NCBI GenBank assembly: GCA_030765065.1
Contig: CM060979.1
Location: 109,790,350-109,854,349 of the forward strand
Source of the DNA: Deroplatys truncata
Lineage: Eukaryota > Arthropoda > Insecta > Mantodea > Mantidae
Direction: 5' to 3'
Length of the DNA: 64,000 nucleotides
A program made the translations under genes and the position numbers. Positions 1 to 64,000 of the stretch are shown piece by piece (position 1 is the first letter of the stretch; each line of letters opens with the position of its first letter). The notes under the pieces were generated by a model, which worked only from the letters and a program-made list of their open reading frames with translations, made no database searches and was not told where the DNA came from.

Positions 1-519
1 TATTCCTATGCAGCACGTCGGAATTAACTCCACGTTATAAAATTAATTTCTGGAGAAACAAGAATAGTAGAAGAAGATTTTATTAGAAAGAAATTGTTAA
101 TAACCAATTTGTTTCCAGTTTTTGATCCTTCATCAAACTTTATAGACTTATCTTGATTTGTATCACAAATTACTTAAATGTAAATAATGATTGTAATATG
201 AATATGCATTTTTATGTGACATTGATTTCAGATGTTTATTGATTATAAATATTGTTGGGAAGTAAGTTTATACGACCTTACTGAAACTGTCAATAATAGC
301 GTAATAATGCAGCGAGGGGGTGAGCTGTTTATCATTATTGGAAACGAGGAAGTTACGTAATATTGGCGCGTTTTTTCCGTTGAGAACCTTCTGGAATGTT
401 TCCCTAGAGCATACGTATTCATAATTTTCATTGGATATTAAAATAGACGCTAATGTTGGCGCGTTTTATTAGCCAATAGTAACTCAGTTATAATCTTTAG
501 GCATATCGGGGAGTGGGTG

Positions 520-526
520 TATAAAA
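520..526 (+). promoter_or_regulatory. TATA box
   Basis: TATAAAA at 520-526 lies about 30 bases before the first AGTTCATCG leader repeat at 553, which is the usual spacing between TATA box and transcription start. An AATAAA follows at 856-861. Confidence 0.5.
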
Positions 527-552
527 AGCCAAGTCAGAGGTAGATTGCGGGC

Positions 553-681
553 AGTTCATCGAAAATCTCAATACATTACACGTCGCCTTCAGTCGTCCAG
601 TTCGTCGAAAATCTGTGTACACTACACGTCGTCTTCAGTCAGTCAGTTCGTCGAAAGTATTTGTACGGCAAACGTCGGGTA
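553..681 (+). repeat. 46-bp tandem leader repeat, 2.8 copies
   Basis: AGTTCRTCGAAA recurs at 553, 599 and 645, exactly 46 bases apart. Each is followed by a similar block containing ACACGTCG and TTCAGTC, and the third copy decays after about 37 bases. It is non-coding and sits just downstream of the TATA box. Confidence 0.85.
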
Positions 682-1000
682 TCGATTCACAAGTTACGCG
701 CAGCAGAATTATGAATAATCTAAAGTGTTGTAAGGTTAATTATACAAAAAGTTGAAGTACGTGGATTAAAAGTGATCAGTAAGAAGTTATTATAACAGTT
801 TCAGTTTGGCGAGTGTTAAGTTCAATGTATAAATGTGATAGTTAACGTGTTTGACAATAAATGTGTAAAACAAATTTCTTCATCAGTGTTCTTTTTGGAT
901 AAAAGATTCCTTTCCGTTTACACACTCTGATTCAAGAGACATGTTCGACTGAGAAATAATAGCTAGCCGGAGGACAGTAAACAAAACTTATAATTCTTTC

Positions 1001-1964
<964 letters not shown>

Positions 1965-3176
1965 AAATACCCCTACGTATTACCGTAAATGGAGAATACA
2001 CTGTATTCCACCCCAAAATGCGAGATTTTCCCGGAAGTATACTTTTTGAGGCCCCCGAACAAAAGAAAATCCTTTTTAGAGAAAGGTCCGTGCATATGTA
2101 TATGTGAACGGCATAACTCAAAAACGAAAACTCCGATAAACACCAAACTTGGTACTTAAGTATCTTCCAATATGCGACACGAAGATTTTCAAGAACATCC
2201 CCACCCCAAGCTATCCTTTACATGGAAAATTTTTCGAATTTTTGGATTTTCTCAAAAAATGACTCAAACGATTTTGTTTAAACTCCCAAATATATAATAT
2301 ATTTAGATGACAAATAAAATGTATATCTTGAAGTACTGTTTATTCTCAATCACTTTTGTGTAACTCGTAAACTGTAAGAGGGCGGTGCCGTGGCGGAGTG
2401 GTTAGACCGCTCGCCTCTCACCGAGGCGGCTCGGGTTCAATCCCAGGGACCCGCATGTGGGATTTGTGGTGGACAAAGCGGCGTCTGGGCGGGTTTTCTC
2501 CGGGTTCTCCGGTTTCCCCCGTCATTCATTCCACCAACTGCTCCATCACCACCTTTCCTTTCAACCATTTCACCGCCATTTCGTTTCATCTACTTCCTTC
2601 CTCCCATACCAGGCATCGGGCTGATCACCCATCCTGGGTATTCTGTCTGATCCATGAGTGTCTGCTCCTCGACGGGCCTCTGACCCCAGGCACCCGCCTG
2701 TAATTCCTGGGGGTGTAAGTCCTACATAAGGGGAGGTTAAACAGAGAAAGAAGAAGTAAACTGCAAGAGATAGACAAAATCTCACTACACAGAAAATGCA
2801 GGTCTCATTAAAGCACACAGTTTGTTGTGGAGTTAATCATTTCCGAGATACTCTTTATTATTGGTATGAATTTTCAAACACTTAAACTTTTCTCAAGAGG
2901 CGAATCGCAATTCATTTTTTTCTCGAGGTTACGCAAAAAGAACGTAGTTTCAAAGCCATCACATAGCGACACGTTTTTAAAAAGTTTGACTACCACTTAA
3001 GGCTACCGTATTCCCTTAATCACCTTATGCCTACAGAAAAATAATATCATTTCAACAAATGTTCATCTCGATTAACATGAAGTAGATAGGAGAATAAGCA
3101 TTTGTAACAATATTTTGTTGAAGAATTGGTAGAGAAAATCATGTGAATGCAACGTATCATAATTTTTATGAAAGCT
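1965..3176 (+). repeat. Repeat A copy, forward, split by a SINE
   Basis: This is a diverged copy of an AT-rich interspersed family also found at 7480, 11885, 15250, 16850 and 19555. Landmarks in order are TGTATTCCACC, a GGTCCGTG block, CATAACTCAAAAACGAAAA, ACCAAACTTGGTA, TTTTCAAGAA, and a terminal GAGAAAATCATGTGAATGC. A SINE interrupts it at 2381-2755. No coding capacity was seen. The class is unknown; a non-autonomous DNA transposon is one possibility. Confidence 0.7.
2381..2755 (+). mobile_element. tRNA-derived SINE (family S2), full length
   Basis: The head is tRNA-like, with an A box TGGCGGAGTGG and a B box GGTTCAATCCC, followed by an unrelated body of about 300 bases. It is flanked by a 14-bp target duplication, GTAAACTGTAAGAG at 2367-2380 and GTAAACTGCAAGAG at 2756-2769, with one mismatch. 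The insertion splits a Repeat A copy: the uninterrupted junction can be seen in the copy near 12985. The body end (CTCCTCGAC, GGGGGTGTAAGT) is shared with copies at 53550-53885 and 8575-8665. Open frames here are products of the SINE sequence, not genes. Confidence 0.9.
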
Positions 3177-5790
3177 AATATTGGAAGACTTTTTAGTTGA
3201 AATGGTCGTTAAATATAATTGTTGATCAGAGTCTTTCTATGGACTTTGTTACCGAAACAGCATAACTTGTCGGGGACAATAAAAGTGATAAAAATAGTAT
3301 TAGAGATATAGTTATATAATAAGATGCTAAAACGTTTAACTATTAGGCTGAGTCGAGTCGCACGTACGATCTTTCGAACCTGTGTGCATTATAGTATTAT
3401 AAGTCAAGTGAGGAGCCGTATCTAGGTTTTGTCATTTTCTGTTAACCATGAAGTGTCCGAGATTTGAGAAATTTCTTAACAATTGGGACCGGTATTCATA
3501 TTCGTATTTCAGATCCCAGTGCACATTTTATTTATTAGCGATATGCTTTACAAAGTATGGCTAAAGAAATTATTGAAATCAGAAACTCGCAACACAGTTT
3601 TTTTTTTTTTACATTTTACAAAACTTGCATGTTTTATGTATAAAGAAAATTAGTTTTAAAGAGATTTTGTTCACGCAAACATATAGGTATAAAGAGCCGA
3701 AGAAATAACAGTAAAATTTAACCACCCGAGACTTCCTTCATCTTATAAACAAGGTTTGTTGTTTGTTATTCTAGATTTTGTTACAGGCGAGGTGAGGCCA
3801 TTTTAGACCATAGTCACAAGTAGCCATAAAAGTGTGTTACTATCACACGACTTTTTGTACTGATTGCTATGTCTGACATAACCCCATGTACATTATACTG
3901 TTCATTAAAAAGCTTTTCTTCTGTTCACGTTACGTCATCCACGATATATTTTTGGTTAGAAATAACCTCATATTAAGTCACATGGACTTGGTTACATGCA
4001 CGGTACGGCGATACAGAGAGCAAACTGCAGGAATTCGTATAACTTAATCAGTTACTGGGTAATGAACCCATGTGTGGAAAAAAAGAACAATCACATAAGA
4101 TACTTTATAACTGCCGTACTACGCTTCAATCCGGGAGGATTTATGCAATACAGAATGATTCGAAAACGGCTGATGCTAAACAAAAAGTTGTTAATATATT
4201 TCATGAACCCAAGGTTGATTTTGTTACTGAATTATACTGCTGACACATACTTACACATACTCAGGCATTTCTTATAATGTGTTTTTTTTCATAGGGTCTT
4301 AAAACGTGTTGTTTCAGTGAAATCACAGATGCAGAATCTTTGGATATATAAGTGAAGATGTATACGTGGTTCCTCTAACACAAATTAGCACTAAACGCTA
4401 AAATTTAGCGAGTAACGAGGGAATATTAATAGTGTTGATAAGGAAATACACCGTTAAGTTGAATTGTGCTGCTCACGTGTCGGACTGATATGATTTTTAT
4501 TTACATAAGAACGTATAGTCTTGAAAGGAATAAAAAAGGTTTTATAACAGAAAATAATCGCTACATCATTGGTCAAATTCTTTCTAAGTGGAAGAACACT
4601 ATCATAAAAAGCAACAATAATTTTCTCTATTCATAAACATTACCTTTAAACTGATTTTAATACATTCATGTTGTAAAACAGAGAGGCAATAACACTTTAT
4701 CAGTGAGTATTTCTGATTCTAAAGCGAAGCACACACAGTAAGCCAAGCTAATAATTCGAGCAATTCTTGTCCAGACGCAATAAACCTCCTTTGCAGGAAA
4801 TTACCTGGCAATAAAGCCACTGGAAATTGCAGGATAATGATCATAAAGGTTTCTTTAAAATGTCCGCGAACTTTTAGCCGATTATTAAAGTCTGGAATTA
4901 AACAATAAACCTGTGCTGAACCCAAGTTTTACAAGTTGTAGCAAAAGAATAATAATAAGACATTGCATTGCGGAGTATTGAATGGTAAAAAAGGTTTATT
5001 CCAAATGCTAAACGATGAACTCTCGCGACCACGAAAAAAAAAAAAAGGTCGGGCTAGCTAAATCTCCAACATAAAACATTGGCATACTCCTGGCTTTCTT
5101 CCTCTCTCTCCCCCCCTCTCTCTCTCTCTCTCATTCTCCCCTAAGTTTGCCATTTAAACTGGTGTAATATCAGACAATAAAAATTGCGAAATGCTGCTCA
5201 AATGAGTAAGATGTGGTTTAGAGATAACACACAGTCGTCTTCTGAGGATATGCGAAAATCTGAGATAAAGCAACTTCGCCAGTTAATTCACCTCAACTAA
5301 AATTCAAACTGCCGAGCTCCTGGATATGACGCAGAAATGCTACCCTCACACTCCGGTTGTGTAATATTTTATTATATAATTAATGAAAAAATGCTTCATG
5401 AAATTCAAAAGAAATATTGCTTTAGAGGCATTTCAGTGGTCATAGATGTGATTTTAAGCTTTACATGCTCCAAATCAATTACATTATTTAACATTAAAGT
5501 TGTTTTGTTGTATTGTTATTTGCCCCACGCTTTGGGAGCCAATTTGAAGAAGTTAATTTCTGCCTCACGTATGGAAAGCCAATTTGAAGTAGGAGTTGTA
5601 TTGTAGTTCTTATGTTGAGGAGCCGAACTTGAAGTAGTTGCAACCGCACGTATGGTACCCGGTAGCCTTCGTCCCAAATTTAAAAATACTAACTTTGTAA
5701 TTTGACTGTTTCTTTAAATATTATATATTTATGTTTGCCTCGGCTGCGTTACTATTTATTTTTAGAGACATGAATGACTTAGCAGGGAGG
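3177..5790. other. AT-rich intergenic DNA
   Basis: No gene is supported. Short open frames at 3996-4277, 4719-4925 and 5337-5606 lack recognisable domains. A run of T lies at about 3598-3610, and a pyrimidine CT microsatellite occupies about 5097-5135. Confidence 0.5.
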
Positions 5791-6262
5791 TGGTGCTAGG
5801 CTTACACATATTTTAACTTTTTATTAATTCTTGACACGATTTAAATAACACTTCACTGATATAGAGAGCTGTAAGATTCTTTTATTAAATACTTGCACTT
5901 TTTTAAACACGCAAACTATTTTCTCACACAAAAATAAGTATTAAATTTCTCGAGGACACATCTCGCGTCCACTTAGGAACACTGTCTGCAACCAACGCGT
6001 CCAGTTATGAGCGCTGTCTACAAGCAACTGACTTGATTTCTACCACCTAAATTTGTAAATTTCTGTATTTCAAGTCTCTGATTGGCTATTCATAATCCAA
6101 TAGAATACTTTTATTTAACTTAAGCTATTGGCTATTTTATAAACTGTCACAAAAATTACATTATTGTTGCTCCAAGAATGGCTAGTAGCATTATTACACT
6201 TTCTTACTCATTATTGCATCATTGGTAGCAACTTTTAGCCTATTATTCTCACAGCTCCTACA
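5791..6262 (-). mobile_element. Possible LTR-like block, minus strand
   Basis: Read on the minus strand the block begins TGTAGGAGCTGTGAG, then carries two AGCCAAT-type CCAAT boxes, a TATA-like TTATAAAATAG, a leader and AATAAAA poly(A)-type motifs. That order fits an LTR. No target duplication or internal retroelement sequence was found, so the call is weak. Confidence 0.25.
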
Positions 6263-6332
6263 TTATTAAATTACTTAATACATTCACATAACATTATTGA
6301 ATATGTATATAATAATATAAGCATATAAAGTA

Positions 6333-6502
6333 ACTGTAATATACACTTTTTATATATTATTACATACACATATTGCTTTAAGGCGGGCTGTTATTGAATT
6401 TATATTATATAATTTGACTGAAATCATTTAAGTGTTAAATAACAGCCCGCCTTAAAGCAATATGTGTATGTAACAATATACATAAAAAGGCTATATTACA
6501 GT
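6333..6502. mobile_element. Palindromic MITE, 170 bp
   Basis: Long inverted ends of about 60 bases pair across a short AT-rich loop. The core arm, CACATATTGCTTTAAGG followed by CGGGCTGTTATT, runs 6361-6395 and its complement runs 6438-6472. Outer arms ACTGTAATATA (6333-6343) and TATATTACAGT (6492-6502) extend the palindrome imperfectly. No coding sequence is present. Confidence 0.75.
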
Positions 6503-6606
6503 CATTGTATATGTTTATGTTATTGTATACATACACATATTGCTTTAAGATGGGCTGTTATTATATTTTTATTATATAATTTGACTAAAATCGTTTAAGT
6601 GTTAAA
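6503..6606 (+). mobile_element. Truncated second copy of the palindromic MITE
   Basis: This repeats the left arm and loop of the preceding MITE (TACATACACATATTGC, then GGGCTGTTATT and ATTTGACT) but lacks the closing right arm. It lies immediately next to the full copy, in the same orientation. Confidence 0.7.
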
Positions 6607-7479
6607 AATACTGCCTCAACATATCACTCCCAGGATAAACGTAGAGAATTTATTTTCTTCAGACAGGTAAGCGTTTTATGGAATGGAATTTAGCATCATT
6701 TCAGAAAACAAATAAAATGTGTGTACCTAATTCTAATATGGAGGCAATAGGATCTGGAACTTATTTCACACGTTGCTAATAGAAATGTGTGGTCCCACTT
6801 AAGACAACAAGAATTTGCCGAAATCTCCAACGAGTTGAACTCGTTGAACTTCGTAGTGATTCACTAAAACGTAATATCTATGACTTTTTAACCCTTTTAT
6901 GTCTAATTATGAACGCCAAATCTTATATAATATAGATATTTCTCTCAAATTCAAAATATCACTGGGATTTCTAGGTTAAAATACTGACTTAAACTTTAAG
7001 ATCCCTAATTATTAACCCAATTAAAATTTAATAAAGGGCTGATATATGCATTATAATCCAAATTAAGGTGTAATATAGTACCTAAAAGCAACGAAAAAAA
7101 AATATGCTACAAACTTCACGGAAATAAAATGGTATCCATTATCAGGCAATATCACTCGATTAAAAATCCCAAAAGCTTGCAATTTAAAAAAAATACAGAC
7201 TAGAATATACACACTGGTGTTTATGTTGGTATACTGATAATAAACCAATAGGTATAATTTTTACGGGAATTGTAAGCTTTCCTAAAATAGCCACTCAATG
7301 CTCGTGTGCCTAGCAAGAAGTATTTTGGGAATGTTTTGTAGCATAAGTAGAGATAGAATTTTTGCCACGAATTACAAGGAAGATCCAAGTCTTGGTTTCG
7401 GTACTAGAATTGAAAAATTAATTATACATTCTGTGCTACAAAGAACTACAATAACCGCAGTCCTGGTATTGTTTGATTG
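6607..7479. other. AT-rich sequence, no gene seen
   Basis: Open frames at 7063-7248 and 7298-7537 are short, AT-driven and without domains. Nothing else was identified. Confidence 0.45.
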
Positions 7480-8200
7480 GGCAAAAGATCACAAAAAACC
7501 TTACGTTGCACTCACATGGCTTTCTTTACTCCTGTAGAAACTATTTTTACAAACGGTTATTCTCCATCTACTTCAGGTTAATCGAGATAAATATTTATAT
7601 AAAATATCTTATTGCTTATTTTCTTGTAGGTGCAAGGGGTGCAAGTGCTTTAATCGATACACAATTTTTTTAAGAACCGTTGCAATGTGGAGCATTCCAT
7701 TATCTTTGCATGTACAGGACATAAAAAAGCCAATAACGAATTCCCATTTGAGGAAAAGTATTGGAAAATTCAGGCAAATATCAAAGAATATCTCGGAAAT
7801 AGTTCACTCGACAAAAAAAATGTATAGGACATAAATTATGTGTTTTAACGGTATCTACATTTGTTTATGTAGTAAATGTTTGTGCATGTCTTAGGGTTTA
7901 TTAGTTATGCAAAAACAATGAAGAGAAAATTCAAGATATACATTTCATTTGCCATGAAAATATCTTAAACATATGATATTTTAATCAAAATCGTTAGAGC
8001 CCTTTTTTAGAAAATCAAAATTTTATAAAAATGTTCCATGTAAAGGATAGTCTGGGATAGGGGAATTTTCTTGAAAATCTTCGTGTCGTATCCTTGGAAG
8101 ATACTAAACTCAAATACCAAGTTTGGTACTTATTCAGCTTTTCGTATTTGAGTTATGTTATTCACAGACAGACACAGACACACACACGGACATGTTTCCA
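7480..8200 (-). repeat. Repeat A copy, reverse
   Basis: It runs in reverse order relative to the copy at 1965: CACATGGCTTTCTTTACTC at the outer end, TTAATCGAGATAA, then TCAAAATCGTTAGAGCC, CTTGAAAATCTTCGTG, TACCAAGTTTGGTA, and finally a CACAGACACACACAC dinucleotide tract. No coding capacity is seen. Confidence 0.7.
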
Positions 8201-8574
8201 ATAATTAACTACTTTGACTTCTCCTGGTTTCTTTCCCAGAGATGGCTTATGAGCCATCCAGTAGATCCCAATTGGCCGAACTACCGGTCCCAGATTTACT
8301 ATCAGTTCCGTGGGCATATTCATCTTCGGTTTCATTAGTGTAAATATTGAGAGTGTTGTAAACGTAAACACGCCAAAATTCTGCGATGCATGCTGTTTAT
8401 TATTTAACACATTTCTTCTGCCAGTTCTGTTTCTTTATTCGTAAAGGAAGCTTATACATTTCCTTTCGATTCAAACAACGTAACAGATACTTCTGCCACA
8501 TGAAGCAAATTCATTTTTACTCACAGACATACTCCTTTCTCTCCCTCTCTCTTTTCTTCCCTTCTCTTTAACTG

Positions 8575-8665
8575 ATTAACCTCCTCTGTGCAGCACCTAC
8601 ATAACCAAGGGCCTATAAACCAATGCTTTGGGCCAGCAGCCTGTCGAGGAGCAAGCATATTCTAG
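8575..8665 (-). mobile_element. SINE S2 3' fragment
   Basis: On the minus strand GCTTGCTCCTCGACAGGC, then CCCAAAGCATTGG and TGCTGCACAGAGGAGG match the tail of the S2 copy at 53550-53885. The tRNA head is missing. Confidence 0.65.
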
Positions 8666-8731
8666 ACCGTACATATTCAATCTGGGGTACACGAAGACCC
8701 CTTAGAGGGTACATATATGTTTCCTGAATGA

Positions 8732-8985
8732 TGGTCTTCCGTGATGTAGTGGTTACCATGCTAGCCTCTAGTTCCCGAGGTCGTTGGTTCAAACCCGGTG
8801 GAGGGCAAGATTACCGGTCTTCCACGCCCAATATAGAATCGGGCGCTAAGGACCACAGCAATTAAAGAGCGTCCATAAATAAACCACAGAGCGGTCCTCA
8901 TGTCATCTAGCCGGTAGTCGCGCTGCGTGTTCCGCGCGCTATATTCAGTGTATCTGTTTATTATTCTCATTATTGATACTGAAAC
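8732..8985 (+). mobile_element. tRNA-headed SINE (distinct family)
   Basis: The head reads like a tRNA gene with an A box TGATGTAGTGGTTA and a B box GGTTCAAACCC spaced as in tRNA. A non-tRNA body follows, containing a CCACGCCCAATATAGAATCG stretch and ending in AT-rich sequence. The acceptor stem does not close, so this is not a functional tRNA. No second copy was seen here. Confidence 0.65.
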
Positions 8986-9079
8986 CATATTATTACTGAT
9001 TTTATGATGATTATTACGATATATTGATTACCTATTGAACAAACATAATTAATTTTTATTTTATCAGTACTAACCTTTT

Positions 9080-9590
9080 TCACAGTCGGTGTTGAAAGTG
9101 GTTTCCTTCGGCAGATAAACATTCTTGGCACCTTCTGATGAAATTAACATTCACACGCATAAGTTCTTGTTGCGTAATTTCCCTAATTTCTGGTCTTATG
9201 TTGTTTTTAAGATCGTCTATGTTGCGATGATTATTCCTATAGACTCTATTTTTGAGAGTTCCCCACAGATAAAAGTCACACACAGTAATTTCAACAGTTT
9301 CGTAGACCTATATACTGAGGTTTTTTAAACACTGACTTGTGATACACGTCGTAAAGATTTATTCGGAGACCGTTCAAATGCTTCGCCAATTTCATCAAGT
9401 TTTCCTTCCGTTAGAACCCTTCGTTTCTCTTTGCAACTTACAACATTAAATGATCCCGTGCTCTTCACTTTATTCATTAGATATCTAACTGTTTCTCTAC
9501 TCGGAACTGGAACACCAGGAAATTTATCGTGAAATTGTCTACACACCTGTCTACATGAGTTGGTTTTCACATACGTGTCATACATAAAAA
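9080..9590 (-). pseudogene. Internally deleted Tc1/mariner-type transposase
   Basis: Two open stretches on the minus strand are the two ends of one IS630/Tc1/mariner-family transposase. 9585-9325 encodes the N-terminal helix-turn-helix region (RQVCRQFHDKFPG, ETVRYLMNKVKSTGS). 9283-9080 encodes the C-terminal end (CDFYLWGTLKNRVY, then RRCQECLSAEGNHFQH). Roughly 600 bases that should carry the first two catalytic acidic residues are missing between them. The open ends are fairly intact, suggesting a deletion derivative of a rather recent element. It cannot encode an active transposase. Terminal repeats were not resolved. Confidence 0.88.
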
Positions 9591-10114
9591 ATCTTTGTTC
9601 AAGCGAAAATTTTAGTATAATTCAATCGCACACAAATACAAACGTGTCTCGCGTCTATACACAAGAAGCAATAACAGCTGACTGAAGCCCGCTGATACAT
9701 GTCCGATAAGTGGAAGAGTCCGTGGCCTTGAGTTCATTCAGACGTGTCGCACAAGACTGCCGTGCAATTCCTGGCCAGAGCGCTGAGGGACCGCTCTGTA
9801 CATTTTAATTTGAATGATCACAAATAAAAAACATTTCAGCCAGAGAGATTTGAATTGCTCTCTGTCCAAGAATTCATTTTGCTTACTCTACCGGTCTACC
9901 CAACAATGATATCTTACAGCTGTCTCGCTAATCATTTGTATTGTTTGTTTCGAAGTCGACAATAATAACAGTCTGCAAATGTACGTTACCGACGGTTCAG
10001 TGCTCAGTATATTTTCGTGACTATTATGTGGAGGTTCGCTTCCTTTACTCAAGGTGATGAATTGATTTTCAGATTATCACAGTTGAATTTCTTTTTATTA
10101 TTGTGGTAGTGGAC
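9591..10114. other. Flank of the mariner relic, no gene seen
   Basis: No open frame or repeat is recognisable. The part nearest 9590 may still belong to the mariner element (5' untranslated sequence). Confidence 0.4.
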
Positions 10115-11805
10115 TACATATTTTAACTTTTGTTGTAAGAAGAGGAAAACGTAAAATCAATGAAATAAGTGATAGTGGCGATATTGAACTACCGCCAGTG
10201 AAAAGTGCAACAACGCGTGCTCCACCACGGGACATCGGTGAAAATAGTGTTGAAGTTGAACCATCTACGGGCAAGTCGAAAAACCCGAGAAATGTGAAAT
10301 ACAAATATTACTGTGAATTTTACATTACATATGGATTCATATCAAAATTTTTGATCCACCTCTGATCCCCTGCAACCAAAATCTGTCAAATAATTCTATG
10401 AAACCATTCACAGACACCTTGGTAACCAATTACGGCGATTATAAAAACGAGTCAGTTAGTGGAATTTTTCAGGCGCAAAACAGAAAATTTAGATAAAAGT
10501 TCAAAGTAATATACAATTTTACAGAATCAACAAAGGTGGCACTGGATACATGTATGAGTTAGGTTTCTAGTTGCAAAAATAAACATCAGCTTTCACCGTA
10601 GTTGAACCTCTTATTATTCCTGGTTCCTTGATTATAGCTGACAAAATGTTATACAAAGATTCCGCTAAATAATCGAAGCAATCCCGAATTCTGACACAAG
10701 TGTACGGCTTAGAATCCACAATATGGCACAAGATTGTTGACCAAAGAGTAGAAAAAATTAAAATAGACAATAGATTTGCCATTCAAATCATGAGTCGAAG
10801 GGTGAGTCTGAAGATAGCTGAGGGTCTCGGGTTCGAGTTCTGCCATGGGCATATGTGTTTGTGTGTGTTGTGTAATTGCGACAATAAGCGGTAACCAAAA
10901 CGGTAAAAACACAGTATCATAAACTGGGTAAAACAAGGGAACTTTAAAGAAAAAAAATTATGCTGAGCTACTTATATATGTTCGGTATTTTGACGTTAAA
11001 AAAAGGATTATTGCTAATGAAACTCTAGGAAGTAAACAATTACCAGCGCATATAATGTGAGGGGTTATTTTTAAAATTCTTGATAATTTTATAGGAATAA
11101 AACTGAATTTGTCGTAGAACTGGTAAGTAAGTTTCTCCACAGATAGTGCTGCTTCATTAACAGGTAAAAAAGGTGTCTTTTTGTTCGTATTCGCAAAATT
11201 GACTGCAAAATAAATTGGTAACATTGCATTACACACGGAGAAAATTTGGTAGCAAAAAAAATATTTCTGAGTTACGCGAAACATTCAACATTGCTATAAA
11301 AGCAATCAATTTAATAATGTCACGTGCACTGAACTTCCGTCTTTTCGAAAAAAATGAGTGAGGAGGTCGGAGCTACACAACACTCAATTTTTTTCTACAC
11401 CGAGGTGCGCTGGTTATCACGAGGACGCGTATTGACTCGTCTTTTGGAACTGAAAAATGAGATAAAATGTTTTCTTACAAAATTGAAATCCAATCTAGTC
11501 AAGAATTTAGAATATGAAGAGAGTATTTGCCAGTTAGCTTATTTCACGGATATATTCAACAAATTTAACTAGCTCTATCTTCAACTCCAAAGTTTTGACA
11601 GAAATATTTTTAAAGCTCGTGAGGGGTTTTATAAGAAATTTTTATTTTAGATTGATTGCGTTAATATAGGGGATATAGCAGTTTTTCGAACTCTGTTGGA
11701 ACACAGTGGACAAAATGAAGTTAGTATTACTGATGGACTTTTGGAAATAATCAAATTCCACCTACAAAATCTTAGGTTACAGTTTTTAGAAGCTGCAGTT
11801 TATAG
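10115..11805 (+). pseudogene. hAT-superfamily transposase relic (ZBED5-like)
   Basis: Conceptual translation across many frameshifts and stops follows the order of ZBED5/Buster-type hAT transposases. A lysine-rich N-terminus ends in KYYCEFYITYGF (about 10285-10330). Then come NYGDYKNES (about 10430), a region ending VEKIKIDNRFAIQ (about 10745-10788), FNIAIKAINLIMSRALN (about 11283-11335), and the best preserved part, EVRWLSRGRVLTRLLELKN with LAYFTDIFNKFN (11354-11572). Weaker VNIGDIAVFRTLLEH-type sequence reaches about 11800. A SINE interrupts it at about 10785-10930. It is non-functional. Confidence 0.82.
10785..10930 (+). mobile_element. SINE (family S3) inside the hAT relic
   Basis: A B-box-like GGTTCGAGTTCTGCC is followed by CATGGGCATATGTGTTTGTG, a GT-rich tract, and AATAAGCGGTAACCAAAACG. 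The same order occurs on the minus strand at 17890-18045. It interrupts the hAT transposase reading after about 10788, so it is younger than that element. Confidence 0.72.
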
Positions 11806-11884
11806 CTGCAAGGGGATAGAGGAACCGAATCGATATTTAAATGTTTAAAAGCCGCTCCTATATTAGGGAAAATAAAAAATAACG

Positions 11885-13375
11885 CACATTTCTCCATGTA
11901 AAAGAGGTGGGTGGATTTTCCTTAAAATCTTCGTGCGACATCCTTGTAAGATGCTGAACTTATATAGTAAGTTTGGTATTTAACCGGTTTTTCCTTCAGA
12001 AACACACACACGCACACACGGATATTTTTCTAAAAATGCTGTTTTTGAATTAAAGAGGGCTCAAAACGTGTATTCTATGAAATATCGGTATATAAGGTAC
12101 GCAATAGAGAAAGTAAAAGGCATAAATATTTGAAAATTCATCCCAATAAGACAGAATATCTCAGAAATTGTCAAAGGCACAAAAAAGTTATATCCCATAA
12201 ATTAATGCTTTAATGCGATCTACTTCTTTGTATAGTAAGGTTTTGTCTACCTATTACAGTTTACCAGTTGTGGAAAAGTCATTCAGAATGAAGAGGACTT
12301 CAAATGTTATTCACAGAAAATCAAGGCATATATTTTAATTTTCGTGGAAATCTCTTGAAACAAAATGTTTATTTTAATCAAAAACCTCATTGCCATTTTT
12401 GAAAAATTAAAAAATGGCGAAACGTTTTCCATATGAAGGATAGTTTGGGCGGTGGGGTTTACCTGAAAATCTTTGTGCCGCATTTTTGGAAGACGCTGCA
12501 CTTAAAGTACCAAGTTTGGAGTTTAACCAAATTCTCATTCTTACTTTCTCTACTACGTATAGTAAGTAGGGGGAGTATTGTATTCCACCCAAAATTTCGA
12601 TACCGAGATTTCACCGGAAATACATGTTTTAAAGCCCCCTGAATAAAAGCCCACTTTTAGAAAAAGGTCCGTGTATATGTCTGTGAACAGCATAGCTCAG
12701 AAACGAAAAGCCGGATAAATACCAAACTTGGTATTTAGGTTCAGTATCTTTCAAGGAGTCGACACAAAGATTTTCAAGAAAATCCCCCATCCCAGACTAC
12801 CATTTACATGGAACATTTTCCAACGTTTTGATTTTTTCAAAAATGGTTCTAACGAATTTGATTAAAATACCATATATTTAAGACGTTTTTATGATAAATG
12901 AACTGTATATCTTGAATTTTCTAGGAGTGTCCCCAAAATACTTCTTCTTTCAGAATGGCTTTTGCATAACTGGTAAACTGTAAGAAATAGACAAAACCTT
13001 TCTACACAGAAAATGTAGAGCTCGTTAAAACATGCAATGTATGTCATATACATTTTTGTGGAGGAACCACATCTGAGAAATTCCTTGTTATTTGTTTAAT
13101 TTTCCAATACTTAATGAGAATTCTTTATTCGCTTTTTTATGTCCTGGACATGCAAATAAAATGCAATGCTCCACATAGCAACAAAGATTTGACTATCACT
13201 TAAAGCCTTCCATATTCCCCTTGCATCTACAAGAAAATTAGTAATAAGATAGTTTCTGGAAATGTTTATCTAATTAACATGAAGTAGATCGAGAATAAGC
13301 GTTTGTAAAAATAGTTTGTAGAAGAGTAGGGAAAGTCATGCAAGTGTAACACGAATTTTTTAGTTATACTGTTCA
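11885..13375. repeat. Nest of Repeat A copies, inverted
   Basis: Reverse-oriented pieces (11885-12115 and 12120-12530) are followed head-to-head by a forward copy (12540-13375). The joint at about 12535-12560 reads TACTTTCTCTACTACG. The forward copy preserves the empty site of the SINE seen at 2381: GGTAAACTGTAAGAAATAG near 12982. The reverse piece near 12005 contains the CACACACGCACACACGG tract typical of the family. Open frames at 12307-12642 are spurious. Confidence 0.7.
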
Positions 13376-13544
13376 CGGATACATGGACAGAAAGAAAGAG
13401 ATTCCTTAAAATCTGATGTGTTCAATCCACGTGACTTTCTCTACAAACTCTCCTACAAACAATGCATACAAAATCTTAGTGTTCTCTCTACTATCTATTC
13501 TTCTCTATCTATCTCGTATCTATTCCCGTTTCGTGGCGTATGGT

Positions 13545-13745
13545 GTGCTGGACAGATGGCGCGGTGCATGTCGTGGACATCAGAAGGTTGTTTGATTGGT
13601 GGGTCGTTCTTCGCCCTCTCGCGGTTGCTGCAGCGGTGGGACGGGTTTGCGAACTTGGAAATGTTAGAGAATTTCGCGCGTTTCTATGACCTATCTGCCT
13701 CCTGTGGTTCCTTCACCTCGTCCTTTCCTCCTGGGGGTGGTTAAT
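13545..13745 (+). mobile_element. Dispersed GC-richer element (family S6)
   Basis: The block starts near GGACAGATGGCGC and contains CTTGGAAATGTTAG and CCTGTGGTTCC, ending TTTCCTCCTGGGGGTGG. The same landmarks in the same order occur at 25125-25345, so it is a repeat, not the exon that the 108-codon open frame at 13418-13744 might suggest. Its class is unknown; a SINE 3' part is likely. Confidence 0.55.
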
Positions 13746-15249
13746 CGCAGTATATCTGGTTCTATTGTCAACCTCTACCTCTATTGTCAATCGCGGTTCT
13801 AGCTCTGCTCAATAGTAACAGGCGTGTGAGCGAATTACCATTAAGTAAAGCGGAGATATTAGTGTTATCCACAAATCTAAACGACACAAGCACGTAAACA
13901 AATACACGCGTGCGATCTTAAATGGCTGGATCAGAAAGAACTTAACATAGATCAAGGTAATTTGGCGCGGCGATTGCTAGTTGCACTGACTATGTAGTAG
14001 CGATAAGGTCAATGCTTACTTATTAAAATAAATAACATGTGATAAAGTTCTGTTTTCTCCACTGTCAATCAGAGAGCTAAGTGCTCTCAGGGTTCGATTC
14101 CTGGAATGAGTTTTCTCCTGCTCACAGAGTCTGGAAAAGTATAAACGCGGAAGTGAATGAGAGTTCCCCATAAACGTTTAAAAATAATATATCAAACATT
14201 TCATAGTGCAAGACATCGAATAAAACTTCCAATAACTTGAGCGATAGCTACATTAGATGAAATGTTTCAGAAAATGCCAACAAATTTAAAATTCTTATTC
14301 AATTTTTCCGGTATGAGGTATCGGATAAACTGCTTGCATCGCCTTTTATTCCAATGATATCCAACGTAAAAAGGCAGTAATTTCGTTTCCTTTGATGCAT
14401 ATTTCCCTCATTATTTTCAAACTTAGATTTGAGCGTATTTAAATCAAACAAATCATTCTGGTGCCAAGGCTTTAACTTCGAAATTACTACTTCCCTAAAA
14501 AAGGGAATCTCTGGAACAAGGATTTCCTTTTGAGAAGAAGATGAAGAAGAAAAAGATTAGAGCGCCCGACGCCTCGGATTGAAAAGGATAGACACTGCGG
14601 CTCATAGCAGGCGAGTCTCGCATAAAAGAAGAAGGTAATTGAAAAATCAATGTGATATCGAGAATGTGATGAAAAGGAGAATGAGAGATAAGGCAAGATG
14701 CAATTCAGGAATAGACCTTGCGTAAATAAAAAGGAAGCCATTTCCTGAAGAAAATGATATGGTAGACGGTATGATTGGATGTCTTTCATGTATAACAAAC
14801 TCAAAGATAATCCACCTCCAACCTACATTATCTGAATGATTCATTCAGTTAATAATACAGAGAGACTGGGACTTAAAAGTTCAAGCATATGCATCCACGA
14901 CCAACTAGCGCATATACTGGCTGATTTAACTCCTCTTATGAAATAGTAATAAACCAAAAACCTTGTATTAGTTTCACCTAGACTCATATGTGGCACTCAT
15001 GCTATATCAAAACTCAAACCGTTCAGCACCTACATATGCTGCCATACTTAATGATTTAGTACGGTAACATTCTCTCTCTCTCGACAGGGACCATTATCTT
15101 AACATCTTTCCTATGACTAGAATGGATATTTAAATTACACATTTCTCTGTTGGTAAATTGGATGTACCTACATTTCAAATTTTATTACCCCGATGTACAT
15201 ACAGTGGCGGATCGTCATTAAGGGCCCGGTCTACCAAGAATAACGTACA
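13746..15249. other. Intergenic DNA with one isolated B-box-like motif
   Basis: GGTTCGATTCC near 14092-14102 is a perfect pol III B box with no cloverleaf around it; it may be a SINE scrap. Open frames at 14487-14844 are AT-rich and unsupported. Confidence 0.4.
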
Positions 15250-16265
15250 ACTAGAGTTTGTGTTTGTTTTTGAATACGCTGAACCTAAATACCAAGTTTA
15301 CATTTCGGTTTTTAGTTGTGTTGTTCACAGTCAAAACAGACCCACGCACATTTACACACCTGCGCGCGCGGACCTTTTTCTAAAATGTTTTTTTTTATTC
15401 TGGGGTCCTCAAAACATGTAGTTCTGGTGAAATTTTATATCAACATGTTGGGTAGAATGCAATACCCTTACTTATCGTGTACATGGTAGAGAAAATGAAC
15501 GAAGAGATAAATGCAACATCCACAGAGGAAGCAGTTTGGTTACTGATCATATAATATACACAAACATAATTAGCAATCTTATAAAATTGTAACAGCAACC
15601 CTACTAAACGAGCCTCAAAACTCATATTTCCAGTGAATCCTGGTATCGCATTTCTTAGTGGAATGCAATACATTCCTACTAGTAAGTACTAGAGAAAGTA
15701 ATGAGTATAGATTTAAAAATTCAAGCCGATAACAAAAAATATCTTAAAAATGCCTGATGCCACAAAAACTTTATTTGACATAAATTGCATGTTTTAAATG
15801 CCAGATCTACATTTCTGTGTATAAGCATTTCTCCATATCATACGGTTTACCCAATATACGTATGCGTTTTATTTGCCATGAAAGTATCTTAAACATGCAA
15901 CATTTTAATCAAAATCTTATAATCGCTTTGAGGAAATAAGAAATAATAAAAAAATGTTCCTATAAGGGTTAGTTTGAAAACGGAGAAATTTCTTGAAAAT
16001 CTTAGTGTCACATCCCTGAAAGATGCTGAACTTAAATACCAAGTTTGATACTTAGCCGACTTTTCGTTTTTTTGAGTTATGCCGTTCACACACAGACACA
16101 AGGACGGACATACACAAACACACATAAGAACCAGATTTTTTTTCAAAAATTCGTCTTTTCTGTTTTGATTCAGTGGACATCAAAACCTACATTTCCATGA
16201 AATCTCGGTATTAAATTTTTTAGTGAAAACAATATTTCTTTACTCACTATAGGTAATCAGTAGAG
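15250..16265 (-). repeat. Repeat A copies, reverse
   Basis: Two fragments in reverse order (about 15250-15480 and 15660-16265) show AATACCAAGTTTACATTTCGG, ACACAGACACAAGGACGGAC, TACCAAGTTTGATACTTAGC and CCATGAAAGTATCTTAAAC landmarks of the family. The ORFs at 15158, 15440 and 15889 fall in this repeat and have no support as genes. Confidence 0.65.
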
Positions 16266-16849
16266 GAAATAAACAAATCTAACCGCTGGAATTAAGTCTA
16301 AAGGCAGTTTTAACCTTTTAGGCGTTTCAAAGCACCCAGACTGTCGTGGAAAACAACTTGCCTTAAAGAATAAATTCCGTTTCCTGCAAGTAATCAGCCC
16401 TTCAACTCTTTACCTCCAGCTTCTTTCCTACTGCGCCGCTTCATTGTTATCTCGACAATGCTGCCACTATCTCTCTTCCACTTGCTATTTATGCGAGTTA
16501 AACTGAATTACGCTGCAGGATAACAGCTGCCATCCTTTTTCTTGAAACTCTCTTCTGATTGAAACAAAATCCAAGTATTCTGACTTAGCTTAAAGAAACG
16601 TCATTGTGTGCTTATTTAATTTTCTTAGCTACATTAACCTCTTCTCATAAATGAACCTGATGATTTTTATTTATACAAACAATTATAATTTAACGCTTTC
16701 CATGCCAAAGGGACACACATGTCTCACAGAATGCGTCTCTTCCAATAGATGGCTACCCAAACCTTAAAGTCTACATATACCCATCTCAAAGATAATCAGA
16801 AATCATTTTAACTCTTAAAGTACTTATTATACTTATAAAAAGAAGAAAA
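16266..16849. other. No gene seen
   Basis: Mixed-composition sequence without recognisable coding or repeat structure. Confidence 0.4.
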
Positions 16850-17725
16850 TGTTGATGTGTTAAATTCGCGTGACTTTCTCTATCTCTGTCGTTTATTAGT
16901 GCGTATATACATTATTCTTACGAAGGTTTATTTTCCTATCTACTTCATTTTAATCGAGATAAATCTTTTCGGAAATAGCTTCATTACACATTTCGTTAAC
17001 GATACAAAGGGAAGAGCAATATCAAATGTTTTAGAACTATACGCTATATGCTAGCCTTAAAATGCTATGCTCTTTCCATGACATCACGAGAAACAATTGG
17101 AAATCGACAGGACTTTAAAATAATGGCTAAGTACTGAACAATTCCAACCATTAATAACATATACCTCGGAAATTGCTGATGCTATAAAAAGGTCACTCGA
17201 AATAAATCGCGTGTTTTAAAGAGGTCTTCATTTCGTCTATCGCGTAACGTTTATCAGTTATACAAGATTATACAATTTTTTTTCCGAGTGAAGAGGACTT
17301 CAAAGGCTATCCCCAGCAAATTCAAGATGTACGTTTTATTTTTCATGTAAATATCTTTAATATATGTATTTTAAGAAAAACCGTTAGTCATTTTTTATAA
17401 AACCAAAAAGTTCCAAAAATGTTCCATACACAGGGTAGTTTGAGATGGAGGATTCTCTTGGAAATCTTCAAGTTGCGTCTTTGGAAGGTACTGAGCTTAA
17501 ATATTAAGTTTGTTGTTTATCGAATTTTCTTTCCTTGAGTTATGCTGTTCACAGATGCATACCTACACACACACACACGGACATTTTTCTAAAATACTTT
17601 TTTTATTCAGGGAGCCACGAAACACATATTTCGGGAGAAATCTTGGTATAGTATAATTGGGTGAAATGCAATACCTTCTCTACATGCTAGGTATGTGTTA
17701 GAGAATGTAAAACTCAGATAAATGT
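16850..17725 (-). repeat. Repeat A copy, reverse
   Basis: It starts TGTGTTAAATTCGCGTGACT followed by TTCTCTA, passes TTTTAATCGAGATAAA and ACAGGGTAGTTTGAGATGG, and ends at a CACACACACACACGG tract followed by TTCTAAAATACTTTTTTTA and GCAATACC. No gene. Confidence 0.68.
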
Positions 17726-17889
17726 TACTACATACGAACATATCCTCCTGGGTCCCGAGATAAAATTAGGACGCTTGTATTTATATGTTTGTGCTTAATG
17801 GATTTCTATGGGTCGAAATATAACAAATTTGCCCAAAAAACGTTTTTAAAGCTTTTTTGGAAGCGTGGAGGTTTTGGGGGTCTTAATCT

Positions 17890-18045
17890 AAGTTTTTTTT
17901 ACTGCGTTTTACTGTTTTTAGTTACCGCTTATTACCGCCACACACATACACACACAAACACCCATGCCCATGGCGGGGCTCGAACCCGCGACCCTCAGAT
18001 TGGCGGAGCGCCGGAGCTATAAACTCCAGCGACCACGGCTATAAA
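17890..18045 (-). mobile_element. SINE (family S3), minus strand
   Basis: On the minus strand the head reads GCCGTGGTCGCTGGAGTTTA, a B box GGGTTCGAGCCCCGCC, then CATGGGCATGGGTGTTTGTG, a GT tract, and AATAAGCGGTAACTAAAAAC. This matches the copy at 10785-10930. The tRNA head is better preserved here. Confidence 0.72.
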
Positions 18046-18924
18046 TTTTGTCGGTGGATTAATTATTAATGACCAAAAAAACACGGATATTCAAGAGATC
18101 AATTTTTAATTTTATTTTGAGCGGTTCTAGGGAACTTTAGCATATTTTTAGATATGAGAACATCTTTATATGATACCGTGGGTCTACATATAAGTTTTTT
18201 ATGGTTATTTAGTTCAACCAACGATACACAGCAGACAAGATAGAAAATAATATGAGTACGCACTGCAGAATGTATCAAATATGATACCACCGTTCTCATT
18301 CATATGGTGAGATAAAAATCTAAAGCCTGAGATATCATATATGATATCCAGGGACGCAGGAGGATATATGGTATATGATTGGAACCTATCTTTGTCTATT
18401 AATTTTTTCTCATGACTTGGGTTGCTACGCACGTTCTCTTAAAATGTTAATCCTTTAAATTTCTCATTAGGCAAATGTGTTTAGATCAAATATCAGTTTC
18501 TGTGTCTATGCGCAGCTCCAAATTAGTCAAGATGTGAATAAGAATGCATTACTGATTTATTCCTTATATCTACAGTCTGTTCATGATCTCCCTTTCCGAA
18601 GATCAAACATAGGCAATGTCTTTACTCGAAAGGTAGAATCAGACCAAAGAATTCAATGCCATAGCGAGATTTGAATCATGGCATTGAATTTTTCAGTATG
18701 ATTCTACCTTTCCAACCTTATCCTATACACGGCTTGCGTGAAGAACAATTAATTACATATGGTTTTTTTCTGTTAAATAAATTATAGAGCAGAGAAGACA
18801 GAAAATTTTGGAAACCAATCAGCTCAATAGGTCTGGTCAAAACATATTACCATGTAAATAATTACCATGTATTGGGAAATATTTACTACAATAAGAGCCT
18901 TTACAGTAATACATCTACATTACC
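18046..18924. other. AT-rich intergenic DNA with a short palindrome
   Basis: Contains GATATCATATATGATATCC near 18330 and the inverted repeat annotated at 18630-18710. Open frames at 18099-18674 are unsupported. Confidence 0.45.
18630..18710. repeat. 81-bp inverted repeat
   Basis: AAGGTAGAATCA (18630-18641) pairs with TGATTCTACCTT (18699-18710). Inside, ATTCAATGCCAT pairs with ATGGCATTGAAT across a loop of about 15 bases. It could be a short MITE or hairpin; no second copy was noticed. Confidence 0.7.
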
Positions 18925-19480
18925 AAGCAAGATGGCTCCACGGAAATGCGTGAGGCTCATATTCGGGAGACCCAGGTTTTCATTCTCGAGGGCCGGCCAC
19001 TGACCATGGATTTTTTGTGGTTTCCCCGAGTCGGTAAGCGAATGCTGTGGTGGTTTCTCTTCTACCATGAATTTTATGCCCCCACCGTTTCCTGTGCGCA
19101 TCATTTCCTATTATCTTCAGGGTTGTAGAACCAGGCGACGGCGTCCGGTTTGTTGCGGTATATATTCGCTTTGGAAAGATTTTTCCCTGGCGTTGAGTGT
19201 ACTGATGTCAGACCCGTTTCTGGAGCCTTGTGACTAGGGCTGACTGGCGTCCGGATTCGTTCTATCTGGAATCGTTAGGGACTCCGTCGTTGCTTGCGCA
19301 CATTGTCGCCGAGATATGTTCGCACTTCAGGTCTCCTCCTCATCCCTCGTTCCCAAGGGCTACGTTAGGAGCAAAAAGGGCCACTCTGGCCTATTTGCGA
19401 TCCTCCGCTCCGGTTTCGTGAGCCCCTCCATGATCTGTACTCTATTCCTAATAACATTTCGACACCAATCGGAGTAGATC
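18925..19480 (+). mobile_element. SINE (family S1), near full length
   Basis: It starts CAAGATGGCTCCACGG with a degraded tRNA-like head, has the family signature GTAAGCGAATGCTGTGGTGG near 19035, then GTTGTAGAACCAGGCGACGG, and a tail with TCGTTAGGGACTCCGTCG and TCCCAAGGGCTACG. The same tail appears in minus-strand copies at 53890-54450 and 59105-59602. Open frames at 18901-19421 belong to it. Confidence 0.78.
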
Positions 19481-19554
19481 CAAAAATATTTAGCTAATAT
19501 GAGTTTGAGATAACTCACCCACTGAGTTCACCCACTGTTTTAACACATATATTG

Positions 19555-21110
19555 ATGATAATTTTTAAAAATGTGTTATATTTACATGACTTTCTCTACT
19601 CGCTCTTCTAGAAGCTATTCTTACAAAAGCGTATTACTTCGTCTTAATATAAACTTCCACTTTACATTTCGTTGTAAATCGAAGCGTATCGATTTGTGAT
19701 AGCTTTGAAGCTCTATGCCTTTTGTATAACCACGAGAAAAGAAAAAAAGGAATGCTGAGTCTCTCGCGCGTTAGAAGTGAAAGTTCTTAGGTTCTAGCAT
19801 TTGATACACTAATACACGATCACTTTAAAACTGTACTTTACTTACAACAGATAGCTCGCTAATACAATAATAATATTACGTGTTCAGCTAATGCACAGTA
19901 TAATACGCAATGTCTACTGGTTTCCTATGCTACGTATTAACACAGTACACGCGGCGCATGCGCGTAGACTGTCTATGATATATGCGACGAGGATACTAGA
20001 AATGATTCTCCCTCTCTATCTTAACTGCCGGTTGGAGTTTCTCGTTCAGGCCAACTCATGCGTTTCACTTTTCGTCTGATTCAGGCCAATTTGCCTTATT
20101 GCCCCTAAAGAAGTTTTACTTCAAAAACAAATGACTTCCCATTTGAGAAAAGTGCAAGTGTTTGAAGATTCAAATCAATAAAAATTATTATCTTGGAAAT
20201 GGTTATTTTTTTGAAAAATATTTGGCATAAATTGTGTGTTTTCACGAGATCTACATTTCTGTGTAGTAAGATTCTGTCTCTTGCTTTACTAATTATGCAG
20301 TCATTCAGAATGAACATGACTTCAGAAGATATTCCAGAAAATTCAAGATAATGTCACGAAAATATTTTAAATATAAGGTATTTTAACCAAAATCGTTAGA
20401 GCCATCTTTGAGAGAATAAAAATGTTCGAAAAATTGTCCATATGTTGAAGGAAATGTATGTGTGTGTATGTGTGTGTGTGTGTGTGTGTGTCTGCAAACA
20501 GCATACCTAAGAAAGGAAAACTAAGTTAAATACCAATTTTAGTATTTAAGTTCAACGTCCTCCAAGGATGCGAAACCAATATTTTCAATAAAATCCCCAC
20601 ACCCCGAACTATCTTTACAAGTACCATATGTTTAAGATCCTTGCGTGACAAATAAAATGCGCCTACACCTTGAATTTTCTGGGAATAGCCTGTGATGACC
20701 TCTTTATTCTGAATGACTTTTGAATAACTGGTAGACGGTAAGAGAGAGACAATAACTTACTGCGCAAAATTGTAGATCGAGATCTGCATATTCTGTGGAC
20801 ACATTTTATGTCAAATATAACATTTTATTGCTTTAACCGTTTCCAAAATATTCTTAGTTATTGGTTTGAATTTTTGAAAACGTATACTTTCTTTTCGTGG
20901 TCATGTAAGGAATAAGGAATTTCAAAGCTACCATTTTTTAAAAAATCTGACTATCGCTTTAGCCTACTGTATCCTTCTTATACCTACAACGAAATATGGA
21001 ATGAAAGTTCATCTCGATTATCAAGAATTAGGTAGAACAATAATTCTTCTGTAAAAATAGTTTATAGAAGAGTGAGTACAGAAAGTCATGTGAATGCAAC
21101 ACATCAGATT
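19555..21110. repeat. Repeat A, reverse copy joined to forward copy, with insertion
   Basis: A reverse copy (19555-20440) begins TGTGTTATATTTACATGACT and meets a forward copy (20445-21110) at a GT microsatellite (about 20455-20490). The forward copy ends GAAAGTCATGTGAATGCAAC. About 370 bases at 19755-20125 have no counterpart in other copies and look like an insertion of unknown type. Confidence 0.65.
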
Positions 21111-21284
21111 TTTTAGTCCCATTTATACCCCGCCTTTAACTGCATTGGTCTTATCGGCGGCCTTTCCTTTGGAACTTATTGCCTATTGGCAATGGTGTTA
21201 ACTCTCCTGCACTTTGGTTTTTAATTATTAGATCATGCACACACTCATTCATACTTCCAGACTCTGGGGAGGATAAGGAATAAT

Positions 21285-21385
21285 CTTGGCTAACGAAAAA
21301 TTCCCACACCCAGTCGGTAATCGAACCCGGGACCCCTTGCACAGCAGGCAGTTACTCTACCGACTGAGCTACGGGGTCAGCCAGA
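21285..21385 (-). mobile_element. tRNA-like SINE head
   Basis: On the minus strand GACCCCGTAGCTCAGTCGG looks like a tRNA D-arm with A box, and CCCGGGTTCGATTACCG gives a T-arm with B box about 45 bases on. The 3' acceptor strand does not pair with GACCCCG, so I call a tRNA-derived element head rather than a tRNA gene. Confidence 0.55.
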
Positions 21386-21942
21386 CACGCGCATATCAGT
21401 TTTGTTCCGTAATACAGCTACAACAAATAGAAAATAATTTCCGATTCTTAAAGTGAAATACTGCGCCATTCCCTCCGTTTCTCGTGAACATTTGCTATAA
21501 TGCATGCCCAATTAACCTCTGCATCACACAAATCTCCCTAAATCGCATAATCGTTTGCTCTTCATAATGTATCACCGAACGTATTTAACTTATCACGTGC
21601 TCCAGTCAACTATCATCTGTGCTTCAGCGTGAACAATTAAAAAATGAACTATATTTGCAGTGAAACTTGCGCTTGGAAATCTGGGACAATTAACATAAAG
21701 CTGGACATGGAACTGGGCCTTGTTCTATATAGAGACCAATGATAACATCAACATTTACCGACGTTGGTGATTACGAACCATAATGCGGTATCGAACTCAA
21801 GATCTGTAGCATTAACAATCCCTCTCATGCTCACCTAAGGTGGAGAGGACAGCGATTTTGTACTATTTTTACTACTATAGCTATAAATGTGAAATTAAAT
21901 ATTCCTTGAAATTCTATTGTCTAAGAGCATTTCACTTTAAAA
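21386..21942. other. No gene seen
   Basis: No repeat or coding signal was recognised. Confidence 0.4.
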
Positions 21943-22092
21943 CCAAGCGAGATGGCTCTGCGGTGACGTCTGACCCTAGCATTCGGAACGTCCCTGGTTC
22001 GATTCCCGTCGGGCCGGCCACTCTGACCATCGGTTTCATGGTCAGTAGGCGAATGCTGGGATAGTTCCTCTTCTACCACGAATATCCTATCC
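21943..22092 (+). mobile_element. SINE (family S1), 5' part only
   Basis: CCAAGCGAGATGGCTCTGCGG head, B box GGTTCGATTCCC, then GGCCGGCCACTCTGACCATC and the family signature GTAGGCGAATGCTGGG and CTTCTACCACGAAT. The tail seen at 18925-19480 is missing. Confidence 0.78.
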
Positions 22093-22211
22093 CTTCACTT
22101 TCTATCACTTTCATTTTATACCATAATGTATGGGCGGAGATCTGGGGATGGGAACCCATGAACGCTAGACCAAGTAAGAACAGGTTTTCTAAAACGTATC
22201 TTGGGTGTGAG

Positions 22212-22875
22212 AAGGGGTACGGCAAACTGTGACATTTTTAGAGAATAAGGTACATACAGCGAAGCAATTGAATGCAAGGTATGGGCGATCAAATATTGGA
22301 TTAGAATTATGAGAGAGGATCAATCACTTATGAGAACATATGCTATAAGGAACATCTTAGAATGGGAGGGGACAAGAGCGAAAATCAAGATAGGACTGGA
22401 AAGAATGGATGAGTAATATTTGGTATGAAGGACATGGAAACAGAGCGAATGTTTAGAGAAGAGTAAGAAGCGACTGAAAGATATAGATCGACAGGGCACT
22501 GTCGCAATGTAATGAGAAAGTATCATTAAGCTTACAGTCCAACTAAAAACAGAATGGGTATAGAATAGTATACGTATTTTATCCAGAAACAGAGTCAGCA
22601 AAAAGGGGCTTGCTTGGCTCAGACTGGGATCTTGTAAACGAAGAAGGATACGAATTTGTGCCTTGTGTAGAGAAGTAGAAACTTGGGTTCATATTCTGCA
22701 TTGTACTAAGAACAGTTGGGGAGAAAGTAACAGCAAATCTCCTCTTAGTGTATCCCCGTTGAAAATGCTTACGAAAGCAAAAGGAAAGCGAATAAACTTC
22801 CTTAGAAGTGAGTTTAGAAGTGGATGTGATCTCTTCAATATCTGGTACCCACCTGCCCGACGCTTTTAGGTACTT
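22212..22875 (+). pseudogene. LINE ORF2 C-terminal relic
   Basis: Translation over several frames resembles the end of a CR1/I-like LINE ORF2. CKVWAIKYWIRIM (about 22270-22310) matches the region typically reading KYWLKIL in these elements. Further on, GLAWLRLGSCKRRRIRICAL followed by CREVETWVHILHC (about 22600-22700) carries the C-x2-C-x7-H-x3-C type zinc motif found at LINE C-termini. Several stops and frameshifts make it non-functional. Reverse transcriptase and endonuclease parts are absent. Confidence 0.7.
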
Positions 22876-23655
22876 TTATAGGTAAATCGCGTTATGAACA
22901 CAACAAACGTAGCCATTGTTTTGCTAAATCACATGCAAAGTGGGAACTGCCAACCTAAATAAAAAGCGAAATCCGCTAAATATGCTATGTGCTGTTGTTT
23001 CTGCGAACGTGAATCATTCGAGTTTTAGACGCGCAGATCCCTCGGCTACGCCCTGTCGTCACAAACACTCCTCTCATAAAAAACATCCCTCGGCTACGCT
23101 TTGAGGCTGAGGGCCCTCAATCTCTCGGCTACGCCTTGAGGCTGAGTATCTTACCGGTTTTGGCGGTATTAGTTATTCATATGTTGCTAGCATTACGTTA
23201 GAGCAAACGTATGACATAGAGTGATATATGTGGACATATAACACATCATTTTCATCGCTGTGGAGGATACACTAAGAGGAGAATGTCGAAAGTATCTACC
23301 GGATTCCTTTGTTAACTCAAGGAGAAGGTTGCACGCTAGCCAGACCTTGGTGATTGGGGGGGGGCGATTGGTAAGTTTTTACAAAAGGTTGTGCAGCTCA
23401 GATCGGAGTGTAAAAAGTAGGGACAAGGGTGGGAGGGGGATTAGTTCCATAGGGGCGGGTATTGTGTTTGTTTTGTAAATATAGGATCATTATATTATTT
23501 TGTATCCTAATCGCAGCCTCTCTCCTTCGCCATTCCCTCGCCTTTTGTTGGGAACACCAACTGCCGATTTGCGCTCGAAAGTCCACTGGCACCATGTCTC
23601 ACATATGTTGCTGAGTCAGGTCCAGTCAGTCAGTGCCTCTGGCGTTACAATAAGC
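22876..23655. other. Intergenic DNA with a three-copy short repeat
   Basis: CTCGGCTACGC recurs near 23038, 23086 and 23121; the last two copies are followed by TTGAGGCTGAG. A G-run lies near 23357. No gene is supported. Confidence 0.5.
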
Positions 23656-24702
23656 ATGATACGTCACTTTTCTGTGGAAGAACGCTGTTTATTTGCAAAA
23701 TGTATTTTAAATATGAATCTGCTCACCGGGTGCGCAGATAACTTGTTTGAAAATGTTCAAACTATGTCACCTAAAAGAAAAACTATGCATGCAATCATCA
23801 ATAAATTTGAAACTTCGGGCTTGATGTTAGATAAGAAACATTCTAGGAGAACATCAGTTTTAACTGAAAATAAACTAGATTTTCGTATCGGTTTAGAACG
23901 ATCACCTCGAAAATCACTAAAAAAAAAGAAAAACGTTAGCTAAACGAACAGGTGTATCTCCATCTTCTGCAAGAAATGCTACATGTCTATTACAACGGAA
24001 ACCCTATCGCTATACACGAGTGCAAGTGTTGAAACCAAATGATCCCGGTAAGCGAGTGAATTACTGCAGTTGGTTTTACGGTCTGTAGAACGTATTTATT
24101 GACACACAGCTTTTGTTTTTATCTAATGAATCTGTTTCACCTAATGGACGTGTGAACACCCACAACAGTCGATATTGTTTTTCAGAAAACTCTGTGCTAT
24201 TGCATGAAATACCTTATTATAACCTCAGAATTGAAATGTGATGTGCAACAAGTACTAGAAGAATAATAGGTTCAATTTTCTGTTATGAAACAATTAATAC
24301 AGAGCAAGATCAGAAACTAATTCTGAACCCATTTTTCGAGCGCTTGAAAGAAGAAGAAAAATTGTATGGTTGGTTCCAGCAAGATTGCAACATACATATG
24401 ACTGCCGAATCATTAAATGCTGTCAGAGAAGCATTTAATGCCAGAATTATTAGTGTTGATTTTTTACCCCCCCCCCTCGCTCCTCCGATCTAGCGAGGTG
24501 TGATTTTTATTTATGGGGCTCTTTGAAAGAAAGAGTGTAATCCTTCAAATCCTCGCACACCACAGGAGATTAGAGATAACATCGTGGAAGAAATCACAAA
24601 AATTCTCACGAGAAATCACAAATGGTGAACTTAGGCGAGTGAGTGACAATATTTTTACGAGGTATGATACTTGTCTGAGGGCACAAGGTCAACATTTCTA
24701 GC
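23656..24702 (+). pseudogene. Tc1/mariner-type transposase relic
   Basis: The first 96 codons are open (23656-23943): helix-turn-helix region with FSVEERCLFAKCIL and LTENKLDFRIGLERSPRKSL. After frameshifts it continues TGVSPSSARNA (about 23950), SNESVSPNGRVN where the first catalytic aspartate is expected (Asn at that place), WFQQDCNIHMTAES with the second catalytic aspartate (about 24373), a degraded CDFYLWGSLKERV-type motif (about 24500-24530), and the C-terminus ending near GQHF at 24700. Stops, frameshifts and the first-site substitution make it inactive. It belongs to the same broad family as 9080-9590. Confidence 0.87.
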
Positions 24703-25124
24703 ACTCTACTGTAAAGTAAGGATATTTATAGCGCATTTACTGAAACCATTTCATCGGCAACTCCCCGCTCACTCGCGCAGTGAAGAGAGCCAGCGAGTGG
24801 GTTACCATATAATATAATGGCCGTATAATACGTGTGTTTGTGAATAACCTTATTTATCTTCTTCTTGTTTTTCTGCTTCTTTTGTGTGTTTTTGTTAGTT
24901 TCTCTGTATTCTTCTTCTTTCTAATTCCTATAAAATATAATTAACTTTAATGTACAGTGTGATGAATATAGACTGGAACATATGACTACAGTGTATCTGA
25001 CCCCTGAGATGTATGAATTTGAACGTGTAGAATGTTTAAGACCAATAAATACACCTCTCTCTCTCTCTTATTTCATTCCCCCTTTCATGTTTCAGATGGG
25101 CTTTGAGGCTGTGCAGTACAATTG
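24703..25124. other. No gene seen
   Basis: Downstream of the mariner relic; includes ACTCGCGCAGTGAAGAG and a CTCTCTCTCTCT tract near 25055. No coding support. Confidence 0.4.
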
Positions 25125-25345
25125 GTGTCGGACAGATGGCGCATATGCTTGCATTTTGAAAAGTTCTTCTCGGACCTGCCAGATGGTAGTCTTCTTTGAA
25201 CCGCCTAAAGTGGGTTCTCCCGACTCCACCGCAGCCCGACGGCGTGATCTGGTCTTCAAGCTTGGAATCGTTAGGGATCTGTGCGTCTCTGTGACTTGTC
25301 TGAGCCTATAGCCTGCGGTTCCATCATTGTACCCGTTCCTCCTGG
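25125..25345 (+). mobile_element. Dispersed element (family S6), second copy
   Basis: CGGACAGATGGCGCATATGC, CTTGGAATCGTTAGGGATC, CCTGCGGTTCC and GTTCCTCCTGGGTGGTG match the order in 13545-13745. The tail wording TTGGAATCGTTAGGGA also occurs in SINE S1, so the families may share a tail. Confidence 0.55.
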
Positions 25346-27281
25346 GTGGTGCTAGTCACAAAATATCCTCCTTGGGTCGAGGTGAGAGAGGTATCCGCCT
25401 CTTACCATGTCATTGTCATAGTTATAGTTATTTTGACATTCAATATTAATTCTAAAATTCACACTCAATATTCCTATTTTAGCTTACCGGTACGCCGCAA
25501 TATTAAAGGTAACTGAGCCAGTTATACAGGCATACGTTGGTGGTGTAAGGTATAACTTATCTTCGAAACGGGATTCGTCCTAGTGTACCGATCCTTGCCG
25601 GTTTACTTTGGCAACGATTTGTTCTCCGAGCTGCAGCTATAAACAGTGTGATTTAACATTAAGTTTGTTTTACTTGTAGGCCATTGTCTAATCTGACTAG
25701 CAAAGATGACACAGATACGTCTTCAGTTCGGGTATTGTCCTAAGTTTACACACGGTATTTGTAGTTCTATTCGTTTAAAACATGAGATGTTCACCATTTA
25801 CTCTTACTTTACGGTGAATTACTTCTTATGCTTAAATAGTGAGTTAAATGGTGCTTTACAATGTTTCAATTGTATGAGAACCTATGGTTGAAAGTAAACT
25901 AGTGTATACTTTGTAAAGGTATTCTTCTTTGTATTCAGTGCGATAAAAGAATGAACCCCTAGCATAAACGCAGGGCCAATCTGATGTCTCTGAGAAGTAT
26001 TTTATTACTACATTTCCAATTTTAGATTCTTGCTTACTCAAGTAATATATTAATTTTATGTAATACTTTGCATATATTATTTCGTTTAACAATTTGTTGT
26101 TACACAAAGTGTCTGTGTTCACCTTTAAAACATCTATGTTTACCTTTTTGTCTTTGTAGAGTACCTTCCAACAAATTCCTTGGTAACCGCTGAGATAAAT
26201 GAAGGAATAAATAAATGTGTAATAAATCAATGCCGAGCAAAGACTAGACGTCAAAACCGAAATTTTGCTTTAATATTAGGAATTTATCAGTTTTTATTAG
26301 TGTTCAAAACAGATAATATTTTATACAATCCACTGCCGACCAAATAAGAAAGAATGGAAAACGAGAAAATCAGTACTAAAACTTAGGCCTGCCTCGTGCT
26401 ATCCCCAGCGACAGTTAGATCAAGACGGTGCAGAAATTATATCCCTAAAAAGCGTCAGTTTTCCTTTTCAGTTTTGTATTTGACCACAAACCTCCCAACT
26501 AATATGAATACAATAAACATATTGACAAGCAGTAAAATGCCTTTTATGAGTTGGGTTTAACCAGCGAGCCGAATTTGTGACAAAACCCGTAAGAAATAAG
26601 TCTGCTATTAGTGATAAAGCAAAGGAAACCACCTTGGTCCGTCGTCAGTAATAGTCTAAGGTTCATATGGTTTATATGACACATAAGCGGGTTCGGGGTA
26701 AACTTAAGTACTAGTCGGCTACGATATGACTGCGTGTCGTGGGAAGAGGGACTAAACGGTTACTAAACATGTGGACGGAGCATCGGAAGGAGAGGTAAAG
26801 AAAACATCCGCATTTTCGAGTTGCATTTACTAGCGAGGTTGAAGCCTGCAAATGTGCTACTGTTTTCATTGTGCGACTGTACATTTCCATATCGCCTTGC
26901 CCCTCTTTCCCCTCGGATCCCTAGCCGTGATTGTCAACAAAAAAAAAGTGGCGCCCTCCTCCAAGCTCATTCACATCCTGGCTGACTTGTAATTCACTCA
27001 AAATCTAAGTACTTCACCCTCTGTCTTCCCTTAGGTTCAGTGCAGTTCAGCCGTTATCAGTACTGTCGCTAAATGAGAAACGGCCTAAGTTTTATAGTGA
27101 TGTTGTTGCCTTTAACCTTACTTTGTTATTTGTTCGATTGTACAGCAACGTGTTGTACAATACTGTTTAAATAACAAGCATGCTCATTTAGTAATACTTT
27201 CTAACTTGTCATTTTACAGAATATATAGACATAGAAGTTATATTAGAATTGGTAATCTATGATGAGAAGCCTAAAACAAAT
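25346..27281. other. Intergenic DNA left of the giant palindrome
   Basis: A 132-codon AT-rich open frame on the minus strand (25856-26254) has no recognisable domain; its composition (many Tyr, Ile, Lys, Asn) fits chance. Nothing else identifiable. Confidence 0.5.
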
Positions 27282-28142
27282 TATATAAGTAGAAAATAAA
27301 TGGCGACTCCAGCGCAAAGGATTTGCCGCCATCTGATAAGGTTCTTTGATCTATGCCGCTAGCCCCGCCCCCTCCCTTTGTGCGCTACTATTTGCCGCCC
27401 GGTCGCGTGCCGCTAGCCACGCCCCCTTCCCTTTGTGCGCTGATCTAATGCCGACAGTGTCTGTGCCGGCAGGTCCTCCCCCCTCCCCCATGCGTTCTAC
27501 TGTGGCGTCATGACTTGATGGAATTGTTTTCTCGAGTCCTGCCGCCCCTCGGCAAATTAATTAGGTAATGTTCGTCAAACATTTTTTTTATGATTACTAA
27601 GGTCTGCAGATTGCATCCTCGAGCAATTAAGTTTTTTGATTAATGAATTGTTGACTGGAGCTTGAGTATAAGTAGTCTGCTCACGGGAACAGTCTGTCAT
27701 GTAATGAAACACTGCAGCCTTCTTCTTCTATCCGGGGAAGGCGCTTGTCCATTAGCTGAACATGTTAGACGCTTTCAACACATTAATAGGCTTTTAAGTT
27801 TACATTCTGGATCTGTTTACATACATTAGCGAACGACATACTTCCGCCCGGATGTAACGGTGACCTCTATTAGCTGAGACGCTTTCACCCCATTAGCGAA
27901 CAATGTCAGTAATTGTTTTCCTAAGTGCTATGCCCAACACTCAACACTTTAGATTTTAGCGATGGAAATGATATAAAAAGCAGCAGCTTCTCCAACGAGT
28001 TCCAAGTTGACCAGGATGGCCGGGTTCGAATTACAAATTCAGCTTCTAATAACTCAGAGACTAATTACGATAAAGACATCAAATAAAGTTTATTACATTA
28101 ATGTCATTAGATAGTTTCTTGTGAATGTATATTTGGGTACAT
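27282..28142 (+). repeat. Left terminal block of the palindrome
   Basis: The outer ~250 bases are GC-rich in otherwise AT-rich DNA and hold two direct copies of TGCCGCTAGCC plus a C-rich stretch and CCCTTTGTGCGCT (27354-27386 and 27408-27441). The inner end (about 28019-28140) already carries a diverged satellite subunit: GGGTTCGAATTAC, ACTCAGAGACTAATTACG, AAATAAAGTTTATTAC. The mirror block is 43281-44141. Confidence 0.75.
27972..27978 (+). promoter_or_regulatory. TATA-like box pointing into the arm
   Basis: TATAAAA followed by AGCAGCAGC reads inward, toward the satellite. The same motif is mirrored at 43445-43451, so a transcript started there would run toward the centre from each end. No start site evidence exists. 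Confidence 0.3.
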
Positions 28143-30308
28143 GGTGTCCAGGGTTCGAATACCGATAAAATGTAATTTAATTATAAATTTAATAACTCCT
28201 AAACTAATTAAGATAAAGACGTCAAATAAACTTTATTGCCTTTATGTTATTAGGTAGTATCTTGTGGAGATGTAATTAGATACCTGACGTTCTGGGTTCG
28301 AGCCTGATGCTTAAATCGTCATTATCTCAGAAACTAAGAGAGGTAGAGGAATTGACCAAAGCATGATTGATAGCTCCTATGATGGGTAAATAATACTGTA
28401 TATAATTTTTAATCAGTTGTCCTTATTTCGAATCCCGATCTTTCAATCACTTACTTATTTTTTCTCTATACTCTAGAATATGTCACTTAGATTGATGCTG
28501 TAACTGCATACACAACCTTTAAACATATCAAACTAATATTGTAAATAATTTTGTTTCTGGTGTCCAGGGTTCGAATACCGATAAAATGTAATTTAATTAT
28601 AAATTTAATAACTTCTAAACTAATTAAGATAAAGACGCCAAATAAACTTTATTGTCTTTATGTTATTAGGTACTATCTTGTGGATGTGTAATTAGATACC
28701 TGTCGTTCTGGGTTCGATCCTAATTTTAAATCGTCATTATCTCAGAAACTAAGAGAGGTAGACGAGTGAACCAAAGCATGATTGATAGCTCCTATGAGGT
28801 GTAATTAATACTGTATATAATTTTCAATCAGTTGTCCTTACTTCGAATACCGATCCTTCAATCACTTACTTATTTTTCTCTATACTCTAGAATATATCAC
28901 TTAGATTGATGCTGTAACTGTATACAGCACCTTTAAACATATCAAACTAATATTGTAAATAATTTTGTTTCTGGTGTCCAGGGTTCGAATACCGATAAAA
29001 TGTAATTTAATTATAAATTTAATAACTTCTAAACTAATTAAGATAAAGATGCCAAATAAACTTTATTGCCTTTATGTTATTAGCTAGTATCTTGTGGAGG
29101 TGTAATTAGATACCAGACGTTCTGGGTTCGAGCCTAATTTTAAATCGTCATTATCTCAGAAACTAAGAGAGGTAGAGGAGTTGACCAAAGCATGATTGAT
29201 AGCTCCTATGATGGGCAATTAATACTGTATATAATTTTCAATCAGTTGTCCTTACTTCGAAGCCCGATCTTTCAATCACTTACTTATTTTTTCTCTATAC
29301 TCTAGAATATATCACTTAGATTGATGCTGTAAATGCATACAGCACCCTTAAACATATCAAACTAATATTGTAAATAATTTTGTTTCTGGTGTCCAGGGTT
29401 CGAATACCGATAAAATGTAATTTAATTATAAATTTAATAACTCCTAAACTAATTAAGATAAAGACACCAAATAAACTTTATTGCGTTTATGTTATTAGGT
29501 AGTATCTTGTGGATGTGTAATTAGATACCTGAAGTTCTGGGTTCGAGCCTAATTTTAAATCGTCATTATCTCAGAAACTAAGAGAGGTAGAGGAGTTGAC
29601 CAAAGCATGATTGATAGCTCCTATGATGGGCAATTAATACTGTATATAATTTTCAATCAGTTATCCTTACTTCGAATCCCGATCTTTCAATCACTTACTT
29701 ATTTTTTCTATACTCTAGAATATATCACTTAGATTGATGCTGTAAATGTATACAACACCTTTAAACATATCAAACTAACATTGTAAATAATTTTGTTTCT
29801 GGTGTCCAGGGTTCGAATACCGATAAAATGTAATTTAATTATAAATTTAATAACTCCTAAACTAATTAAGATAAAGACGCCAAATAAACTTTATTGCGTT
29901 TATGTTACTAGGTAGTATCTTGTGAATGTGTAATTAGATACCTGACGTTCCGGGTTCGAGCCTAATGTTTAAATCGTCATTATCTCAGAAACTAAGAGAG
30001 GTAGAGGAATTGACCAAAGCATGATTGATAGCTCCTATGAGGGGCAATTAATACTGTATATAATTTTCAATCAGCTGTCCTTACTTCGAATCCCGATCTT
30101 TCAATCACTTACTTATTTTTCTCTACACTCTAGAATATATCACTTAGATTGATGCTGTAAATGCATACAGCACCCTTAAACATATCAAACTAATATTGTA
30201 AATAATATTGGTTCTGGTGTCCAGGGTTCGAATACCGATAAAATGTAATTTAATTATAAATTTAATAACTCCTAAACTAATTAAGATAAAGACACCAAAT
30301 AAACTGTT
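28143..30308 (+). repeat. ~415-bp satellite array, left arm, about 5.2 units
   Basis: Units begin GGTGTCCAGGGTTCGAATAC at 28143, 28559, 28973, 29388, 29801 and 30216 (spacing 413-416). Each unit is a higher-order repeat of three ~138-bp diverged subunits, each opening with a TTCGAA/TTCGAG motif (GGTTCGAATACC, GGGTTCGAGCC, CTTCGAATCCC). In two of them an ATCTCAGAAACTAA or ACTCCTAAACTAA block follows. Neighbouring units differ at a few percent of positions. No coding frame. Confidence 0.92.
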
Positions 30309-30311
30309 ATA

Positions 30312-30350
30312 GGGGAAAGGATGCTCTCCTGAAACATTAGGTCTCTAGAT
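30312..30350 (+). repeat. Module-boundary motif, copy 1 (left arm)
   Basis: GGGGAAAGGATGCTCTCCTG followed by AAACATTAG sits exactly between the 415-bp satellite and the 70-bp minisatellite. Related copies lie at 32672-32713, 32885-32910 and 32914-32945. Mirror: 40656-40694. Confidence 0.75.
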
Positions 30351-30925
30351 AGAAGTATTTATAGTGGAGAGATAGGGAATACCAGGGCTGATGCTAGGCT
30401 AGTCAGATGCTAAAGGAGGGAGGGATATGCTTTATACGAGAGAGATAGGGAACACAAGGAAAGATGCTATACTAAACAGGACTTGAAGGGTAGAATATGA
30501 GCGATATAGAAAACCGAGGAGAGGTATTAGGATAGGAGTTTTGAATGATGGAGTAGGCGTTTATATGCGAGAGATAGGGAATACGAGGGTCGATGCTAGG
30601 CTAGACGGTGTTGAATGAGGGAATGTATCTTATATGAGAGAGGTAGGGCAATATGAGGAGAAGTGCTAGGCTAGTCGGGAAGGTCTGAATGAGAGAGTAT
30701 ACGTCTATATGGGAAAATATAGGGAAAACGAAGGTAGGTGCTAGGTTGAGAGAGTCTTCAAGAAGGAAAATGCATTTATATGAGAGCGGTAGGGTATACG
30801 AGGAGAGGTGCTAGTCTAGACATGGTTTGAGGATTAGAGTATACGTTTATATGGGAGAAATATGGAAAACGGGAGAGATACAAGGATAGACAGAGATTGA
30901 AGGAGGAGGAATGTAGGTTTATACT
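30351..30925 (+). repeat. Degenerate ~70-bp minisatellite, left arm
   Basis: About eight units carry TTATATGAGAGAGATAGGGA, then a variable ATACGAGG, GATGCTAGGCTAGA and TTGAATGAGGGA. Units vary from about 62 to 75 bases and have diverged much more than the 415-bp units. Mirror copy: 40081-40655. Confidence 0.8.
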
Positions 30926-31378
30926 GTAATATAGAGAGTAATTCGATTATAAAACTTTTCTCATCCAGCCTTACAACACTTTTATATACTTAATTTCTAA
31001 ACCTTACAAACTTTATATTTGTTAAACAGTAGTGCGCGAGACGGAGAGGGACAAACAGTATATCGGTTTACAGTGAAGTATACGTCCTAACCCATTCCCA
31101 CCTTGTTTGTTCTGGATCTTCTCATTGTCTATCATCTAACGTAACCACGTAACAAGACGTAACACAGGAAATCATACATATGGCACATTAAAAAAAATAA
31201 AGGTATATATAATGAAAAATAAACAAGTAGACAGAGGGTCATCGATACATAGAAAACCAGGAGTTGTATGTACTGAGACCATAGATTAGTATAGGCAAAC
31301 AACAAAGAAGTGAATTTATAGTGTAAATAGCCTAATATTTTCAAATATTATTATAGTCTAAAAGTATATAACTTAATT
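30926..31378. other. Unique arm sequence, left
   Basis: A hydrophobic 70-codon minus-strand frame (31132-31344) is open here but is broken by a one-base homopolymer change in the other arm, so it is not supported as a gene. Confidence 0.5.
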
Positions 31379-31666
31379 ATGTATCGAGTATTGAGAAATA
31401 AACGTTATTCATTATTCACTAATCTCAGATCACTGCAATTGTATTGCATCAATTCACAATTGCTAATGCCATTCAACTTTCATTCGTCTCTGATACATAA
31501 AGAAATTGCAAAATGGAGAAGGACGAAAGTAATAAAAAGACTCAGGCAGCAAATTTTAAGAAAGAAGAGAAAGATATATGACCGACATTGTTTTGGAACA
31601 CAAATTAGTGTTGAAAATAAAATGACTGATAGCTCTGCTAAGCGTAAGGAAGAGACATGGAAATAA
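31379..31666 (+). CDS. Small basic protein of unknown function (left arm copy)
   Basis: This 95-codon open frame encodes a basic protein; the middle (about residues 45-66) is Lys/Arg-rich (EIAKWRRTKVIKRLRQQ and RKKRKIYDRH), a plausible nucleic-acid-binding or nuclear-targeting stretch. No family is recognised. The TAA stop overlaps an AATAAA poly(A) signal (31662-31667), a compact 3' end. It converges with the 31858-32531 gene pair, about 190 bases apart. The mirror copy at 39340-39627 has the same protein sequence. Whether it is translated is uncertain; it could be an exon piece or chance. Confidence 0.4.
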   Translation: MYRVLRNKRYSLFTNLRSLQLYCINSQLLMPFNFHSSLIHKEIAKWRRTKVIKRLRQQILRKKRKIYDRHCFGTQISVENKMTDSSAKRKEETWK

Positions 31667-31857
31667 ATTGCAAATGAATACAATTCTAGGTTAGAAAAAA
31701 GAAGATAAACAACATTCATGTAAACCAATTTTTAAAAATCAGTTTAACTGAATACATGTAAAAAAACATATCACTTTACAAAAAGTAATGCAGACAACAT
31801 TTATTTTTTATAAACATTATCCTATTACATTCCTTTACAAAAAACCATACATATTTC

Positions 31858-32067
31858 CTAAAGGCAAAGGTGATAGTCTAGACATTCTAAACACTCAGTT
31901 ATATAATCATATACATCACGCAGAAAGAGACCTGCATTATCAGTAAAAAAACTAAACATCTCAACAATGTCTGAATGATGTATTTTATAAGTACAAGTTT
32001 TTTGATATTTCAAAGCTCCTGTTAACCATGGCAGTAATTGATTAACACAATTTCTCGATCCTGTCAT
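31858..32067 (-). CDS. 69-aa ORF overlapping the zinc-finger ORF (left arm copy)
   Basis: It starts in an ATGA overlap with the stop of the preceding 155-codon ORF, in another frame, so it could be made by termination-reinitiation or be a frameshifted continuation of one ancestral protein. It encodes an acidic, Cys-containing protein (DVYDYITECLECLDYHLCL at its end). No family is recognised. A poly(A) signal lies about 55 bases past the stop (31800-31805, minus strand). Identical in the other arm at 38939-39148. Confidence 0.4.
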   Translation of the reverse strand: MTGSRNCVNQLLPWLTGALKYQKTCTYKIHHSDIVEMFSFFTDNAGLFLRDVYDYITECLECLDYHLCL

Positions 32068-32531
32068 GCTATAACTTTAGATGCTTTCAGCTTACTTATA
32101 ATTTCCTCAATCTCTTGTGTGTGACTATTATTACCAACGTCCCTCGAAGCAATAAGTAACCTCAATATATTTACTAGTCTATTTGGATTTTCAAGCGTTG
32201 ATATCACTGAATCATCATCATATGAAGATTTCATATTCTCGCAACTTCCGATGTATCCAGATTTTTCACCAACAGTAGTCTCCAGTGAAGGACAGAGGCT
32301 TGATCCGGTATAACATTCCCCTCTATACATCTTCGGATCTTCAAGTGCAGGTGAGAGAGTCGATTCAGTATAACATATTGCTCTATGAAACTTAAATCTT
32401 GACAAAGAACGATTCTTAAAAATCCGCCCGCATACACAGCATCTAATAACGCGTTTTCCTTCATGTGTAATGTATGAAAAATCGAGTTTCTCATTCGTCA
32501 GTTGCACAGATTTTCTCGGGCAGTAGCTCAT
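32064..32531 (-). CDS. 155-aa C2HC (BED-like) zinc-finger ORF (left arm copy)
   Basis: This is the longest non-repetitive ORF of the arm. Residues 31-53 contain C-x2-C-x14-H-x3-C (CCVCGRIF followed by FKFHRAIC), a pattern like BED-type or related C2HC DNA-binding fingers used by transposases and host factors. Two similar Cys-containing segments follow (ICYTESTLSPALED and ECYTGSSLCPSLE, about residues 52-86), suggesting an internal duplication. The C-terminal 45 residues look helical. The start is the first ATG after an in-frame stop, and the stop overlaps the next ORF. Function is unknown; no transposase catalytic domain was found. Confidence 0.5.
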   Translation of the reverse strand: MSYCPRKSVQLTNEKLDFSYITHEGKRVIRCCVCGRIFKNRSLSRFKFHRAICYTESTLSPALEDPKMYRGECYTGSSLCPSLETTVGEKSGYIGSCENMKSSYDDDSVISTLENPNRLVNILRLLIASRDVGNNSHTQEIEEIISKLKASKVIA

Positions 32532-32671
32532 GCTAAAACTAAAAGAAATTAAATGAATACGTGAATGCTAACGCTCGAAGGAATTAAAAGCGAATGAATG
32601 AATTCATAACACGCACCTATGTATATATCCAGGATGAGGATGACGGAGGGAATTGCGATCAATGCATAGCA

Positions 32672-32713
32672 GGGGGAAAGGATACTCTCTTGAAACATTA
32701 GTCATCTAGACAA
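32672..32713 (+). repeat. Module-boundary motif, copy 2 (left arm)
   Basis: GGGGGAAAGGATACTCTCTT followed by GAAACATTAG and TCTAGACAAC closely matches 30312-30350 and bounds the gene block on its inner side. Mirror: 38293-38334. Confidence 0.75.
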
Positions 32714-32884
32714 CTATTGTTCACGGAGACCGTAGACGTCAGGTTGAATGGGACAGACCTCAGGTTCAAATCTTTAAGGGTACGGACCCCCGCCTTTTGC
32801 CTGTCATGTATACTAAACCATCCTAACAGCGTAACATTACGTTACAACGACACGTAACCAGAACATGGCGAGTGCGAGCATGGA

Positions 32885-32945
32885 AAAAAAGGATGCTCTC
32901 TGGGAACATTCGTGAAAAGGGATGCTCTCTGGAAACAGTCGCCAT
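32885..32945 (+). repeat. Module-boundary motif, copies 3 and 4 (left arm)
   Basis: GGATGCTCTCTGGGAACATT and GGGATGCTCTCTGGAAACAG lie 30 bases apart, directly before the 135-bp duplication. Mirror: about 38061-38121. Confidence 0.75.
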
Positions 32946-32958
32946 CCACACAACGGAT

Positions 32959-33228
32959 TGTCCCTAACATTTCCAGATTTCGAACCGTTCAACATCGTGA
33001 CGCGCTCCTGTCATCTACATTTCAACGAAATTTTACCTCCTGAATTAAAGTATGGTGCTCTGTATAGAACTGCACAACTTTCATTACGCTGCGTGTCCCT
33101 AGCGTTTCCAGCTCCCGAATCGTTCCAGCTAGTGGAATGTCTCTACCATCTTCATGTCAACGATCTGTTACTCTGAATTAAAGTTTGGTGATCTGTATAG
33201 ACCTGTACAACAAGCATTACGCTATGTA
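32959..33228 (+). repeat. 135-bp tandem duplication (left arm)
   Basis: Two diverged copies start TGTCCCTA at 32959 and 33094 and share CGAACCGTTC/CGAATCGTTC, CTGAATTAAAGT and TCTGTATAGA, ending CATTACGCTATG. That last string continues straight into the 21-bp array, so the array probably arose from the end of this unit. The 84-codon frame here has no support. Mirror: 37778-38047. Confidence 0.8.
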
Positions 33229-35907
33229 ACAGCCTCATCACGCTATGTAACAACATGATCACGCTATGTAACAACATGTTCACGATATGTAACAACATGA
33301 TCACGCTATGTAACAATACGATCAAGCTATGTAACAACATGATCACGCTATGTAACAACATGATCACGCTATGTAACAACATGATCACGCTATGTAACAA
33401 CCTGAGCACGCTATGTAACAACACGATCACGCTATGTAACAACATGATCACGCTATGTAACAACCTGATCACGCTATGTAACAACATGATCACGCTATGT
33501 AACAACCTGAGTACGCTATGTAACAACATGATCACGCCATGTAACAACTGATCACGCTATGTAACAACTGATCACGCTATGTAACAACATGATCACGCTA
33601 TGTAACAACATGAGCACGCTATGTAACAACCTGATCACGCTATGTAACAACATGTTCACGATATGTAACAACATGATCACGCTATGTAACAATACGATCA
33701 AGCTATGTAACAACATGATCACGCTATGTAACAACATGATCACGCTATGTAACAACATGAACACGCTATGTAACAACCTGAGCACGCTATGTAACAACAC
33801 GATCACGCTATGTAACAACATGATCACGCTATGTAACAACCTGATCACGCTATGTAACAACATGATCACTCTATGTAATAACATGAACACGCTATGTAAC
33901 AACATGTTCACGCTATGTAACATCTGATCACGCTATGTAACAACATGATCACGCTATGTAACAACATGAGCGCGCTATGTAACAACCTGATCACGCTATG
34001 TAACAACTGATCACGCTATGTAACAACATGAACACGCTATGTAACAACATGATCACGCTATGTAACAACACGATCACGCTATGTAACAACATGATCACGC
34101 TAAGTAACAACCTGATCACGCTATGTAACAACATGATCACGCTATGTAACAACCTGAGTACGCTATGTAACAACATGATCACGCCATGTAACAACTGATC
34201 ACGCTATGTAACAACATGCTCAAGCTATGTAACAACTGATCACCCTACGTAACAACATGATCACGCTATGTAACAACCTGAGCACGCTATGTAACAACCT
34301 GATCACGCTATGTAACAACTGATCACGCTATGTAACAACCTGATTACGCTATGTAACAACATGATCACGCTATGTAACAACATGTTCACGCTATGTAACA
34401 ACATGATCACGCTATGTAACAACATGATCAGGCTATGTAACAAAACGATCACCCTATGTAACAACCTGAGCACGCTCTGTAACAACACGATCACGCTATG
34501 TAACAACATGTTCACGCTATGTAACAACATGATCACGCTATGTAACAACTGATCACGCTATGTAACAACATGTTCACGCTATGTAACAACATGATCACGC
34601 TATGTCACAACCTGAGCGCGCTATGTAACAACGTGATCACGCTATGTAACAAGTGATCACGCTATGTAACAACCTGATTACGCTATGTAACAACTGATCA
34701 CGCTATGTAACAACCTGAGCACGCTATGTAACAACATGAGCACGCTATGTAACAATACGATCACGCTATGTAACAACCTGATCACGCTATGTAACAACCT
34801 GATTACGCTATGTAACAACTGATCACGCTATGTAACAACATGATCACGCTATGTAACAACCTGAGCACGCTATGTAACAACATGATCACGCTATGTAACA
34901 ACATGAACACGCTATGTAACAATACGATCACGCTATGTAACAATCTGAGCACGCTATGTAACAACATGATCACGCTATGTAACAACATGAACACGCTATG
35001 TAACAACCTGAGCACGCTATGTAACAACCTGATCACGCTATGTAACAACATGTTCACGCTATGTAACAACACGATCACGCTATGTAACAACACGATCACG
35101 CTATGTAACAACCTGATTACGCTATGTAACAACTGATCACGCTATGTAACAACATGATCACGCTATGTAACAACCTGAGCACGCTATGTAACAACATGAT
35201 CACGCTATGTAACAACCTGATCACGCTATGTAACAACAGGTTCACGCTATGTAACAACCTGAGCACGCTATGTAACAACATGATCACGCTATGTAACAAC
35301 CTGAGCACGCTGTGTAACAACATGATCACGCTATGTAGCAACATGTTCACGCTATGTAACAACACGATCACGCTATGTAACAACACGATCACGCTATGTA
35401 ACAACATGGACACGCTATGTAACAACATGAACACGCTAAGTAACAATACGATCAAGCTATGTAACAACCTGAGCACGCTATGTAACAACATGATCACGCC
35501 ATGTAACAACATGAACACGCTATGTAACAACCTGAGCACGCTATGTAACAACATGATCACTCTATGTAATAACATGAACACGCTATATAGCAACATGATC
35601 ACGCTATGTAACAACCTGAGCACGCTATGTAACAACATGATCACGCTATGTAACAACATGATCACGCTATGTAACAACACGATCACGCTATGTAACAACA
35701 CGATCACGCTATGTAACAACCTGATCACGCCATGTAACAACATGTTCACGCTATGTAACAACATGATCACGCTATGTAACAACCTGATCACGCTATGTAA
35801 CAACCTGATCACGCTATGTAACAACGCGATCACGCTATGTAACAACATGATCACGCTATGTAACAATCTGATCACACTATGTAACAACATGATCACGCTA
35901 TGTAAAT
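33214..35907 (+). repeat. 21-bp minisatellite, left arm, ~2.7 kb
   Basis: About 125-130 units of consensus ATCACGCTATGTAACAACNTG with a variable four-base spot (ATGA, CTGA, CACGA, ATGT). Occasional 19-bp units change frame. Because 21 is a multiple of three and the unit has few stops, both strands show long artificial frames. The right-arm array is 1166 bases shorter. Confidence 0.95.
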
Positions 35908-36264
35908 AGGGTGGACCATTTATGTTGAGGCTATACAATATATCCAAAACTAAGCGTTGTAGAAAGAAATGTCTTTAATAAAACTTGTTTGATATTATTG
36001 CGAAAGTAAATGCCGCTAGTCGTATTTCGTTTGGAGGACGTTGTGATGGTCATTTCAGGGTCTTTTTAAATGGGACCCTAATTGTAGGTTCCCATTTAAA
36101 AAAATAAATTGACCCAAAATGACCCTCATAACGGCCTCCAAACGAAACACGACTAGCGGCATTTACTTTAGTCATAATATCAATCAAGTTTTATTAAAGA
36201 CATTTCTTTCTACAACGCTTAGTTTTGGATATATTGTATAGCCTCAACTTAAATGGTCCACCCT
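35908..36264. repeat. Central core and hairpin of the palindrome
   Basis: The two sides of the core carry TGCCGCTAGTCGTATTTCG (left) and its near-complement (right), then GGTCATTTCAGGGTC against GGTCATTTTGGGTC. The very centre (36062-36101) is a short hairpin: TTTTTAAATGGGA, an 11- to 14-base loop, TCCCATTTAAAAA. The inner ~110 bases of the two sides differ at about ten places, far more than the outer arms. Confidence 0.85.
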
Positions 36265-37792
36265 ATTTACATAGCGTGATCATGTTGTTACATAGTGTGA
36301 TCAGATTGTTACATAGCGTGATCATGTTGTTACATAGCGTGATCGCGTTGTTACATAGCGTGATCAGGTTGTTACATAGCGTGATCAGGTTGTTACATAG
36401 CGTGATCATGTTGTTACATAGCGTGAACATGTTGTTACATGGCGTGATCAGGTTGTTACATAGCGTGATCGTGTTGTTACATAGCGTGATCGTGTTGTTA
36501 CATAGCGTGATCATGTTGTTACATAGCGTGATCATGTTGTTACATAGCGTGCTCAGGTTGTTACATAGCGTGATCATGTTGCTATATAGCGTGTTCATGT
36601 TATTACATAGAGTGATCATGTTGTTACATAGCGTGCTCAGGTTGTTACATAGCGTGTTCATGTTGTTACATGGCGTGATCATGTTGTTACATAGCGTGCT
36701 CAGGTTGTTACATAGCTTGATCGTATTGTTACATAGCGTGTTCATGTTGTTACATAGCGTGTCCATGTTGTTACATAGCGTGATCGTGTTGTTACATAGC
36801 GTGATCGTGTTGTTACATAGCGTGAACATGTTGCTACATAGCGTGATCATGTTGTTACACAGCGTGCTCAGGTTGTTACATAGCGTGATCATGTTGTTAC
36901 ATAGCGTGCTCAGGTTGTTACATAGCGTGCTCAGGTTGTTACATAGCGTGATCAGGTTGTTACATAGCGTGATCATGTTGTTAAATAGCGTGCTCAGGTT
37001 GTTACATAGCGTGATCATGTTGTTACATAGCGTGATCAGTTGTTACATAGCGTAATCAGGTTGTTACATAGCGTGATCGTGTTGTTACATAGCGTGATCG
37101 TGTTGTTACATAGCGTGAACATGTTGTTACATAGCGTGATCAGGTTGTTACATAGCGTGCTCAGGTTGTTACATAGCGTGTTCATGTTGTTACATAGCGT
37201 GATCATGTTGTTACATAGCGTGCTCAGATTGTTACATAGCGTGATCGTATTGTTACATAGCATGTTCATGTTGTTACATAGAGTGATCATGTTGTTACAT
37301 AGCGTGAACATGTTGTTACATAGCGTGAACATGTTGTTACATAGCGTGATCGTGTTGTTACAGAGCGTGCTCAGGTTGTTACATAGCGTGATCGTTTTGT
37401 TACATAGCTTGATCATGTTGTTACATAGCGTGATCATGTTGTTACATAGCGCGAACATGTTGTTACATAGCGTGGTCATGTTGTTACATAGCGTAATCAA
37501 GTTGTTACATAGCGTGATCAGTTGTTACATAGCGTGATCAGGTTGTTACATAGCGTGCTCATGTTGTTACATAGCGTGATCATGTTGTTACATAGCGTGC
37601 TCAGGTTGTTACATAGCGTGTTCATGTTGTTACATAGCGTGATCATGTTGTTACATAGCGTGATCATGTTGTTACATAGCTTGATCGTATTGTTACATAG
37701 CGTGATCATGTTGTTACATATCGTGAACATGTTGTTACATAGCGTGATCATGTTGTTACATAGCGTGATGAGGCTGTTACATAGCGTAATGC
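36265..37792 (-). repeat. 21-bp minisatellite, right arm, ~1.5 kb
   Basis: Reverse complement of the left array, about 70-75 units. The inner ~800 bases keep the same order of variant units as the left arm, while the outer part differs by loss or gain of blocks. Confidence 0.95.
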
Positions 37793-38047
37793 TTGTTGTA
37801 CAGGTCTATACAGATCACCAAACTTTAATTCAGAGTAACAGATCGTTGACATGAAGATGGTAGAGACATTCCACTAGCTGGAACGATTCGGGAGCTGGAA
37901 ACGCTAGGGACACGCAGCGTAATGAAAGTTGTGCAGTTCTATACAGAGCACCATACTTTAATTCAGGAGGTAAAATTTCGTTGAAATGTAGATGACAGGA
38001 GCGCGTCACGATGTTGAACGGTTCGAAATCTGGAAATGTTAGGGACA
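37778..38047 (-). repeat. 135-bp tandem duplication (right arm)
   Basis: Mirror of 32959-33228 with the same two diverged copies. Confidence 0.8.
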
Positions 38048-38292
38048 ATCCGTTGTGTGGATGGCGACTGTTTCCAGAGAGCATCCCTTTTCACGAATGT
38101 TCCCAGAGAGCATCCTTTTTTTCCATGCTCGCACTCGCCATGTTCTGGTTACGTGTCGTTGTAACGTAATGTTACGCTGTTAGGATGGTTTAGTATACAT
38201 GACAGGCAAAAGGCGGGGGTCCGTACCCTTAAAGATTTGAACCTGAGGTCTGTCCCATTCAACCTGACGTCTACGGTCTCCGTGAACAATAG

Positions 38293-38334
38293 TTGTCTAG
38301 ATGACTAATGTTTCAAGAGAGTATCCTTTCCCCC
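38293..38334 (-). repeat. Module-boundary motif (right arm)
   Basis: Mirror of 32672-32713; two further copies lie at about 38061-38121. Confidence 0.72.
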
Positions 38335-38474
38335 TGCTATGCATTGATCGCAATTCCCTCCGTCATCCTCATCCTGGATATATACATAGGTGCGTGTTAT
38401 GAATTCATTCATTCGCTTTTAATTCCTTCGAGCGTTAGCATTCACGTATTCATTTAATTTCTTTTAGTTTTAGC

Positions 38475-38942
38475 ATGAGCTACTGCCCGAGAAAATCTGT
38501 GCAACTGACGAATGAGAAACTCGATTTTTCATACATTACACATGAAGGAAAACGCGTTATTAGATGCTGTGTATGCGGGCGGATTTTTAAGAATCGTTCT
38601 TTGTCAAGATTTAAGTTTCATAGAGCAATATGTTATACTGAATCGACTCTCTCACCTGCACTTGAAGATCCGAAGATGTATAGAGGGGAATGTTATACCG
38701 GATCAAGCCTCTGTCCTTCACTGGAGACTACTGTTGGTGAAAAATCTGGATACATCGGAAGTTGCGAGAATATGAAATCTTCATATGATGATGATTCAGT
38801 GATATCAACGCTTGAAAATCCAAATAGACTAGTAAATATATTGAGGTTACTTATTGCTTCGAGGGACGTTGGTAATAATAGTCACACACAAGAGATTGAG
38901 GAAATTATAAGTAAGCTGAAAGCATCTAAAGTTATAGCATGA
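38475..38942 (+). CDS. 155-aa C2HC (BED-like) zinc-finger ORF (right arm copy)
   Basis: The protein is identical to that at 32064-32531, with the C-x2-C-x14-H-x3-C finger at residues 31-53. The ATG follows a pyrimidine-rich TTTAATTTCTTTTAGTTTTAG, which could instead be a splice acceptor (TTTTAG), making this an internal or last exon. Its stop shares ATGA with the next ORF at 38939. Identity of both copies may reflect arm-to-arm conversion rather than selection. Confidence 0.5.
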   Translation: MSYCPRKSVQLTNEKLDFSYITHEGKRVIRCCVCGRIFKNRSLSRFKFHRAICYTESTLSPALEDPKMYRGECYTGSSLCPSLETTVGEKSGYIGSCENMKSSYDDDSVISTLENPNRLVNILRLLIASRDVGNNSHTQEIEEIISKLKASKVIA

Positions 38943-39148
38943 CAGGATCGAGAAATTGTGTTAATCAATTACTGCCATGGTTAACAGGAGCTTTGAAATA
39001 TCAAAAAACTTGTACTTATAAAATACATCATTCAGACATTGTTGAGATGTTTAGTTTTTTTACTGATAATGCAGGTCTCTTTCTGCGTGATGTATATGAT
39101 TATATAACTGAGTGTTTAGAATGTCTAGACTATCACCTTTGCCTTTAG
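38939..39148 (+). CDS. 69-aa ORF overlapping the zinc-finger ORF (right arm copy)
   Basis: Identical to 31858-32067. It starts at the ATGA overlap and is followed by AATAAA at 39201-39206. No family is recognised. Confidence 0.4.
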   Translation: MTGSRNCVNQLLPWLTGALKYQKTCTYKIHHSDIVEMFSFFTDNAGLFLRDVYDYITECLECLDYHLCL

Positions 39149-39200
39149 GAAATATGTATGGTTTTTTGTAAAGGAATGTAATAGGATAATGTTTATAAAA

Positions 39201-39206
39201 AATAAA
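39201..39206 (+). terminator. Poly(A) signal of the zinc-finger/69-aa unit
   Basis: AATAAA 53 bases past the stop of the 69-codon ORF; the mirror signal is at 31800-31805 (minus strand). Confidence 0.5.
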
Positions 39207-39339
39207 TGTTGTCTGCATTACTTTTTGTAAAGTGATATGTTTTTTTACATGTATTCAGTTAAACTGATTTTTAAAAATTGGTTTACATGAATGTTGTTTA
39301 TCTTCTTTTTTCTAACCTAGAATTGTATTCATTTGCAAT

Positions 39340-39627
39340 TTATTTCCATGTCTCTTCCTTACGCTTAGCAGAGCTATCAGTCATTTTATTTTCAACACTA
39401 ATTTGTGTTCCAAAACAATGTCGGTCATATATCTTTCTCTTCTTTCTTAAAATTTGCTGCCTGAGTCTTTTTATTACTTTCGTCCTTCTCCATTTTGCAA
39501 TTTCTTTATGTATCAGAGACGAATGAAAGTTGAATGGCATTAGCAATTGTGAATTGATGCAATACAATTGCAGTGATCTGAGATTAGTGAATAATGAATA
39601 ACGTTTATTTCTCAATACTCGATACAT
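39340..39627 (-). CDS. Small basic protein of unknown function (right arm copy)
   Basis: Same protein as 31379-31666: 95 codons, Lys/Arg-rich centre, stop codon inside AATAAA. It converges with 38475-39148. No family is recognised. Confidence 0.4.
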   Translation of the reverse strand: MYRVLRNKRYSLFTNLRSLQLYCINSQLLMPFNFHSSLIHKEIAKWRRTKVIKRLRQQILRKKRKIYDRHCFGTQISVENKMTDSSAKRKEETWK

Positions 39628-40080
39628 AATTAAGTTATATACTTTTAGACTATAATAATATTTGAAAATATTAGGCTATTTACACTATAAATTCACTTCT
39701 TTGTTGTTTGCCTATACTAATCTATGGTCCCAGTACATACAACTCCTGGTTTTCTATGTATCGATGACCCTCTGTCTACTTGTTTATGTTTCATTATATA
39801 TACCTTTATTTTTTTTTAATGTGCCATATGTATGATTTCCTGTGTTACGTCTTGTTACGTGGTTACGTTAGATGATAGACAATGAGAAGATCCAGAACAA
39901 ACAAGGTGGGAATGGGTTAGGACGTATACTTCACTGTAAACCGATATACTGTTTGTCCCTCTCCGTCTCGCGCACTACTGTTTAACAAATATAAAGTTTG
40001 TAAGGTTTAGAAATTAAGTATATAAAAGTGTTGTAAGGCTGGATGAGAAAAGTTTTATAATCGAATTACTCTCTATATTA

Positions 40081-40655
40081 CAGTATAAACCTACATTCCT
40101 CCTCCTTCAATCTCTGTCTATCCTTGTATCTCTCCCGTTTTCCATATTTCTCCCATATAAACGTATACTCTAATCCTCAAACCATGTCTAGACTAGCACC
40201 TCTCCTCGTATACCCTACCGCTCTCATATAAATGCATTTTCCTTCTTGAAGACTCTCTCAACCTAGCACCTACCTTCGTTTTCCCTATATTTTCCCATAT
40301 AGACGTATACTCTCTCATTCAGACCTTCCCGACTAGCCTAGCACTTCTCCTCATATTGCCCTACCTCTCTCATATAAGATACATTCCCTCATTCAACACC
40401 GTCTAGCCTAGCATCGACCCTCGTATTCCCTATCTCTCGCATATAAACGCCTACTCCATCATTCAAAACTCCTATCCTAATACCTCTCCTCGGTTTTCTA
40501 TATCGCTCATATTCTACCCTTCAAGTCCTGTTTAGTATAGCATCTTTCCTTGTGTTCCCTATCTCTCTCGTATAAAGCATATCCCTCCCTCCTTTAGCAT
40601 CTGACTAGCCTAGCATCAGCCCTGGTATTCCCTATCTCTCCACTATAAATACTTC
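40081..40655 (-). repeat. Degenerate ~70-bp minisatellite, right arm
   Basis: Mirror of 30351-30925, with the same irregular units in the same order. Confidence 0.8.
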
Positions 40656-40694
40656 TATCTAGAGACCTAATGTTTCAGGAGAGCATCCTTTCCC
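40656..40694 (-). repeat. Module-boundary motif between minisatellite and satellite (right arm)
   Basis: Mirror of 30312-30350, reading CAGGAGAGCATCCTTTCCCC on the plus strand. Confidence 0.72.
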
Positions 40695-40697
40695 CTA

Positions 40698-43280
40698 TAA
40701 AAGTTTATTTGGTGTCTTTATCTTAATTAGTTTAGGAGTTATTAAATTTATAATTAAATTACATTTTATCGGTATTCGAACCCTGGACACCAGAACCAAT
40801 ATTATTTACAATATTAGTTTGATATGTTTAAGGGTGCTGTATGCATTTACAGCATCAATCTAAGTGATATATTCTAGAGTGTAGAGAAAAATAAGTAAGT
40901 GATTGAAAGATCGGGATTCGAAGTAAGGACAGCTGATTGAAAATTATATACAGTATTAATTGCCCCTCATAGGAGCTATCAATCATGCTTTGGTCAATTC
41001 CTCTACCTCTCTTAGTTTCTGAGATAATGACGATTTAAACATTAGGCTCGAACCCGGAACGTCAGGTATCTAATTACACATTCACAAGATACTACCTAGT
41101 AACATAAACGCAATAAAGTTTATTTGGCGTCTTTATCTTAATTAGTTTAGGAGTTATTAAATTTATAATTAAATTACATTTTATCGGTATTCGAACCCTG
41201 GACACCAGAAACAAAATTATTTACAATGTTAGTTTGATATGTTTAAAGGTGTTGTATACATTTACAGCATCAATCTAAGTGATATATTCTAGAGTATAGA
41301 AAAAATAAGTAAGTGATTGAAAGATCGGGATTCGAAGTAAGGATAACTGATTGAAAATTATATACAGTATTAATTGCCCATCATAGGAGCTATCAATCAT
41401 GCTTTGGTCAACTCCTCTACCTCTCTTAGTTTCTGAGATAATGACGATTTAAAATTAGGCTCGAACCCAGAACTTCAGGTATCTAATTACACATCCACAA
41501 GATACTACCTAATAACATAAACGCAATAAAGTTTATTTGGTGTCTTTATCTTAATTAGTTTAGGAGTTATTAAATTTATAATTAAATTACATTTTATCGG
41601 TATTCGAACCCTGGACACCAGAAACAAAATTATTTACAATATTAGTTTGATATGTTTAAGGGTGCTGTATGCATTTACAGCATCAATCTAAGTGATATAT
41701 TCTAGAGTATAGAGAAAAAATAAGTAAGTGATTGAAAGATCGGGCTTCGAAGTAAGGACAACTGATTGAAAATTATATACAGTATTAATTGCCCATCATA
41801 GGAGCTATCAATCATGCTTTGGTCAACTCCTCTACCTCTCTTAGTTTCTGAGATAATGACGATTTAAAATTAGGCTCGAACCCAGAACGTCTGGTATCTA
41901 ATTACACCTCCACAAGATACTAGCTAATAACATAAAGGCAATAAAGTTTATTTGGCATCTTTATCTTAATTAGTTTAGAAGTTATTAAATTTATAATTAA
42001 ATTACATTTTATCGGTATTCGAACCCTGGACACCAGAAACAAAATTATTTACAATATTAGTTTGATATGTTTAAAGGTGCTGTATACAGTTACAGCATCA
42101 ATCTAAGTGATATATTCTAGAGTATAGAGAAAAATAAGTAAGTGATTGAAGGATCGGTATTCGAAGTAAGGACAACTGATTGAAAATTATATACAGTATT
42201 AATTACACCTCATAGGAGCTATCAATCATGCTTTGGTTCACTCGTCTACCTCTCTTAGTTTCTGAGATAATGACGATTTAAAATTAGGATCGAACCCAGA
42301 ACGACAGGTATCTAATTACACATCCACAAGATAGTACCTAATAACATAAAGACAATAAAGTTTATTTGGCGTCTTTATCTTAATTAGTTTAGAAGTTATT
42401 AAATTTATAATTAAATTACATTTTATCGGTATTCGAACCCTGGACACCAGAAACAAAATTATTTACAATATTAGTTTGATATGTTTAAAGGTTGTGTATG
42501 CAGTTACAGCATCAATCTAAGTGACATATTCTAGAGTATAGAGAAAAAATAAGTAAGTGATTGAAAGATCGGGATTCGAAATAAGGACAACTGATTAAAA
42601 ATTATATACAGTATTATTTACCCATCATAGGAGCTATCAATCATGCTTTGGTCAATTCCTCTACCTCTCTTAGTTTCTGAGATAATGACGATTTAAGCAT
42701 CAGGCTCGAACCCAGAACGTCAGGTATCTAATTACATCTCCACAAGATACTACCTAATAACATAAAGGCAATAAAGTTTATTTGACGTCTTTATCTTAAT
42801 TAGTTTAGGAGTTATTAAATTTATAATTAAATTACATTTTATCGGTATTCGAACCCTGGACACCAGAAACAAAATTATTTACAATATTAGTTTGATATGT
42901 TTAAAGGTTGTGTATGCAGTTACAGCATCAATCTAAGTGACATATTCTAGAGTATAGAGAAAAAATAAGTAAGTGATTGAAAGATCGGGATTCGAAATAA
43001 GGACAACTGATTAAAAATTATATACAGTATTATTTACCCATCATAGGAGCTATCAATCATGCTTTGGTCAATTCCTCTACCTCTCTTAGTTTCTGAGATA
43101 ATGACGATTTAAGCATCAGGCTCGAACCCAGAACGTCAGGTATCTAATTACATCTCCACTAGATACTACCTAATAACATAAAGGCAATAAAGTTTATTTG
43201 ACGTCTTTATCTTAATTAGTTTAGGAGTTATTAAATTTATAATTAAATTACATTTTATCGGTATTCGAACCCTGGACACC
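40698..43280 (-). repeat. ~415-bp satellite array, right arm, about 6.2 units
   Basis: Same units as 28143-30308 but with one more copy. The extra unit is evident as two adjacent, nearly identical units (about 42360-42780 and 42780-43200) that share AAAGGTTGTGTATGCAGTTA, against a single such unit in the left arm. This is the simplest source of the 417-base difference. Confidence 0.92.
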
Positions 43281-44141
43281 ATGTACCCAAATATACATTC
43301 ACAAGAAACTATCTAATGACATTAATGTAATAAACTTTATTTGATGTCTTTATCGTAATTAGTCTCTGAGTTATTAGAAGCTGAATTTGTAATTCGAACC
43401 CGGCCATCCTGGTCAACTTGGAACTCGTTGGAGAAGCTGCTGCTTTTTATATCATTTCCATCGCTAAAATCTAAAGTGTTGAGTGTTGGGCATAGCACTT
43501 AGGAAAACAATTACTGACATTGTTCGCTAATGGGGTGAAAGCGTCTCAGCTAATAGAGGTCACCGTTACATCCGGGCGGAAGTATGTCGTTCGCTAATGT
43601 ATGTAAACAGATCCAGAATGTAAACTTAAAAGCCTATTAATGTGTTGAAAGCGTCTAACATGTTCAGCTAATGGACAAGCGCCTTCCCCGGATAGAAGAA
43701 GAAGGCTGCAGTGTTTCATTACATGACAGACTGTTCCCGTGAGCAGACTACTTATACTCAAGCTCCAGTCAACAATTCATTAATCAAAAAACTTAATTGC
43801 TCGAGGATGCAATCTGCAGACCTTAGTAATCATAAAAAAAATGTTTGACGAACATTACCTAATTAATTTGCCGAGGGGCGGCAGGACTCGAGAAAACAAT
43901 TCCATCAAGTCATGACGCCACAGTAGAACGCATGGGGGAGGGGGGAGGACCTGCCGGCACAGACACTGTCGGCATTAGATCAGCGCACAAAGGGAAGGGG
44001 GCGTGGCTAGCGGCACGCGACCGGGCGGCAAATAGTAGCGCACAAAGGGAGGGGGCGGGGCTAGCGGCATAGATCAAAGAACCTTATCAGATGGCGGCAA
44101 ATCCTTTGCGCTGGAGTCGCCATTTATTTTCTACTTATATA
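43281..44141 (-). repeat. Right terminal block of the palindrome
   Basis: Mirror of 27282-28142, including the two GC-rich AGCGCACAAAGGGA-containing copies near 43982 and 44036 and the outer edge CTACTTATATA ending at 44141. Confidence 0.75.
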
Positions 44142-45208
44142 CATTGCGGCAATTATTTTAATTGTATAAATAAAGAATTTTTGGTTTGTTTTCATATTTT
44201 TCTGTTTTGATGCTATAATACTGTTATACAAAACATATATTACCTTCAGCAAGTAACGCTTACGATAGTCAGATTTCTGATAATCTGATTTGAATAAACA
44301 TTCAAGCTTTTAAACAAGCTCTGCTGAACATTCTAAAACTGTACATATATTATGGCTTTTCACTTTTCAACAATATAACAGTCCCTGAGTTCTCTTCTGT
44401 GTACCCTTTCTAGGTTGGACAATTATTATTCAAAAACATTGAGACATGCAACATAAATTATTTTTCGAAATGCTTGTATCCTTTTATATACTTTAAATCA
44501 CAACTCTGTTTGCTTTGGCTTTACATGAATACTCAGAGAACAGTCTTTACAACGAATGCACCAGATGACATGCAGCATCAACCAGTTTAGATGCATACAA
44601 AAACATCTCGCTGCTCTACTACGTGCGAGATAGCAATATAAACTGTATAAGCTGCAGCTACCCCGCGGGACTATGCCCAGACTTCTCTATTTGTGAAACA
44701 TGCCCTACTCTGTTACAATATCATATGTTACAATATTAATGCGTGCCCCGGAACTACCGGCTTTATGCGACATACGCTTAGACTAACTTCCGAGCTCAAC
44801 CAAAGTTACACAGGCTAGAATAATGGACAAGCATTTCAATGCGTTAAAAGTTCAGAATGCGTGGCCCCTGGAGTCCTTTTGAGTAAAATAATTGGCCTCT
44901 CCAGCGAAGTAGTGCGTATACATGCCTGACAGTACATTGCCCATTAAATGCCCTAATATCAAGCTTTAGGGACATTTAAATTTCCATGCATAACAAACAT
45001 TATTGCTCTAAAATAGGGCAATGACTCCATATTTCGTCCCCCCCTTCCTAATTACTCCCTTCTCTCTTTCTTCTGACAAAACGTTTTGATAGGGACAAGC
45101 CTTGCTACTACCCTTAGAAGAGACGCCAATTAACAATCGCCAAGGATCCCGGCCTAGGACAACAGCCTTTAATTAAGCATGCAACAGACTCAGGTCAGTA
45201 GATTTACT
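44142..45208. other. Intergenic DNA right of the palindrome
   Basis: AT-rich, no gene or known repeat recognised. Confidence 0.45.
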
Positions 45209-45221
45209 TACATGTAAGACT

Positions 45222-45784
45222 ATCGAGAGGGATGGCTGAGAGGGCAATGTATGTGCCCCACATTCGGGAGGTCTCGAGATCAATCCCCTCTGACCGCCCC
45301 TCTGACACATGTTTTTTTCGGGGATTCTTGGGACGTCAGGCGAATGCTGGGGTGGTATGTTTCAGCCCCCAAATTTCCTGTCCTTCCACTGCGTATCATT
45401 CTTCACTTCATTTCACCTTCCATCCCGTTGGTCTCTTTACAGGGTCGGTAGTGTCGGTGTTCCCCTGCAGCGTGGCAGGGGAAAATGATAAGCTTGTAAC
45501 CCTCTCCCTCCCTCAGCTTTCGACTGGCTGCGGGTATTCGAACCCCCTTTGAGGGACTTTAACCGCCTCTATTTGGGGTGGGGTCTCCAGTCTGCCTGCC
45601 CGTCTACCGAGGTGTTTATCTCGGTAAACTTAGGAACCCTGTCATTGCTGTGCCATCACTCCTGAATTCGGCCGCTCAGTGTCACCTTTCCCCTCATTCT
45701 TCCTCCCAGTGACGCCCCATTGGAGCTTAGATACAATATCCACTCTGGATCGGTGCCGAATCCCCTCCGTAGCAGAAGATAAGA
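45222..45784 (+). mobile_element. SINE (family S1), full length 563 bp
   Basis: Flanked by an exact 13-bp target duplication TACATGTAAGACT (45209-45221 and 45785-45797). The head GAGGGATGGCTGAGAGGGC is tRNA-like but degraded; the signature CAGGCGAATGCTGGGGTGG lies near 45338. A tail with CTACCGAGGTGTTTATCTC and CCACTCTGGATCGGTG follows. It defines the full length for this family. The 106-codon and 66-codon open frames inside it are not genes. Confidence 0.9.
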
Positions 45785-45797
45785 TACATGTAAGACT

Positions 45798-46770
45798 TAT
45801 AAGGCCTACTTCATGGAAAGGTGTGTCTACCGTTTAGCCTGGGGGCTCAAATTCGAATCTCAGTTGAGATGATTGACTGAACTAGATGATTACCTGTTGA
45901 GACAATTGTCGAATAACTTTTTCGCTCGGTTGGTTCCAAGCTAATTTTATATAATTCTGCCAATTTGATTCATTCACCGTGTCTGGCCTGCGCTAATAAA
46001 AGATGCTCAAATGCTTCGAAAGAAGAATGAATTCGATTATAAGACGCTGCTCTAGAGTCCTTAAATAAATTCTACAAATATTAAACACTTGGACGCATGT
46101 CCAAAAAAGGAGAGTGTGTGAATTGTAGTGTACAGTAACAATGAAAGGCAACTAAGTATTATTATTTACAATTTTTAAACAAGGACATTTGCATAGCGTT
46201 TAAACTTAGTGATTCGCAACACATACAAATAATTCACAGACAAATAACTGAGTATTCAACTTTAGATTAACGCAGTCACAAAGCTAGTGTACAATATAAT
46301 AGAATATCACTTCGTTTATTTCCTCATTCTGCATTTATAAGGACAATCTTCAGCCACAGTGCACGATATTTTGGAGTTCTTCTGTCACATAATCCAGTTC
46401 ACCAGAAAAAAAAGTGAGTGGGTTGGGGAGTGCATAATAATGCATGTCGAAAGACAACGGCAATGTCATGAGAACTAAATAATGTAACTAAAGAAGAAAG
46501 TGTTGCAAAGCGACTGCATTCGCTGGCTGCTAATTCATTGTTGATTGCTCAAACACACATCTAAATTGTTTCCTTGAAACAGTGCATAGATTGTATATAA
46601 AAATGCAGTCTATATATCTTATATAAAAATGTGACACTTATTTTTCTCCAGTGACATTTCTTGTACAGTGAATTAGGATAAGTTTTATCCTACAAACACC
46701 CGATTGCAGTGGAATAAATCCACCGTTAGAAAGGATCCACAATAATTGGTTAATACAGTTATAAGGATGC
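45798..46770. other. Intergenic DNA
   Basis: No coding signal. GCAATACTG-type AT-rich sequence only; nothing recognised. Confidence 0.4.
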
Positions 46771-46778
46771 CTCATGAC

Positions 46779-47108
46779 TAGGCTAAGGATCCGGGACAAG
46801 TTATCAACCAATGTATGTGTAAACTTAATATGGAGTTCCGTAAGCACAGTATTATTAAGGAAAACAAAGACGCCAATCGCTACCTTTCTTTCTACTGTAA
46901 ACAGTACAATCTAGTGATGGCGGAAAATGAACTAGAACACATACATTGGAATGAGAGACAAGTGTAATGTACCTCTAGTCACGATGCGGACTGTATAGTA
47001 CACGGCCTCACAGGTAAACAACACCCCAATGCGCCATTTCACTCCACCTTACTCGATACACAGTAAATTACACATTTTACCCTTAAGTTGTCCCGGATCC
47101 TTAGCCTG
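46779..47108. mobile_element. hAT-type MITE, 330 bp
   Basis: Terminal inverted repeats TAGGCTAAGGATCCGGGACA (left, 46779) and the complement of CAGGCTAAGGATCCGGGACA (right end, 47108) match in all but the first base. The left and right flanks are CTCATGAC (46771-46778) and TTCATGAC (47109-47116), an 8-bp target duplication with one mismatch, as expected of hAT elements, whose ends begin YAG. No coding sequence is inside; the 69-codon frame at 46638-46847 is spurious. Confidence 0.85.
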
Positions 47109-47116
47109 TTCATGAC

Positions 47117-49089
47117 CGTCGCTGTACCAAGCAGTAGTTTATTCACCTAAGGTAAGAAGAGATGTGGGACGCCAAAGAAAAGTTGGGTACAGCAGTTTTA
47201 TTAAAATCTTTCACTACCGGAACGGGTTAAAGAAGCCCACTCCCTGAATTTGGAATAAGAAATTATTCATCAATTATATGTGGCTCCAGCTCTCGACCCC
47301 TATCCATATCTGTGTTTATAGACCACGTTATCGCCTTAAATTACAGAAGTATGATATGATATTTCTCTGGAACATAGAGCCTTGTGTTACAGATCTACTA
47401 TAATGAAAAGTGCTAACTGCACAAAGGTATAGGGAAGCTAGTTCCAAAACACTATGAACATTCGATTAAATGCATCTGCAATTAGAGGACTACTGATCTA
47501 CGTCAAGCAATATACATACACATAAAACACTAGGATTTAAATGTCATTCAGCACATGTGGTGCTAAACTTCATTTATTTTCAGGAAGAGATGGTGTTGTT
47601 TGGCATTAAATTCTTCTACCAATTAGGTAGGAACTAATTAATATACAGCAAAAAATGTAAAGCCATAATCCTTAAGTTAACCATATATCGTAATCTTCAG
47701 GAAGGAGACGCCGTAAACATCGCAGTCCAGCAGTAACACTACTCGCACTGGCGATAAAAGAAATAGCCCAAACTGGTACACTTGTGAGTAGAATAAATGG
47801 CCCATTCTCCCAGATCGCAATAGGGTTTTTCTCTTCCATAGGTTTTCCAATTTATCTAACTAACGTTATCACGTAACTCTATGACTGGCTTGAAAGAATC
47901 CCTAGAAACATGCATGAACCAACTAGTGACGTCATACTCGGAATAGAAAGAACGAAATATCAGAAATGGCATACTTTAATAAATTCAACTCTTATTCACC
48001 TAAGCAAGTAGGTGGCTAGCCCATAGTACTCGACATTGTAGAGAGAGGGGAGAGGGCATTACTTGCAGGACTGACTATCAAACGTTTCTTCTGAAGTAAA
48101 TATGAGATCCAAAATTATTTTCACCATCGAATAATTGTCGCAAAAAGAGTATTATTTCGGTGTGCTTTTCAATTTCAGAAATTACTTTGCTCTAAAGTAT
48201 TTAGATACTAGTACAAATATTAACAATAGCAGAGCAGCAGTAGGGTTGTGGTTGTGGTAGTAGTAGTGGTAGATGTAGCAGCAGCCGTAGTGGGGGTAGT
48301 AATAGTAATAATCGTATAATGACATTAATGAGGCGCTGGTACCAATAAATCGTCGTGAAACAAATAGACTAATACCACCAGCCTTATTAATATTATCATG
48401 ATTATTATTAAACCTACGTTAATCAAACTGCAAGAGCATAGCTCATTGGCAGCGTTACACTCCGCTCATCTTTTAGAAAGACATAAGCAACTTGCCAATC
48501 AACTGTCTGGAGTTATGCAAGAGGGGAAGTGGAAAGGTGACGTTTTGAGAGGGCGCAGCTATTACATGTTAGTACCAACATGAAACCCATTGTCCCTGTA
48601 TGGGTCACATTTTCTGCTCCTATGTGTAGTGTCATTTATAAACCTAGCAATTACGAAACTGACTTGGACGATTGTGGAAATATGAAATAATTAAAGTAAT
48701 ACACTGTAAATAACACTGATGGAACTGAAATACTAATTTAATTCGAATCCATAGATGTATGAAGAAGTAAGTCTAGTTTCATGTTCATACTGAACGAACG
48801 TGTTTATGTGCTGCTCTTCTTCGAGTGCAATTTTGCTTCTTATGTTCGTTTTCCTTACTTTGACTGTTTTTCCATTTTTTCCTTTGTTCTTCTATGTTAC
48901 TTTCTTAGTATTGTGTTTTGCATGTGTCATGGAACCCCCGCATGGTGCAATGTACCCAAGAAAGGTATTGCCGCACAACATCTATCAACTACAGGTTCAA
49001 ATATATTCACGATACAAGCTTGTGACCTATTCGGTCAACGCCGAAACATTACAATGGCTACAGCTGATGTTGAAGTTGGCCATAAGCAA
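47117..49089. other. Intergenic DNA with trinucleotide-like tract
   Basis: A degenerate GTA/GTG tract lies at about 48239-48312. No gene recognised; the frames at 48398-49161 have no domain. Confidence 0.4.
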
Positions 49090-52000
49090 ACTACCACGGC
49101 TAACCATTCTGTAAATTACTTCAGATCACGTTCTGTGGATGAGGATACTTACGGTGAATAACAAAAACCTGGACAGTCTGCTGTACCACTCAACTTTCAC
49201 TTTATCAGCACACAACCAGTACTCCAGCCTTCCGATGGACGAGCCATTATCTGTTTGCTTTTACGGTTGCTCAAGTCCCCCACCCGGCTATTTTTGTGGT
49301 TTCCTGCCACGAAAACATATGTTTTACCTTATGTCAGCAATTGATTCTACATTGAAGTGTGCTCTTTGTGCAGCTTATTCAAGAAATGGCTTCGAAATCC
49401 TTCTGAACATTTTTTTTCATATTTTACAACTATCGTAAATTGTCTTCATACGAATACCTTCCGTATTACACTTTCACACCGGACACAAAACCCTTTGGTT
49501 CCACTTTCTCTCAAAGGCCTTCTTCCTAGAACTCCGTCAGAGGTGCAAGAAAGTAACTGTGGATGTGGACGAAGGTGAAATTGTGTCTCCTACTACGCAT
49601 CCGGATACTTACGTTAAAACTTTCCGATAATAACATGAGAATCAAATCTCTTAAATACTTGCTTCACCTGAAAAATAGCGTTGAAGATTATATCCGGCTT
49701 ACAGATCTAATGAACTGTTATCGATATTAACGTATTGGTCATATCACATCATTGCGATCTCCAGTCATGCGGGCCAAATGCGGTGACCACTGTGTTTTAG
49801 CAGATTGTCGCAAAGATCTTAACCCTCCTGGTATCTGTGAAAACTTTCAGGCACTTATACAGCTGACTATAAAGGTGCCCTCGACTTCTTTCCTGCGTTC
49901 AAGAGTTTCCACCCCTTCCCAAGTAAGTTTCTCCTTCTTTCCCCCCTTAAGTCCTCTTTTACTACTTATGCGTTTGCTCTTCTGCTTTCGGATGCGTATC
50001 CTCTGTAGTTCAGGTCTCTTCTGGACTTCGTTGCTCTGATGAAAACCACGTTCTTGTTACATTGCGGAAGACCTACGTCAAAATCCAGCAGGCACCAATC
50101 ATTATCAGTAGAGATTCCTACTACTTGAAGTAGGAATTCTCTATATTCAGCATACGCAAATGGCGAGCAACGTTCATCCTCGGCTGTTGCATTTTCTTTC
50201 TTGGAACAAAGACAGACAAACCAATTACAAAACTTTAAAATGCCTTCAGCATAAACTATAGACATTGTAGTGATGCAAAACACACATTTACGCTGGATTT
50301 GGAGCATGCAATATTAAACTTCGTATTATAATTTTTATTGCATTCCGTATATAGGCGCCACGTGACTAATTAATTCCCGCGTTCCTTATGTAGTGTACCT
50401 ACTCCATCCCCGCTAAAGTTGTATATTATACCACAGTAAAGCTACTGATCTGGGGTACGGAAATCACAAATGGGTCAATTTATCTATCTCCTACTACCAA
50501 ATATGTAAATTTTCGTCATACTCTTGAAATTCTGACTCTTCGGAGACATTTCCGCTCGGTGGTGAGTTTAGTACCAAGGGGGTATGGCTTGCTCAAACGC
50601 ACAATCCAGCTAGGACAATCTTATTCCATCACTCAGAACGATTCCGCTATGATATTATTTCTCCCATTATTCCTACACACATGCATTGCAATGGTTCAGT
50701 GGGCATACTTGATACTTTTATTTTGGATCTGCAGTCGGTATTTTCTTCTATCTACGCAATCCCTGACATGTCATCTGATCACCTTCCTGTCCTTATGATT
50801 ATAAACGTCATGTACTGGTGTGCATCCGCCAATATTTCCTATTGTTACAATTGAATGAACTACACAAAAATATTATTTTGGTGCTTTACTTCCCTCTCCC
50901 TCCGACATCACCCACCTTTCATCGCATGAACTTAATACTGTTGTATCCAAGTTTACAAACATCTTGAAGCAGGCTCACCACTGCTGCAGTATCGTATTAT
51001 GGTGCAGCGAGCTACTCCACTCTGCAAATTTCCAGGACCACATCAGACTTGTGCGAGCCAAATGACGTTGTCGACTTATCTGCTAGCGTAGTTGGAGCCA
51101 CACGCACAATATTCTTATACAAGAGATGGCCCTTTCGAAGCGCTATATTCGAATATGTCAGGAAAGAGTTTTTCTCCCGAAAATTCAGGACGCAGCAGTG
51201 AATCAAAATGCATGGATCCTTTGCTCATTACATGTGAACCGTAGATTCAGACTGTCACTACTGCAAACGGTACCGTGAACACTCGAATGATATATGTAAC
51301 ACTCTGGCTACATTTTACTCTGAGCGGTGTCAGCCGCATCCTTCCAAACGTTCAGTAACATATACAACGATTGGTGCTCATAATTTTCTTTCTTGATTTC
51401 CTTTTCAGCCGTTTTTCTTAGCAAGTTGCATTGAACTGTCTCAAATACTACATGACATGTCCATCATAAAATCTGGGTCTGAACGTATTCTTATTCAGCA
51501 ACTTAAATCTCTGTCATCAAAAAAATCCGCATGTCTGCTGTATCTCTTAAATTTCTGTCTTTATGTGCTTGCTTTCCACACCAATGGAAAAGTACTCCGA
51601 TTATCCCTATTCACAGATCTATCTCATGTTAGCTTTCTTACTCTGGGAAAACCATATGTGAAACTCGTCCGGCAGCGACTGTGTTCACATCTGAATCCCT
51701 ATATTCCACATCACAAGTTTGCATATACAAAGTAGAAATAAGCAGAGTTTTAAGTCGCTAGAGCCACGAGTTATGTCCGAAAAGTTGTAGGGGACAATAA
51801 AAAGGTAATGGTTTTCTTCTTAGACGTCTCTAGAGCTTTTGATTCCGTTTGGCATGGCGCCCTTCTCTGCAAGCTACTAATGCGCTACGTTGCTGATTCG
51901 CTTATACATCAAATCGTATCTCTACTCACGTCCAGATTTCCTGTTTGCACCTTGGGTCACTTTTATTCCCTTAGGATAAAGCTTGTGGTCTACATTGTTG

Positions 52001-52260
52001 TAGTTCCGAATAGACGTTATATGCAGCTCCTATGTGGGGGAATGTTTCCTATATATGCCTACAAGCGCTAGCAAGTAAACACATGCACTTCCTTGGAAGA
52101 ATAATGCAGGCCTATCAACAGGTTACAACTCACCAACATGAAACCACTTCCTGCCATACTTGAGCAACTTGTTGATCGCTGGAAATATCTCTTAACTCAC
52201 TATGGAAGTTATCTTAGTTGTAGGATAAATCAGCCGAAGAGGCGACGGTATCGTTAATTT
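49090..52260 (+). pseudogene. Jockey-like LINE relic (gag, endonuclease, reverse transcriptase)
   Basis: Fragments in the order of a Jockey-clade element are readable across stops and frameshifts. A gag region has IKSLKYLLHLKNSVEDYI (about 49633-49690), then a zinc-knuckle remnant with NCYRY, GHI, KCGDHCVLADCRKDLNPPG (about 49710-49830). An endonuclease part follows, with GGEFSTKGVWLAQTHNPART (about 50558), ISPIIPTHMHCNG and MSSDHLPVL (about 50660-50795). Next come RT N-terminal sequence (RLCSHLNPYIPHHKFAYTK to 51733) and the RT palm FLDVSRAFDSVWHGALLCKL (about 51815). The second catalytic block and 3' end are not clear. Many stops make it inactive. Confidence 0.8.
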
Positions 52261-53545
52261 AACTTCCAACAACCTTTCTTTGATTCCAGATCTAAAATTT
52301 TCCTTGTTTCTTGTTCATACATTGTTCCGCATAAAGTTCGTTAAGGATCCTGGAAATGGATGTCTGTCATCCTATTTCAGTATGTCGTCGTCTTCCTAAC
52401 CTGTAGGCAACTATTGGCTGGTTATCCACAGCAGGAGAAGTTGAAAACGAAATAATCCTCAAAGGAAATAAATTGATTCATCATGATACGGTTATATCCC
52501 CACCTTGTCCACTGTATCAACAGCCGTTTCCACCCAGCATCGTATAAAGGAATGTGCAAAACAGAAATCTGAACCAGCGATGCTTGGAAACTGACACAAT
52601 TTAGTCTAAAACTTGGGCAGGGTGAAATTTGGTTATGGTTATTCCTTCATGTCTACAATAAAATCACGTGACTCTAAAGGATAAAACTTGGAGAATTTTG
52701 AACGATAATTTCATACTCAAAGGTGGTGTATGATCTAAAACATTTAAAGCCATGTAAACTATTGTTCTACAAATTCTATGAATTACTGCACTAATACTTC
52801 ACGCTTGCACCACCATCTGTACAATAATTACCCTGTTTCCGGAATCATTTTGGTGTAAAGTATGTTTAAACATACAAGGTCAGTCCCCTTCAATGTATTC
52901 TAAATATAGAATATCTGAACAGAAGCGTTCCACCATAATATGTTATTAATAAGCGCGTCTTTACGCAGTTTAACATTCGAAAGAGCTGCCTTTATGTTCG
53001 CGCCATAACTATGTTTGGTGAAACAAAGAAAAATTATTATATGAATCTTGAATTAATTTATGGAGGGGACAGAGCTGTAATGAAGGTCGCTGAAACCGGT
53101 CATTAGTCAACTAGCTGCTTTACATATTAAGGTTCTCATTAAACCCTTTTGTTCGCGATGTCGCTACAGCCACTGCTTCAGCCGTGGAGGAGGTTTCTTT
53201 TCTTCCTCCAGAAAACGTGGATGTTTAGAGGGGCTAAAGACCTGCGTTTTCTCAGAATGTACAAATTAAACTTGTGTTTTCTTGATACAGAATATGCTAT
53301 ATTTCCTAATTTTTGTCACGATGCAATGAAAAAGTTAAGATCAGTCATAATAGTAGTTTTCCCATCCAAAGCAATATAATTTAACTATATTTTATGTTTA
53401 ATTTTGCCTGCATTAAATTTGGGAAATTTTTCAACTCTATACCTTTGACAGAATCTATCGGTTACTGTATTACACATCACCACTTCAAAGCGCTTTTGCA
53501 ATACCTCTTAATGTTATGGATTACTTTCGCAGATAATTTATAGAC
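52261..53545. other. No gene seen
   Basis: A 76-codon frame at 53149-53379 has no domain. Part may be the 3' untranslated end of the LINE relic. Confidence 0.4.
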
Positions 53546-53549
53546 CCAG

Positions 53550-53885
53550 CGGGATGGCTCAAGCGGTAACATTCCTGTGACTTGCATTCAAGGGGTCCCG
53601 GGTTCAAAACCCCGACCTGACCAATCTGACCCAAAGCTTCGGTCAGATTGGTTTCGGTCGCTAGGCGAATGATGGGTTGGATAATTTGATTCGCGAATTT
53701 TCCTATCATCCCTTTCATCACTACATCTCATTTCATTCTTCTTCACCGCCACACCAGGCATTGAATTGATCACCGAACTTGGATATGCTACGACTAAGAG
53801 TTCGCTTGCTCCTCGACAGGCTATTGACCCAAGGCATTGGCTTGTAAGTTCTTGGGGTGTAAGTGCTACAACGAGGAGGGTAAAG
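53550..53885 (+). mobile_element. Composite SINE (S1-like front, S2 tail)
   Basis: The tRNA-like head CAGCGGGATGGCTCAAGCGG with B box GGGTTCAAAACCCC is followed by the S1-type signature CGCTAGGCGAATGATGGGTTG. It then switches to the S2 tail with ACACCAGGCATTGAATTGAT, CTCCTCGACAGGC and GGGGTGTAAGTGCTAC. It abuts an S1 copy of opposite orientation at 53890. Confidence 0.8.
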
Positions 53886-53889
53886 GTAA

Positions 53890-54450
53890 AAGATGAACGG
53901 AGAGACCCCCGCAGTAGGGGTAGAGCACCGCAGGTAGGCTGCAACGACCCTGCTTGTTTCTACTCTGACCCTTGGGAGGGAGAGAGGGATGAGGGGAGAG
54001 ACCCGACGGGCGACCAGATCTGACGACGGTCGCAAGTATGGACGGAGTCCCTAACGTTTTCAGATCGAAGCCATCCAACTCCGCCTGGGCCCACCCACAA
54101 GCCACCAAATCCCCGGCGGTCCCCTTGGGTAGGGCCCATTTAGAGTCGAGACGTAACTGAGCAGTCCCGCAATGACGCCAGAGAAGAAACCTCCATAGAG
54201 TGTACAGTCGTCGCCTAGCCACATCTCGCCGAACACAGTCGCCTGGTTCTACAACTGATATAGATGACAAGGAAGATGATGGGTACAGGAAATGTGGCAG
54301 TGAAGCCATGGAAGAATATGAAACACCCCAGCATTCGCCTGCCGACCCGGGGAAGCCAATAAAAAAACCAATGAGTCAGAATGGGCGTTCGCTGGAGATT
54401 CAACCCGGGGCCTCCCAAATGACACGTTACCGCGGCGCCATTTCACTTGT
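53890..54450 (-). mobile_element. SINE (family S1), minus strand, near full length
   Basis: On the minus strand the head (54450 side) reads GAAATGGCGCCGCGGTAACG, with the signature GGCAGGCGAATGCTGGGGTG near 54340, GTTGTAGAACCAGGCGACTG near 54245, and a tail with CGTTAGGGACTCCGTCC and TCCCAAGGGTCAG. It closely parallels 18925-19480 and 59105-59602. All open frames here (53588-54466) are SINE-derived. Confidence 0.8.
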
Positions 54451-55211
54451 TCAACTAGCAGGGTAATCCGTTAAAGAAGAAAGCAGAAGTAATTATAGTG
54501 AAAATCATCAGTGCGCTATAGTAACTGCCAATGAAAAGTTTAATGTGTATTTACAACATTTATAAACGAGTATTATGACTGTGAGCTTACGCCTAGCGCT
54601 TAAAATGTCCTGCAGTGTACTTGTTTCAGTATTTAATTGAAGTTTCTAGTATGTTATTCTTGAAACTTCAGATTGCAGTTTTATCGCAGTAGCAGTTCAC
54701 TTTGTGTTGCATTGGTACCTACAGCACTTGAAACGCCCAGATATGTTGTGTAGTCTAGGAGCAGGAGTAGGAACTTAGCATCTCAACCTAGAAGATCTTT
54801 TGTGCCTAAGCTCCTCACTGGGTGCCCTCTGGAGGGAGGGTGAGGTAAGAGGGGACAGATGGCGGCCGGGCCAGGAGGCACGACAGAGTAGAGAGCAGGG
54901 TCCCTACCTTTTTGTTGTAATCTAACTCTGAAAATACCTATTACTAATTGCAATACTGTGTTGAAATATGCGATGCCTTTTATGGTTTTGTTTCCTGATA
55001 TGTAAATAATGAGTTCATATAAAAGCAGAATGTTTGCTTTAAAAGTTTTGATTTTGCCAAAGGCATGGTTGAGCCATATGGTTTTGCCGATAGCGCTTGT
55101 GACTCGCATTTAGATAATTTACGTGAATCTAGGCTTCTTCGTATATCTTCCTAGCTGCAGGGCCAGGTTCACAGATACAAGAAGGATCGCAACTATCACC
55201 TTCTCATAAGG
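54451..55211. other. Intergenic DNA
   Basis: GGGACAGATGGCGGCCGGGC at about 54853 resembles the start of family S6. No gene is supported; the frame at 54783-55109 is spurious. Confidence 0.4.
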
Positions 55212-55440
55212 CATCCATCGTACAGTCCTGATTTAGCATCTTCTGACTTCCATCTCTTTGGGCATATGAAAGATGCACTACCTGGCCAACATCTTCCAGA
55301 CTCAGATGCTGTTGTCTCAGCTGCAAGACTCAGCTGGTTCAGATTTTTACGAGTGTGGCATGCAGCTCTTGTTCATAGTTGACAAAAGTGCATAACGAAT
55401 GGCGGTATTATGCGGAAAAATAACAGTATGTAGCTGAAAT
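55212..55440 (+). pseudogene. Mariner transposase 3' fragment
   Basis: The frame reads HPSYSPDLASSDFHLFGHMK, then DALPGQHLPDSDAVVSA and LVHS before a stop, followed by QKCITNGG. This is the well-known C-terminal block of mariner transposases, including the third catalytic Asp (SSDFHLFG). The N-terminal two thirds are absent and a stop interrupts the end. It belongs to a different subgroup from the relics at 9080 and 23656, which carry CDFYLWG. Confidence 0.85.
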
Positions 55441-55609
55441 ATTGCTCTATTTAACTGTTATTATGTTTTCTGTATCTTGTAGTTTCCATGAAAATAAATG
55501 GGAGGCATTATTTTCGGAATTATGTAATAGAAAACAATAGATGTGAGTGTAGCAGCGCAACATGCCAATATTAAAAGCAATTCGCAAAGATACCTAATTT
55601 ACCCCAAGC
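55441..55609. other. Spacer between transposase fragments
   Basis: Short AT-rich sequence; nothing recognised. Confidence 0.4.
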
Positions 55610-55915
55610 ATGTGTTTCCTGTCGTCAGAATATTTGAACAGTGGCACCAGAATAAGGAAAACGTCTAAGTCCCAAAAGTCCCAACATCATTCGTTTTGTT
55701 TTTTTCGAAAACGTGTGACTACATCTAGTAAATTGCTGGAAAAACTTGAAAGTCAGTCTATGACATATCAGTTACTTAAAGTGAAACACTCTTTTTTTAT
55801 TCAGGAGCCAATTCTCTCAGGATACTTTGGTAAAATATGTACTGAAGAGAAGAAGCTACTTGATGATTTGTTAACTCGAGCAGTATTTGCAAGCGGAGTC
55901 CCGTTCATTTTGTGA
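55610..55915 (+). pseudogene. Possible hAT/DUF659-type transposase fragment
   Basis: The 101-codon open frame ends EEKKLLDDLLTRAVFASGVP plus FIL, which resembles the start of the DUF659/hAT-like domain, where a di- or trihydrophobic-LL-x-RA-x-F/Y-A-S/T-G-V/I-P-F motif is common. The first part is Ser/Lys-rich, as in the linker after a BED finger. A complete BED finger and the DDE core are not seen. Only the short C-terminal motif supports this. Confidence 0.4.
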
Positions 55916-56265
55916 AAAATACATAACGGTATGCACGCTATGAACAACTATGCGCATCTCATTATTTTTATGATTTTATTTTAAAGTCAATTGATTTAGT
56001 TATTGGTAAACACATTTTGATTTTTCGTAAAAAGCTTTAACAAAATTTTCAAAAATCTTCCGTTTCAGTTCCTTACGAAAATTTTTCATTGCAATTGCAA
56101 TTGAAAAATGGTTTTGTACGTCGTACTGGAGGTAGTTTTTTTGCTACATACAGAATGAGAGGACCTTGTTCACCCAAACATAAAATCAGGAATTCGAACT
56201 AATAGCGTTCCATTTTCATAGCACAAATAAGTGGTAATTTTAAGACAAGTTACGTAAAGAAATTG
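55916..56265. other. No gene seen
   Basis: AT-rich; nothing recognised. Confidence 0.4.
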
Positions 56266-56705
56266 CTAACCTAGACCAGTGTAACATACAGGTCGTATGG
56301 AAAGTATCTTTTGTATATGCAAAAGATTTTGCCTTGTGTTATTACTTAGGCTAGCAAGGCAATGTTCAATTGTCTTCCATACAAACAAAGAAAAGGGGAT
56401 AATTAGAAGTAGAGCTAACCATTCAATGTTTCTTTGATCTAACTTCAAAATCCATATACGAAGTGAGCGGCTGACATTTGTTATTACGGACGGCACTTTG
56501 TCCCAGTTCGCCGTGAGGTTCACTGGTACTGTACTAAAGTATAGAGTTCTGTTTACTACTAGATAAGAGCAGTCCATCGGCAGATCGTTATACGACGCAA
56601 CACGAACAGGTTGCCCTTTCCTTTCATAGCTCACCTTTGGAACCATGGCCTCCTTGACCCCAATATAGGCAAGTAACAAGCAACCCAGAGTAAAATCCGT
56701 CCACC
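56266..56705 (-). CDS. Unidentified membrane-protein-like ORF or exon
   Basis: An unusually long open frame on the minus strand for this AT-rich region. It encodes an N-terminal hydrophobic stretch (FTLGCLLLAYIGV), an ectodomain-like part with two or three N-glycosylation sites (NRT, NLT, NVS), and a clear transmembrane segment (WLALLLIIPFSLFVW) about 45 residues before the C-terminus. A good splice-donor sequence (CCAAAG/GTGAGC, 56640-56629) would cut the frame after KEAMVPK, and a possible acceptor lies at 56706. It may therefore be one or two exons of a spliced gene. I do not recognise the family. Chance or an eroded retroelement envelope-like ORF remain possible. Confidence 0.35.
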
Positions 56706-57110
56706 CTTGGATAAAATATCATCCTTGGTTGTCATCCAGAAAAAGTTGGAACTTTAAAAATAATGCTATTCCATTTCAAGCTTCCTTAAATAACAAACGC
56801 ATAAGTGGAAAGTGTGATTGTGTAACTCTCACTCTATTGTGTATCCATTATATTCCATATTACATGGATAGAGACAATAGTTCTGCAAATTATTCATGTA
56901 AAAGCTTATGTTTGCTAATTGTGACAAACACTCGCCGTGACAGAACACCCACCGGTTTAAAACTAAGGCGATTCTATCTATCTAAGATATTACACTCGTG
57001 GGAAATAAAATAACGGTCACTTAATATTTTAAAGTGGAGCTTAAAATGTGAAAAAAATTTAAATGAATAACAATAAGTTTTTCAGAAATGATTACTCTTA
57101 CAAATCTTTA

Positions 57111-57153
<43 letters not shown>

Positions 57154-57399
57154 ACAGTGCATAGTTTTCTTGCGGGTTTCTATAATTTCGTGGTTGTATA
57201 CAATTCAATGAGAACGAAGAGAAGTTGAACGGTTATTTAGAGAACATTTGCGATGTATTATGTACAGTTTATTCATAGCCCTAGAATCTCACTTAAACGG
57301 AATTTAAACCGAATAATTAGAGTCGTTTAGGAAAAAGAAACGATTTTAAATGCATTTAGTGTTTGTAGAAGCTTTGTGTAAAAATTTCGTCTTGCTTCC
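56706..57399. other. AT-rich intergenic DNA
   Basis: The 94-codon plus-strand frame at 56729-57013 has no domain. Contains the AT microsatellite at 57113-57151. Confidence 0.4.
57113..57151. repeat. (AT)n microsatellite
   Basis: About 19 uninterrupted AT/TA dinucleotides. Confidence 0.95.
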
Positions 57400-57625
57400 T
57401 TAAAATCATGAAAACTGGTACGTATTCCATCTTTCCTTTTGAATTATGCTCTTAATAAACACGCAGAGTGACTTACAGACTAGCGGACACATAGGCACGC
57501 ACATGCCCACACATGCAAGCGGATATTTCTGTAATTTCTTTGTGGATTCAGAGACCTCAAGGTATCTCCGGTGAAACCTTGATATTAAATGTTTGGATTG
57601 AGTGCAAATGTTCCCCTGCATTAGA
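57400..57625 (-). repeat. Repeat A fragment, reverse
   Basis: GAATTATGCTCTTAATAAACAC near 57440, a CACGCACATGCCCACACATGC tract (split here: CACGCACATG, CCCACACATG), GGATATTTCTGTAATTT and TCCGGTGAAACCTTGATATT match landmarks of the reverse copies at 15250 and 16850. Diverged. Confidence 0.5.
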
Positions 57626-59104
57626 TGCTAACATATAGAAAGTAAAAGAGAAAAATAAATAAAAAATTTTAAAAATAGAAAAAGAACAAAACATTGTAAA
57701 CATTATAAACATTAGATACATTACCATCACGAATTGTTTTTCCCTCTCAGGATGCGAGCCAGATTCGAAACCCACTTGTGTCAAGTGATTTGTGCAAGCG
57801 TTTATCTGAGTTTTGCCATAGTCTTTCATATGAACATCATGTAGCTGTGGCTTGTAGCGCTTTACTTAGGAATGAGAAGGAGACACGCTCTTAGGAAACC
57901 CTTGCTGAATGCGTGATACCTAACCGATATCAAAATGCAACCTACGACAACGGTTGGGTGTAGTAGTGTGTAATTTATGTTCCGTGCTCATACTTGTTTT
58001 TCTATCTTTTTTCTAAATTTTAATGTAAATTGAGTTATTACATTCACACAGCATATGAACTACATATCAGTTTCATTGTAATTCGTAGATAGGAAACAGG
58101 ATTGCAAGTAACAATTGCTTCCATCAAAAGCGTACTAAGAGATAATTTATGTGGCAAAGAAAGTCCATGTGATTGGCGCAAAGAAACAGACAGTGCCTAT
58201 GTACTGCAATTTTATCCAGATATTCATGACTATAACTTTACATTTAAAAATAAAATGCCCTATAAAATATTAATTTCAGTTATATTTCACACATTTTATT
58301 AGATACATTTTTACATAAAATGCGTAAGGATCCATCTTCCTTACTGTTTTTGGTTTGGAAACGATTAAATTTATACTTATTTTTAAAAAAGTACACCACT
58401 CGTAATAAAAAAGTGTCAATATTTTAATCGTTGTAAAATTTCAAGTAAGATTTTCTGTAAACAGACTAAAGGTAAGTATTGTGGAGAAGTGTTTTCAAGA
58501 AATGAGACGTTGCACATGCACAAATTTAAATTAAATAACAAACAATAAACTTTTTGAATATTTCAACTACTCCAGAAATCCTATTTTGTTCTTATGAATT
58601 AAACTGTTAACTTGCGTAGGTGCTATAGCAGGAACGACATACGCTATCTCCTTTGAGCACCCATTACAGCGGAGATCTATGTACTTACGTGTTTTCACTT
58701 GCTTGCTACTTTTTTGTCTCGGTTCCCGATTCTAGCTCACTTGCTAGTTAATTTCATAACTTAAAGTATTATCTCATATAACTTGCCTGATTACAGGACG
58801 TTACAATTGTAAAAACGAATACATGAGCAAATATGTATATAACTTGACAGATTCTGAAGGTTTTTTTTTCCAAAGAACTTGTGTTGCTCGCTTCGTTGTT
58901 GGCTGATATTAGAGAATATCCAGGATGAAAGACATTAAAAATGTATTCAATATAACATAATGTTTCCTTCCATTAATTTGCTAAGTTGAGCACAGCTCGC
59001 GTTCTGCACTTCCCTGGCCGAGTGATATTTGCTGATCTCCCAACCAACTTTGCTAGTTGAAAATGAATATAATTAGATTAGAGATTACCATTCCTGTTAT
59101 TATC
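57626..59104. other. Intergenic DNA
   Basis: The 66-codon frame at 58102-58302 and others have no recognisable domain. Nothing else identified. Confidence 0.4.
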
Positions 59105-59602
59105 AATGGTAAAGATGAAGGTACGGACGAACGGAGGGACAGAGCACCACAAGTAGGCTTCTACCGTGACCCTTGGGAGGGAGGGAGGGAGGGAGGGAGT
59201 GAGGGAGGGATGAGAGGAGAGACCCGAAAGGCGATCATAACGGGCGCAAAATGGACGGAGCCCCTAACGTTTCCATACCGAAAGCATCTGCCACCGCCCG
59301 GACCTATCCAAAAGCCCCTAACTCCCGGTAGTTGTCCGTAGAGGCACCAGACGAGAGCATACAGAGGTGGGTCCTACTTGAGCAATTCCGCAAGGAATCG
59401 CAACCCGCCGAACACCGTTGCCTGGTCCTACCACCCTGAAACAGATGGCAATCAGTACAGGAAATGAGGGGCAGGAAAGTCTGGTAGAGAATGAACCACC
59501 CCAGCATTCGCCTGTCGACCAGAGGAAACCCATGGGTCAGAGTGAGTGGTCCCTGGGAATCGAACCCAGTACCTCCAAACCGCGGCGCCACCTCGCTCGG
59601 TT
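59105..59602 (-). mobile_element. SINE (family S1), minus strand
   Basis: On the minus strand the head reads GAGCGAGGTGGCGCCGCGG with B box GGTTCGATTCCC, then the signature GACAGGCGAATGCTGGGGTG near 59508 and the tail with CGTTAGGGGCTCCGTCC and TCCCAAGGGTCACGG. A GGGA microsatellite (59175-59213) has expanded within the tail. Open frames at 59057-59591 are SINE-derived. Confidence 0.82.
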
Positions 59603-60793
59603 ATTCTCAGTTCTACTTCCTTCTTATTTTTTTCCTTTTTTTGGCTTTGCTTAATTTATAAGTCATTTCCGTTTTTGTGTCTTAGATTCTGTTATAAATA
59701 TATTTTTATATGAAGAAAATAAAATGCAACCGCCGTAATTACACAAGCCGTCTGTGTACTGCGTTATCTAGAATATAATCATTAGTTTCAGACATAAAGA
59801 AACTGTTCTAAATTAAAAGGACCACATTAATCTGAATTATGTGTTTTTCTTGGTTTTTTGGCCCGTTTCGCAGCAACTGGCGCTTTCATCAGAGGCAGCA
59901 CATCCCTCACCGCACATGCATAAACCTTTGGATAAGTTGGTGACATTCTTATCACTTCAACTGCTAACCAGTTCATTTGAACCGTCGTTTTCTGCTTATA
60001 AATCACTATGTCTGTTATTAATATCTACTTTACTATGGTAACGCGTCAATATGTATACATATGTTGTTAACATTAGGAGTTTTATGTACGACTCCTCTGT
60101 TTAGTCTGGTCTTACAAGTAAATAAGAAAGCGATTTTAACATAATTTTTAGGTCTGCCTGCCACACACATAGATATTGTGCGAAAATGTGCCAGCAAGTT
60201 TAGAGCTGTAGTATATGAGTGTTTACTGAGGAAACAATTTATTGAAAAATTCTGCTTCCTCCAACTGAAGGCTGTAATAGATAAGCTTACCACAGTGCAA
60301 AGTATTAAAGCAACACACACAGACAAACAAGTGATTTATACTAAAGAGAGTTCATATCAAAATAGCATATATATGGTATTTTATGTTATTATATATATGC
60401 CATATAAGATTGTTAGATAATTTCTTAGTTACATAAATGAATTCAGAAATAACATATCTAAAATCACAACAGTAATCCCTAGAAATTGGCATAAAATTGT
60501 TTAAACCTTTGAGAGATTAAATACCGTATGAATTATATTTAATATGAAGTGACCCTTTAATCACTCTAAGAGTCACTTTTTAATAAATGCATTTTAACAT
60601 TCCTAAAAGATAAGGTAATGTTGGAAACAAACCTCCACGCATTGGAAGTGAAAGAAAATATTAGGCAGTAAATCGACTCCATTTCTGAAAATTAACTGAT
60701 AAGTGAATAACATTTTTAAACAGACGACAGAAATTTTCGAATGCAGCAGATGAACGCTTCCTGCCATAAGGTACCTATTTAATTGTAATTGAA
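59603..60793. other. Intergenic DNA
   Basis: Open frames at 59841-60420 show no recognisable domain. TATATATGCCATATAAG near 60395 is simple AT sequence. Confidence 0.4.
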
Positions 60794-60916
60794 ATGGCCA
60801 AAATTTTATTTGTATACATATTGCTCGGAGTTGTAGCCCTGACCGTCGGCTGCAATGAAACGGACGACACCAAGGGAGACCTTGTACTTAATAAAATTCT
60901 GAGCTCTGATAAATAG
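60794..60916 (+). CDS. Small secreted-peptide ORF; possible first exon of a chemosensory (OS-D) gene
   Basis: Forty codons begin MAKILFVYILLGVVALTVGC, a textbook signal peptide, followed by NETDDTKGDLVLNKILSSDK and a stop. The last part resembles the N-terminus of mature insect chemosensory proteins, which typically carry a TxKYD...(L/V)DEIL-x-S-D-R motif and have an intron soon after it. A GT (TAGTATAA, 60917) just past the last codons could be the donor. The cysteine pattern of the family lies in the missing second exon, so assignment is tentative. It lies convergent to, and almost touching, the sulfatase 3' end. A free short peptide or a pseudogene exon are alternatives. Confidence 0.35.
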   Translation: MAKILFVYILLGVVALTVGCNETDDTKGDLVLNKILSSDK

Positions 60917-60927
60917 TATAAAACAAG

Positions 60928-60933
60928 TTTATT
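60928..60933 (-). terminator. Poly(A) signal of the sulfatase gene
   Basis: AATAAA on the minus strand, about 32 bases past the TAG stop at 60965-60967. Confidence 0.7.
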
Positions 60934-60964
60934 TCAACAGACATGGAAATGAATATAACAAATT

Positions 60965-61413
60965 CTATGCAGCTGTCGGCTGGCTCACGACCCATGGCGA
61001 CCAAGTGTAGTTGAACTTGGCAGGATCAGCATTTACGACGTCATAAGGCTCGTGCAACTGCTGCACTAAAGTGCTCTCATACTTCTTCAGTAACGTTTTG
61101 AGATATGCAGCCTGTTCCGGATACACATAGGCGAGGTCCTCCCATTCACAAGGATCAGACTTGAGGTTGAACAGGCAGGGATGATCTGGGTTGGCTACCG
61201 TATCACACTTTGTGGCATAGGTCCCAAGCTTTTTGCAAGTGACAGTCCCAGCAGAGCGCAGGGCCAGTATTTCATCTTCTTCTAGACTGGAATAACTTGC
61301 CAGGGCTTCACCAGCGTCGCTGTGAACAACTGCAGAAACATTGTAGGCAGGATAGGTTGGTGACGATCCAGGATCTCCCTCATGATTGTCTAGGGTTCCG
61401 TTCAGGTTGTTTC
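60965..61413 (-). CDS. Arylsulfatase B-like protein, last exon
   Basis: This exon encodes the C-terminal ~149 residues of an insect arylsulfatase B/J-type lysosomal or secreted sulfatase, which removes sulfate esters from glycosaminoglycans or related sulfated substrates. Diagnostic sequence is PCLFNLKSDPCEWEDLA (the conserved NxxxDPxE-L motif of sulfatase C-terminal subdomains), then YPEQAAYLKTLLKKYESTLV and ADPAKFNYTWSPW to the stop. The catalytic Cys/formylglycine region is on upstream exons outside or beyond this window. The exon begins at a clean acceptor TACTGTTTCAG/GAAAC (phase 1), so the upstream ATG at 61435 is intronic. The frame is intact and followed by a poly(A) signal, so the gene is probably functional. 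Confidence 0.9.
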
Positions 61414-61432
61414 CTGAAACAGTATGAGGAGT

Positions 61433-61441
61433 CATTATTAA

Positions 61442-61477
<36 letters not shown>

Positions 61478-61485
61478 TATTATTA
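61433..61485. repeat. (ATT)n microsatellite
   Basis: About 17 ATT/ACT units in the intron just upstream of the sulfatase last exon. Confidence 0.95.
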
Positions 61486-62867
61486 CAATACTACAAATTT
61501 AGCTTGGTCCTCATTCTACCAAAGACTGCGTCCCAGGTAGCAGTTGTACGTGGCTGTATTCCTGATTCGCAAAAAAGAGTTAAAGATTGCAGTAAACTAA
61601 ACAGCATCAAATTTATTTTTAATTGAATGTTTTGCTTTGGAATACAAGGTTACTACCAGTGAGATTACCTATTTTAAAAAGTAATCGGAATTAAATGAAA
61701 TTCGATTATATAAATTTTGAATTATTCCAGCGAGGACCCTGAGAAGCTCTTATTTCTGTACATTCAACCAGCATCTTTCTTCCTTGACAAGTATCTAGCA
61801 AGTTCTGACGAAACTTCTTTCGCTTTTAGAGTCACGGAACGTGAAAAATGCGTAACACCACCTAGTAGGATATAAAATATTAGTGGAGATTAGTCCACAG
61901 ACAGCAAGGAGGAGCGTAAGTGTAATCGTGAGTCACCTTGTTGCCAAACCAAATCATTTTTAAGCTTTAAGGTTGAATATTTAATTAAATACCCGTTTTG
62001 CGGGTATTATTACAAAATGATATTAAATAGCTTAATATACAATACGTACGGCATATACTAAATACCTTATTGTTATTTATAAACAAATTAATTTCTTCAC
62101 GTAGGTAATCCGTGTGAAGCGTATGATAAAAATATAAATTTGACATCTCTATTGGGTGTGGATGTCTTTGTCAGTACCTACCGCACAAGTTAGGAAAGTT
62201 GATTAGGTGACAACAAAGCACACAAACATAATAAGGCAAATTGTAATCTCGTGTCATTACTGTATTAATAAACGTCTACAACATGTTGCGGTATTTTCTC
62301 ATTGCCATAACACCTTCTGATAGGTTATCTTAAGAAACTCAACACAAATCTCACTTTATAGACTTGTGAGAATTTTTAAACATACTACAAAACATATTTT
62401 ACTTTGTGGCTGAAGATGAGAAATCAGAATTCCTCCTGGATAGGTTTTTATTCAGGGGGTATCTTCTGTCTTTAAGACCAGCATGTATAAATTCAAAAAG
62501 TACAATCCTTAATAGCACCAAACAACATCGCATGGCATATCAGGAAACTAATAAGTGTTTAGTAAGTTTTCATGTTATTTTGGAAGGGCCCTAATTTTTT
62601 TAACGTTTAGAATTTCTTTGTTTCTTTCTCTCTTCACAACAGAATCGGTTCGTGACAATGTTTTGTATTCTATCTCAATATCTGAGTGACTCCTTGATTT
62701 TCTGTCCTTTCTTTTACCGAGTTCAGGTTTGCGTGCACTGGTTCACATAAACATACACATTGAATACAAACACCAACTTCCAACGTGGGAGTCAGGAGCA
62801 GTCAGACGGAGGGTCCTGCAGTAACTGGAGCACAGCATCGCAGTAAGCCCCATAGTGCGCCCTTTGT
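61486..62867. other. Probable intron of the sulfatase gene
   Basis: No further sulfatase exon is recognised up to the end of the window on the minus strand. AT-rich sequence with no supported gene. Confidence 0.45.
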
Positions 62868-63145
62868 GCTTCCAAGTGACCCTTGGGAGGAAAGGAAGAA
62901 AGGGGGCAATGTGCGCCTTGCAAGGACAGATACCTAACAATCCCAACACGACACCAATCCTGATGCCTGTTAGCTCTGCCTTAGTCACCCGCAACCTAGG
63001 GGTCGTGCGAAAGACGAGACACTCCCAGGAAGGAACAGGAGCCTAGCAGTCGCGCCAAGCGCTAAGGTTTCCAGAGTGGAACTCAAACCTGCAACCTTTG
63101 CAGTACAGAACACTAGAACTAAGTACCTACCTCAGCCAGAGTGGC
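62868..63145 (-). mobile_element. tRNA-headed SINE, minus strand, diverged
   Basis: On the minus strand CTCTGGCTGAGGTAGGTAC and the B-box-like GCAGGTTTGAGTTCC form a tRNA-like head near 63145-63075. The 3' side has TTCCTCCCAAGGGTCACTTG as in family S1 tails. The middle signature is missing. Confidence 0.6.
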
Positions 63146-64000
63146 AAGAGTAGCGGCGCTGAGAGCATGGGAAGAGGGAATTTCAAACTGGACAGGAAAA
63201 GCAGCGTTAGAGCTCTCAGTCTGTACTTAGAAGCTACCTGAATCTGAAGTCATAATGTGCATATCTCAGTTTATCTTGGGTGTTACAAAATGCCTATAGA
63301 CATGGATGTACCCAGTAGAAACATATTCTTAACGGAAATATATTAATAACTAAATACAGGACACATAAAGCTGCATAAAGAGGGCTTAATGTTCTTATTT
63401 GAAACTGAAAGTAGTATAACAATTCAGGAACGGATTCTAAAATCGAAAGGGATATTTATCACAACTGTATTGTTCAAAATCGAAGAAAGCGTGCATCCTA
63501 ATTGTGTTTCCTAAGATGTCAGTTAAGACAAAGATACAGGGGGATAATCTTGACCAGAGAATGTTTGCTTATGATTCTATTTCATAAGTGTGGCTTGTAA
63601 ATCCTAGGAAAGCTGTTGCTATCATCAGCGTTGTACCTGCATGACTGTAAGATCCCTATCGTAAAATGGATCCTCCTTAAAGCACCATTCAATGATATTT
63701 CACACTACCAATTAAGAACGGCTCAAATTTGGGTTTATTGCTGTTATTCAAATTCACAAATGATGAACGATACAGAAAAAGAACGCAATAGTCGCTTATT
63801 GTTATTAAAACGTCCTTTGGTGCAAAAGGTTTCAACCCACAATTAAGTTGTTGAAACATGGTGGAAATTTTGTAAAAGCATGATCCAATTGGAATGTTGC
63901 AACATGTAAACCATGTTTCGTGTATGTATTTCATTGTACTGACGCAATGAGGTTGGTTTCAGCATAACCATACTACGCACGCGTCCATTATCTACCACCT
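63146..64000. other. No gene seen
   Basis: Open frames at 63616-63934 lack domains. May still be sulfatase intron. Confidence 0.4.

What the first reader, a model, noticed from the sequence alone, without database searches (positions are those of the whole stretch)
27282..44141. 16.9-kb palindrome with ordered satellite and gene modules
Two ~8.4-kb arms are reverse complements with the same module order: terminal GC-rich block, 415-bp satellite, 70-bp minisatellite, convergent small genes, 135-bp duplication, 21-bp minisatellite. The protein frames are identical between arms, and only rare point and homopolymer differences were noted. Established knowledge: Drosophila Foldback and Galileo elements have long inverted repeats built from tandem arrays, but not this gene content. 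Inference: a new foldback-type mobile element or an amplified palindrome of another kind.
Basis: partly seen in the sequence, partly recalled or inferred. Interest (0 to 1): 0.92.

Follow-up and report, generated by a model that had tools for sequence, protein, structure and literature searches.

The report
Giant palindromic satellite of Polinton elements
The 17-kb mirror-image DNA block is one of several hundred copies of a mobile element that carries almost the same ends as virus-like Polinton elements in the same genome and probably moves by borrowing their machinery, with its two halves apparently made identical each time it is copied.

Summary
The palindrome is real: a mobile element at 27288-44135 flanked by the 6-bp target-site duplication TATATA. 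The window's 4.29-Gb genome holds roughly 700 relatives (an ORF1 30-mer, one per arm: 675 forward, 680 reverse, control 0). All 11 copies read whole have AGTAG ends, perfect 6-bp duplications and inverted arms, one arm incomplete in one copy. PolB-bearing Polinton/Maverick elements in this genome have 6-bp duplications and the same kind of ends; left ends of two of them differ from the window's at one or two sites in 280 bp. Best reading: a giant non-autonomous Polinton satellite. In the outer 205 bp, copies differ by 14.6% but the two arms of one copy by 0.27%: arms are made identical at or near insertion. Chiefly the central ~120 bp stays asymmetric, in ways shared by nine copies. I infer an adenovirus-like hairpin replication intermediate; one PolB Polinton is itself partly palindromic. 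Galileo/Foldback membership failed on duplication length. Trans-mobilisation and the hairpin are inferences; integrase, host and gene function are unknown.

The parts
27282..27287 (.). left target-site duplication TATATA
44136..44141 (.). right target-site duplication TATATA
27288..44135 (.). whole palindromic element, 16,848 bp
27288..27492 (+). outer end of left arm (about 205 bp), the part shared with the Polinton ends read here; varies between copies, the same or nearly so on both ends of one copy
43931..44135 (-). outer end of right arm, mirror of the left
27288..28141 (+). terminal block of left arm; with one Polinton (C14) homology reaches position 616 of the element at one end and 363 at the other
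28142..30310 (+). 415-bp satellite, 5.2 units, left arm
40700..43281 (-). 415-bp satellite, 6.2 units, right arm
30345..30950 (+). about 70-bp minisatellite, left arm (copies found to 30871, outer limit by eye; right-arm part found at 40136-40467)
31858..32067 (-). ORF2, 69 aa, starts in an ATGA overlap with the stop of ORF1; AATAAA downstream at about 31800 (by eye)
32064..32531 (-). ORF1, 155 aa, with a Cx2Cx14Hx3C pattern (BED-finger-like by eye, no Pfam support); possible intron in its 5' leader, by eye
31379..31666 (+). ORF3, 95 aa, basic; coding status doubtful
38475..38942 (+). ORF1 in right arm, same protein
38939..39148 (+). ORF2 in right arm
39340..39627 (-). ORF3 in right arm
33207..35905 (+). 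21-bp repeat array, left arm, about 129 units
36267..37799 (-). 21-bp repeat array, right arm, about 73 units
35906..36266 (.). centre (apex): imperfect inverted repeat; asymmetry concentrated in the inner part, several asymmetries shared by the nine copies aligned

Best explanation
It is a giant non-autonomous mobile element, a satellite of Polinton/Maverick elements in the same genome (the confidence given is for this identity; the hairpin route below alone about 0.55). Shown: a large family of palindromic copies, 6-bp target-site duplications, AGTAG ends, and ends shared nearly letter for letter with some PolB-bearing Polintons. Inferred from this: Polinton proteins recognise the ends, replicate the element and integrate it. 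Shown: within a copy the arms are nearly identical outside the arrays while copies differ, most strongly in the outer 205 bp, and chiefly the central ~120 bp keeps an old asymmetry shared by copies. Inferred: during extrachromosomal, protein-primed strand-displacement replication the displaced strand folds into a hairpin with a stem of up to about 8 kb, in which differences between arms are corrected or one arm is copied from the other; the unpaired apex escapes. A PolB Polinton that is itself partly palindromic suggests that such structures arise in this system.
For: 6-bp duplications: 11 of 11 copies read whole, 6 of 6 further palindrome or Polinton end pairs, 4 of 4 more, and one partly palindromic Polinton. 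Copy number: 675 forward + 680 reverse ORF1 30-mers, control 0. Shared ends: of 14 paired ends (8-20 kb apart) with the window's own 23-bp variant, 6 enclose a close relative of the Polinton PolB, 3 enclose ORF1, 5 are unassigned because the hit lists are capped. Left ends of two of these PolB elements differ from the window end in the first 280 bp at one site (C2, a one-base deletion) and two sites (C14). Polinton identity of the C7 partner, from pieces: DNA_pol_B_2 8.6e-12, DJR-like capsid domain 6.6e-81, phospholipase-A2-like domain 5.9e-13. Arms: within/between 0.11%/4.2% in the terminal block, 0 of 10,000 shuffles; own other arm nearest in 22 of 22. Gene module and terminal block of a copy point to different closest copies (window and C1: 0.17% against 5.30%), so both arms seem replaced together. 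Apex. Partly palindromic Polinton.
Against: No replication intermediate, transposition event or insertion polymorphism was observed. No integrase was identified in the Polinton pieces read (about 44% of one element, never joined). In the gene module the own arm is nearest in only 17 of 20, and for 6 of 18 arm differences in copy C2 both alleles occur in other copies, so later exchange between elements occurs. Arrays differ between arms: 415-bp unit counts in 5 of 11 copies; 21-bp counts strongly in the window (117/70), C14 (76/42), C12 (22/114) and C16b (0/71). This needs later contraction or imperfect copying. C16b has an incomplete left arm and no centre match; C12's centre is partial. The small V1-ended elements show no 6-bp duplication at the motif, 0 of 5. 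In the partly palindromic Polinton the mirrored probe matched over only 322 of 601 bp, and the ends of the second inverted PolB pair were not read.
Confidence: 0.78

Rival explanations
1. Same satellite element, but the arms are homogenised in the chromosome by ordinary arm-to-arm gene conversion, as in sex-chromosome palindromes, not in a replication intermediate. (Not exclusive of the satellite identity.)
For: Near-identical arms and a diverged centre are also what chromosomal palindrome conversion would give; some copies carry arm alleles seen elsewhere (C2).
Against: Private one-arm differences persist (47 in the gene module of 10 copies), so conversion after insertion is not complete; 9 of 11 copies have 0-1 arm differences over the 0.85-kb terminal block, as expected if born identical; a PolB Polinton without this family's interior is partly palindromic too.
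Confidence: 0.3
2. A Foldback- or Galileo-type cut-and-paste element of the Mutator or P superfamily, nonautonomous, with expanded terminal repeats.
For: Long inverted repeats made partly of tandem arrays and little coding sequence; Galileo is known to lengthen its repeats (PMC4168063, passages).
Against: 6-bp duplications in 11 of 11 against 7-8 bp for Galileo; ends shared with PolB Polintons.
Confidence: 0.03
3. An autonomous element of an unknown kind that uses ORF1/ORF2 for its own movement and only recombines ends with Polintons.
For: ORF1 was full length without a stop in all 150 scored hits of 7084 candidates (the best-scoring ones, so biased to intact copies); pN/pS 0.43.
Against: ORF1 and ORF2 total 224 aa and have no significant match to any family; ORF2 was not found in either arm of copy C14; Polinton-like ends and duplication length are unexplained without Polinton proteins.
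Confidence: 0.08
4. An assembly artefact (read-through of both strands of one molecule).
For: Palindromes can arise this way in long-read data (general knowledge).
Against: Unrelated flanks on both sides, an asymmetric centre shared by copies, unequal arrays, and independent copies with their own target-site duplications.
Confidence: 0.01

Closest known systems
Polinton/Maverick elements
   Same: 6-bp target-site duplication, AGT-type ends, comparable size (intact vertebrate Mavericks 12.7-24.6 kb, PMC8097293 passages), ends nearly identical to some PolB-bearing Polintons in this genome
   Different: no PolB, integrase, ATPase or capsid gene recognised; nearly the whole element is inverted repeat; tandem arrays fill much of it
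Foldback and Galileo elements of Drosophila
   Same: long inverted repeats with internal tandem arrays, few or no genes
   Different: duplication length 6 instead of 7-8 (Galileo), different ends, Polinton partner, longer arms (longest D. willistoni Galileo repeats 4.2-4.7 kb, passages)
Snap-back defective interfering genomes and ITR panhandle repair in linear DNA viruses (adenovirus, AAV)
   Same: palindromic parasites of a replicating parent, and repair of one terminal repeat from the other through an annealed single strand; panhandle repair of an incomplete AAV repeat is mentioned in PMC11575299 (passages); snap-back genomes are recalled, the search for them listed only one unrelated paper
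   Different: here germline-integrated, in hundreds of copies, with its own ORFs and satellites; the mechanism is inferred
IS3EU/GingerRoot
   Same: 6-bp duplications (PMC10045372, passages)
   Different: their ends are TA..TA or occasionally TG..CA, here AG..CT

Membership tests
Polinton/Maverick (as a non-autonomous derivative) | 6-bp target-site duplication | tested here: met
   11 of 11 whole palindromes; 10 of 10 further palindrome or Polinton end pairs; 1 partly palindromic Polinton. The small V1-ended elements, another family, 0 of 5
Polinton/Maverick (as a non-autonomous derivative) | AG- or AGT-type terminal motif | tested here: met
   AGTAG at both ends of 11 of 11; vertebrate Mavericks (AG)3 or (AGT)2, PMC8097293 passages
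Polinton/Maverick (as a non-autonomous derivative) | ends shared with an autonomous Polinton in the same genome | tested here: met
Polinton/Maverick (autonomous member) | protein-primed PolB, integrase, ATPase, protease, capsid genes | tested here: not met
   longest non-array ORF is 155 aa; the three ORFs scanned have no Pfam match above cut-off; other frames (up to 88 aa, and array frames up to 285 aa) were not scanned. Hence not an autonomous Polinton
Partner elements as Polintons | PolB and jelly-roll capsid | tested here: met
   pieces of C7:63908010-63928481: PF03175 8.6e-12, PF21738 6.6e-81; 147 scored PolB relatives of 15651 candidates
Partner elements as Polintons | retroviral-type integrase | tested here: inconclusive
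   none recognised in the pieces read, about 44% of one element; not every frame was scanned
Polinton/Maverick (as a non-autonomous derivative) | mobilisation in trans by Polinton proteins | not testable with these tools
   inference from shared ends
Galileo (P superfamily) | 7-8-bp target-site duplication | tested here: not met
   6 bp in 11 of 11; Galileo value from PMC4168063 passages
Foldback (Drosophila FB) | 9-bp duplication (recalled) | tested here: not met
   6 bp in 11 of 11; tandem arrays in the inverted arms, a shared feature, are present
IS3EU/GingerRoot | TA..TA (or TG..CA) termini | tested here: not met
   AG..CT ends; comparison value from PMC10045372 passages

The most novel reading that the evidence does not exclude
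These are satellite, defective-interfering-like genomes of a Polinton: they replicate as self-complementary hairpins with Polinton polymerase and are packaged in Polinton capsids. Their arrays act as filler that keeps the length near Polinton size (11 palindromes 12.2-17.9 kb; PolB elements with matched ends about 16-21 kb), and ORF1/ORF2 interfere with or exploit the helper. They would be the first palindromic satellite of a Polinton preserved in a germline genome, as far as I know.
Probability: 0.22. Interest if true: 0.93.

Novelty: new variant of a known kind. Interest (0 to 1): 0.8.

Why it matters
How animal Polintons replicate and move has, as far as I recall, not been seen directly. 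A large family of palindromes whose arms are reset to identity in each copy while the apex stays asymmetric may be a natural record of a hairpin or panhandle intermediate, and it makes the proposed adenovirus-like cycle testable with ordinary sequence data. It also suggests that virus-like Polintons carry very large non-autonomous parasites that exchange ends with them, and it may explain some long palindromes in animal genomes.

Tried and rejected
ORF1 and ORF2: no match above cut-off in Pfam; ORF1 no hit in the protein database, viral contigs or prokaryote genomes; part of ORF1 with ORF2 no significant hit in solved structures. Weak Utp13 and Vp24 matches are below cut-off and taken as chance. 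The AlphaFold model of ORF1 alone has mean pLDDT 37 and was not used. The first idea of a TA or TATA duplication from the single copy was wrong; other copies fixed the end. PolB hits were tried as partners: upstream pieces of four of them gave no end and no significant homology to the palindrome; the partners came from the end patterns. Four V1-ended elements (L044, L048, L055, L058) were first grouped as one palindromic subfamily; L048 proved to lie in a PolB element and was moved. L058, L052 and L062 are assigned only by similarity of one 301-bp probe. Counting with a centre 26-mer was asked three times and not answered. The host species was not determined (no hit; one weak sulfatase match).
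Full report
Observation. Aligned, the arms differ by 2 substitutions and one 1-bp indel outside the arrays and the centre, plus one substitution inside the 415-bp array. The larger differences are one extra 415-bp unit in the right arm and a longer 21-bp array in the left.

It is mobile. The genome of the window could be searched. The 1-kb end gave 42 matches, only 40 of 4117 candidates being scored: 19 plus/minus pairs 12-20 kb apart including the window, two unpaired ends and two short internal hits. All 10 and the window begin and end with AGTAG and are flanked by a perfect 6-bp duplication of differing sequence, 11 of 11. The window's is TATATA, which is why one copy alone was ambiguous. 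The 11 are 12.2-17.9 kb long with inverted arms; C16b has an incomplete left arm and no centre match, and C12 a partial centre.

Copy number. A 30-mer of ORF1 (one per arm, found in 21 of 21 arms), with up to 2 mismatches, occurs 675 times forward and 680 reverse, reversed control 0. The first 100 listed, all exact, form 45 inverted pairs and 10 singles. Extrapolated, that is roughly 680-750 loci. ORF1 as protein: 150 of 7084 candidates scored, all 97-100% identical over the full length; 118 of the 150 form 59 minus/plus pairs, and no neighbours within 25 kb have another orientation.

The partner. An exact 20-bp end variant (V1) occurs 89 times on each strand, control 0 (first 100 listed), and the window's own 23-bp variant 18 and 14 times, control 0. 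I probed 20 of the listed V1 pairs 1.15 kb inside the end: 12 of 20 carry the 415-bp satellite. Of the other 8, I assign three to a palindromic subfamily with another block at that place (one verified by internal and mirrored pieces; one by arm k-mers; one by probe similarity alone) and five to Polintons (three contain PolB by coordinates; two by probe similarity alone). Pieces of the Polinton at C7:63908010-63928481 encode PolB, a double-jelly-roll capsid domain and a phospholipase-A2-like domain; its duplication is ATGGAG. No integrase was recognised in the pieces read.

Shared ends. Ends of palindromes and of four V1 Polintons align over about 205 bp and are unrelated further in; the window end differs from them at 13-37 of 202-205 aligned sites, with up to 6 gap columns. 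Of the 14 paired ends with the window's variant, 6 enclose PolB, 3 enclose ORF1 and 5 are unassigned, the hit lists being capped. Left ends of two of the PolB elements differ from the window end in the first 280 bp at one site (C2:33245600, a one-base deletion that also leaves a gap at the last column) and at two sites (C14:31541830). That is far less than palindromes differ among themselves there (14.6% over 205 columns). The right ends of these two were not compared with the window; in the C2 element the two ends differ by an indel (106 of 280 identical without gaps). In the C14 element homology runs to position 363 of the window element at one end and 616 at the other. So ends appear to move between Polintons and palindromes.

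Arms are reset together. In the terminal block the two arms of a copy differ by 0.11% on average (11 copies), different copies by 4.2%; 0 of 10,000 shuffles reach this, and the nearest neighbour is the own other arm in 22 of 22. In the gene module (10 copies with both arms) it is 0.19% against 1.3-1.5%, 0 of 10,000 shuffles, and 17 of 20. In the outer 205 columns it is 0.27% against 14.6%, further in 0.06% against 1.1%. The gene module and the terminal block of one copy have different nearest copies (window and C1: 0.17% against 5.30%), so recombinant arms appear in both halves at once. Of 55 arm differences in the gene module 47 are private. 21-bp unit counts are equal or nearly so in some copies (110/110, 104/105, 122/121, 104/106) and different in others (117/70, 76/42, 22/114, 114/101, 96/125, 121/131, 0/71); 415-bp counts differ in 5 of 11. 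At the apex, in the nine copies aligned, most left-right asymmetry lies in the inner part of the 361-bp centre. A 7-bp indel and four substitutions beside it recur in 9 of 9, other sites in most; scattered differences further out are private, and some lineage-specific changes there occur on both sides. This is what correction within a long hairpin with an unpaired tip would leave; chromosomal conversion could leave it too.

Palindromes in Polintons. Among the 147 PolB hits, two pairs (seen by eye) lie in inverted orientation about 2 kb apart. At C2 the 1.8-kb piece between and across them is an inverted repeat over 1774 bp at 98% with an apex of about 25 bases; its ends were not read. At C7:194382491-194400179 the element has V1 ends, duplication GCCACT, one mirrored probe matching over 322 of 601 bp at 98.8%, and 313-bp inverted stretches (99.7%) around an 889-bp spacer, so it is at least partly palindromic.

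Genes in the arm. ORF1 (155 aa) and ORF2 (69 aa) overlap by ATGA, like translationally coupled genes. A splice-like leader intron and an AATAAA are visible by eye. ORF1 was reached in 3 of 1000 shuffles, and pN/pS 0.43 rests on 28 sites plus one stop, so coding is likely but not strong. By the motif filter ORF1 was found in 19 of 21 arms; ORF2 was missing in both arms of C14. The Cx2Cx14Hx3C pattern of ORF1 resembles a BED finger by eye only. ORF3 has no support. Function unknown; a regulator or other nuclear protein of the satellite is a guess.

Literature. Ten searches were made in the open-access library; several listed only part of the papers found. I saw titles and starts of abstracts, and passages of PMC10045372, PMC6431247, PMC2836005, PMC8097293, PMC11575299, PMC5718144 and PMC4168063. 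None of the titles or abstract starts listed named a palindromic or giant non-autonomous Polinton, with six phrases for non-autonomous or miniature Polintons, found 0 papers. Subscription papers and repeat databases were not covered, so prior description cannot be excluded.

Verdict. That the element is a Polinton satellite is strongly supported (0.78).

Noticed in passing
window 28142-30310: Each 415-bp satellite unit seems to consist of three diverged ~138-bp parts, each starting near a tRNA B-box-like GGTTCGAATCC motif (by eye; motif recalled).
   Followed up: no
window 30314, 32675, 32886, 32915: A 27-bp motif GGAAAGGATGCTCTC..GAAACATTAG recurs at the borders of the gene module (family D19).
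   Followed up: no
L035-L039: 558-572-bp elements carry the V1 end motif at both ends but inside a larger inverted repeat (4 of 5), without a 6-bp direct duplication there (0 of 5); one side resembles the palindrome end.
   Followed up: partly
L031-L034, L040 and one search hits: A second group of PolB elements with open frames of about 1280 aa and near-identical copies; pieces upstream are unlike the palindrome. On C4, PolB hits at 11089823 (minus) and 11105705 (plus) lie 16 kb apart in opposite orientation, perhaps two different elements.
   Followed up: partly
G000:C7:119352215 and 119372453: A PolB hit and a palindrome ORF1 hit lie only 20 kb apart.
   Followed up: no
L048 (C1:222408452): A PolB element shares an 85% identical subterminal block with the palindromic subfamily, so exchange may reach beyond the outer ends.
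   Followed up: partly
window 60968-61498 minus: ORF with a sub-threshold match to the C-terminal region of arylsulfatase.
   Followed up: no
window 2383-2454: Single predicted tRNA-Val.
   Followed up: no
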